Positions 1 through 40,506 of a stretch of 40,506 bases of DNA are shown piece by piece (positions within the stretch are counted from its first letter, which is position 1; each line of letters begins with the position of its first letter). Origin of the DNA: an uncultured Roseburia sp. Lineage in GTDB: Bacteria; Bacillota; Clostridia; Lachnospirales; Lachnospiraceae. The position numbers and the translations under genes are program-made. The DNA lies in contig CAMUGE010000031.1 of NCBI GenBank assembly GCA_947088345.1, forward strand, positions 1-40,506, in the 5' to 3' direction. The notes beneath the pieces were generated by a model. The model was not told where the DNA came from. It saw nothing but the letters and a program-made list of their open reading frames with translations, and ran no database searches.

Positions 1-3000
1 CGGATTCGGGTTCGGATCTCCTCCCGGTCCTGGATTCGGATTCGGGTTCGGATCTTCTCCCGGATTAAGCAGTACGAGCCCTGCGATCGCATCGTTGATT
101 GCTTTCGCATACTCTTTTACTTCTTCCGGCGTGATATTCTTGTCAGCAAGTTTCTCCTCTGCAGCTGCCATAGCATCTGCCAGTACGTTATAGCTGTCCT
201 CCGTGTAAAGGGTCGGATCAATCTGAGCTGCTTTGTTATAAGCTTCTTCCAGCTCTGTCTTATCCACATTGCTCGTCAGACCTTCAACTGCTGCTTTTAA
301 TGCCTCTAACGCATCGTCTACTTCTTTCTGGCTTGGGTCTGCATCTTCTTTCAGAAGATCCTGTGCTTTCTTTAATGCTTCACTGAAAGCAGCCCAGCTC
401 TCCTCTGTGAAATTATCCGGAGTGAAATCTTTCACTTCTTCCACTTTTTCTTCCAGTTTCGTTTTAATTGCTTTTCTTTCCAGATTACCTGCGATCTCGG
501 AGAGTTCGTCGATCACTGCGACAACTTCTGCTTTCTTCTGTTCTTCCTGTCCTACAAGAGCCTGTGCTTTTTCCAGCGCTGCTGCAACCGGTGCAAAGGA
601 TGCTGCTGTAAAATCGTCTGCGCTGCAGGCTTTCAGCTCGTTCATTGTCTCCTCTAATGCTTTCGCATAGGACATATGAGCCATTTCAAGACCGTTTAAT
701 CTTGCTGTAACGTTTGCTGATTTTGACGCGTCAAAACATGTGATAGAGAATACGCCTTTATCGCCGCCCTCTGTTGTTGCCGGAACATAGACACGGTAAA
801 TAGCATTTGCTGCCAGATACTGTCCGCCGCCGGAACCTGCCTGCGTATAAATTGTCTTGCCGTCTTCTTCACGCTGCGGTGTAATTGCGCCACGGGAAGC
901 TGCTTTTACGCCGGCCTCGTTGTTATTGTACGCCGGTTTTCCGTCGTTGAAGTAGAAATCCGTCGTATGGTTGGAAATTTTATCTCCGGTATATACATAG
1001 ACATACCAGTAACCTTCTGCCACATCCGCCTTGAATGTATAAGGATCGCCATTCTCACCGTATACATAATCTCTGAAGTAAGCGCCGCCTGATGTTGTAT
1101 TCATTGCTTTCGTCGCTTTTTCCATACCAAAGTGGCTACGGTTGTCATCGCCGTTCTCCGCATAAAGCGTATTGCCCGTTACCAGCGTGCACAGTTTGCC
1201 ATTCAGCGGGAATCCGTGCGTCTCAAGCGTCAGCGTGTTAGCCGTGGCAATCTGCGGATCGCTTTCAGACTTATCCTCTGCAACGTCTTTCTCCGGACCA
1301 AAGTCAATCGCATAAGCAGTCACCGGAGCGATATCTGCCAGATCGCCATAAGCGTTCATCAAATTCCTGTAGATGATTGTCATATACTGTCTGGACAACG
1401 TCTTATCCGCAATTGCAGCAACTGCCGCATCATAAGCAGCTTTCAGTGCATTCCAGCTGGAAACCGTATAGGTGTCCTCTTTTAAAGTACCGGTTCCGAG
1501 TCCGCCGTCCGTAACGCCCTCGCCAATCTCATCAATCAGCGCCTGCAGCTCGGTCGGATCATACGGCTTAATCTGTACGCCCTCACCCGGGGATACCGTA
1601 ACGCCGTCGAGCCAGAGATCCAGAACATCAACGACTCCCTGAATCTGTTCTGTAATTACAAGATTCTCTTTCGCTGCTTCATATGCTGCTACTGCTTTTT
1701 CCAGATCCGCCACCGTCACAAAGTACTCCGGTGTGGAAAGTTTTTCTTTCGCATCTGCATATACAGCTGCATCCTTAGACGGATCCGCTAATTTCATATA
1801 ACGTACGTCTTTTGCAGCATTGTTCATTGCAACCATTGCAAGCGCAAGCGCTTCTGTAAAATCACTAGCGCTGTTGGAACCCTCGAAGCTCTCCATCGCT
1901 GTTCTTAATGCTGCCTCTGCATCCTTATATGCCTGCCATTTTTCGTCAACTGCGTCGACGATCCTCGGAACATAAGTATTTACCGTAATCGCGCTGAAGA
2001 ATGATATACCATCGCGCGCACCGGTTGTTTCGTCTATAATTTTACCGCCTGGCGTCGATTTGATTGTAATCTGTCCCGGTCTTGTCAGCGTAACTTTCGC
2101 AGCCACGCCATAGTCGGAAACTTTGCCGCCTGCTACCGGATTTTGCTTACCGATCTTCACGCCGTTAATGTAATATTCGCAGTTCTTCATATAAGTTTCA
2201 TTAAGAGCTGCTGCATACACATTCACCTGATATGTTCCTTTCGGAAGATCAATCAAAAATTCGCTGTCGCTGTCATGGAAACGAATTGCATTTCCCACTG
2301 CTTTGGCCAATGCCATATCATATGCTTCACTGCTTTCTGCCTGAACAGCCCAGCCGTCTTTGACAACCTGTGTCGCATTTTTCAAGCTGTCTTCCGTGAA
2401 CCCATATCCTGTCGCTTTCGTATAAACCGCTTTCGCTGCTTTCGCCGCATTTATTTCAGCGTCGCCTGTCGTAGTATTTTTTGCTTTTCCTAATACAATA
2501 TGCTTAAACGGTGAATCCGAATCATCGCTGTTGTTGAAATCAAACTGATAATTCTCAACTGGTTTTAAGCTTGTAGCCTCATCCGGTGTAATACTAACCG
2601 GTTCTACTGTAATCACATCAGCTGCTTTTACATCAGCATCAACATCCACGCCGTCATCTGCGAACGCATTGCCCTTAACATTTGCCGCAGCTTCAGCAAC
2701 ATCGCCAGGAGCCTGCTCTTTCTTTGCATTCGGCAGCCATACATACTCCCAATCGGTATCGGCAGCATAATAGTAATCTGTATATGCCGGCTGATTGTAT
2801 GCGGAGTTCTGGGATGCAATGCCAACGCGGTACTGCAGATTCTGCATTAATGTATAATTCTTGTGTACAGAATCTTCTGTATTCATGTAGATTCTTAAAT
2901 TGCTGCTGTCATAAGCGCGAACGAGAAGTTCTTCTCTGGTGTCGCCAAACAGATCAGCTACCAGACACGGATTTCCTTTTGTCCAGTTATTTGTCGTATA

Positions 3001-5967
3001 GCCATCTGCACGCATAAATGTCGTGTCTTTTCCATCTTTGTTACCGGTGATGGAAACGGGCTGTACTTTCTCGGTCGAGGTTCCTGCTACAAACTGGGTG
3101 CTCATATCCGCATCCCATTTAATGTTCATGTTGGTTCCCATGCCGATCAGAGTTACATTATTGTTCTTGCAGTCTTTGTTTGTGCTAAGTTCAAGACCTC
3201 TGACATTCGGCAGGTTATCGCCGATCATCAGACGGCCAAAATCCTGTGATCCCGGCACCCCAAAGATTGCACTGTTTGTCTCGGTATCACGGAGCGCCCA
3301 GTCATATGCTGCGCCAGGACCGCCCTCGAAGCACGATGCAATCTCAAGACCTGGTCTGTCAGGATCGATATCCGTGATATGGATACAGTCGCCGTGTCCG
3401 TATTTGAATTCCCCTTTTGACTTTGTGTTGTAAGCTATTCCGGAACTGTAAAGGTACAGATCTTTCTTTGCCATGTCGTAAGATACAATTGCACCGCCGT
3501 TAATGATATCCTGCCGTCCGTCGCCGTCTACATCTGCAACTGCGATATAGTGATCGCCCTGTCCGGCAAGCGTTCCCGTCACCGGATCGACGCCGTCCGC
3601 ACCATGATAATCATTGAACGGATTCTTCATTACGGAAAATCCGGAATCAATCTTACCAACGAGTTTGAGTTTCTTGTTCTCAACGCCGTAAGCAGCCATT
3701 GTTGTTCTGCTGTAGTAACCACGGCCCATCACGCAGGACGGATGCTCGCCATCCAGATAAGCCACCAAAACATTGAAACGATCCACACGGTTGCCCGGCT
3801 CCATAAAGTCAAGCGCATAATCGCACCAGAGCATACCGTCGTCGATACGGTCATAATACCAGTCTTGTGTATCCAGTTCAGCGCCTGTTGAACAGTCAAA
3901 GAGCGAAATATACTCCGGACCTGTAATCACATAACCCTCGAATGTATTCAGGTTGTGTTTTCTCATACGGTACTGATAATGTTTCAGGAAATAATCGGTA
4001 AGAAGCGTCGCTTCCTCTTTCGTATATCCCTTGTCTGTCGCATCCTTATCCAAGGAAGCAATATCATAAGAACCATAATAGCTCTTTACATCCTGCAGGC
4101 GAACAGTCTTTAAGTTAGCCACCGGCGCGCCCTCAGACGGATACTTCACAGCGCCATTCTCATCGTACATCGCAACGTTTACCAGTTTATCGCCTTTCTG
4201 GTATTCCGGAATATATTTCTGGATTTCAGCGATAACCTTGTCATCTTCCATGCTGGATCCGATTGCTTTCAAGTCTACGGATGTATTTTTATCATCTCCA
4301 ATGTAGAATTTTGCATCTCTCCAGCGTGTGTCTACCGTAAACATCTCTACCAGATTATTGCTCCAGCCGCCATCGCATTCGATTACGCTCTTTACAATAT
4401 CTTCCGGATAATTGTCCCATTTCCCCCAGTGCTGGAAATAGTCAATCATATACTCACGGTAATCGGCAGCAGACATCACATAATTGCTTGTATCTGTTGC
4501 GCCGCTTGCTTTTGCTTTCTCTGTGTTGGTCACATACTTTTCTTCTTTTACGGTACCGTCCGCATTGTATGTAATCATTTTGGAGCCCGGAGCTGTTTTT
4601 ACCATCAGCTCTGCCTTGTTGTCTCCGTCGTAGTCAAACACGCCATACTCTGTATAGTGCGCGCCGGAACGGATATTAACGCCAAGGTCAAGTCTCCACA
4701 GAAGCGTTCCGTCCAGTTTATAGCAGTCGATATAAGTCTTTCCGGTATATCCTACCTGTGAAACGTCTTTTGACTGACTCGGATCCCATTTTACAAAATA
4801 CTCGTACTCTCCGTCGCCGTCCACATCGCCTACGGAACAGTCATTGGCAACAAACGTAATCGGATACTTTGTAGCATCCCCCGCATCTCCGCCAAAATCT
4901 GCGTCATTTCCGTAATTGTCGGTTCTGGAGTTAACGCTTGTGATTCTTGTAATTCCGTATGTCTCTGCAATCGTGGTGTCCGCCGGTTTTTTCAACGGGA
5001 TCTCTTTGTACGCCACATTCTTATTATCTTTGTCTTTGACAAATGTGTTGTAAGTAGTACAAGCCTGATCTGTGATTTCATTGCCGTCCTCACCTACCGG
5101 AACCAGCTTATACATGCCATCCGACAACGTTTTATTTCCTTTGTCCAAATAGTCGGTGCTGTCCTCTACCGTGGCAATCTTTTCATCATTGCGGTAAATA
5201 TTAAAGTTCACGCCGGTCAGCCCTGTCTCACTGTGGCCTGTCACCTCATCGGCAAACAGTCTCCAGCTCAAATATACGCCGGCGTCCGTTGCTGTCGCCG
5301 TCATACCGCGGTCAAGCTTTTCCATCTGTGCCGTATACTCCACAGCCGTCGGTGATTTTGCCGTCTCCTTTGACTTTGCGCCGACCCCTTTTCCTGTCAC
5401 CGGCGCAACCTTAAAGTACATATTACGGAATGTGGATTTGTTGACCGTAAATGTAACGGTCGCGCCTGTTCCGGCGCTTGCTGTTGGTACTGTCACCTCC
5501 GCAACCGGCTCTTTGCCCGGCTCTCCGTTATAAGTTGGAATTGTCGTACCCTTGCTGTTCAACTGCAAGAACTCGGTTGTCTTTAAGTTCTTGTCCGCCC
5601 AGTAGACATTGTAACCGGTCAGCGTGTCGCCCTCGTCCGGTACAAATGCATTCCACTGCAGTGTGACGGAATTCTCTGTTACCTTTGTCACTTTAAGGCC
5701 TTCCACAAACCTTACTTCCTGCAGATTGTCAATGGCTGTCGTCATACCTGTGACTGCCGTCTGATAGGCATCTGCATTTTTGAGCGCTTCATCTGCCGCG
5801 TCAAGAGCTTCTGTCAGTTCGTTTTTCCACTGTGTACCCGGTGTTGTTGCGGCAAATATGTCGGTAAGTCCCGCACCACCGAATGTCTCCACAAGCATTG
5901 CAGCCGTAAGGACAGCAGCTCCGACACGACGTGCGCCCGCTTTGCGTTTACCACGTTGTCTGTTCAT
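1..5967 (-). CDS. Secreted rhamnogalacturonan lyase, PL11 family (C-terminus beyond left edge)
   Basis: The frame is open from the ATG at 5967 to base 1 (1989 codons), so the C-terminus is missing. A basic N-terminus and hydrophobic stretch (RRVGAAVLTAAMLVET) form a signal peptide. A fibronectin III-like segment follows (VTENSVTLQW, then GYNVYWADKNL). The PL11 catalytic domain carries DVDGDGEYEYFVKWDPS, GAHYTEFGVFDYDGD, TGPEYISLFDCSTG and GRGYYSRTT, a calcium-binding beta-propeller in known members. After it come two carbohydrate-binding-like modules starting YQFDFN and YAIDFGPE, FIVAR repeats (YTVSSWNAL, FTEESWAAF, YTEDSYNVL), and a Pro/Asn linker (DPNPNPNP) at the very edge. The family cleaves the rhamnose-galacturonate backbone of pectin RG-I outside the cell. 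The ribosome site AAAGGGGG lies about 10 bases before the ATG. It is a paralogue of the next gene on the same strand. Confidence 0.93.
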   Translation of the reverse strand, partial: MNRQRGKRKAGARRVGAAVLTAAMLVETFGGAGLTDIFAATTPGTQWKNELTEALDAADEALKNADAYQTAVTGMTTAIDNLQEVRFVEGLKVTKVTENSVTLQWNAFVPDEGDTLTGYNVYWADKNLKTTEFLQLNSKGTTIPTYNGEPGKEPVAEVTVPTASAGTGATVTFTVNKSTFRNMYFKVAPVTGKGVGAKSKETAKSPTAVEYTAQMEKLDRGMTATATDAGVYLSWRLFADEVTGHSETGLTGVNFNIYRNDEKIATVEDSTDYLDKGNKTLSDGMYKLVPVGEDGNEITDQACTTYNTFVKDKDNKNVAYKEIPLKKPADTTIAETYGITRITSVNSRTDNYGNDADFGGDAGDATKYPITFVANDCSVGDVDGDGEYEYFVKWDPSQSKDVSQVGYTGKTYIDCYKLDGTLLWRLDLGVNIRSGAHYTEYGVFDYDGDNKAELMVKTAPGSKMITYNADGTVKEEKYVTNTEKAKASGATDTSNYVMSAADYREYMIDYFQHWGKWDNYPEDIVKSVIECDGGWSNNLVEMFTVDTRWRDAKFYIGDDKNTSVDLKAIGSSMEDDKVIAEIQKYIPEYQKGDKLVNVAMYDENGAVKYPSEGAPVANLKTVRLQDVKSYYGSYDIASLDKDATDKGYTKEEATLLTDYFLKHYQYRMRKHNLNTFEGYVITGPEYISLFDCSTGAELDTQDWYYDRIDDGMLWCDYALDFMEPGNRVDRFNVLVAYLDGEHPSCVMGRGYYSRTTMAAYGVENKKLKLVGKIDSGFSVMKNPFNDYHGADGVDPVTGTLAGQGDHYIAVADVDGDGRQDIINGGAIVSYDMAKKDLYLYSSGIAYNTKSKGEFKYGHGDCIHITDIDPDRPGLEIASCFEGGPGAAYDWALRDTETNSAIFGVPGSQDFGRLMIGDNLPNVRGLELSTNKDCKNNNVTLIGMGTNMNIKWDADMSTQFVAGTSTEKVQPVSITGNKDGKDTTFMRADGYTTNNWTKGNPCLVADLFGDTREELLVRAYDSSNLRIYMNTEDSVHKNYTLMQNLQYRVGIASQNSAYNQPAYTDYYYAADTDWEYVWLPNAKKEQAPGDVAEAAANVKGNAFADDGVDVDADVKAADVITVEPVSITPDEATSLKPVENYQFDFNNSDDSDSPFKHIVLGKAKNTTTGDAEINAAKAAKAVYTKATGYGFTEDSLKNATQVVKDGWAVQAESSEAYDMALAKAVGNAIRFHDSDSEFLIDLPKGTYQVNVYAAALNETYMKNCEYYINGVKIGKQNPVAGGKVSDYGVAAKVTLTRPGQITIKSTPGGKIIDETTGARDGISFFSAITVNTYVPRIVDAVDEKWQAYKDAEAALRTAMESFEGSNSASDFTEALALAMVAMNNAAKDVRYMKLADPSKDAAVYADAKEKLSTPEYFVTVADLEKAVAAYEAAKENLVITEQIQGVVDVLDLWLDGVTVSPGEGVQIKPYDPTELQALIDEIGEGVTDGGLGTGTLKEDTYTVSSWNALKAAYDAAVAAIADKTLSRQYMTIIYRNLMNAYGDLADIAPVTAYAIDFGPEKDVAEDKSESDPQIATANTLTLETHGFPLNGKLCTLVTGNTLYAENGDDNRSHFGMEKATKAMNTTSGGAYFRDYVYGENGDPYTFKADVAEGYWYVYVYTGDKISNHTTDFYFNDGKPAYNNNEAGVKAASRGAITPQREEDGKTIYTQAGSGGGQYLAANAIYRVYVPATTEGGDKGVFSITCFDASKSANVTARLNGLEMAHMSYAKALEETMNELKACSADDFTAASFAPVAAALEKAQALVGQEEQKKAEVVAVIDELSEIAGNLERKAIKTKLEEKVEEVKDFTPDNFTEESWAAFSEALKKAQDLLKEDADPSQKEVDDALEALKAAVEGLTSNVDKTELEEAYNKAAQIDPTLYTEDSYNVLADAMAAAEEKLADKNITPEEVKEYAKAINDAIAGLVLLNPGEDPNPNPNPGPGGDPNPNP

Positions 5968-6000
5968 TCGTGATATACCCCCTTTTCGATTTTGTTGAAA

Positions 6001-6020
6001 GTTTGAGCCAATTCTCAAAC
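6001..6020 (-). repeat. Perfect inverted repeat in the 5' leader of the first lyase gene
   Basis: GTTTGAG and CTCAAAC form a perfect 7-bp inverted repeat around a 6-base centre, between the proposed promoter and the ribosome site. A second smaller hairpin (CTTTTTC / GAAAAAG) lies just upstream at about 6028-6048. It could be an operator or a leader hairpin; the sequence does not decide. Confidence 0.45.
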
Positions 6021-6059
6021 TATTGTCACTTTTTCTCATGGAAAAAGCTACCTATAGTC

Positions 6060-6088
6060 ATGATACTCTTGTTTTATAAAAAATGCAA
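6060..6088 (-). promoter_or_regulatory. Probable promoter of the first lyase gene
   Basis: Read on the minus strand: -35 TTGCAT (6083-6088), 17-base spacer, -10 TATCAT (6060-6065). It would give a leader of roughly 85 bases before the ATG at 5967. Confidence 0.5.
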
Positions 6089-6269
6089 GTCATATTTCTC
6101 ATAAGATAAACTTATTTTATAGTCGTATTTTACGCTGTTTTATGGCTTTTGGAGAGGAAATTCAAGGAGAGTGCATGAAAATATTAACGTTAACTTCACA
6201 CTTACTTCACAACTTTATGCTAAAGTTAAACTTTTTTATGTGATTTGACAAAAATAGAATAGTGATTTT

Positions 6270-6341
6270 GTAAAACAACTGACTGATACCGTAAAACAAC
6301 TGACTGATACCGTAAAACAACTGACTGATACCGTAAAACAA
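6270..6341. repeat. 21-bp tandem direct repeat, 3.4 copies
   Basis: Three identical 21-base units (6270-6290, 6291-6311, 6312-6332), each starting GTAAAACAACTGACTG, and a 9-base partial fourth copy. It lies in the 440-base gap between the two lyase genes, 300-370 bases upstream of the first lyase's start. A 21-base period is two helical turns, so every copy faces the same side of the DNA. The rest of the gap holds the terminator, promoter and hairpins listed separately, and no gene. Confidence 0.85.
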
Positions 6342-6361
6342 GGTCTTTCCTGTCAGATTAA

Positions 6362-6398
6362 AAAAACGGCGCCGTCCTGGGACGACACCGTTTTTCTG
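6362..6398 (-). terminator. Intrinsic terminator of the second lyase gene
   Basis: A hairpin with AAAAACGG/CCGTTTTT outer arms and a G-C-rich inner stem ends in a run of T on the minus strand, 10 bases after the stop at 6408. The A-tract on the other arm would let it work in both directions. Confidence 0.8.
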
Positions 6399-6407
6399 CT
6401 TCCGCTT

Positions 6408-9400
6408 TTATTTAATTTTCAGCGGTTTTAATTTACTTGCATATGCTTTTTTCTTACTCTTCGGTACGGAAGCTTTCGCGCCTTTCTTCACGCTCTTGAA
6501 TGCGTTTTTGCCGACTGTTTTTAACTTGGTGGATTTAATGTTCACCTGGTTCAGTTTTTTACAGTTCCGGAATGCTTCCTTGCCGATCTTTGTCAGACCT
6601 TTACCGATTGTAACTTTGGTCATTTTTGTATTCTTGTAAAATGCCTTGTCGCCGATCTCGGTTACTTTATCCGGAATCGTAAGCGTCTTGATTGCTGCGC
6701 CCTCAAATGCCTGTTTTCCAATCTTTGTCAGATTCTTGCCGAATTTTACAGTGGCAAGCTTCTTACAGCCGCTGAATGCAGCCGTTCCGATTGTCTTAAC
6801 GCTGTTCGGGAACGTTACCGATTTCAGCGCTGTACATTTGCTGAATGCCTTGTTTCCAATCGTTTCAAGTTTGCTGTTAAATTTCACCGTTGATAATTTC
6901 GTAGCGCCGGAGAATGCGTCCGCCTCAATTGTCTTGATATTCGCTCCAAACGTAACCTTTGTAACGCTCTTCTTCTGAGCCTTTGTAAGTGCATTCTTGC
7001 TTACAGAAGTCACCTGATATGTTACGCCGCCAATTGTTACAGTTGCCGGAATCGTTACGCTCTTGCCATTTGCGCCGGTTCCTGTAAACGCTACTTCCGG
7101 CTTTGTTCCGTCATCCATACCCTGTACGGTTACTTTAAATTTGTTTTTCTTGGAATCTGTAAATGTCTTGCCTTTTGCCTCGCCAATCGGTTTTGCAGCT
7201 TTCTTCAATGCATTCACTGCATTTGTCAATTTGGCAAGCGCATCCGATACCTGCGTCTTTGTTGCGCCGGCATTGCCGTATACTGCATTGGCCTCTGCCA
7301 GAGCTGCAGAAACTGCCGCCCAGCTGTCCGCCGTATAATCCGCCGCTGTTAATGCTGCTGCTTTGTCGATTGCTTCCTTTAATGCTGCTTTATCCTGCTC
7401 TGTTGCGATATCGCCCGCCGTACCGCCTGCAGGTACCAATGTTCCAAATGCTGCCGCAAGATTATTCAGTGCTTCGTCCACCTGTGACTGTGTTGCATTC
7501 GGGTTTGCATTCACTGTTTTCGCGTCTCCAAGAACTTTCTGGAACGCTGCCCAGCTGTCCGCTGTGTAGTTTGCCGCTGTCAACGCGTCTGCCTCCGCAA
7601 TTTTAGCTGCCAGAGCTGCTTTGTTGACTAAGGCCAGACTGTTCATCACCTCTGTCAGTTTTGCAAGCGCTCCTTTGAGATCTGCCTCTGCATCGCCTGC
7701 AACATATTTGTCATATACTGCCTGCGCGTCTTCGATTGCTTCCTGCAAAACTGCCCAGCTGTCTGCCGTAACGCCTGCTTCACTGACTGCTTTTGCCTCG
7801 TCCAGTTTTGCTTTCAATGCAACAGCATGAACATTTACAAGATCCTGCTGCGCATCCAAAATTGCATTTTCAATCTTGTCGATCTCTGACTGTGCCAGTT
7901 TGGTTTCGTCTTTCTCTGCAAGGACAGGATCCGCCTTAGCCACTGCATCCATCAATGCCTGATAGCTTTCTTCTGTATAATCGTCTGCATTCAGGCTTTC
8001 CGCCTGTGCTTTCAGCGCTTTTAATACTTCTCTGTCAACAAGGCCGGCATAGGAGAACTCAAGACCAACCAGTCTTGCAGAAACTGCATCTGCTGCAAGG
8101 CCTTCCGTATCATCAAAACATGTCAATGAAAGTGTTCCCTGCTCGCTGCCTGCTGCATTTGGCGCTACATATACTTTGTAGATTGAATCTGTATTGCCGG
8201 CGCCTGCCCCATACTGCCCGCCTGCGGCTGATGTCTGAGTATAAATATACTTGCCATCTAGATCGCCGGTTCCAACTGCTACCGGAGTCGGAGATTTTGC
8301 AGCGTCGTCTCTTCTCCTCGTCTCTTCTCCGTTACCGAAGTAGAATTTTGTCGTGTTATTTGCCTCTTTGCATCCAGTGTAAACATATACATAGTAGACA
8401 CCGGCTTTTACATCTGCCTTAAACGTGTATGGCGCGCCACCCGTTGAATAAACAAAATCCCTGAAATATGCGCCGCCGGCAGCGGTATTTGTTGCGGCAA
8501 CCGCCCTATCAAATCCATAATGATTGCGGTTGTCATCCTGGTTCTCAGCATAGACATCTGTGGCTTTTCCTAAAATCGGAGCAACCGGCAAATCAATGTT
8601 GAGCAGTCCGTTCATAAGACCTGCCGCCGTTACCTGACCCGCGGTCGTACCGTCAATCTCGGTTTCCGGTCCGAAGTCTAACACAAGCTGTGTCAACAGT
8701 TCTGTTTTTTTCAATCCATCGTATGCAGCCGAAAGATCATCATACGCAACGGTTATCTTCTGGATTGATTTATCCGAACTGCTGATTACCTCTTTCGCAG
8801 CTGTCAATGCATCGCTATATGCTTTCCAGGAGGAAATCGTATAATCTGTTTCTTTGAGTTTTGCAGCTTCCACTTCTGCAACCAGGGCGCTCAGTTCTGA
8901 TGTATTGCCCTCGCCCACCGTAACGATATTCGTAACCGGGTCGTACTCTACGCCATCCAGCCAGAATGCCAGAGTTTCAACAAACGCTGTTACCTGCGGC
9001 TGGATATTCAGGTTCTCTTTTGCCGCCACATAGTCTTCCATGGCTTTTTCCAGTTTCGTTATAGTATCTTTAATATATTTGCTGCTGTTTTTCACTGCCG
9101 TCTCTGCCTGTGCATAAACGGCATCATATTCAGAAGTATCTGTCAGCTGCATATATTCTACTGCTTTTGCCGCAGCTTCCGCCTCTTTTAACGCCTTAAC
9201 AAGGTTTCCGTTTCCTGTAAAATCTTTAGCCGGAGTTCCTCCGTCCGCTACTTTTGCGGCTTCTGTGGATACGCCTTCCATTGCGGTTATAAATGTATTC
9301 CATGCCTGTGCATTATGATCCTGTGTCACATGTTTGTACTCATCGACAGTGATCGCATTGAACAGGGCTAGCTTACTGTTCTGTCCAGATAGAACTACCT

Positions 9401-12400
9401 GGCCAGCCCGTTTTAAGACTACACGGGCAGACATACGACAGTCATCAACTGTCTCAGCCGTCTTATACTGATCACCATTGTTCACCTGCACACCGTTAAT
9501 CTTATATACTGCCCCCGGGAAACTACTATTCCCAACATCATCTGTTCCAGCATAAATGTTCACCCTGTATTCCCCTGCTGGAAGATCTAACGCAAACGAC
9601 CATTCACCTGCTCTTGCTGCGTCTCTTACAGCCGTAAACAATGCCGTCTCATATTCACTGTTGCCGTTTGGTGTTACGTTGTTATTGCTGGAATTTGCTA
9701 TATGTTTGTTTTCTGTAATTGGAATACCCGTCAAGAAACCGTAGCCCAACGCCTTATTATATTTTGCATCATCTGTTCCAAGCGCCGGCGATTTAAACGG
9801 CGCCGGTGCACTTCCGTTTTTTGTTCCGAAGTCGAACTGATAATCATCTAACGGAGAAGTTGTCATCCCGTCGACAACCGTTTCTTTGTATGTTGACATT
9901 CCTCCGGAAACCGCATCCGGCTCTCCGTCAGCCTTAACGCCTAACATTTCATCTACGTCGAAAAGCGCGCTGATCTTCTCAGACGCAATCACGCCGCCGT
10001 CTGCAACAGCGCCCGGCGCCTGCTCTTTTGCCTGATTCTGAACTGTTACATATTCCCAATCCGTATCGTATGCATAGTAATAGTCCGTGTATGCCGGCTG
10101 GTTATAAGAAGAGTTCTGGGATGCAATTCCCACACGGTACTGTGTATTGTGCATCAGTGTGTAATTCTTATGTGCCGACACTTCCGTATTCATATAGATA
10201 CGAAGTGAATCGTTTGTCTCATTATGAAGAATTATTTCTTCTCTGGAATCGCCAAACAAATCTGCTACAAGGCATGGATTTCCTTTTGTCGAATTGTTGG
10301 TGCGATATCCCTGTGCCGTTAAGAATGTCTTGCTCTTACCATCTTCATATCCGATAATGGATACGTCGCCATCTGCATTTTTACCTGCGGATGTTATAAA
10401 CTGGGTACTCATATCAGCAGCCCACTTAATGTTCATATTTGTGCTGACGCCTGCAAGAACAGCAAGATTGCCTTTGCAGTCTTTTCCGGTACTAAGTTCC
10501 AGACCTCTGACATCCTTTAAAACATCACCGATAATAATACGTCCAAAATCAGTCTGCCCCGGATTGCCAAAAATCGCCGTATTTGTCTCGGTGTCACGGA
10601 GCGCCCAGTCATAAGCAGCCCACTCGCCGCCTTCAAAGCAGGATACGATCTCAAGTCCCGGTCTGTCAGGATCAATATCCGTAATGTGAATCGCATCGCC
10701 ATGGCCATATTTATAAACTTCATTTTTTACTGTATTCAAGCCTGTTCCGGAACTATATAAGAACAGATCCTTTTTGTCCATATCATAAGATACGATTGCA
10801 CCGCCATTGATGATATCCTGACGTCCGTCGCCGTCTGCATCTGCTACTGCGATATAATGGTCGCCCTGTCCGGAAAGCTTTCCGCTCTCAGGATCACAAC
10901 CGTCAAATCCATGAGGCCCATCGTCAAACGGATTTGTCATCACCGTCCATCCGGAGTCAATCTTTCCTGCAACATCAAGCTTTTTATTAACAACATTGTA
11001 CGCTACCATCGTTGTTCTTGTATAGTAACCGCGTCCCATAATGCAGGAAGGCGTCTCACCGTCAAGATATGCCACTGTTACATTAAAACGGTCGCAGCGA
11101 TTGCCCGGCTCGATATTTTTCATTGCATAATCGCCCCAGAGCATACCATCGTCTTCGCGCGGATAATACCAGTCCTGCGTATCCAGCTCAGAACCTGTTG
11201 AACAGTCAAACAGCGAGATATACTCCGGCCCGGTCAGAATATAACCTTCATATACTCTCAAATCATGTTTGGACATTCTTGTCTGATAATGATCCATGAA
11301 GTAATCCACAAGGATTTTTGCTTCCGCTTCCGTATATCCGACGCCTTTTGCATCTTTGTTGACACTCTGCAGTTCCGGAACGTCGGTCGCATTCCAGAGT
11401 TCAACCAGATTGGTTCCCCAGTGTCCGTCGATCGCATCCTTTACGGTCTGTTTGTTCTCATACATTTCCCACTTGCCCCAGTCCATAAATACCTTCTTAA
11501 GGTATTCACGGTAGTCGGCCGCGGACATCACATAATTGTCGGTGTCTTTTACACCTTTTGCAATGGCTGACTCCGTATTTGTCACATATTTTTCGGACTT
11601 TACGGAACCGTCTTCATTATATGTGATCATTTTGGAGCCAGGAGCTGTCTTAACCATCATCTCCGCCTTACCGTCTTTGTCATAATCGTATACGCCAAAT
11701 TCGGTATAATGTGCGCCGGAACGGATATTTAATCCAAGATCCAGTCTCCAGAGCAGAGTTCCGTCAAGTTTATAACAGTCAATATACGTTTTGCCTGTAT
11801 ATCCCTGCTGAGATACGTCTTTGGAAAGACTCGGGTCCCATTTCACAAAATACTCATATTCCCCATCGCCATCCACATCGCCAACCGACATATCACTGGC
11901 AATATATGTAATCTTTGTCGTTGTATAACCGTCTGTTGCGCTGTTCAGAAGTTTAATATCCTCTGTCTTTACCCCATATACCTCTTCAATTGTGGTATCC
12001 AGTGGTTTCTTCAGCTTGATATCTTTAAAAGCAGCATCTGTCCCTGCCTGAAATACCGTGTAATCCGTACATGCTTCCGCCGCTGCTTCCGCGCCGTTTT
12101 TAACCGGAACCAGCTTATAGCTTACGCCGTCCAGAGACTTTGTGTCTTTGTCAAGATAGTTTGTGCTGTCAGTCACTGTCGCAATCTTTGCATTATCACG
12201 ATACACATTAAAATCCACACCCATAAGGCCAGTCTCGCTAAAGCCTGCTACTTCATCCGCAAACAGTCTCCAGTTTAAATAAACGCCTTCCGCCGTAACG
12301 GTTGCTGTCATACCGCGATCAAGTTTCTCAAGATATGCATCATACTCTACTGCTTTCGGTGATCGAACTGCATCTGACAATGCGCCGACTCCGCTTGTCG

Positions 12401-12947
12401 TCACCGGAGCAACCTTAAAGTAAAGGTTATTGAATGTCGACTTTTTTACTGTAAAGGTTAATGTATCTGCACTGTCAACTGTCGGCTTAACCTCTTTTTC
12501 ATCCGGCTTTACAGTTTTGCCGTCCGGTCCAACCAGCAAAAATTCTGTTGTATCCAGATTCTTATCGGCCCAGTATACATTATACCCTGTCACCTGGAAT
12601 CTGGTATCGGAAGACACCAGCTTATCCCATTCAAGTGTAACGGAATCTGCAGTAACTGACTTAACTTTAAGCCCCGATACTACCGGTGCAAGCTCCAGCC
12701 CTTCATAAGCCGTTACCAATGCTTCTCCTGCCGATATGTACTTGTTTGCAGCATTCATAGCCTCCGAAACATCGCTGACCGCACCTGTCACTTCTTCTTT
12801 CCATGGCTTAATTTCCCTTGCCAAAGCCACAGAAACATTTGTCCCAAGTGTTTCGACTAACATCGCCGCTGCCAGAGCGATTGCGCCGACCCGTCGAGAT
12901 TTCTGTCTGTTCTGGGTCCACTTGTTTGTCCTACGTTGCCTGTTCAT
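6408..12947 (-). CDS. Secreted rhamnogalacturonan lyase, PL11, with FIVAR and BspA-like LRR tail
   Basis: 2179 residues. Signal peptide about 1-43 (basic, then GAIALAAAML, ALA/R). Fibronectin III-like domain about 88-185. PL11 lyase domain about 210-970, with DVDGDGEYEYFVKWDPS near 357, GAHYTEFGVYDYDKDGK near 411 and GRGYYTRTTMVAY further on. Two CBM-like modules begin YQFDFGTKNG and LVLDFGPETE. At least five FIVAR repeats follow (YTEESYQAL, VTADSWAVL, YTADSWAAF). The last 250 or so residues are LRR_5/BspA-type repeats (IGNKAFSKCTALKSVTFP, IGKEAFRNCKKLNQVNI) ending in a Lys-rich tail. The large size and sticky repeats suggest a cell-associated enzyme acting on pectin RG-I. No LPXTG motif or SLH domain is seen. 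The ribosome site AAGGGAGAG supports the ATG at 12947. Confidence 0.95.
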   Translation of the reverse strand: MNRQRRTNKWTQNRQKSRRVGAIALAAAMLVETLGTNVSVALAREIKPWKEEVTGAVSDVSEAMNAANKYISAGEALVTAYEGLELAPVVSGLKVKSVTADSVTLEWDKLVSSDTRFQVTGYNVYWADKNLDTTEFLLVGPDGKTVKPDEKEVKPTVDSADTLTFTVKKSTFNNLYFKVAPVTTSGVGALSDAVRSPKAVEYDAYLEKLDRGMTATVTAEGVYLNWRLFADEVAGFSETGLMGVDFNVYRDNAKIATVTDSTNYLDKDTKSLDGVSYKLVPVKNGAEAAAEACTDYTVFQAGTDAAFKDIKLKKPLDTTIEEVYGVKTEDIKLLNSATDGYTTTKITYIASDMSVGDVDGDGEYEYFVKWDPSLSKDVSQQGYTGKTYIDCYKLDGTLLWRLDLGLNIRSGAHYTEFGVYDYDKDGKAEMMVKTAPGSKMITYNEDGSVKSEKYVTNTESAIAKGVKDTDNYVMSAADYREYLKKVFMDWGKWEMYENKQTVKDAIDGHWGTNLVELWNATDVPELQSVNKDAKGVGYTEAEAKILVDYFMDHYQTRMSKHDLRVYEGYILTGPEYISLFDCSTGSELDTQDWYYPREDDGMLWGDYAMKNIEPGNRCDRFNVTVAYLDGETPSCIMGRGYYTRTTMVAYNVVNKKLDVAGKIDSGWTVMTNPFDDGPHGFDGCDPESGKLSGQGDHYIAVADADGDGRQDIINGGAIVSYDMDKKDLFLYSSGTGLNTVKNEVYKYGHGDAIHITDIDPDRPGLEIVSCFEGGEWAAYDWALRDTETNTAIFGNPGQTDFGRIIIGDVLKDVRGLELSTGKDCKGNLAVLAGVSTNMNIKWAADMSTQFITSAGKNADGDVSIIGYEDGKSKTFLTAQGYRTNNSTKGNPCLVADLFGDSREEIILHNETNDSLRIYMNTEVSAHKNYTLMHNTQYRVGIASQNSSYNQPAYTDYYYAYDTDWEYVTVQNQAKEQAPGAVADGGVIASEKISALFDVDEMLGVKADGEPDAVSGGMSTYKETVVDGMTTSPLDDYQFDFGTKNGSAPAPFKSPALGTDDAKYNKALGYGFLTGIPITENKHIANSSNNNVTPNGNSEYETALFTAVRDAARAGEWSFALDLPAGEYRVNIYAGTDDVGNSSFPGAVYKINGVQVNNGDQYKTAETVDDCRMSARVVLKRAGQVVLSGQNSKLALFNAITVDEYKHVTQDHNAQAWNTFITAMEGVSTEAAKVADGGTPAKDFTGNGNLVKALKEAEAAAKAVEYMQLTDTSEYDAVYAQAETAVKNSSKYIKDTITKLEKAMEDYVAAKENLNIQPQVTAFVETLAFWLDGVEYDPVTNIVTVGEGNTSELSALVAEVEAAKLKETDYTISSWKAYSDALTAAKEVISSSDKSIQKITVAYDDLSAAYDGLKKTELLTQLVLDFGPETEIDGTTAGQVTAAGLMNGLLNIDLPVAPILGKATDVYAENQDDNRNHYGFDRAVAATNTAAGGAYFRDFVYSTGGAPYTFKADVKAGVYYVYVYTGCKEANNTTKFYFGNGEETRRRDDAAKSPTPVAVGTGDLDGKYIYTQTSAAGGQYGAGAGNTDSIYKVYVAPNAAGSEQGTLSLTCFDDTEGLAADAVSARLVGLEFSYAGLVDREVLKALKAQAESLNADDYTEESYQALMDAVAKADPVLAEKDETKLAQSEIDKIENAILDAQQDLVNVHAVALKAKLDEAKAVSEAGVTADSWAVLQEAIEDAQAVYDKYVAGDAEADLKGALAKLTEVMNSLALVNKAALAAKIAEADALTAANYTADSWAAFQKVLGDAKTVNANPNATQSQVDEALNNLAAAFGTLVPAGGTAGDIATEQDKAALKEAIDKAAALTAADYTADSWAAVSAALAEANAVYGNAGATKTQVSDALAKLTNAVNALKKAAKPIGEAKGKTFTDSKKNKFKVTVQGMDDGTKPEVAFTGTGANGKSVTIPATVTIGGVTYQVTSVSKNALTKAQKKSVTKVTFGANIKTIEADAFSGATKLSTVKFNSKLETIGNKAFSKCTALKSVTFPNSVKTIGTAAFSGCKKLATVKFGKNLTKIGKQAFEGAAIKTLTIPDKVTEIGDKAFYKNTKMTKVTIGKGLTKIGKEAFRNCKKLNQVNIKSTKLKTVGKNAFKSVKKGAKASVPKSKKKAYASKLKPLKIK

Positions 12948-13023
12948 ACGTAGTTCTCTCCCTTCTTTTCATCTAATTTATCGTGGTACACTGCTCTTTT
13001 GAGAAATGCACCACTGTTTTTGT

Positions 13024-13051
13024 ATTATAGCAGTTTTTCACAAAAAAACAA
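13024..13051 (-). promoter_or_regulatory. Promoter of the second lyase gene
   Basis: Minus strand: -35 TTGTTT (13046-13051), 16-base spacer, extended -10 TGCTATAAT (TATAAT at 13024-13029). An imperfect inverted repeat in the leader (GTGGTGCA at 13007-13014, TGTACCAC at 12983-12990) could be a regulatory hairpin. Nothing else is seen between here and the next gene. Confidence 0.65.
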
Positions 13052-13146
13052 CTTATTTTTTTTCTGAATTAACATTAATGACACGTTATCGTCTCAAATT
13101 TATGTCATTTATTCAGCATTCTGCCCCATTTATATGGAAGAAATTA

Positions 13147-14799
13147 CTACTTCATATGTACGATCCCTCTCGCCTCAACAAGCGAAAACGCAATGTTAAT
13201 AGCGTGATCACCGACGCGCTCCAGTCCGGACACAACATCCGAAAAATAAATGCCGGCCTGTGCGCTGCATTTGCCCTCGTTTAATCTTAAAATATGCGTC
13301 GTCTGCAGGGAGCGCTCCATCTGATCGATACTGTCCTCAATTTCTGCAATATCCTGCATATTTGCAGTGTTTCCGGTTACAAACATATCAATAGATTCCC
13401 TTAAAATCCGGTTGACCAGATCCATCATGTCACGCAGTTCCCGCTCACTCTCGCTGCTTAACGCCAGCCCGTTTTTATAAAACTGAGGGATCAGATCAGC
13501 GATATCCTGCGCATGATCTCCAATGCGCTCAATATCGCTGACAACATGAAAATAGGCGGCAATCATGTTCGCGTCAGCAATCGGCAGCGTGTTCTGGTTC
13601 GTCTTGACCAGATAATTGCTGATCTGCTCGTCCAGATAGTCAATATACTGCTCCATCTCAAACACTTTGTTCGCGCTTTCCTCATCATTCCTGATCAGGC
13701 ACTCGACGGCAAGATTTAAATTGTCTATCGCCATATTGGCCATGCGTTCCATCTCCTGGATCGCCATATAGACGGCAACGGCAGGATTTGGCAGACCGTT
13801 TCCGATAAACTGCAGACGAAAATCCTGTCCGCCTTTGGCTTCGTCCTCTCCGGGAATGAGACGATATGTACAGCGAACGATTAAGTTCATAAACGGATAG
13901 AATACAAGGACCTGGAACACTTTAAACAGAAAATGCGCCCACGCAATATTTCTGCCCAGATTGCCCGAATCCGTGCCGTGTCCGCTGAAAAAACAGATCA
14001 CTTCCTCGATTCCGCGTCCGAAAAAAATCAACAGCAAAAACATCAGTATCGTCCCGTAAATATTAAATAAGAGATGAATCAGGGCTGCGCGCTTTGCATT
14101 CTTGGAGCCGCCCATTGATGCAAGCACTGCAGACGCACACGCTCCAATATTGCAGCCAAGGATGACAAACATACAAATACGCATGTCAACAAGCCCCTGC
14201 GACGCCATTACAACAAGTATGCTGACGGTAACGGAAGAGCTCTGCACAACAGCCGTAATCACAAGTCCCAGCAAAAGACCGAAAAACGGATTTGTAAAAC
14301 TTCCCAATATCTCTATCACTTCCGGTATCTCGTGCAGTTTCCCCATTGCCTCTGACATTGTCGCAATTCCGACAAAAAGCATGCCAAACCCCAGTACGAT
14401 CTCCCCGGACTTCTTGATCATCGGCTGTTTGATAAACTGCGCCATCACCGTTCCCACAAACAAAAAAATGGGCGCAATCGTACTTAAACGGAATGCAACC
14501 AGCATAGCTGTAACTGTGGTGCCGATATTGGCGCCAAGAATAATGCCGCATGCCTCTGCAAGACTCATCAGACCGGAATTTACAAATCCCACTACCATAA
14601 CCGTCGCCGCACTCGAAGACTGAATCAGCGCCGTAAAGAAAAATCCAACTACAAGTCCAAGAAACCGGTTCCTGGTAAATGCCGCCAAAATACCGCGCAG
14701 CTTGTTACCTGCCACTTTTTCGATACCTCTGCTCATCAGAGTCATGCCAAAAACGAAAAGGCCGAGTCCTCCGAGCAATTCGATCAGTATTACTCCCAT
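13147..14799 (-). CDS. Na+/phosphate cotransporter family protein with PhoU-like C-terminus
   Basis: 550 residues. The N-terminal ~310 residues are hydrophobic, with about eight or more membrane segments and the two hallmark repeats of the Na/Pi-II family, ALIQSSSAATV and AVVQSSSVTVS. The C-terminal ~200 residues are a soluble helical PhoU-like region with the paired signatures ERIGDHAQDI and ERVGDHAINI. Family members import phosphate with sodium across the cell membrane, and the PhoU part probably senses or regulates it. Length fits the bacterial NptA/YjbB-PhoU type. It has its own extended -10 promoter. No terminator is obvious before the downstream lyase promoter. Confidence 0.92.
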   Translation of the reverse strand: MGVILIELLGGLGLFVFGMTLMSRGIEKVAGNKLRGILAAFTRNRFLGLVVGFFFTALIQSSSAATVMVVGFVNSGLMSLAEACGIILGANIGTTVTAMLVAFRLSTIAPIFLFVGTVMAQFIKQPMIKKSGEIVLGFGMLFVGIATMSEAMGKLHEIPEVIEILGSFTNPFFGLLLGLVITAVVQSSSVTVSILVVMASQGLVDMRICMFVILGCNIGACASAVLASMGGSKNAKRAALIHLLFNIYGTILMFLLLIFFGRGIEEVICFFSGHGTDSGNLGRNIAWAHFLFKVFQVLVFYPFMNLIVRCTYRLIPGEDEAKGGQDFRLQFIGNGLPNPAVAVYMAIQEMERMANMAIDNLNLAVECLIRNDEESANKVFEMEQYIDYLDEQISNYLVKTNQNTLPIADANMIAAYFHVVSDIERIGDHAQDIADLIPQFYKNGLALSSESERELRDMMDLVNRILRESIDMFVTGNTANMQDIAEIEDSIDQMERSLQTTHILRLNEGKCSAQAGIYFSDVVSGLERVGDHAINIAFSLVEARGIVHMK

Positions 14800-14850
14800 A
14801 AACTTTCTCCTGTGTCCTTTTGCAATCGCTTTATTTTGTCACACGCGGAC

Positions 14851-14878
14851 ATTATAGCATACTTTTTGTATTTGTCGC
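14851..14878 (-). promoter_or_regulatory. Promoter of the Na/Pi cotransporter
   Basis: Minus strand: GCGACA (14873-14878), 16-base spacer, extended -10 TGCTATAAT (TATAAT at 14851-14856). It overlaps the first copy of the 107-bp repeat, whose edge falls inside the -10: copy 2 reads TATAAC here. Confidence 0.6.
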
Positions 14879-14958
14879 TATCTATTTTTCCAAATTATGC
14901 AAGCACGATTGCCAAACATGTCCGCATGTGCTATACTTTTACAAAAGTAATTTCCTAA
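14852..14958. repeat. 107-bp direct repeat, copy 1 (promoter module)
   Basis: Identical at 106 of 107 positions to 16254-16360, offset exactly 1402 bases; the one difference is CACGATTG versus CACAATTG. It holds a minus-strand promoter for the Na/Pi gene and a plus-strand promoter. An internal ACATG/CATGT palindrome lies in the plus-strand spacer. Confidence 0.95.
14909..14937 (+). promoter_or_regulatory. Plus-strand promoter in repeat copy 1
   Basis: TTGCCA (14909-14914), 17-base spacer, extended -10 TGCTATACT (TATACT at 14932-14937). It fires into a gene-free, hairpin-rich stretch (14959-15134). Confidence 0.6.
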
Positions 14959-15084
14959 GCGTTTCCGTTCGGCTCATCACTCGCGCAAAAAGGCAGGAGA
15001 TGCTGGCGGCTTAAAACTGCCGGATCATTCCTGCCTGCGTACAGATATGCTGCATGACGGCCTGTAAGATTGCTCTTTACAGAC
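14959..15084 (+). other. Hairpin-rich gene-free segment, possible small RNA
   Basis: It follows the plus-strand promoter of repeat copy 1. Hairpin 1 (14992-15035) has outer arms GGCAGGA/TCCTGCC and an inner stem CTGGCGG/CTGCCGG with two wobble pairs. Hairpin 2 (15062-15082) has CTGTAA/TTACAG. No plus-strand T-tract terminator follows. I do not recognise a known RNA family. It could instead be leftover leader sequence of a lost gene. Confidence 0.3.
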
Positions 15085-15134
15085 ACAAAAAAGCCAGAAA
15101 GCGTAAAGTGTCCTGCACTTTATACTTTCTGACT
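15085..15134 (-). terminator. Intrinsic terminator downstream of the toxin-antitoxin pair
   Basis: On the minus strand CAGAAAG...TAAAGTG pairs with CACTTTA...CTTTCTG, a stem of about 16 bp with one small internal loop, followed by six T. The 120 bases between here and the toxin stop hold nothing recognisable. Confidence 0.75.
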
Positions 15135-15257
15135 CCGTACAAACTTAAACAGCGTGTGCTTTTCGTTCTGGAACTGCACAAAATTCAATAACAAATTCAT
15201 AATAACACAATATATAGGACAAGCCAATTATAAAATACTAGATATTGTATGCATGCA

Positions 15258-15560
15258 TTAAAACTGGCTGGAAGAGTATCTGATGGTTATAATGATAACC
15301 TGTCGGTGCTTTTCGTCAATACGGTAAATAACCGTATAATTACCAACGAAAAGCTGTCTATATCCCTTGTTGGCATATGCCCCTGTTCTCCTCTCTGGAA
15401 AGCGGCAGGGCATTTCTTCTAAGGAAAGGATTTCTTTTTCGATTTTATCCAACATTCCCAATGCAGTTTCAGGCACCAGTAAAGTCTGGGCAATATAAAC
15501 ATAGATGCCATCCAGATCCCGTAAAGCCCGGCTTGTAAGGGAGACATTGTATTTATCCAA
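15258..15560 (-). CDS. RelE/ParE-type toxin
   Basis: 100 residues. It has the usual ParE/RelE layout: two N-terminal helices (SRALRDLDGIYVYIAQ...PETALGMLDKIEKEILSLEEMP), then a beta-sheet core with FPERR, YRQLFVGNYTVIYRID and a final beta strand RQVIIITIRYSSSQF. ParE members poison gyrase and RelE members cleave mRNA on the ribosome; the sequence does not settle which. The ATG overlaps the antitoxin's 3' end by 8 bases, so the two are translationally coupled. Confidence 0.88.
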   Translation of the reverse strand: MDKYNVSLTSRALRDLDGIYVYIAQTLLVPETALGMLDKIEKEILSLEEMPCRFPERRTGAYANKGYRQLFVGNYTVIYRIDEKHRQVIIITIRYSSSQF

Positions 15561-15816
15561 AATGTTTCCTCCTTAAAGAATCAAATGCGCTTCTGGCATC
15601 ATGGAGTATCCCGTTCCGGGCATATTCGGTTTCTGCTTCTAAGATTGCGGCATCTGTTTCGGCGGTTTCCAGCATGGACTCATACGTTTCCATGCTCATG
15701 ACAACAAGATCGCCATATCCGTTTTTAGTAATGAACACGGGTTCTTTTTTTGCATGACAGATTTCAGAAATCTCATTAGTGTTCCGTAAGTCTGTAATTG
15801 GTCTGATCTGTGGCAT
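15553..15816 (-). CDS. Phd/YefM-type antitoxin
   Basis: 87 residues from the ATG at 15816 (MPQIRPITDLRNTNEISE), chosen because AAAGGAGA sits about 9 bases upstream. An in-frame extension to 15882 would run through the promoter and lacks a ribosome site. The N-terminal half (DLRNTNEISEICHAKKEPVFITKNGYGDLVVMSMETYE) is the classic Phd/YefM DNA-binding fold. The acidic and then basic C-terminus would wrap the toxin. It lies upstream of and overlaps the toxin, the standard order. The pair probably represses its own promoter. Confidence 0.9.
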   Translation of the reverse strand: MPQIRPITDLRNTNEISEICHAKKEPVFITKNGYGDLVVMSMETYESMLETAETDAAILEAETEYARNGILHDARSAFDSLRRKHFG

Positions 15817-15847
15817 CTTCAACGTCTCCTTTCTTATTTTGTATATT

Positions 15848-15876
15848 ATTATAACAGAATTATGTGCAAAATTCAA
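15848..15876 (-). promoter_or_regulatory. Promoter of the toxin-antitoxin operon
   Basis: Minus strand: -35 TTGAAT (15871-15876), 17-base spacer, extended -10 TGTTATAAT (TATAAT at 15848-15853), about 30 bases before the antitoxin ATG. Confidence 0.75.
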
Positions 15877-15882
15877 TTCCAT

Positions 15883-16253
15883 ATTCTGGATGTGAATTTT
15901 TTATGAAGATAGAGTGGAATGGAAAAGAGGAGAAACAGCAGAAGCTGCCTCTCCCCGGTTGTTTCTAAAGCGGGCATTGCCCGTTTCATTTTTGTTTTGC
16001 CGACTTTTCCAGGGCACCAGGCAGGTGCTGTCTTGATAGGGACGGCCTCCGAATCAGTCAACGTGCGGAGGAGAAGTGGCAGCAAAGAAACTGTGAATGA
16101 TCTTTCAGCATTTCGGAGTCCTCTTTCCCTATACTTCTATTATAATGCCAACACAGAAAAAAGCCCAATTCTTTTTCAAAGAATCAGACTTTTTCAGTGC
16201 CCTCGTTTTCAGGCCATGTAGGGGGTTTTGATCATAAAACTGTAAAAGTCGAG
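15883..16253. other. Gene-free stretch between TA operon and repeat copy 2, probable mobile-DNA debris
   Basis: It holds a 100-codon plus-strand frame (15919-16221) without a convincing ribosome site, rich in Arg/Ser and without a domain I recognise. It also has a short hairpin (AAGCGGGCA/TTGCCCGTTT near 15969-15989). I suspect a piece of a mobile element because it sits inside the duplicated bracket, but cannot name the element. Confidence 0.3.
16157..16194. terminator. Bidirectional terminator-like hairpin
   Basis: An A-run, then ATTCTTT/AAAGAAT with a short loop, then CTTTTT: a hairpin with A and T tracts on both sides. It would insulate the cluster downstream. Confidence 0.5.
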
Positions 16254-16360
16254 TTATAGCATACTTTTTGTATTTGTCGCTATCTATTTTTCCAAATTAT
16301 GCAAGCACAATTGCCAAACATGTCCGCATGTGCTATACTTTTACAAAAGTAATTTCCTAA
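16254..16360. repeat. 107-bp direct repeat, copy 2 (promoter of the RiPP cluster)
   Basis: Second copy of 14852-14958 with one mismatch. The plus-strand promoter is intact. The minus-strand -10 is cut at the repeat edge, TATAAC instead of TATAAT. Confidence 0.95.
16311..16339 (+). promoter_or_regulatory. Plus-strand promoter of the thiazole-peptide cluster
   Basis: TTGCCA (16311-16316), 17-base spacer, extended -10 TGCTATACT (TATACT at 16334-16339). The start site near 16346 is about 40 bases before the ATG at 16388. Confidence 0.65.
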
Positions 16361-16387
16361 AACCTGTTTATTAATGAGGAATTAAAA

Positions 16388-16435
16388 ATGAGTAAAAAAA
16401 ATAAAAAATCCGCCGGCGCCCGTCACATGGATTAA
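16388..16435 (+). CDS. 15-codon ORF, likely true N-terminus of the next gene in a different frame
   Basis: ATG with a GAGGA ribosome site 7 bases upstream encodes MSKKNKKSAGARHMD and stops. It contains an A8 run (16394-16401) and then TA6. Removing one base in either run joins MSKK smoothly to the open frame of the next gene, giving NPPAPVTWINTVCGITG and then its membrane segments. I therefore read it as the start of that gene, separated by a frameshift, rather than an independent peptide. Confidence 0.5.
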   Translation: MSKKNKKSAGARHMD

Positions 16436-16469
16436 TACTGTCTGCGGAATAACAGGGATCTCTTTAAAT

Positions 16470-17420
16470 GTGATTCTTAATATTCTTTCCGTAAACAAGA
16501 ATTATATTATAATGATTAGTATTCTTACAGTGATTGCAACGGTAATGATCAGCGTATTTGTTTTCAGGAAACAGGCCTCCAAATCACAGACAGATATGAA
16601 TCATAAAGACAGTGAATTAAAAGAAAAAAACATTTTGATTGAGAAATTAGATCAAACCATAAAAATGCTGGGCATTCAGGTTGATGAATTAAACGATCGA
16701 ATTACTGCCTGCAAAAAAGCGCTGATTGATCATATAAAACTGACGCCGGTAGACCATTATCTGATTGATAAGGATGTATATGATGAATTCAGAACAGATT
16801 TAAAGATTTCGGATTGTGTTCTTGAAGTAGAGTTGGTAAAGACAAAAGAACATCCCGAAAAATACAGTCTTCAATTTCAATGGAAATTAACTGTGATCAA
16901 TTCCGGTTCCAAGCCGGTATGTATGGCAAGATTTATCTATTCCGGAGAAGATAATATTGATTCAAATCTTACGATCAGCACGGAAGGTGTTCAATTTGAA
17001 AAAAACTCCATCCGAACTGACATAAAAGTTCTGGGCGACGACCGCTTTATCGAAATAGATTTTGCCGACGAGCTCATTAGCGGAGATAATGCAGTCATAT
17101 ACATCAATTATACTTTTGAAAAATACGAATTTCAAAGAGAAAACGATTGTATCTGGCTTGTCCCTGATGCATTGGGCTTTGCCGATATGAATCGTTTTTG
17201 CATCCGTTTCTACTGTGACGGTGAAATTGTACATGCAAAAACAAAAGTGGAATTAAAATCATACCGCCTCAAAGGGGAATATCGCCTGGAACGGGAGAGA
17301 ACGATTAAATATCAAAAGCTGGAGCATGATAAATGCGGATACGAAGCAAAAAGCGGGAAACGCGAACAGCTGCATGGTTACGGTTATCTTTTGGAACTTC
17401 ACAACACAAAATCTGACTGA
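16470..17420 (+). CDS. Two-TM protein with coiled coil and beta-rich domain, unknown function, first gene of RiPP cluster
   Basis: 316 residues from a GTG at 16470 that has no good ribosome site. In the same frame the sequence is open back to 16392, so the full protein probably starts at 16388 through a -1 shift. With that extension there are two membrane segments (GITGISLNVILNILSV; YIIMISILTVIATVMISVFVF). A coiled coil follows (SELKEKNILIEKLDQTIKMLGIQVDELNDRI), then a beta-rich soluble domain of about 220 residues. I do not recognise the family. Topology, position and co-direction suggest a role beside the peptide pathway such as immunity or sensing, but that is inference. The AT-rich codon use differs from genes on either side of the island. 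It ends 51 bases before the fusion enzyme. Confidence 0.7.
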   Translation: MILNILSVNKNYIIMISILTVIATVMISVFVFRKQASKSQTDMNHKDSELKEKNILIEKLDQTIKMLGIQVDELNDRITACKKALIDHIKLTPVDHYLIDKDVYDEFRTDLKISDCVLEVELVKTKEHPEKYSLQFQWKLTVINSGSKPVCMARFIYSGEDNIDSNLTISTEGVQFEKNSIRTDIKVLGDDRFIEIDFADELISGDNAVIYINYTFEKYEFQRENDCIWLVPDALGFADMNRFCIRFYCDGEIVHAKTKVELKSYRLKGEYRLERERTIKYQKLEHDKCGYEAKSGKREQLHGYGYLLELHNTKSD

Positions 17421-17471
17421 CAAAAATATGAAAGAAACAACATAATTCAGAAAGGACATTCATAAATTAAA

Positions 17472-19637
17472 ATGAAACAACAATTATTTCCTGTCTATTG
17501 TGCACATATGCTTTCCCAGTCTGAAAGAGAACTTATTTTTCGGACTCCCTCCGGAAAACTCTGCAAATTTAAGTCTGACTTAAAACTGATCCTGGAATTG
17601 CTAAGAAAAAGCAACGGAACTACATCCGCAGAAACAATCGCACATTTGGTATCGAAAGATCTTCACATGTCTGCATCCGACGTTCATGACGCGATAGAAG
17701 GTCTTGTAACCTATGAAATTCTTATGGATTCACGTACACAGTTTTTGAAACTCCATACTTTAACCTGTAATCCCCCAAGATATCCGGCGTTTCTTTCTAT
17801 TTCAGAAATTGAAACGCTGACACAGATACAGCCGGATTATCTCACAAAAGAACCAGCCACTATATATGAAGATACCGACGCGATATCCCCGCCAGTTTTC
17901 GAAGCATTGCGAAAACGTCATTCCTGCAGGAATTTCCAAAATATCCCTGTTGAAATAAATAAATTATTTGCCATATGCAAAGCCTCTTATAGTTTTGATA
18001 TACGCCCAACCGCATCAGCCGGAGCACTTTTTCCCCTGTCTGTATACTTTATAAATAGGATTTCTTCCGGACATTTGCCGGCCGGCTTATATCAGTACGA
18101 CCCAAAAAACAACAGGCTTTTATTGCTAAAATTTAGTTTTTTCCCAGAACAGCTTCAATATGCGCTCAATGATACTGAATGTGTTTTTAACGCCCCCTGT
18201 ATTTTTTTTATATGCGCAGACCTTAGCCGCCACATGAAAAAATATACAAACGCAGGATACCGGTATACCATACTGGAAGCAGGTCAGGCAGTACAGAATA
18301 TGACCATTGCTGCGTCGGAACTGGATCTTGGCGGCGTGGAGTACGGAGGCTTCTGCGACGATTCTATACGACAGCTATTTCAAATGCCGGAACATGAATT
18401 TCCATTGGCATGCTATGCGCTGGGATACGAGGACACAGAAAAAAAACAAGACCAAATTTTCTTGAAAAAAAATCAGGAAAAGCTTATTATAGATGAAGAA
18501 ATGAAAAAAAAAGGATTGCATGTCAAACTTTTTTTATCAAATGATACACAATTTCAACTATCAAACAGGCGAGTTGTCGTATCCGGATTCACAGACGCTC
18601 ACGGCCAGACAGAATTTGGAACCGGTATAGATCCTGTTTATTACAGCGCCTGTTTAAAATCCACTATGGAAACATATGAAAGGTATATCTTAACGTGTCG
18701 TTACTTTGACTTTATAGAACGCGCAGACAGGATGAACAGGGATTTTTATTTGAACCCGGCCGAATATATTCCATATTCAGACACTCAGATTACGCAGAAT
18801 GGATTCACAAAATTTTGCAGCGAAATTCCCATCGAATGGCTGCATGGATTTGACCTAAACGGCAGTCATGTATATGTTCCTGCGGATATGTGCTTTAATA
18901 CTGCCAATGGAAACCAAAAAATGATTCATATAGCCAATACCAGCGGATGCGCAGCCCATTTCGATATAGATGCAGCAAAACAGGCAGCGCTACTTGAATT
19001 AATCGAACGGGATGCACTTATGAAAAGCTGGTTTTATAAGCAGTCCCCATACAAAATAAGAGAACATGATCTTCCGGATGATATCAGAAAGAGATTTCAT
19101 CACTATCGAGAAAATGGTGTTTCGCTGTTTTTACTATCACTTTTTTGCGACTATGCATATGCGGTATTAGTCTGCTCCATAAACGATTTTAATCCGCCTT
19201 ATTTTGTATCCGGTTCCGCCGCTTCATTTTCTTCAGCAGAAGAAGCCGTTAAAAAAGCATTTGACGAATGGGAAGTATCCTTTGTACTGGGCAAATCTGA
19301 TATTATGTTTGAAACCGTAAAGCCAAAAGAAGTAATTTTGCCAAAAGACCACGGCATTCTTTATCGAAACACAAATTGTAACCATCAAATTAATTATTTA
19401 CGTTGCGGACAGGAAATTAGTATTTCAGAAATAAACGTAACCCAACTGAAAGATATCAGTAAACTTTCTCCTGTCTATGTAAAATACAAAACTTTGGTTG
19501 ATGGAATCCATGTAGTGAGAGCATTTTCAAAGGAACTAATTCCCATCAATTTTGGTTTTGGAACTGATTTTTATCATCATCCTAAAATTAATAAACATTT
19601 ATTGAACTATAATGAATTTCCACATTTTTTTTCTTAG
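17472..19637 (+). CDS. SagB-type dehydrogenase / YcaO cyclodehydratase fusion
   Basis: 721 residues. 1-95: small helical, winged-helix-like region. About 135-320: SagB/McbC-type FMN nitroreductase fold with RKRHSCRNF (148-155), PTASAGALFPL (179-189), AGLYQYDP (204-211) and LEAGQAVQNMTIAASELDLGG. About 345-721: YcaO domain with ATP-site motifs STMETYERY (397-405), ELIERDALMKSW (509-520) and EEAVKKAFDEW (590-600). YcaO enzymes use ATP to cyclise Cys/Ser/Thr to azolines and SagB oxidises these to azoles, so one chain could do both steps on the peptide encoded 12 bases downstream. Cyclodehydratases often end in PxPxP after a PHPFP-like tail; this one ends FPHFFS, losing the later prolines. No ThiF/E1-like or Ocin partner is present. 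The ribosome site (AAGGA, 15 bases away) is weak. Confidence 0.93.
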   Translation: MKQQLFPVYCAHMLSQSERELIFRTPSGKLCKFKSDLKLILELLRKSNGTTSAETIAHLVSKDLHMSASDVHDAIEGLVTYEILMDSRTQFLKLHTLTCNPPRYPAFLSISEIETLTQIQPDYLTKEPATIYEDTDAISPPVFEALRKRHSCRNFQNIPVEINKLFAICKASYSFDIRPTASAGALFPLSVYFINRISSGHLPAGLYQYDPKNNRLLLLKFSFFPEQLQYALNDTECVFNAPCIFFICADLSRHMKKYTNAGYRYTILEAGQAVQNMTIAASELDLGGVEYGGFCDDSIRQLFQMPEHEFPLACYALGYEDTEKKQDQIFLKKNQEKLIIDEEMKKKGLHVKLFLSNDTQFQLSNRRVVVSGFTDAHGQTEFGTGIDPVYYSACLKSTMETYERYILTCRYFDFIERADRMNRDFYLNPAEYIPYSDTQITQNGFTKFCSEIPIEWLHGFDLNGSHVYVPADMCFNTANGNQKMIHIANTSGCAAHFDIDAAKQAALLELIERDALMKSWFYKQSPYKIREHDLPDDIRKRFHHYRENGVSLFLLSLFCDYAYAVLVCSINDFNPPYFVSGSAASFSSAEEAVKKAFDEWEVSFVLGKSDIMFETVKPKEVILPKDHGILYRNTNCNHQINYLRCGQEISISEINVTQLKDISKLSPVYVKYKTLVDGIHVVRAFSKELIPINFGFGTDFYHHPKINKHLLNYNEFPHFFS

Positions 19638-19649
19638 GGAGGACGTACT

Positions 19650-19838
19650 ATGAAACAGAAGTTAAAATTTCTGCTTGATGTAGAAATTGTAGATGACAAC
19701 ACAATCTTTGAGCCGCAAAGCAATGAGGATTCAGTCACCTATTCCTATCAGGCTTGCGGCGGCGGCGGCGGATGTGGCGGCGGATGTGGCGGCGGGCGAA
19801 AGTTGCCGAACATAAAATCCGACCAACAGCGATCCTGA
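19650..19838 (+). CDS. Thiazole-peptide (LAP/TOMM) precursor with CGGGGGCGGGCGGG core
   Basis: 62 residues. The leader, about 1-34, is amphipathic and acidic (KLKFLLDVEIVDDNTIF, then QSNEDSVTYSYQ). The core, 36-49, is CGGGGGCGGGCGGG with Cys at 36, 42 and 46, followed by a polar tail, RKLPNIKSDQQRS. Cys embedded in poly-Gly is the pattern of azole peptides such as microcin B17, where Gly before Cys favours heterocyclisation. The ribosome site GGGAGG overlaps the stop of the fusion-enzyme gene, giving tight translational coupling. No double-Gly cleavage site followed by a transporter is seen; cleavage could fall after YSYQA. The run of GGC/GGA codons is a true in-frame coding feature. Function as antimicrobial or signal is not known. 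Confidence 0.88.
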   Translation: MKQKLKFLLDVEIVDDNTIFEPQSNEDSVTYSYQACGGGGGCGGGCGGGRKLPNIKSDQQRS

Positions 19839-19876
19839 ACATTTTGTGTAAATTTACATCTTCCGGAATAATCTCA

Positions 19877-19910
19877 AAGGGGCCCGGCAATCATTCTTTG
19901 CCGGCCCCTT
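19877..19910. terminator. Hairpin terminator between the precursor gene and the convergent symporter
   Basis: AAGGGGC-C-CGGCAA pairs with TTGCCGGCCCCTT, a 13-bp stem with one bulge. There is no good T tract on either strand, so its efficiency is uncertain, but it lies between convergent genes where a terminator is expected. Confidence 0.55.
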
Positions 19911-19956
19911 GTGATACACAGGAAAATTCCTGTTCTTTTCTATGTCATTCTGTTTC

Positions 19957-21327
19957 TTACCTCTGAAATTCAAGCCCTGCCCTGATCTTTTCATTTGCTT
20001 TCTCTACATTCATTCTGGAGAGAATCAGCATAATTACTATATTCAGAATCAGCGGCAGCCATAAATACATGAACTGCAGCATACGGATACAGGAAGCCGG
20101 CTGGATGTCCAATGTCCCGGAAAAACCGCTGACCTCCAAAAGCAGCCCTGAAACCGCCGTGCCGAGTCCGCCGCCGAGTTTCGTTCCAAGCGATGTACAT
20201 GAATACATCGTACCGTCAACACGTTTGCCTTTGGTCAAAAACGTATACTCCGAGCAGGAAGCGATTACGGCATTCATATCTCCCTGCCACGGCCCCTGGC
20301 CAAACGCCGCAAGAGCCGTAAACAACAACATCAGCGGAACGCTTCCCATGTAAGCGGCCACGATCACAAGCAGACGTCCTGCCACCGCCAGCATATAACC
20401 TCTCAGATTCAGTTTATAAAGCCCCCTCCATCTGCCGACCAGAGTCGGCGTCAGCACAAGCGCCACGATCAGCGGAATGTTGATTGCCCAGGAAAATACG
20501 CCATAAAGGCTTTCATTTTTCATCACATACGTCATATAATAGATTCCGGCATTAATCATCGCTCCGTAAAGCTGCTGTAAAATATAGACGCCGCAGATCA
20601 TCAAATAATATTTATTGGCTGTCAATAATTTGACTGCTTCGATAAGTCCGTATTTTTCCTCTTTTTCTTTCTCTCTCGCCGATCTGGTCAGTTCTTCTTC
20701 CGGAAGTTCTTTTACAGACAGGCATGAAATCGTATTCACTACAAGGCCAATGACTGCATAGATAATTGCAACAAGCCGCCACGCGTTTGCGCCTCCGCCG
20801 CACATCGCCACAAATCCGACTGTGACAGATTGAATCAGCAGACTTGTCGCAAACGCAAAGATAAATCTGCACGACCCCATCTGCACACGCTCCTTGCTGT
20901 TTTTCGTACAAAGAGAAGTCAGAGCTGAGTAAGCAATATTATTCGCCGTATAAAATACCGCGTTCAGCAATGTATATGCAATAAAAAACCATGCGTACTG
21001 CGCCGTTTTTCCCAAACCGGTCGGGATTGCAAAGATTGCTATCAGCGTAATGGCACAGCCGATATAACCATACAGCATCCAGGGTCTTGCCCGTCCAAGC
21101 CTGGTGCGCGTCTTATCAATCATCGCGCCGAAAAACACATCGGTAACGCCGTCAAATAATTTCGATACTGCGATTAAAATACCGACTGCCCCAGCGGAAA
21201 GCCCGACCGTATTCGTCAGGTAAATCATGACAAAGGAGGACAAAAATGCATATACCACATTTCCTGCCACATCCCCGGAACCATACCCCACTTTGTTATA
21301 CCAATTTAAATACGTTTTTTCCTTCAT
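19957..21327 (-). CDS. GPH-family sugar:cation symporter (MelB-like)
   Basis: 456 residues with about 12 membrane segments. GPH family marks: YNKVGYGSGDVAGNVVYAFLSSFVMIYLT at the N-terminus, the loop FDGVTDVFFGAMIDKTRTRLGRARPW, and YTANNIAYSALTSLCTKNSKER. Members co-transport galactosides, pentosides or hexuronides with H+ or Na+. It starts 60 bases after the beta-galactosidase gene on the same strand, with GGAGGAATACG before the ATG, so it is probably co-transcribed and imports a galactoside or oligosaccharide. The substrate cannot be fixed from sequence. Confidence 0.92.
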   Translation of the reverse strand: MKEKTYLNWYNKVGYGSGDVAGNVVYAFLSSFVMIYLTNTVGLSAGAVGILIAVSKLFDGVTDVFFGAMIDKTRTRLGRARPWMLYGYIGCAITLIAIFAIPTGLGKTAQYAWFFIAYTLLNAVFYTANNIAYSALTSLCTKNSKERVQMGSCRFIFAFATSLLIQSVTVGFVAMCGGGANAWRLVAIIYAVIGLVVNTISCLSVKELPEEELTRSAREKEKEEKYGLIEAVKLLTANKYYLMICGVYILQQLYGAMINAGIYYMTYVMKNESLYGVFSWAINIPLIVALVLTPTLVGRWRGLYKLNLRGYMLAVAGRLLVIVAAYMGSVPLMLLFTALAAFGQGPWQGDMNAVIASCSEYTFLTKGKRVDGTMYSCTSLGTKLGGGLGTAVSGLLLEVSGFSGTLDIQPASCIRMLQFMYLWLPLILNIVIMLILSRMNVEKANEKIRAGLEFQR

Positions 21328-21387
21328 CGTATTCCTCCGTCCCCTATTCCAAATCTGTTCCTGCTGTGCTGTTGATACCTCCCAAAG

Positions 21388-24300
21388 TTAACCCTTAACA
21401 TACGGTATCAGCTGAAATGCAAAGGCAAACTCGCTCTCATCCAGCCGATACTTTTCCAATACCTTTGGCCCGCAGCTGTTCGACCCTATCCCGCTCATCG
21501 CATAGTCAATGCATAATATTGTACTGCCTGCTTTCACAAGGCAGTCGCGATGCGGCGCCCGCGTCAGCTCCTCCTGCGAATAAACGGACGCCTGAAACGA
21601 AAATGTGTTTTCGGACGCTGCAAAAAGCCCAAACCGATTTCCCGAAACCTCCACATAATCGCAGTCATAATGGCTCCCGTTCTCCTGCGGGCGAATATAA
21701 TCTTCGTGCATCTGGTCCACTCTCATCCGATAAATACCGTGGCTTGCGGCCCTGTGTTTATCACAGTAGCTTTCCATCGGCCCCAATCCGTAATAGCAGA
21801 CCTGCTCCAGTTTCTCATTTAAGAACAGACGCACTCCAAATCTCGGCAGTTTTGGCAGCTCCACATTTCTGTGCACCTGAAAATCAGAACGTATTCCACC
21901 GCTGCAGTCAATGCCCCAGGTAACTTCCGCTTTCAAAATACGCTGTACGGACGGGGCCAAAACCGACAAAACAGTACGTATCGCCACCGCGTCTTTCGTC
22001 TGCAGTACCGAAGTGTCATACGCCCTTGCATAAGCTTCATGATAACACGCCCGCTTCCACTCGCGTTTCTGATACATATCATTATCTGTAGGCGCTCTCC
22101 AGATATTCAGTTCCATCGGACGCGTCAGATATTCCCTTCCCGCGTAATTGACAGATGAAAACAATCCTGTTTTCTTATCAAATGTGTGTGTAAAACCGCG
22201 CCCCCCGCAAATGACCGCGTCATCTGTTTCCATGACATATATACCGGCCGCATCAGACGTACTTCGATTCATCCACTTTAGAGCCGTCTGATTTCTTCCG
22301 TCCTCATTTGAAAGCCTTATTTCGTCAAACCCCAGTTCATATCCCGCCGGCACAAAAGACGATTTATTTCGCAGTTGATAGATGATTTTTAAGTAGGCCT
22401 TTCCTCTGGGCGGAATCGTGATATCAAGCGCAGCCGTCGATTCGCTGTGCGGTTTTATACTGACCGCCGCCACCTCGCCGCTCTGGACACAGACGCCGTC
22501 GCATGACACCTCATAACGTATCGCTGCATAGTCTTTCAGATCCAAAAAATCCATATAGTTGTGCAGCTTCAATTCTTTCGTGTTTTGATCAAAAGAGACG
22601 ACACGGGCCGGCCGATAAACATTTTTATACTCCAGCAGTCCCGTATGCGGCGTGCGGTCAGGATACACAAGACCGTCGACACAAAAATTCCAGTCGTGTA
22701 CAATTTCGCCAAAATCTCCTCCGTAGCGATATCTGATCTTCCCGTTTTTGTCTCTCCCGCAGTCAATCGCATGATCGCACCACTCCCAGACAAAACCGCC
22801 GCACATTGCATCGTTTTTCTGAATCAGCCAGAAATAATCTTCCAAATCTCCCGGACCATTCCCCATCGAATGACAATATTCTACTAATAGCAGCGGCTTG
22901 CCTGCATCTCTTGCCAGATATTCTTTGATTTCTTCCAGCGAGGGATACATCCTGCTGTACAAATCAAGATCTTCAAATTGATACTGTGCGTCATAATTGC
23001 GGTATCTTGCGCTTTCGTAATGTGTAATACGGCCGGGATCATACTCCTTTACCCACTTTAATGCTTTCTCAAAATTACAGCCGTACGCGCTCTCGTTTCC
23101 CACGGACCAGATTACAATGCACGGCCTGTTTTTCTCCCGCTGCACCATCAGCTGTACGCGGTCGAGTATCGGTTTTTCCCATGCCGGATTGTCTGCGATC
23201 TGCTCATTCCAGTGATGAAATTTATTGTTGTCCGTATTCAAACTGTAATAAAATCCCATCGGCCCATGCGCCTCGATATCCGCCTCAGCGATCACAAGAA
23301 AGCCGTATTTATCACACATCTGATAAAAATACGGTGCATTCGGATAATGACTGGAACGTATGGCATTAAAATTATGCCGTTTCATCAGCGCCAGATCATT
23401 CTTCACCTGTTCCGTCGCAACCGTACATCCTGTTACCGGATCAAAATCATGCCGATTGACGCCGCGAAATTTTATTTTATTTCCGTTCAGATAAACAATG
23501 CTGTTTTTTATCTCGACTGTTCGAATACCCACGTATTCCGTAATTGTCTCATATGGAGTCTGAAGGATAAGCGTATACAGATACGGCTGTTCCGGATTCC
23601 ATAATTTCGGGTCGCAAACTTCAAGCGAGACACTGCCGGCACAAACTGATTTGGAATCCACTTCCAAACCGTTCTGGTCGCACAGTGTTGCCGAAAGCGC
23701 AGCTGTCCCGCCGATATAGGATACAAAAATACGGACATCCGCTTTTCTCTCATAAACAACTGTCGTTACACGATAATCCCAGACTGCGCGTTTTGGACGT
23801 TTCAGCAGATAGACGTCGCGAAAAATTCCGCTCATCCTGAATTTGTCCTGATCTTCCAGATAGCTGCCGTCACACCACTTTAATACAAGCACCGAAAGTG
23901 TATTGTTCCCGCATCGAACGACTCCTGTCACATCAAATTCACTTGTCGCATGCGATACCTGGCTGTAGCCGATATATATGCCGTTGATCCACACATAAAA
24001 GCAGGCGTCCACCCCTTCAAAATTCAGATATACGCCCGGCGCATCTTTCTCTTTTTTGTATTCAAACCGGCAGACATACTCCCCGCATGGATTATCCTGC
24101 GGCACATAAGGCGGGTCAAACGGAAACGGATAGCGAAAATTCGTATACTGATGGGAATCATATCCCTCCATCTGCCATGTCCCGGGCACTTTATGCTCAT
24201 CAAATCCGGTTACGTCGTATCCCTCCTCAAAAAACGGTTCCTGCGCCTCATAAATACTGTCAAAATAACGAAATTTCCATGTTCCGTTTAACATCTGTAT

Positions 24301-24429
24301 CCGATCGGACTTTTCGCGCTGCTCAATCAGACAGTCCATTCTGCAGGACGCCGGAATATAGTATGCTCTCGGCGCCATTGTATTATCATGCAGTATGTCC
24401 GCATCCTCGTAAAACCTTTGCACAATCAT
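21388..24429 (-). CDS. Beta-galactosidase, GH2 family (LacZ type)
   Basis: 1013 residues from the ATG at 24427-24429, chosen over the longer frame to 24477 because GGAGGGGG lies 7 bases upstream. Domain order is that of LacZ: jelly roll (PRAYYIPA, NGTWKFRYFDS, VPGTWQMEGYD), immunoglobulin-like domain, TIM barrel (FRGVNRHDFDP, NAIRSSHYPN), second Ig-like domain and the C-terminal beta-sandwich. The acid/base Glu is in WSVGNES (about residue 446) and the nucleophile in LLVEYCHSMGN (about 517). No signal peptide, so it is cytoplasmic and acts on imported beta-galactosides. It forms an operon with the symporter and is divergent from an AraC-type regulator, its likely activator. Confidence 0.95.
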   Translation of the reverse strand: MIVQRFYEDADILHDNTMAPRAYYIPASCRMDCLIEQREKSDRIQMLNGTWKFRYFDSIYEAQEPFFEEGYDVTGFDEHKVPGTWQMEGYDSHQYTNFRYPFPFDPPYVPQDNPCGEYVCRFEYKKEKDAPGVYLNFEGVDACFYVWINGIYIGYSQVSHATSEFDVTGVVRCGNNTLSVLVLKWCDGSYLEDQDKFRMSGIFRDVYLLKRPKRAVWDYRVTTVVYERKADVRIFVSYIGGTAALSATLCDQNGLEVDSKSVCAGSVSLEVCDPKLWNPEQPYLYTLILQTPYETITEYVGIRTVEIKNSIVYLNGNKIKFRGVNRHDFDPVTGCTVATEQVKNDLALMKRHNFNAIRSSHYPNAPYFYQMCDKYGFLVIAEADIEAHGPMGFYYSLNTDNNKFHHWNEQIADNPAWEKPILDRVQLMVQREKNRPCIVIWSVGNESAYGCNFEKALKWVKEYDPGRITHYESARYRNYDAQYQFEDLDLYSRMYPSLEEIKEYLARDAGKPLLLVEYCHSMGNGPGDLEDYFWLIQKNDAMCGGFVWEWCDHAIDCGRDKNGKIRYRYGGDFGEIVHDWNFCVDGLVYPDRTPHTGLLEYKNVYRPARVVSFDQNTKELKLHNYMDFLDLKDYAAIRYEVSCDGVCVQSGEVAAVSIKPHSESTAALDITIPPRGKAYLKIIYQLRNKSSFVPAGYELGFDEIRLSNEDGRNQTALKWMNRSTSDAAGIYVMETDDAVICGGRGFTHTFDKKTGLFSSVNYAGREYLTRPMELNIWRAPTDNDMYQKREWKRACYHEAYARAYDTSVLQTKDAVAIRTVLSVLAPSVQRILKAEVTWGIDCSGGIRSDFQVHRNVELPKLPRFGVRLFLNEKLEQVCYYGLGPMESYCDKHRAASHGIYRMRVDQMHEDYIRPQENGSHYDCDYVEVSGNRFGLFAASENTFSFQASVYSQEELTRAPHRDCLVKAGSTILCIDYAMSGIGSNSCGPKVLEKYRLDESEFAFAFQLIPYVKG

Positions 24430-24531
24430 TGCACAACCCCCTCCAAATATACATTTTTTTGTACTGCAACTATTCACCCCTTATTTCTTACTTCTGGTTT
24501 ATTTTTCCTCCTCTATTTATTTTGTAATGTT

Positions 24532-24560
24532 ATTATAAGTTTTTTTGTCTGTTTTTGCTA
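24532..24560 (-). promoter_or_regulatory. Probable activator-dependent promoter of the galactosidase operon
   Basis: The -10 TATAAT (24532-24537, minus strand) is good, but the -35 position (TAGCAA, 24555-24560) matches the consensus poorly. That fits activation by the divergent AraC-type protein. Confidence 0.4.
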
Positions 24561-24570
24561 TAAATTCAAT

Positions 24571-24599
24571 TAGACAAAACATGAACAAAATGATACAAT
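24571..24599 (+). promoter_or_regulatory. Promoter of the AraC-type regulator
   Basis: TAGACA (24571-24576), 17-base spacer, TACAAT (24594-24599), about 40 bases before the ATG at 24642 and back to back with the galactosidase promoter. Confidence 0.6.
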
Positions 24600-24641
24600 G
24601 GATTTAATTTGAATTTGAGAATAAGAAGAGGATTGATTTTT

Positions 24642-25508
24642 ATGTATATGAACGCCGGCTATTTAAACAATTCTTTGATTGACTTTAAAGATAAGAGCAA
24701 ACCGTTAGTTGTCGGAAGCTGCGGGACCTACCGTCTGGACCGCCGCCCAAAACTGCCGACTTACCGTCCGCGCGGCCGCATTGATTATCAGATTTTATAT
24801 GTCAAGGCCGGGATTGCTCATTTTCATTTTGATCATGAAGAAGACGATACCATTGTTTCTGCCGGCAATCTTGTCCTGTACCGCCCAAAAGAATTTCAGA
24901 AATACGAATACTATGGCGCAGACAAAACGGAAGTGTACTGGCTCCACTTTACCGGCGGAAACGTAAAAAACATATTGCGCAGCTATGGGATCAAAGACGA
25001 TATGCGCGTCATTTATGTGGGAACTTCACTGGAATATGAAAGAATTTTTAAACGGGCTATCACAGAACTGCAGAGATGCCAGCCCAATTATCAGGAAATG
25101 CTTGTTCTTCTGCTGCGCCATCTGCTGATCTCGATTCAAAGGCAGATCGCGCGGGAGAAAAAACTCACAAACGAATATCTTGACGCGGAAATGGATCTTG
25201 ACGCGCAATATTTTAACGACTACTACAATACGGAAATCAATATTGAAAATTATGCCGCCCAAAGGGGAATGAGCGTAAGCTGGTTTATCCGGAATTTTAA
25301 AAAGTATACCGGCTCAACGCCGATGCAGTATATTGTTTCTATCCGGATTACCAACGCGCAGATACTGCTTGAGACGACCTCCTACACCGTTTCTGAAATC
25401 GCCCGCATCGTCGGATATGAGAACCCGCTCTATTTCAGCCGGCTCTTTCATAAACAAAAAGGCTTCTCCCCTTCCGACTATCGGAAACAGACGGCGCAGC
25501 CGCACTGA
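24642..25508 (+). CDS. AraC-family transcriptional regulator
   Basis: 288 residues from the ATG at 24642 (MYMNAGYL), preceded by AGAGGA at 9 bases; the in-frame TTG at 24609 has no such site. The N-terminal ~150 residues form a cupin-like sensor (YQILYVKAGIAHFHFD, SAGNLVLYRPKEFQKYEYYG, VYWLHFTG). The C-terminal ~100 residues carry the double helix-turn-helix (INIENYAAQRGMSVSWFIRNFKKYTGSTPMQYI, then VSEIARIVGYENPLYFSRLFHKQKGFSPSDYRK). It is transcribed divergently from the galactosidase-symporter operon and most likely activates it in response to a sugar. Confidence 0.92.
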   Translation: MYMNAGYLNNSLIDFKDKSKPLVVGSCGTYRLDRRPKLPTYRPRGRIDYQILYVKAGIAHFHFDHEEDDTIVSAGNLVLYRPKEFQKYEYYGADKTEVYWLHFTGGNVKNILRSYGIKDDMRVIYVGTSLEYERIFKRAITELQRCQPNYQEMLVLLLRHLLISIQRQIAREKKLTNEYLDAEMDLDAQYFNDYYNTEINIENYAAQRGMSVSWFIRNFKKYTGSTPMQYIVSIRITNAQILLETTSYTVSEIARIVGYENPLYFSRLFHKQKGFSPSDYRKQTAQPH

Positions 25509-25531
25509 CAAACGATGTTGTTTACGAATCG

Positions 25532-26338
25532 TCAGTCTGCGTCTCTCTCGGACAGTCGATTCCTGTCTGTCAAAAATCTTTTTTTGTACTTTAACTGAAC
25601 ATAATCTAATATCTTTTTGAGACAGACTACATCGTAAGCGCCGCCAACTGCCCCGGCTACGGGAATCCCCTGCAAAAATTTCATATAGAGCAGTTCCTTA
25701 GCCAGCGCGGCGGCTGCAGCGTCCATCTGTGACGCAAATGTTTCTTCTGTCAGAACGTTGTTCTCCAGATATTCATCCGCTTTTGCATTCACCGCGATCA
25801 GTTCATCGCCATAGGATAACGCCCCCTGAATTAAAAGCAGGATAAAACGCCGCTCCTGCTCGGTCTCATAGGAATAGCCAAACTGCAGCGCCGTCTCGTA
25901 GATACTGCGCAGCAAAACGGCGGTAAAGAGAGGGATATCCGGCAGTCCCACTCCGAAAACGCCAAGACCGATTCCCTCTGCTCCGGTGACCAGAAGACTC
26001 TTCCTTTTTACCTTTCCCGCCTGATTGGAAAACTCCCGCAGAGAGCGGCGGTCTCCCCAAATTGCAGCCGCATATTCCCTTACCTTTACGTCTTTTTTTA
26101 TTTTGTCTCCGGAATAGGTCTTTTCTATCACTGCTGTTCCTTTTTGGAAAATCAGAGCAAATGCTTTAGAGAAAGCCGCAATTAATGTATTCTGCAACTT
26201 TTCCGGCGCCCTCTGCTCCAACGCACGATTGATGACGGAAACTTTCTTTTCGGCGCGTTTTTTCAAATATCGCTCTTCTTTCCGCCTTACGGACTCTATT
26301 TCTTTTTCCAGCGCTGTCTTTTTCATTACGTCACTCAT
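25532..26338 (-). CDS. EcsC-family protein
   Basis: 268 residues, matching the EcsC domain family: central GAEGIGLGVFGVGLPDIPLFTAVLLRSIYE (a Gly-rich amphipathic segment), GYSYETEQERRFILLLIQGAL, and the C-terminal VAGAVGGAYDVVCLKKILDY. The biochemical role of EcsC proteins is not established; they probably act at the inner face of the membrane. The gene starts 28 bases after the sensor kinase stop on the same strand, so it may be co-transcribed. Its ribosome site (GGCGGG directly before the ATG) is poor. It converges with the AraC gene with only 23 bases between the stops. Confidence 0.85.
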   Translation of the reverse strand: MSDVMKKTALEKEIESVRRKEERYLKKRAEKKVSVINRALEQRAPEKLQNTLIAAFSKAFALIFQKGTAVIEKTYSGDKIKKDVKVREYAAAIWGDRRSLREFSNQAGKVKRKSLLVTGAEGIGLGVFGVGLPDIPLFTAVLLRSIYETALQFGYSYETEQERRFILLLIQGALSYGDELIAVNAKADEYLENNVLTEETFASQMDAAAAALAKELLYMKFLQGIPVAGAVGGAYDVVCLKKILDYVQLKYKKRFLTDRNRLSERDAD

Positions 26339-26366
26339 CCCGCCGCAACCGGCGTCTCTTTCTTAG

Positions 26367-28619
26367 TTATTTTATGCGTAAAAAATTATTTAATAACTGA
26401 AACAGCCTTGTATTGTCAAGCGGTTTTGCAAGATGCTCATCCATCCCGCTTTCCATCGCTTTCCTTCTGTCCTCCTCAAATGCATTTGCCGATACCGCTA
26501 TAATCGGAATCCCGGAGATTGCAGGGTTTTCGATACTGCGTATCGCCCTTGTCGCGTTGTAACCGTCCATCACAGGCATTTGAATATCCATCAGAATCAA
26601 ATCGTAATAGCCGGGCATGGACTTCTTGACCAGTTCAACAGCCTCGCTTCCGTCAAAAGCCGTCTCCACCAGAAATCCGGCGTCTTTTAACACCTCGTTT
26701 TCGATTTCCAGATTGATCTCGTTATCATCCACAATCAGAATACGCTTTGTCCCGGAATTTTCACGCTCCGCGTCATTACCGTCGCCCGCACTTGTCTGAA
26801 ATATTTCGGGCTGTTTTTGTATGCGAAACGGTATGGTAACGCTAAAACGGCTTCCTTTTCCGGATGCGCTTGATACTTCTATTTTTCCGCCCATGATATC
26901 GACCAGATATTTTGCAACAGTAAGACCTAATCCGGTTCCGTGAATCCCGCTTAGCGTGGTATTTTTCTCGCGCTCAAACGGCTCAAACATATGTCCTAAA
27001 AATTCCTCGCTGATCCCGACCCCGTTATCCTCGACAACAAACCGAAAACATGCGCTGCCCTGCCTGCACTCATGACGCTCGGATACAACCAATGAAATCC
27101 TGCCGCCTTTTGGCGTATACTTGATCGCATTATCTACCAGATAAGTAAGAATCTGCCGTATTCTTTCCCTGTCTGCAATCACATTATCGTGTGTCAGATT
27201 GGATATATCCAGCGAAATTGTATGACCGTTTGCCGTTGCCCGCGGAAGCATCTGCATCTGTACCTGATGCGTAATATCCATAAGACTGCAGGTCTTCTCC
27301 TCCAGATGAATTTTACCGGACTCCAGCCGCGCAATTTCAAGTACATCGTTTAACAGCTGTAGCAGCTGGTCGCTTGAAGCCTGAATCTGATCCAGATAAT
27401 TCGCCACCCGCTCTTTCTCGTCGATATGTTTTCTCGCCAAAGCGGCAAACCCTACGATACCGTTCATCGGCGTCCGAATATCGTGGGACATATTGGAAAG
27501 AAACAGGTTTTTTGCATTATTTGCGCTGTTGGCAGCCCGCAGCGCCTCCTTTAACATCTTAGACTGTTTCATCTCCTGTATAATCTCATCGTCAATATTG
27601 CGGTATCCCAGTACAACCTGCGAAATCTGATCCTCAGACCCGACATTAACATAGCGAAGCTGTATATATTTTGTCTTTCCATTCTCAAATACACGGTAAT
27701 TCAAATGAAATGATTTCTCATCTGAAAGACGCTTCCGAATGTACTCCGGTTCCGTGACTCCATAGAGAATGTCCCGATCTTCCGGATATACCCAATTCCT
27801 GATATACGCGGCGTCAAAGCCGGCAAAATCCTGAACTTCGTCTGCCAAAAACTGTTTTTCAAAACGTGTACTGACACGATACGCCTTGATTTTATTGGTA
27901 TCCAGATCAACGTAAAATATAGATTCATAGTCGATACTAAGCCCCGCGATCACCTCAAGGCGCCTTAACTGCTCCTGGTTAATCAGCTTAATTTCCTGGC
28001 TATACTCTTTGATCTGTTTTTTTAACTGCAGTTCCCGCTTGTCTGACTCCGCAAGAAACGCCTTTTTCTCCGCGGCTTCCCGTTCTTTTTTCTCAGTCAC
28101 ATCGCCTGCGAACACGTAAAAAATATCGCCTGACGTTTCACTGTGGACAAAATGCCCGTAATCGTCTATCCAGCGAATCTGCCCGTCTTTTCGGACAATG
28201 CGGTATTCCACATGGTCGAGATCATATCGGCTGTGCTTAATTTGCTCTTTGATACTGCGCTCCACCTCATCAAGATCATCCGGATGCACAAGTCCCCGAA
28301 ACGAATTTCCGGTCAGCTCCCGAAATTCCGCCATACTTTTGCAGCCGAAAATTCGAAGGATTGCCTCGTTTGCGTATACAATCTCCTCATCCCCGTCCGC
28401 ATAATAGATAAAACATCCCCCCGGCATACTGTCCATCAGTTTTTTCAGCTGGAACGCCGTATGTACATCCCTTGTGCGCAATATAATCTCCAACTCCGAA
28501 GAATGATAATTTTCAAACAGAGCGTCCATATCCATGCCGGCTTCCGGCGGATTGTCAAGTGCAAAAAGTAAAAATTCTATGATATTATGACTTAAATCAA
28601 ACTGATTTTTCAAGCGCAT
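26367..28619 (-). CDS. PAS-domain hybrid histidine kinase/response regulator
   Basis: 750 residues. PAS fold about 55-178 (YYADGDEEIVYANEAILRIFG, then YRIVRKDGQIRWIDDYG), a second PAS-like segment about 225-345, HisKA with phospho-His 379 in SNMSHDIRTPMNG, HATPase with VDNAIKYTPKGG and the DNGVGIS and GTGLGL boxes, and a C-terminal receiver with DD at 631-632, phospho-Asp 678 (LILMDIQMPVMDGY) and Lys 732. No membrane segment, so it is a cytoplasmic sensor. There is no output domain, and a partner HPt protein is not in the window. GGAGG lies only 3 bases before the ATG but 8-9 bases before a TTG at 28613, so the TTG may be the true start. Confidence 0.93.
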   Translation of the reverse strand: MRLKNQFDLSHNIIEFLLFALDNPPEAGMDMDALFENYHSSELEIILRTRDVHTAFQLKKLMDSMPGGCFIYYADGDEEIVYANEAILRIFGCKSMAEFRELTGNSFRGLVHPDDLDEVERSIKEQIKHSRYDLDHVEYRIVRKDGQIRWIDDYGHFVHSETSGDIFYVFAGDVTEKKEREAAEKKAFLAESDKRELQLKKQIKEYSQEIKLINQEQLRRLEVIAGLSIDYESIFYVDLDTNKIKAYRVSTRFEKQFLADEVQDFAGFDAAYIRNWVYPEDRDILYGVTEPEYIRKRLSDEKSFHLNYRVFENGKTKYIQLRYVNVGSEDQISQVVLGYRNIDDEIIQEMKQSKMLKEALRAANSANNAKNLFLSNMSHDIRTPMNGIVGFAALARKHIDEKERVANYLDQIQASSDQLLQLLNDVLEIARLESGKIHLEEKTCSLMDITHQVQMQMLPRATANGHTISLDISNLTHDNVIADRERIRQILTYLVDNAIKYTPKGGRISLVVSERHECRQGSACFRFVVEDNGVGISEEFLGHMFEPFEREKNTTLSGIHGTGLGLTVAKYLVDIMGGKIEVSSASGKGSRFSVTIPFRIQKQPEIFQTSAGDGNDAERENSGTKRILIVDDNEINLEIENEVLKDAGFLVETAFDGSEAVELVKKSMPGYYDLILMDIQMPVMDGYNATRAIRSIENPAISGIPIIAVSANAFEEDRRKAMESGMDEHLAKPLDNTRLFQLLNNFLRIK

Positions 28620-28667
28620 GCCCTCCAGCCATCATTTTTTCCTGTTCTCAGACCTGAATTTTGTAGC

Positions 28668-28696
28668 ATTATACCACAAAATTATGATAAAAGCAA
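28668..28696 (-). promoter_or_regulatory. Promoter of the histidine kinase
   Basis: Minus strand: TTGCTT (28691-28696), 17-base spacer, extended -10 TGGTATAAT (TATAAT at 28668-28673), about 50 bases upstream of the start. Confidence 0.7.
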
Positions 28697-28800
28697 TTTG
28701 TCCTGGCTTTATATAGATTTTATCATATTTTGAATCGCAGGAAAAACCTTTTTTCGGAATTTATAAAAGAAAACGCTGCGAATTGATACCTGCTTACGCA

Positions 28801-29019
28801 TTATCCGTTTTCTCTTATAATACGGCATGGATTTCCATATGCAATTACATTATCCGGTACATCTTTTGTCACTACGCTTCCTGCTCCAATGACAACATTA
28901 TCACCGATTGTGACACCCGGCATAATTATGGCCCCACCGCCAATCCATACATAATCTCCTATTATCACTGGCGCCGTCTGTGTTTTACAAAATTCAAACG
29001 AACCATTTTCCTGATCAAA
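28801..29019 (-). pseudogene. C-terminal fragment of a hexapeptide-repeat O-acetyltransferase (maltose/galactoside type)
   Basis: The minus-strand frame ends at 28801 and reads [20 protein letters not shown], then [20 protein letters not shown] and YGNPCRII. This is the left-handed beta-helix end of the maltose/galactoside acetyltransferase family. The frame is closed by TAG at 29020-29022 before any start codon, and the N-terminal two-thirds, including the usual catalytic His region, is absent. Only about 70 residues remain. It abuts copy A of an interspersed repeat at 29041, which may mark the breakpoint. Confidence 0.8.
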
Positions 29020-29040
29020 CTAAAATTGCGCATAATAATC

Positions 29041-29119
29041 CCCATTTCTGCATTGCGAACGCAGTTCGCATTCACTTTATGCGCATAAGCGACTTTAGCG
29101 CGCAGACAAAAATCGCCGT
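29041..29119. repeat. Interspersed repeat, copy A
   Basis: It shares a long near-identical segment with 32063-32177, including GCATTGCGAACGCAG, TTTATGCGCATA, GCGACT and GCGCGCAGA. Copy B carries an extra ~37-base hairpin in the middle. ATTGCGAACGCAGTTCGCATT contains GCGAAC/GTTCGC, so it folds on itself. It occurs twice in the window and is probably a genome-wide element. Confidence 0.75.
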
Positions 29120-29133
29120 CTTTCCTATCGTAT

Positions 29134-29168
29134 AAAAAAGCCCAACAATTCGGATAGAATCATTGGAC
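29134..29168 (-). terminator. Intrinsic terminator
   Basis: Minus strand: CCAATGATTC pairs with GAATTGTTGG (two G-U pairs), then GGC and six T. It lies 20 bases after the tRNA-like 3' end at 29190, as expected for an old tRNA transcription unit. Confidence 0.7.
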
Positions 29169-29189
29169 CTGCGGTTTTTCTCCTGTAAG

Positions 29190-29212
29190 CGGCGCGACAG
29201 GATTCGAACCTG
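29190..29212 (-). other. 3'-end fragment of a tRNA gene (T arm and acceptor strand)
   Basis: The minus strand reads CAGGTTCGAATCCTGTC then GCGCCGC: a T arm with the invariant GTTCGAATC and an acceptor 3' strand. No matching 5' half, D arm or anticodon arm exists upstream, so this is not a working tRNA. It shares 17 bases (29196-29212) with tRNA-Pro at 31391-31407, but its acceptor differs. Such fragments are typical footprints of integrative elements. Confidence 0.5.
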
Positions 29213-29324
29213 TTTATTAAACCCAAATAAATGCTGTAAACAATCCATTTCCTTAGTTTCCGGAAAAAATTTTGGACAAATTTATAGATCACTGCCGCCC
29301 CTTATCGCGGGAGATTTCCACAGT

Positions 29325-29348
29325 AAAAGGGCGGTGGCAAGCCCGCCC
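29325..29348 (-). terminator. Terminator of the AbrB-like operon
   Basis: Minus strand: GGGCGG, 8-base loop, CCGCCC, TTTT, directly after the stop at 29349. A close relative of this hairpin lies at 30792-30818. Confidence 0.6.
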
Positions 29349-29498
29349 TCATTCTTCTTTTTCGTCTTTGTCTTTTTTCTTCTTTCCCTCTACTGCTTCG
29401 ATACACTCAACCACCTTTTTGTTATCAAACCCCTGTTCTCTTAACCAATCAATCAGATTCAAAACCTCGTTTGCTGCCATTGCTTTTAATACCTCCAT
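29349..29498 (-). CDS. 49-residue charged small protein, unknown
   Basis: ATG at 29498 with AAAGGAGA 7 bases upstream; the ribosome site overlaps the stop of the AbrB-like gene, so the two are coupled. The first ~36 residues are predicted helical (KAMAANEVLNLIDWLREQG, then NKKVVECIEAVEG). The tail is an alternating Lys/Asp/Glu run (KKKKDKDEKEE). I recognise no domain. Its position after an AbrB-like regulator suggests a two-gene unit, perhaps antitoxin-like plus partner, but there is no direct evidence. Confidence 0.65.
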   Translation of the reverse strand: MEVLKAMAANEVLNLIDWLREQGFDNKKVVECIEAVEGKKKKDKDEKEE

Positions 29499-29500
29499 TT

Positions 29501-29752
29501 TTAATCTCCTTTCCGTTCGTCAGACTTACTTGCTTTATCTGATAATACTATCACACTATTATTGGGCGCCAATTTCAATGATTTCTTTTCTATGATTATT
29601 TTCCCATCGTCAAAAGAAACTAAGACGCATTTATCTTCCTGCGTAACTCCCAGTTCCTTTACCATTTCAGCCGGAAGACTTATTTTGTAGTTGACCGAAT
29701 GTTTCCCCGCAGTCCCTCCGGCTTTCCCCATAATTATGTTTCTTTCTGCCAA
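29501..29752 (-). CDS. AbrB/MazE-type (SpoVT-AbrB swapped-hairpin) DNA-binding protein
   Basis: 83 residues from a TTG at 29752, chosen because AAGGAGA lies about 9 bases upstream; the longer frame starts inside the promoter and an internal ATG at 29731 lacks a site. The region KHSVNYKISLPAEMVKELGV followed by EDKCVLVSFDDGKIIIEKK is the AbrB swapped-hairpin fold: a beta strand with I-x-L-P, a short helix, and paired strands ending in IIIEK. It probably binds the inverted repeat at 29771-29804, controlling itself and the 49-residue gene behind it. Confidence 0.82.
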   Translation of the reverse strand: MAERNIIMGKAGGTAGKHSVNYKISLPAEMVKELGVTQEDKCVLVSFDDGKIIIEKKSLKLAPNNSVIVLSDKASKSDERKGD

Positions 29753-29770
29753 AATTTCATCTCCTTTTGA

Positions 29771-29811
29771 TTGGTTACCTATATAATAACGCATTGGGTA
29801 CCAAAGTTCAA
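29771..29811 (-). promoter_or_regulatory. Promoter and palindromic operator of the AbrB-like operon
   Basis: Minus strand: -35 TTGAAC (29806-29811), 17-base spacer, -10 TATTAT (29783-29788). Inverted arms TTGGTTACC (29771-29779) and GGTACCAA (29797-29804) bracket the -10, a textbook position for autorepression. The gap to 29985 otherwise holds a perfect 14-bp palindrome, TGATGATATCATCA (29868-29881), and no gene. Confidence 0.6.
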
Positions 29812-29985
29812 AATAATATTCTAAATAGTTTACATAAACTCCCTGGATTTATTGGCCGCCAATGATATGATGATATCATCAGAAGAGGAAAGGAAAATAT
29901 CAAGAAAGAAAATGATATTTTTTCAAATCCACAAACGAAAAGAGCAATAGATTTTCTCTACTGCCCTTTCTCTCACGTACACCTA

Positions 29986-30120
29986 TCAGCTTTGATTTTT
30001 CAACTTGCTTTTGAGTGCCGCTGTCAATATTGCAGAAAAATTCACTCCCGCTTTTTCAGCCTCTAAATTTAGCCATGACGGTATCTCTGAACGAACCGGA
30101 GAAGTTAAAAGTAGTCTCAT
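29986..30120 (-). CDS. HicB C-terminus-like 44-residue ORF (gene remnant)
   Basis: The product contains VRSEIPSWLNLEAEKAGVNF and SAILTAALKSKL, matching the ribbon-helix-helix end of HicB-family antitoxins. The usual N-terminal HicB fold is absent. Its ATG overlaps the stop of the broken integrase (30117-30119). No ribosome site is evident. Probably a truncated remnant. Confidence 0.5.
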   Translation of the reverse strand: MRLLLTSPVRSEIPSWLNLEAEKAGVNFSAILTAALKSKLKNQS

Positions 30121-30529
30121 CCCTCATTGGCAGGCGCCTCCAGGGATAATTCTTTCAGATGCGTTTCATCTGTTGTAAGGCATATTTCCGTAGTTATGGT
30201 ACCGGCATGTCCGAGTATGTCCAATATCCCGCTGGCAGGAACATTTTCAGATAAGAGGTTTGTCGCCAGCGAATGCCGCAGGGCATGCTGGCCAAAATGC
30301 CGCCCTTTAATCTCAACGCAGGACTTTTAATGCACCTGCTTACAACGGCAAAAATTCCGCCGCCATCAGGATAGCAGGCATATGGCGCACACTGTTTTAT
30401 AAATACATGCCCGGAATCAGGACTGTCCGGCCGCGCATTTTTTATATAATCAGCCAGGGGGTATTTTACTTCATCCAGCATGGGAACCGCTTCGGCGTGT
30501 TGGTGGATTGTAGCGGTTGAGGCTGCCAA
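30117..30529 (-). pseudogene. Tyrosine recombinase (integrase) C-terminal remnant, frameshifted and with a stop
   Basis: One frame gives HALRHSLATNLLSENVPASG and ILDILGHAGTITTEICL, with the H-x-x-R box, the LGH box and the region where the catalytic Tyr should lie (here Cys or a nearby residue: TTEICLTTDET). Upstream, that frame has a TAA just before KSCVEIKGRHFG. The preceding part (VPMLDEVKYPLADYIKNARPD...HVFIKQCAPYACYPDGG) continues in another frame. The N-terminal core-binding domain is missing past about 30545. It is clearly non-functional and marks a decayed mobile element. Confidence 0.85.
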
Positions 30530-30551
30530 ACTGTCAAACCGCTACTTTTTT
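30510..30551 (+). terminator. Hairpin with T tract at the truncated end of the integrase
   Basis: GTAGCGGTT and AACCGCTAC form a perfect 9-bp stem with an 18-base loop, then six T on the plus strand. No plus-strand gene ends here; it may be an element end or an orphan terminator. Confidence 0.5.
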
Positions 30552-30714
30552 ATGATATTCCTAATTTCTTTTTAAGAAGCTGCATCCCCTCGACTACTGC
30601 ATTTACACGTTGCGTTTCCATTGCGTCCGCACATTTTTGTATATCTGCAATTTCAGTCGGCGACATTCTAAAGCCTACTTTTTCAGTTCGGGGATTATCC
30701 GTTGGTCTACCCAT
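30550..30714 (-). CDS. 54-residue ribbon-helix-helix-like protein
   Basis: MGRPTDNPRTEKVGFRMSPT followed by EIADIQKCADAMETQRVNAV and VEGMQLLKKKLG. The pattern of one beta strand (KVGFRMS) then two helices matches small CopG/Arc-type regulators and the mobilisation accessory proteins common on Clostridia elements. The ribosome site is weak (GGGGTGAT, about 20 bases upstream). It is transcribed toward the broken integrase and probably belonged to the same element. Confidence 0.6.
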   Translation of the reverse strand: MGRPTDNPRTEKVGFRMSPTEIADIQKCADAMETQRVNAVVEGMQLLKKKLGIS

Positions 30715-30791
30715 TTTTTTCTTTTCTACGGTTCATCACCCCTTTATTCCTTGCCTTTTTGTCCAATAAATGATATTATTTATTTGGTATA

Positions 30792-30818
30792 GGGGCAGTG
30801 GCAAGTACCGCCCCTTTT
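30792..30818 (+). terminator. Terminator-like hairpin
   Basis: GGGGCAGT, loop, ACCGCCCC, then TTTT. It resembles the terminator at 29325-29348 in sequence as well as shape. The 120 bases that follow up to the toxin promoter hold no gene; a short minus-strand frame ending LTKIADNLQKTLED has no start. Confidence 0.45.
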
Positions 30819-30940
30819 GTGGTTTAGCCCTGTTTAGAAATAAATGGGGCTTTTAGTCTTCCAATGTCTTTTGCAGATTGTCAGCGATTTTTGTAAGTTT
30901 TTCATCTTTCTTCTAAGGAATAGAAGACTATCTATTGATA

Positions 30941-30949
30941 TGTTATAAT
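30941..30949 (+). promoter_or_regulatory. Extended -10 promoter of the small toxin gene
   Basis: TGTTATAAT with only a weak -35 (TAGAAG at 30921-30926). The predicted transcript starts near 30956 and has a 40-base leader. Confidence 0.55.
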
Positions 30950-30995
30950 GCTTGTGTTGTCCAACCTACACCCGACAATGGGAGGAGGTGTTCAC

Positions 30996-31094
30996 ATGGA
31001 AATTATCACTGCTTTTTTGGTCGCTGTTGCGGCTGGTGTAGCTTGTCACTACATCATCAAATGGTTAGATGGCGGTCATAAGGACAACAAATAA
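30996..31094 (+). CDS. Fst-like type I toxin, 32-residue membrane peptide
   Basis: MEIITAFLVAVAAGVACHYI followed by IKWLDGGHKDNK: one membrane helix, then the short charged tail starting K-W-L-D that marks Fst/Ldr-like pore peptides (compare the x-x-L-D near the end of Fst). A strong ribosome site (GGGAGGAGG) lies 7 bases upstream. The mRNA ends at a bidirectional terminator that a convergent minus-strand RNA also uses. This is the par/Fst arrangement in which the antisense RNA blocks toxin translation. Confidence 0.75.
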   Translation: MEIITAFLVAVAAGVACHYIIKWLDGGHKDNK

Positions 31095-31124
31095 CCTACT
31101 GGGTGCTTTTCCAGTATAAAAGAA

Positions 31125-31205
31125 AAGAAGACCCCCCGGACTGTACGGCAATACGGTTCGGGGGGTCGTTTTTTGTCCACATGGACTTATCACTACTTTT
31201 TGTCT
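31125..31205 (-). ncRNA. Predicted antisense RNA antitoxin of the type I system
   Basis: A strong promoter (31212-31240) fires leftward into the tail of the toxin mRNA. The RNA of about 80 bases would carry a small 5' hairpin (GTCCATGTGGAC) and end in the shared terminator. It does not cover the toxin ribosome site, so control would need pairing of separated repeats, as in Fst, or mRNA decay. Confidence 0.5.
31130..31174. terminator. Shared bidirectional terminator of toxin and antisense RNA
   Basis: GACCCCCC pairs with GGGGGGTC, with ACGG-type inner pairing and six T on the plus strand. The minus strand ends in TCTTCTTTTCTTTT. Confidence 0.8.
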
Positions 31206-31211
31206 ACCGAC

Positions 31212-31240
31212 ATTATAGCATATGCAAATTTTAATTGCAA
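31212..31240 (-). promoter_or_regulatory. Promoter of the antisense RNA
   Basis: Minus strand: TTGCAA (31235-31240), 17-base spacer, extended -10 TGCTATAAT (TATAAT at 31212-31217). It is stronger than the toxin's promoter, as expected for an antitoxin RNA. Confidence 0.7.
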
Positions 31241-31383
31241 GAAACATTTTCTTTTGACAAAATAAAAATTTATCCTAATCTGGCATCACTCAATATTAAT
31301 ATATGTAATAAATAAGAGAATAAAAATAGCCGCAAACCATTGATTTTATGATAAATCGCTGTATTTGCGGCTTTTCTTCTGAA

Positions 31384-31458
31384 TCGGGGTGACAGGATTC
31401 GAACCTGCGACCTCCTGGTCCCAAACCAGGCGCTCTAGCCAAGCTGAGCCACACCCCG
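31384..31458 (-). tRNA. tRNA-Pro (anticodon UGG)
   Basis: Minus strand: acceptor CGGGGTG pairs with CACCCCG and discriminator A. D arm has GCTCAGCTTGGCTAGAGC, anticodon stem-loop CCTGG-TTTGGGA-CCAGG with anticodon TGG, variable loop AGGTC, T arm GCAGG-TTCGAAT-CCTGT. CCA is not encoded. It lies 120 bases after the phosphodiesterase stop and may be read from the same transcript. Confidence 0.95.
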
Positions 31459-31576
31459 ATCAATTTGAACTCTCTGTGAGAACAGACAAACTGCCAATTC
31501 TCACAACACCTTAGCTATTATAGCAGAAGCGTTTTACAATGTCAATACTTATCCTGCTAATTTCCGTTCACATCGC

Positions 31577-32056
31577 CTACAGATAAAAAATGCGAAACTT
31601 TGCATCCCCTTTTTCATCCAGTTCCATGATCATATAGGACGGATTTCTTCCGTCCTGGCGCGGATAGGAAATACTGCCCGGATTAACTGCAATGATCTGA
31701 TTGCCATAGTCTATTACGGGCCGATGCGTATGCCCGAACATTACAATATCAAAACAGCGCGCTTTCGCCTCCCTTTTAATATTTTCTATCCCCATAGCAA
31801 CATAGTAATAATGCCCGTGCGTAATCAGAACATGATACTTTCCAATCATCAGTTCTTTCTCCTTTGGGAGCGCAGAAAAAAAATCATTGTTGCCGGCGAC
31901 AATTTCAAGCGGACAGTCTGCCAGCTGCTGAATATAATTCTCCTCCCCCTCCACATCTCCAAGATGTATCATTTTGTCAAACGGTCTCTGCTGTCTTACG
32001 GCCTGGATTAAATTTTCATGCTTTCCGTGCGTATCGCTTACAATCAAAATTTTCAT
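31577..32056 (-). CDS. YfcE/MJ0936-family metallophosphoesterase
   Basis: 159 residues from the ATG at 32056 (MKILIVSDTHGKHENL). The metal-binding boxes are all present: SDTHG, HLGDVEG, VAGNND, ITHGHYYYV and MFGHTHRP. Length and motif order fit the small YfcE phosphodiesterases, soluble enzymes that cleave phosphodiesters in vitro and whose cellular substrate is uncertain. The ribosome site GGGGAG is 4 bases from the ATG and belongs to the edge of the interspersed repeat at 32063. It is the last gene of the operon, next after the XTP pyrophosphatase, a common pairing in Firmicutes. Confidence 0.92.
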   Translation of the reverse strand: MKILIVSDTHGKHENLIQAVRQQRPFDKMIHLGDVEGEENYIQQLADCPLEIVAGNNDFFSALPKEKELMIGKYHVLITHGHYYYVAMGIENIKREAKARCFDIVMFGHTHRPVIDYGNQIIAVNPGSISYPRQDGRNPSYMIMELDEKGDAKFRIFYL

Positions 32057-32062
32057 ATAACT

Positions 32063-32177
32063 CCCCATTCCCGCATTGCGAACGCAGCCCGCATTCGCTT
32101 TATGCGCATAGGCGACTCTGCAGCAAGCCAATTATGGCAAACATAATCGGCTTTGCAGCGCGCAGATACAAATTGCC
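32063..32177. repeat. Interspersed repeat, copy B, abutting the phosphodiesterase start
   Basis: Related to 29041-29119 but with an extra hairpin of about 37 bases (AAGCCAATTATG/CATAATCGGCTT). In both copies the minus-strand edge reads AATGGGGA, then a few bases, then an ATG, so the element may supply the ribosome site. Confidence 0.75.
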
Positions 32178-32392
32178 GCGTGAAAAATCGCTATCCGGCT
32201 GATTCTTCACACGAACCAACATGATTCCGCTTTGCGGAATCTCATATCAGGAGCGTGAGACTTAGAACTTCTTAGCGCGCGAACCTGTTTCGCGTTAGCG
32301 GATCTGCTGCGAGCTTTCGAAGTTCTTCTCACACTAACTCCCATACGCCCGCTTTGGCGGGCATACCAATCCGGATTGTAAAATTTCTGATT
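32178..32392. other. Chain of hairpins between the pyrophosphatase and phosphodiesterase genes
   Basis: No gene. Hairpins seen: ATTCCGC/GCGGAAT (32224-32240); a large imperfect one with arms GTGAGA...AGAACTTC and GAAGTTCTTCTCAC (32255-32333) holding GCGCGAA/TTCGCG inside; and GCCCGC/GCGGGC (32348-32363). It may be a compound repeat or an RNA that stabilises or processes the operon mRNA. I do not recognise a named family. Confidence 0.55.
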
Positions 32393-32992
32393 TCACAATA
32401 TATGCCTTTCTTTCATCTGCTGTTTCATTGCGCGCAGCGCCTTTCCCCGATGACTGATCTCGTTTTTCTGTGCTTCCGATAACTCTGCCGTCGAACATCC
32501 GTATGTATCAACATAAAAAATCGGATCGTAACCAAAACCGTTTGTTCCGGCAGGTTTCTCTCCAATATACCCCTCAATTGTTTCTGTCGAAGTAAGCAGT
32601 GACCCGTCTTTTAACACAGCAGCTATCGCGCATACAAACCGTGCCGTACGCTTCTCCTTTGGAACACCCTTAAGGCGGTCCAAAATCGTTTGATTTTTGA
32701 TCTCATAGGATGTGTCTTCACCCAGATAACGCGCAGAATAAACGCCCGGCTCTTTATTCAGGTAGTCCACTTCAAGACCGGAATCGTCCGCCAGTACAAT
32801 ATGATTCGTACAGGCAGCGACCGCTTTTGCTTTTATCACGGCATTCTCCTCAAACGACTCTCCGTCTTCCACAATATCCAATACAATTCCCGCCTGTTTC
32901 ATAGAAACTACCTCGCAATCTTCGCTGCCTAAAATATCGCGAATCTCCTTTAATTTTCCCTCATTCCCGGTAGCAAATATAATTTTTTCCAT
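32393..32992 (-). CDS. rdgB: XTP/dITP pyrophosphatase (RdgB/HAM1 family)
   Basis: 199 residues from the ATG at 32992 (MEKIIFATGNEGKLKEI), preceded by GGGAGGGGG. Family motifs in order: FATGNEGKLKEI (substrate loop), LADDSGLEVDYLNKEPGVYSARY (catalytic and metal-binding Asp pair), GFGYDPIF, and the C-terminal SHRGKALRAM. It hydrolyses ITP, dITP and XTP to monophosphates and keeps damaged purines out of nucleic acids. It is the fourth gene of the operon, 77 bases after the amidase. Confidence 0.95.
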   Translation of the reverse strand: MEKIIFATGNEGKLKEIRDILGSEDCEVVSMKQAGIVLDIVEDGESFEENAVIKAKAVAACTNHIVLADDSGLEVDYLNKEPGVYSARYLGEDTSYEIKNQTILDRLKGVPKEKRTARFVCAIAAVLKDGSLLTSTETIEGYIGEKPAGTNGFGYDPIFYVDTYGCSTAELSEAQKNEISHRGKALRAMKQQMKERHIL

Positions 32993-33069
32993 ACCGTTCC
33001 CCCTCCCTTTTTTGTACCTTAAAACATCAGCTCTGACAACACTGACACGCATCGTCCCTCGCTTAATTC

Positions 33070-34143
33070 TTATATTTCCTTTAATGCGCGCCGTATGGCC
33101 CGGTAAATCCCCTCCGCCGTTTTCCTCTGGTATTCTTTCGTCTGCAAAAGTTCAAGCTCCCGCTGATTTGTCATAAACCCAACTTCGATCAGCGCAGCCG
33201 GAACATCGCTGTTGCGCAGAATATAAATGCTGTCCCCCTCAATCAGGCCCCGATTTTTGCTTCCTGTGGACGCCGTCACTTCCTCCAGGCAGATCCTGGC
33301 AAATTTTAAGCTCTGTTCCAGCGATTCGTCATACATCACCTGCGTCCCGTTTGTGTCGGACATTCTTCCGTTTCCAAGAGAATTATTATGGATACTCACA
33401 AACAAATCGGCTCCCGAAAGGTTCGCCAGCTGCACACGCTGGTCAAATGTCGGATTGCTGTCGTCCGTTCTCGTATAATATACGCCGATATTATCTCCCC
33501 TTTCCTGAAAAATCTCCCTCAGCTCAAGCGTAATTGCAAGGTCAATTTTCTTTTCCATCACTCCCTGTTTTGTTGCGCCCGGAGCCCTTCCTCCGTGACC
33601 GGCGTCAATCACAACGACCTTATCATAGACTTCTTTCGGCGTTAAAAAATCAAAATAATAAAATTCATCGTCATAGTCCATATCCAACTCATAAACTCTG
33701 TCCAGAACGATCTCAATGACGCCTGCCCCTGCGCTGCCTGAAACACCGCCGTTTCCCATTGAATAAGAAAGCCGGTCAATATGATTACTGCTCCCGACAA
33801 TCGGATAACTGTCAAAATAGGCATTGTCCGCGCCCGGGACTTCAATTCTGACGCACTGTGTCACATAATCATTGACAACCGTTATTCTGCCGCCGTCCAC
33901 ATCTTCCGGAAGCCTTAGCTTTAACTGTCTCGCGTCTTCCTGTCCCTGCGGCAATTCATCAAGTATTTCCAGTTCCTGCATTTTCCCCTGCTGCTGTCTC
34001 TCATACTCCGCCTGTGCCTGCCGCTCTTCTTTTGCATCGACAAGCCTTGTTCGAAATTTGGGGAAAAACGGGAGCGCGGCGCCCATGACAAGCGTGAGCG
34101 CCCCGATCACACAGGCTGCAAATTTTAGCGCTTTCTCTTCCAT
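33070..34143 (-). CDS. N-acetylmuramoyl-L-alanine amidase (Amidase_3)
   Basis: 357 residues from the ATG at 34143, preceded by AGAGGGAT; the longer frame to 34170 has no site. An N-terminal membrane anchor (FAACVIGALTLVMGAALPFF) leads to a Gln/Glu-rich coiled segment, a beta-rich region (about 75-160, AMIN-like at best), and the zinc amidase domain. Predicted zinc ligands and catalytic residues (numbered from this start) are H183 (VIDAGHGG), E197 (GVMEKKIDL), H252 (FVSIHNNS) and E320 (ALIEVGFMTN). It cleaves the stem peptide from peptidoglycan outside the membrane. It lies 28 bases after a secreted protease gene. Confidence 0.93.
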   Translation of the reverse strand: MEEKALKFAACVIGALTLVMGAALPFFPKFRTRLVDAKEERQAQAEYERQQQGKMQELEILDELPQGQEDARQLKLRLPEDVDGGRITVVNDYVTQCVRIEVPGADNAYFDSYPIVGSSNHIDRLSYSMGNGGVSGSAGAGVIEIVLDRVYELDMDYDDEFYYFDFLTPKEVYDKVVVIDAGHGGRAPGATKQGVMEKKIDLAITLELREIFQERGDNIGVYYTRTDDSNPTFDQRVQLANLSGADLFVSIHNNSLGNGRMSDTNGTQVMYDESLEQSLKFARICLEEVTASTGSKNRGLIEGDSIYILRNSDVPAALIEVGFMTNQRELELLQTKEYQRKTAEGIYRAIRRALKEI

Positions 34144-34171
34144 CTGATCCCTCTTTCGCAGTCCCTGCAAG

Positions 34172-35878
34172 CTACTGGTTATCGCTAAATACTTTCAGGC
34201 AGATATTGGCCTCCTGCGCACTCTCAATCCCCGTCCAGTCAATCCCGTTTGCACTGATATAACTCTCCCCGTCGTCTAACACCACACTCTGCGTCATCTC
34301 ATCCGCAATATACTCAATCGCAAGCGGGTGGACAGAATTGGGGGTTGTCATATGCAAAACGACTGCGTAGCGCTCTCCCGCCTCCACAGCAATTTCCTGC
34401 TCAAAGTTTATCGTATAATAGCCGGCATTGGATAATTTACCGGACGCGGCAGGTATCATACTGGCAAAAGACGACATATCCTTAAAATCACGCACAACAT
34501 AAATCTCATATCTGGAATCTTTTCCTGTCGCATAGAATCCCGCCGCTTTTAACTCTTCCGTCCCGTGTGCGGTAAATACATTTGCTCCGAATATGCTCTC
34601 TCTGTTATAGCCAAGCTGTCCGACCCAGCCGCACAGATCGCTCTGATAGATATGGTCATAATTATCCGTTTCCTCTATGCGCGTATAGCAAACGCTGTGG
34701 GAACCGATATTTGTATCAAAATAAGAAATATAAAAAACGCCGTCTTCCCCAAAATTTTTCCCCCAGCTGTTCTGACAGATAAATGCCCCGTCTCCTTCCG
34801 GCACTGTTGTAAAATTTTCTCTGGAATACTGATCGTCCCACCCGATAATCACAACGTCATGGTTTGGTTTCTCCGTTCCGATATAACAATACGCATTGCT
34901 TTCTCTATTAAAATACGGGGTCTCGGACACCGAGCTGGTAAGCGCATTGTAAATTGAGGTCTGCACCCCGCCATATAAAAAAACTGCCTCTTTGATCTTT
35001 TCGTAATCTTTGCTCTCAATGACCTGCATCTCCTGCACATGTTTGACTGCGGTAAGCGTTTCATCGGTCTTATTGTCCCCGTACGGATCGTCCGCCTCAT
35101 AAACCGGTCCTTTCCAGGCGGCCAAATATGCCATACCCATCGTATATTCCCCGCCGTCTTTCTGTGTCAGATGAAATCCATTGCATAATGTCATATGGTC
35201 CGCCGAATACTGCGCATCCTCTTCCGGCAAAAGCGAGGATTCCAGTGCGCCAAGCGCGGCAAATGCCCAGCATGTTCCGAATGTTCCCTGATTGCGGACT
35301 TTCGCCACTCTTTTCTTATCGCGCAGGTCGTATTTCACAGGAATAATAGACGTACTCTCCGACGTATCGGATGCAGCAGCCTTATTCTGCGCAATATCCC
35401 ATGAATACGAATACCCAAGATAATTCGATAAATCGTTTAAGCTCACATAAAAGATACCGTCTTTCTCCGTAAAAGGCGATATCAGCGACTGCATTTCATC
35501 ATTTACTTTTGCCTTGTCTGCATCCAGCGTAAACAGAATCTGTGTATTATGTTTTTCCACAAGCAGCTGCTTACCATTATAAATATGCGCGCTGCATGCA
35601 AGCGCGCTGCGCAGCAAGTCCACCGGAAGCATAATATTTAAATTCTCATCCATATAAAATGTATGGTTTTCGTTTGTATACTCCTTGCTGTCGATCACAA
35701 CAGAAAGCAAATTCTGATTTACGCTCTCCGAAATCAGCGGGTTCCATATCTCAGGTTCCAGTTGTGCCCCGCGAAACTGAGCGACTTCCCCGCCCTCCGC
35801 AGATACCATACGAAATCTGACCACAACTGCTGTAAGCAGCAGCAAAAAAAATGCAAGATACCGTTTTGAATATTTCAT
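34172..35878 (-). CDS. Secreted papain-like (C1A) cysteine protease with copper-amine-oxidase-N and lectin-like domains
   Basis: 568 residues. Signal peptide 1-27 (YLAFFLLLLTAVVV, cut near SAEGG). About 60-165: a copper-amine-oxidase N-terminal-like domain (LNIMLPVDLLRSAL, DGIFYVSLNDLSNYLGYSYSWD), a wall-associated fold. About 178-390: C1A peptidase with oxyanion Gln 197 and nucleophile Cys 203 (RNQGTFGTCWAFA), His 340 (NHDVVIIGWDD) and Asn 370 (CQNSWGKNFGE). About 400-568: the lectin-like domain usually fused to bacterial C1A peptidases. No propeptide is obvious. GGAGAAAAAG precedes the ATG. Its place before a wall amidase suggests both act at the cell surface. Confidence 0.93.
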   Translation of the reverse strand: MKYSKRYLAFFLLLLTAVVVRFRMVSAEGGEVAQFRGAQLEPEIWNPLISESVNQNLLSVVIDSKEYTNENHTFYMDENLNIMLPVDLLRSALACSAHIYNGKQLLVEKHNTQILFTLDADKAKVNDEMQSLISPFTEKDGIFYVSLNDLSNYLGYSYSWDIAQNKAAASDTSESTSIIPVKYDLRDKKRVAKVRNQGTFGTCWAFAALGALESSLLPEEDAQYSADHMTLCNGFHLTQKDGGEYTMGMAYLAAWKGPVYEADDPYGDNKTDETLTAVKHVQEMQVIESKDYEKIKEAVFLYGGVQTSIYNALTSSVSETPYFNRESNAYCYIGTEKPNHDVVIIGWDDQYSRENFTTVPEGDGAFICQNSWGKNFGEDGVFYISYFDTNIGSHSVCYTRIEETDNYDHIYQSDLCGWVGQLGYNRESIFGANVFTAHGTEELKAAGFYATGKDSRYEIYVVRDFKDMSSFASMIPAASGKLSNAGYYTINFEQEIAVEAGERYAVVLHMTTPNSVHPLAIEYIADEMTQSVVLDDGESYISANGIDWTGIESAQEANICLKVFSDNQ

Positions 35879-35897
35879 CTTTTTCTCCGTTTCGGAT

Positions 35898-37061
35898 TTA
35901 TTCCGAATATTCTTTTATGCGTTTCGCAGGCGGTTTTGGCCCCATAAACTGATAAAAACAGGTTTTTATCATACCGTTATATACCTTACGCTTTCGGTCG
36001 GCCTTACGCCCGATGTAACGCTCTGCATCCTCATAGGCAGTAATCACAAACATTGACCATGCATCCAGCGCCTGAAATGATTCCCCGATCGCAGCATAAA
36101 GGCCCGGCAGGTTTTCTTTCTCCTCCATGCGCTCCCCATAGGGCGGATTTGTAATGAGAAAACCGTATTTTTTCGGATGACGCAGCACGGTAACAGACCG
36201 CTGCTGAAAATGTATCATATGATCTACGCCTGCGCGCTTTGCATTTTCTCGCGCTGCCCGCAGCACATCCGGATCAATATCATAACCCTGTATATCCACA
36301 GGCGTCTCCTTATTTACTGCTTCCTGCGCCTCCGCCGCAATCTCATACCAGATCTTTCGGTCGATAAGGTTTGTCCACTGTTCTGCTAAAAATTCCCGAT
36401 TCATGCCCGGCGCGATTCCCGCGGCCATCATTGCGGCTTCGATCAGAAACGTACCGCTTCCGCAAAACGGGTCCACCAGAATACGATCCGGTCTCCATGG
36501 CGTCAGCATAAGAAGCGCCGACGCAAGCGTCTCACTCAAAGGCGCTGCGCCCGACTGCGTACGGTATCCCCTTTTGTGCAAAGAATCACCGGATGTATCA
36601 AGCGTAACCATCACTTCGTCTTTCAGCAAAAAAATACGTACCGGGTATGGCGCGCCATTCTCCAGAAACCATTCTGTTTTATAATGCTGTTTCAGGCGTT
36701 CCACCATTGCTTTTTTTGCAATCGACTGAATATCAGACGGAGAGAACAGTTTACTCTTAATGGACGATGCCTTTTTTACCCAGAACTTACCGTTTTCCGG
36801 TATATATTCCTCCCAGGGCAGATTTCTGATTCCCTCAAACAGTTCCTCAAATGTCCTGGCCGGAAATCTTCCCACAAGAATGAGCACTCGCTCCGCGGTC
36901 CTCAGAAAAATATTTGCACGGCAGACGGCCTCCGCATCTCCGATAAATGTAACTCTGCCGTCCTCCGTTCGCTCAATTTCATAGCCGAGATCATAAATTT
37001 CTTTTTTCAATACCGCCTCAAGCCCAAAATGGCATGGCGTCACTAACTGATATGTTCTCAC
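35898..37061 (-). CDS. THUMP-domain class I RNA methyltransferase (RlmL N-terminal/YpsC family)
   Basis: 387 residues from a GTG at 37061 with AGAGG about 8 bases upstream. The THUMP region, about 1-160, begins LVTPCHFGLEAVLKKEIYDLGYEIE and contains TAERVLILVGRFPA. The Rossmann methyltransferase domain has motif I VDPFCGSGTFLIEAA and the catalytic ITNPPYGERM. Relatives methylate a guanine (N2) of 23S rRNA. The length is typical of the single-methyltransferase Firmicute form, lacking the second domain of E. coli RlmL. It is the first gene of a five-gene leftward operon. Confidence 0.94.
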   Translation of the reverse strand: MRTYQLVTPCHFGLEAVLKKEIYDLGYEIERTEDGRVTFIGDAEAVCRANIFLRTAERVLILVGRFPARTFEELFEGIRNLPWEEYIPENGKFWVKKASSIKSKLFSPSDIQSIAKKAMVERLKQHYKTEWFLENGAPYPVRIFLLKDEVMVTLDTSGDSLHKRGYRTQSGAAPLSETLASALLMLTPWRPDRILVDPFCGSGTFLIEAAMMAAGIAPGMNREFLAEQWTNLIDRKIWYEIAAEAQEAVNKETPVDIQGYDIDPDVLRAARENAKRAGVDHMIHFQQRSVTVLRHPKKYGFLITNPPYGERMEEKENLPGLYAAIGESFQALDAWSMFVITAYEDAERYIGRKADRKRKVYNGMIKTCFYQFMGPKPPAKRIKEYSE

Positions 37062-37115
37062 CCATCGCGCCTCTCTTATCTTTATCGTTATTTCATGTAT
37101 CTGTCTTTCTCTCTT

Positions 37116-37144
37116 ATATTATCCGTTCTATTTTTGCATGTCAA
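37116..37144 (-). promoter_or_regulatory. Near-consensus promoter of the methyltransferase-to-phosphodiesterase operon
   Basis: Minus strand: perfect -35 TTGACA (37139-37144), 17-base spacer, -10 TAATAT (37116-37121). The five genes that follow have gaps of 19, 28, 77 and 336 bases and no terminator between them. Confidence 0.8.
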
Positions 37145-37155
37145 TGCAAAGAATG

Positions 37156-37200
37156 AAAAAAGGGCGTGGAAAATGAGCAAAACCCATTATTTACCACGCC
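37156..37200 (-). terminator. Terminator of the rhodanese gene
   Basis: Minus strand: GGCGTGG pairs with CCACGCC across a 24-base loop, followed by C and six T. It sits just upstream of the next operon's promoter. Confidence 0.75.
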
Positions 37201-37246
37201 TTTATATTCTACTTTTTCGCAAGGATAAACCTCTTCTTTTGCGGCT

Positions 37247-37537
37247 TTAGGAACGAATCCCCTGTATCCCCCCGTTGACGGTATAAACCGTGTACCCTTC
37301 GCCTGAAAGGCGTCTTGCTGCCAACAGACTTGTGCTGCCATATTCACAGTACAGAATCAGTTTCCTGTTTTTGGGCAGACGTCCCGCCCATCTGTCTATT
37401 TCCTCATAAGGGTAATTATATGCGCCCGGATAGTGGAAATTCTGATAGGAAGCCCGCTCCCGAACGTCAATTACAATTGCATGCTCTTTTTTTACCATCT
37501 CGTCAATCCGTTTCGGATGAAGCATATAAAATTTCAC
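37247..37537 (-). CDS. Single-domain rhodanese-like protein
   Basis: 96 residues from a GTG at 37537, with GGGAGG 9 bases upstream (a second AGGAG lies too close). Rhodanese marks: VIDVRERASYQNFHYPGAYNYP and the active loop LILYCEYGSTSLLAARRL, whose Cys would carry the persulfide. Then GYTVYTVNGGIQGI. Such domains transfer sulfur or sense it in the cytoplasm; the partner is unknown. It forms a single-gene unit between two terminators. Confidence 0.9.
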   Translation of the reverse strand: MKFYMLHPKRIDEMVKKEHAIVIDVRERASYQNFHYPGAYNYPYEEIDRWAGRLPKNRKLILYCEYGSTSLLAARRLSGEGYTVYTVNGGIQGIRS

Positions 37538-37592
37538 AGCTCCTCACCTCCCACAAAATAAAACAGGAAATTAAAAAATATTTCCGGATAGG

Positions 37593-37622
37593 AAAAAGCA
37601 GATTACGCTATTGTAATCTGCT
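37593..37622 (-). terminator. Terminator of the Asn-rich small gene
   Basis: Minus strand: a perfect 10-bp stem AGCAGATTAC/GTAATCTGCT with a 6-base loop and a run of T, 45 bases after the stop. Confidence 0.85.
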
Positions 37623-37667
37623 TCTCCTGATAACATCCTATGCAATTGTAATAAATTTGTTACACTG

Positions 37668-37877
37668 TTATCTCGCGCTGTTTTTTGAAGCGTTTTTGTT
37701 TGTTGCATTCGACGCGTTCGTTGCATTCGACGCGTTTGTTGCATTTGACGCGTTTGTTGCATTTGTGCCCTTATTCTGCGCGCTGTTGTCCGCTGCGTTT
37801 CTGCTTGCATTTTTTGCGTCTGTTGCGCTGTTTTTGCAGTTAGAACCCTGATTCATTGCATCTGCATTTTTTGCCAT
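37668..37877 (-). CDS. Small Asn/Ala/Thr-repeat protein, unknown
   Basis: 69 residues from the ATG at 37877 (MAKNADAMNQ), with GGAGG 9 bases upstream; a GTG two codons earlier is possible. It is almost entirely Asn, Ala, Ser, Thr and Lys with one Cys (NCKNS), no hydrophobic stretch and no aromatic residue. The middle is a perfect hexapeptide repeat NATNAS, three copies, then NATNKNAS. It must be disordered and soluble. The composition recalls small spore-core proteins of Clostridia, but no SASP signature is present, so this stays a guess. It has its own promoter region and a strong terminator. Confidence 0.7.
   Translation of the reverse strand: MAKNADAMNQGSNCKNSATDAKNASRNAADNSAQNKGTNATNASNATNASNATNASNATNKNASKNSAR
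37701..37763. repeat. 18-bp tandem repeat inside the Asn-rich gene
   Basis: Units of 18 bases encode NATNAS; copies differ only at third positions (TCA/TCG, ACA/ACG). It expands or contracts in whole hexapeptides without breaking the frame. Confidence 0.85.
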
Positions 37878-37989
37878 AATCACAATCCTCCAATCTTATT
37901 CCGGCGTCGTATACAAACACCGGACATTTATACTTTACAGAGGTATTATGTGAAAAAGAAAAAATAATATACAATAAATTTATTTTTTT

Positions 37990-40266
37990 TTACATATAAA
38001 AATATTCCAGACCGTCTTCCAGTTCCTTTGTAATCACACCGCCCGCTTTTTTATATTTTTCAAACACACCCTGCAAGCGCTGCGCTTTCTTCGTCATCTG
38101 AATCTCATACCTGCGCATGGAATTTTGATACATCGGATTGGCGGAGAGATCGTCTCTGATCGGTTTTGGAAACGGACAGTAGGAAATCAGTATTTCACGG
38201 GCCACTTTATTTAAACGGAAACTGCCTCTTGATTCATATTTCAGCCAATTCTGGTAATCTTTCACAAAAACTTCGCGATAATTATTTTTGCCCTGCGCAA
38301 GCGCATGTTTTAATTTTTCTTTTGCCTCAACAGACAGATCATGGTTCTTACGGTAAAACTGGATATAATCGCAGTACTCGGATGTCAGCGAACGCTCGCG
38401 TATATCGTTCCATCGCACGCCCTGAATACGCCTGCAAATCTCCCAGCGGTATCTTCCGGTAATTTCCATCATCATCTCATCAATATCTACCACTGTAAAA
38501 ATCGGCAGCAGATAACGAGCGGATGTATCTTTTTTCACCCCTCCGAGTTCCTGCCACATCATTGCGCGCGTCCCTGCATTTGGCATTAAAATCACATCGG
38601 GCAGCACCTCTTTCATAATCATCTCGGAATTGATTCCCTTAGCGGGATCAGAAAATAAAATCTCCCGATAAAATACGGAATAATCCACATTGCGTATTTT
38701 ATTGACGGATTCCTCGACTTTTTTCGCAGTCACGAGCATCTTATCTACCGAGTTAATCAGATCAATGCTGCAAAGGATCGGGCAGAATGTGGAAATTTTA
38801 CCATAGGTAGCGCGATTTCCGGATGAGATCATATTGGAGATCTCATATTTCACTTTCATATCCTGCCTCGTCAGATGACTTTTTGCTTCTTCCGCGGTCA
38901 GATTTCCGTTTTTTCTCATATCGGCAAGATAGGCCGGATAATCCATATCAAATTCGTTTTTGGACGGTTCGTTTTTTCCCTCATAGATACTCTTTAACCA
39001 TGCAAAAACAGTATATACATGCTCGGAACAGCACCTCTGCAGACGCCCCATCATACTGTAAAGAAGTTTCGCGTTCTCCTCCCCTGCCGTCTGCATATCC
39101 ATAAATCCAAAATTCAAAAACATCTGAAGAATGGGCGACGGTTCCTCTTTTTCCTCCAGCACACGCAGGCAGACACGCGTATAGACATCATAAAACGCCG
39201 TTGTAATTCTGCGGCGCAGCTGACGTGTAGTATCGTCCGTTGATAACAAATCGGGAAGGCTTCGATAGCTTTCCACATCGTTTTTGATTTTCTCCGCCGC
39301 TTCTTTCTCAATACCGGCATAATTTAAAATGTATCCAAATCCATCTTCAAGATTAATTTCCTCTTCGCCGTCATTCCCTGCTCCCTGCGGTTTTTTCGGC
39401 CCGTCCGCAAAATTATAATTCTGGTACTCCGCAAGACGCTGTGCCACAAGCTGCTCCTCATAAATTCCAAGCTTTCGGATTACCTCCGCCAGTTTTCCCA
39501 TATTTTCCTGAAGCGGCGTAACATCGAGCTCTTTGTACCCCGCCTGCAAAATCATATCAAAATAAAGACGGAACATATCATACTCTGATTCCGCTAAAAG
39601 CACGTCTTTTTCATATTTTAAATATTCAACCATCTCAATCAGTCCCTGCATAATACGTCTCGACTGATAGGATGCCTCCATAATGGCGCCAATACAAAGT
39701 CCGTCGTCTTTCTTCATCAGTCCGACATACTCGTCCAGATATCCGCCCTGCATCAGGCTTGCGCTGTTATTGATTTCCCAGTTGTCAGCCTTATGCCTCA
39801 TCTCAAGCGCTTTAAATGATTCCATCCTGGTGAATGCCTGCGTCTCCAACTGATATTTTGTACAGTACGCCATATAATCACTGTATATATTTTCCACAAA
39901 GGTGTGATACTGCCTTGAGAGAGCATGGAAGCCTGCATATGTTTCAAGCAGTTTCTGGCGCTGCCGCAGTACCGCATTCAGCAGAAATTCTTTATTTTTT
40001 TCACTGCTGCTTATCATCGGCCGCAGCGCGTCTGAACTGTCAAATGGGAATGCGACCAGAATGGTATCCTGATTTGCCACATAATTGCAAAGATACCGGT
40101 CAACCTCCGAAAATCCGATAATCGAATTTTTCTCCAGCAAAATTCTGGCATACGAATTTGACTGAACAACCGATCCTTCCATAATAATATACCATTTGCG
40201 CACCGTCTCTTTTTGTTTCGCGATCACCTGATCCTTTTTTACTCTGATTTTTTCTCTGTTCTCCAT
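37990..40266 (-). CDS. Large protein with cNMP-binding-like N-terminus, unknown function
   Basis: 758 residues; GAGGTGGAGCGG precedes the ATG. About 5-90 resembles the cyclic-nucleotide-binding (CRP-type) beta-barrel: VKKDQVIAKQKETVRKWYIIMEGSVV, LLEKNSIIGFSEV, DTILVAFPF. The ligand-binding Arg loop is not evident. The remaining ~660 residues are mostly helical, charged and soluble, with no helix-turn-helix, kinase or membrane segment I can name; an acidic linker (GNDGEEEINLEDG) lies near 310. A CRP-like sensor without a DNA-binding domain suggests a cytoplasmic signalling or scaffolding role (inference). I recall similar proteins only in Lachnospiraceae-type genomes, without a function. Confidence 0.85.
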   Translation of the reverse strand: MENREKIRVKKDQVIAKQKETVRKWYIIMEGSVVQSNSYARILLEKNSIIGFSEVDRYLCNYVANQDTILVAFPFDSSDALRPMISSSEKNKEFLLNAVLRQRQKLLETYAGFHALSRQYHTFVENIYSDYMAYCTKYQLETQAFTRMESFKALEMRHKADNWEINNSASLMQGGYLDEYVGLMKKDDGLCIGAIMEASYQSRRIMQGLIEMVEYLKYEKDVLLAESEYDMFRLYFDMILQAGYKELDVTPLQENMGKLAEVIRKLGIYEEQLVAQRLAEYQNYNFADGPKKPQGAGNDGEEEINLEDGFGYILNYAGIEKEAAEKIKNDVESYRSLPDLLSTDDTTRQLRRRITTAFYDVYTRVCLRVLEEKEEPSPILQMFLNFGFMDMQTAGEENAKLLYSMMGRLQRCCSEHVYTVFAWLKSIYEGKNEPSKNEFDMDYPAYLADMRKNGNLTAEEAKSHLTRQDMKVKYEISNMISSGNRATYGKISTFCPILCSIDLINSVDKMLVTAKKVEESVNKIRNVDYSVFYREILFSDPAKGINSEMIMKEVLPDVILMPNAGTRAMMWQELGGVKKDTSARYLLPIFTVVDIDEMMMEITGRYRWEICRRIQGVRWNDIRERSLTSEYCDYIQFYRKNHDLSVEAKEKLKHALAQGKNNYREVFVKDYQNWLKYESRGSFRLNKVAREILISYCPFPKPIRDDLSANPMYQNSMRRYEIQMTKKAQRLQGVFEKYKKAGGVITKELEDGLEYFYM

Positions 40267-40309
40267 ATCCGCTCCACCTCGTGAACTGTTATCTTTTTCA
40301 TGACATTTT

Positions 40310-40338
40310 ATTTTATACTATTCCGAGCATTTTTGCAA
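40310..40338 (-). promoter_or_regulatory. Promoter of the 758-residue protein
   Basis: Minus strand: TTGCAA (40333-40338), 17-base spacer, TAAAAT (40310-40315), about 45 bases before the ATG. Confidence 0.55.
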
Positions 40339-40369
40339 CATATGAAAAAATATATCTTCAATAAGTCTT

Positions 40370-40399
40370 TTGGCCAAGTCCTGAAAAATCTGCTATAAT
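40370..40399 (+). promoter_or_regulatory. Divergent plus-strand promoter at the right edge
   Basis: TTGGCC (40370-40375), 18-base spacer, extended -10 TGCTATAAT (TATAAT at 40394-40399). Confidence 0.65.
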
Positions 40400-40437
40400 A
40401 AATGGGGATTTATTATATACCAAAGCAGAGGTGGACT

Positions 40438-40464
40438 ATGATACAGATATGCCCGGGAGTTTGA
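40438..40464 (+). CDS. 8-codon ORF, possible leader peptide
   Basis: ATG after AGAGGTGG, 4 bases away, encodes MIQICPGV and stops. The promoter and ribosome site are convincing; the peptide may be a leader of a gene outside the window, or the whole may be a broken start. The last 40 bases show no further frame. Confidence 0.3.
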   Translation: MIQICPGV

Positions 40465-40506
40465 CAGTTGAATATTAGATAAATACCTTGCAGGTCGCAT
40501 AAAACC

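Follow-up and report, generated by a model that had tools for sequence, protein, structure and literature searches.

A putative thiazole-peptide locus encoding a SagB-YcaO fusion protein in an uncultured Roseburia sp.

The locus and its genomic setting

The window, which is the whole stretch of DNA analysed (40,506 nucleotides, contig CAMUGE010000031.1 of an uncultured Roseburia sp.), contains a forward-strand gene for a 721-residue protein, in which a SagB-type nitroreductase domain is joined to a YcaO domain, followed by a short gene for a Cys/Gly-rich peptide. Both lie within a region with a G+C content of 39.1%, compared with 45.5 and 46.3% in the flanks, together with a toxin-antitoxin pair on the opposite strand and an orphan gene in the same direction as the fusion. 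The features are listed in Table 1.

Table 1. Features of the putative thiazole-peptide locus; positions are those of the window.
Feature	Position	Strand	Basis
Putatively inserted island, ~5.05 kb	about 14898..19944		flanks nearly joined in G032; low GC
ParE-type toxin (15258-15560) and Phd/YefM antitoxin (15553-15882)	15258..15882	-	Pfam; inside island
Second copy of 107-nt direct repeat	16254..16360	+	first copy 14852-14958; promoter-like site inside
Orphan protein, 316 aa, with one hydrophobic segment ahead of a soluble region	16470..17420	+	hydropathy; co-directional with fusion
Fused enzyme, 721 aa: RRE-like region, SagB oxidase, YcaO cyclodehydratase (predicted)	17472..19637	+	uninterrupted ORF; Pfam/NCBIfam domains
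RRE-like winged-helix region, fusion residues 16-84 (tentative)	17517..17723	+	hhalign against PqqD-like set
SagB-type FMN oxidase domain, residues 146-319	17907..18428	+	Pfam, NCBIfam; residues invariant in both fusions
YcaO domain, residues 394-721	18651..19634	+	Pfam stretch 394-599; residue alignment with E. coli YcaO
Putative precursor peptide, 62 aa	19650..19838	+	ORF 12 nt after fusion stop; ribosome-binding site
Putative leader, residues 1-35, FxxxB motif F7-LLD-V11	19650..19754	+	sequence inspection
Putative core CGGGGGCGGGCGGG (Cys 36, 42, 46)	19755..19796	+	translation
Stable hairpin (19871-19915), then small terminator-like hairpin (19918-19933)	19871..19933	+	folding; between convergent genes

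In a genome of the same genus (G032), of which the corresponding flanks are 87-90% identical to those of the window, the two flanks are only 105 nt apart (14897 and 19945) or, in another alignment, 81 nt (14897 and 19926), the right edge being approximate, and the 5-kb island is absent. This one relative cannot by itself tell insertion from deletion; against that ambiguity stand the low G+C content of the island and the absence of the fusion from the 35 other genomes of the genus, and a horizontally acquired insertion is considered the best explanation. The same comparison assigned a Na/Pi transporter, an MFS symporter and a beta-galactosidase to the shared chromosome. The MFS symporter and LacZ were rejected as parts of the cluster, since the flank in which they lie is also present at the empty site; a papain-like protease was set aside too, being located 14 kb away. 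Large minus-strand ORFs were also present at 1-6039 and 6408-12947, the latter (2179 aa) with sub-cut-off matches to surface-protein families.

The ParE/Phd pair is flanked by the two copies of the 107-nt direct repeat, which are 99% identical and 1402 nt apart. The first 46 nt of the repeat belong to the native sequence at the empty site of G032, and the arrangement suggests a nested duplication or insertion. Both copies carry the same extended -10 promoter-like site, the second one (16311-16339) upstream of the operon; this site is a consensus match only, and 20 such sites were counted in the region where 14.9 (sd 3.7) were expected from shuffles. Window positions 16108-16204 have an 87% copy elsewhere in the same genome (contig C45:22273-22368). 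At the other end of the locus, the segment 19855-19935 was predicted to fold with -32.6 kcal/mol (z -5.6), while the terminator listing gives the hairpin at 19918-19933 only. The sequence-only reading had delimited the locus as 16254-19910, a span that proved apt, with 16254 the first base of the repeat copy and 19910 within the larger hairpin. The insertion, with its toxin-antitoxin pair and co-directional orphan gene, goes beyond that reading.

For the orphan protein no family above the curated cut-off was found (sub-cut-off E 0.04-1.6 only), nor a PADLOC match, and no homologue was detected in 59 other genomes or in any plasmid record. It may represent a candidate immunity or accessory factor. 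Its ORF has no in-frame ATG at the apparent start, the long frame being open from 16392. At 16388, where the sequence is rich in poly-A, there is an ATG that is out of frame with the 316-aa ORF, which could be due to slippage, an error or decay.

A Pfam scan was performed on 11 ORFs of at least 62 aa in the island and at its edges, smaller ORFs and some antisense ORFs being outside this set. No E1, Ocin-ThiF, exporter, protease or integrase domain was found among these 11, TfuA was likewise not seen in the scanned ORFs of the island, and none of the ORFs scanned is a recognised immunity gene; the earlier observation that no exporter or protease is nearby holds for this set. An E1-like C protein or a CD fusion was likewise not found among the 11 ORFs and the other large ORFs of the window that were scanned.

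The fused enzyme and the adjacent peptide

The proposed order of a SagB-type nitroreductase followed by YcaO on one 721-residue chain was borne out by the open reading frame and by two domain databases. In Pfam, residues 146-319 matched Nitroreductase with E 7.4e-16 and residues 394-599 matched YcaO with E 1.8e-28, each match exceeding the curated cut-off, and the NCBIfam SagB model TIGR03605 scored 99.8 bits (cut-off 78.4). The SagD model TIGR03604 reached 94.5 bits against a cut-off of 219.25, which leaves the protein outside the SagD subfamily as defined by that model. In an alignment that comprised the YcaO domains of the two fusions (from the window and from the Rothia locus described below), the YcaO of E. 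coli and three further YcaO proteins, residues E400, E403, R404, E509, E512, R513 and E599 of the fusion corresponded to E75, E78, R79, E199, E202, R203 and E290 of E. coli YcaO, which we take to be ATP/Mg ligands. All seven are kept in both fusions, and the protein can be regarded as a YcaO cyclodehydratase of the kind expected in a LAP/TOMM locus.

In the oxidase domain, R149, S151, R153 and Y258 align with Arg145, Ser147, Arg149 and Tyr260 of BmdC (a two-residue numbering offset was inferred), and R149, S151, R153, K257 and Y258 are invariant between the two fusions. The three BmdC residues Arg145, Ser147 and Arg149 contact FMN and Tyr260 is located in the active site (PMC8795117). With TIGR03605 above its cut-off and the FMN Arg/Ser residues and active-site Tyr present, the domain has the features of a SagB-type peptide dehydrogenase. 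Both domains and the checked active-site residues being present, cyclodehydration and oxidation can plausibly be placed on one chain, as had been suggested from the sequence alone.

A winged-helix-like region at the N-terminus had also been suggested, and profile comparison agrees with it. The first 100 columns were compared by hhalign with 14 PqqD-like proteins, chosen by eye among 26 candidate ORFs, and scored 31.2 over residues 16-84 (P 4.1e-5, probability 70%); none of 200 column shuffles reached this value (best shuffle 18.8), and the reversed profile gave 9.7. A TrmB-type winged-helix control of 18 rows, including one in the wrong frame (L112), scored 25.4 over residues 34-85, with 18.2 for the best of 200 shuffles. 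Since both scores exceed their shuffles and the PqqD-like score is the higher, the region appears winged-helix-like, PqqD-like proteins being the better of the two sets tested. The PqqD-like match takes in the stretch before the helices, which the TrmB match does not. The evidence that the N-terminal ~90 residues are somewhat nearer to PqqD-like RREs than to TrmB is suggestive only. With the N-terminus alone as query, no RRE family was found above the cut-off and nothing significant was returned; the N-terminus of the Rothia fusion matched PqqD at E 0.13, below the cut-off and level with TrmB.

Other SagB-type oxidases, namely ThcOx and BmdC, have N-terminal peptide-clamp or RRE-like domains (PMC5108345, PMC8795117). 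The fusion matched ThcOx over residues 13-287 (chain 154-431, E 1.8e-4), extending in another search to about residues 14-318, and a profile of the two fusions matched over positions 14-303 (E 2.5e-10). The second clamp domain of ThcOx comprises 87-194 and was thought inactive by its authors (PMC5108345); because the match starts late in this domain, it lends weak support to an RRE in the fusion. The N-terminal region is considered a probable but unproven RRE. Outside the window, the same genome has four PqqD-like matches (contigs C10, C17 and C27), three of them above the Pfam cut-off and pointing to other RiPP loci.

The peptide, MKQKLKFLLDVEIVDDNTIFEPQSNEDSVTYSYQA-CGGGGGCGGGCGGG-RKLPNIKSDQQRS, was found where the sequence-only reading had placed it, 12 bases 3' of the fusion, and its ORF is preceded by AGGGAGG, a strong ribosome-binding site. 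As a short nearby ORF with a leader and a Cys-bearing core it resembles a LAP/TOMM precursor, and the same is seen again in Rothia. FXXXB and FXXXXB leader motifs have been described for other TOMMs (PMC10634744); the F-x3-V of the window leader and the F-x4-L of both Rothia leaders are compatible with these. The likeness between the window leader and the Rothia leaders is not significant (287 and 87 of 2,000 shuffles reached the observed values), and the window leader is about equally like that of a LAP candidate in another genome (G481; 140 of 2,000 shuffles).

The occurrence of such a core next to the fusion does not look accidental. In all, 16 sequences (245,369 bases) were filtered for ORFs of 25-120 aa with at least three Cys and at least six Gly in 12-19 residues of which at least 90% are C, G, S, N, T or A. 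Only two of 2,112 ORFs passed, each adjoining one of the two fusions; the filter was chosen after the peptides were known, and the sample was not random DNA but consisted of the window and the Rothia region, an E. coli region and 13 further SagB/YcaO regions. The peptide had no match among the plasmid records with the low-complexity filter on. A reading of the peptide as a metallothionein was rejected, the match to Metallothio_2 (E 0.04) being below the cut-off and of a kind that Cys/Gly composition alone could give.

A second fusion in Rothia nasimurium

A tblastn search of 72,556 plasmid records with the fusion gave 33 matching records, of which one covered at least 80% of the query: NZ_CP056081.1 of the actinomycete Rothia nasimurium. 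The Rothia fusion, plasmid-borne and annotated as a YcaO-like family protein, is colinear with that of the window and aligns with it over the full length (identity 27%, or 24.3% as given by tblastn). Upstream of it, on the same strand, are a 48-aa ORF with CGNGGSSCNGGGGGGC and an ORF of 44 aa (38 aa from an internal ATG) with CTSCC; these two precursor-like ORFs share the leader LTTLSVxVR (0 of 2,000 shuffles) and have different cores. No E1, Ocin-ThiF, exporter or protease is annotated in the 26 kb around the Rothia fusion, and none was found on scanning 11 hypothetical or TPR proteins near it. The two loci share the colinear fusion and the adjacent Cys/Gly peptide, while the Rothia locus differs in having two precursor-like ORFs, upstream of the fusion, on a plasmid. 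The pairing of fusion and peptide is thus found in another genus, and probably in another phylum. The genome of the window is not one of the 35 genomes of Rothia's genus, and its LacZ is about 38% identical to the ten best plasmid hits listed, all of them from Enterococcus. The predicted co-occurrence with a Cys/Gly peptide was seen for the only other fusion found, and a homologue without such a peptide was not encountered, one homologue being available for this comparison.

Among relatives, no hit spanning both domains was obtained in 59 other genomes, 15 of which matched one domain; within the genus, the fusion was present in one of 36 genomes and in none of the 35 others. Searches at E cut-offs from 1e-15 to 1e-25, in genome sets that overlap, gave no both-domain hit in the order (0/391), the phylum (0/298, where 31 matched a single domain, or matched SagB and YcaO separately, as G481 did), Rothia's order (0/346), Rothia's genus (0/34) or the family (0/396). 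The fusion was not found in the viral contigs and phages searched either. In the samples searched, the fusions of the window and of Rothia were the only ones found.

Quick trees placed the two fusions as sisters, with support 0.235 for SagB (30 tips) and 0.982 for YcaO (8 tips, of which two come from a single gene), a placement that is consistent with one fusion event, though not firmly. Separate, adjacent SagB and YcaO genes occur in two genomes of Rothia's order. In that order, near-alike Cys-rich ORFs of 111 and 121 aa (L046 3899-4234 and L047 4418-4783) adjoin YcaO and SagB genes, and are possible long-leader precursors. In a further region (L048 6084-9674), a conventional LAP candidate, SagB and YcaO are encoded by discrete genes and accompanied by a precursor-like ORF of 64 aa that contains Cys.

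Relation to known systems and proposed function

The core of microcin B17 is reportedly Gly-rich with scattered Cys. The microcin B17 system (McbA, McbB, McbC, McbD) resembles the window in this core and in the use of a YcaO protein and an FMN dehydrogenase for making azoles, and among known LAPs the window core appears most like that of microcin B17, a point not made in the sequence-only reading; unlike microcin B17, it has no Ser. Dedicated genes for export (McbE/F) and immunity (McbG) are said to accompany microcin B17. No E1, ABC-exporter or pentapeptide domain was found in the window ORFs scanned, which sets the locus apart from the microcin B17 family. The cyclised region of microcin B17 is described as Gly-rich (PMC4603692), and its enzymes are separate proteins with the E1-like McbB in a 4:2:2 complex (PMC10634744), whereas the window has a single chain and McbB was not found. 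An Ocin-ThiF F protein with a CD fusion, as in heterocycloanthracin and thiopeptide systems, was not found in the island ORFs scanned.

Partial likenesses exist to several other enzymes. ThcOx and related cyanobactin oxidases, and BmdC, combine a winged-helix region at the N-terminus with a SagB-type FMN oxidase after it, and the fusion matches both in sequence; unlike the fusion they have no YcaO on the chain, and ThcOx has two clamp domains (PMC5108345). TruD, LynD and HcaD (CD fusions) also join YcaO to a second TOMM component, which in their case is the E1-like C protein, the HCA dehydrogenase being separate (PMC4603692, PMC10634744); in the window it is the dehydrogenase that is fused, and a C protein was not found. 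The YcaO/dehydrogenase pair CcaB/CcaC of carnazolamide, a possible precedent, installs azoles on co-expression, the dehydrogenase boosting the YcaO; these are separate genes, with a long NHLP leader and further tailoring enzymes (PMC10676384). An E1-like C protein is usual in LAP/TOMM systems, and is believed absent in those of bottromycin and trifolitoxin (PMC4603692). The TOMM architectures described comprise discrete B, C and D proteins, CD fusions and PatG-dehydrogenase fusions; a dehydrogenase-YcaO chain without a C protein is not among them in the excerpts of PMC4603692 and PMC10634744. No report of a SagB-YcaO fusion was found in the literature searched, in so far as excerpts represent it, and no claim is made that the fusion is unreported.

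The locus is best read as a minimal, horizontally acquired LAP/TOMM locus in which leader binding, cyclodehydration and oxidation are on one chain (probability about 0.7), leader binding being the least certain part. The RRE-like N-terminus would most likely bind the precursor's leader as an edge strand. Judged by family and conserved residues, the YcaO domain would use ATP to convert Cys 36, 42 and 46 to thiazolines, and the SagB domain of the same chain would oxidise these to thiazoles with FMN. The product would be a poly-Gly peptide with up to three thiazoles and a computed mass of 6534.05 Da, 60.08 Da below the 6594.13 Da of the precursor. Self-protection may come from the orphan protein, and leader removal and export may proceed via host functions. 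Given its Gly-rich core, the product might conceivably share the kind of target that microcin B17 has, an idea that is unsupported. The locus is likened firmly to LAP/TOMM systems in the way it would work, and provisionally counted as a member of them. The wider proposal, a self-sufficient RRE-SagB-YcaO azole synthetase that needs no E1/Ocin partner, makes a polythiazole-polyglycine product and forms a mobile two-gene LAP system in distantly related hosts, is tentative, its chances being slightly under even.

Several alternatives were weighed against this single-chain reading. The locus could be a LAP locus in which leader delivery is the task of another protein, an RRE or E1-like one with its gene elsewhere. 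The usual presence of an E1-like partner in most TOMMs counts against the single-chain reading, the RRE-like domain of BmdC is considered a likely relic (PMC8795117), the alignment with ThcOx reaches only the end of the clamp domain, and the genome has PqqD-like matches outside the window. This is nevertheless judged unlikely, as E1 and Ocin-ThiF are missing from the 11 island ORFs and from the annotation and the 11 proteins scanned near the Rothia fusion, and the PqqD-like match, unlike the TrmB match, includes the region before the helices. That the locus is non-functional, left behind from a larger cluster after the loss of partner, exporter and protease genes, is rather improbable. The scanned island ORFs lack exporter, protease and E1 domains, the 316-aa ORF has no ATG in frame where it appears to start and one genome in 36 of the genus carries the fusion, all of which would fit decay; against it, the fusion frame is long and open with its checked catalytic residues kept, the peptide has a strong ribosome-binding site, and the Rothia fusion is likewise found without such genes nearby.

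The two remaining alternatives concern the substrate and the chemistry. It is very improbable that the fusion modifies something else and that the short Cys/Gly peptide serves, for instance, to bind metal or as a structural element: the Metallothio_2 match that would favour this is explicable by composition, while in Rothia a divergent peptide again lies next to the fusion, and the two ORFs there combine a common leader with different cores, as precursors do. Proteins of the YcaO family catalyse several backbone reactions, and the locus might yield thiazolines only or another product such as an amidine or thioamide; with a fused SagB oxidase that fits azole formation, Cys as the only cyclisable residue of the core and no TfuA in the island ORFs scanned, there is very little to be expected of this, the least probable of the readings.

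Provisionally, the fusion locus can be seen as a variant of the LAP/TOMM systems in which dehydrogenase and YcaO are on one chain. In the azole-forming systems described, leader binding, cyclodehydration and oxidation are distributed over several proteins, and their coordination is still being worked out (PMC10634744). If the single-chain reading is true, a chain with all three functions would fix their stoichiometry, would allow the need for an E1-like partner to be tested directly and would make it possible to produce thiazole peptides in E. coli with a small system of two genes. The fusion and its peptide appear to be an unusually compact form of a known antibiotic-making pathway.
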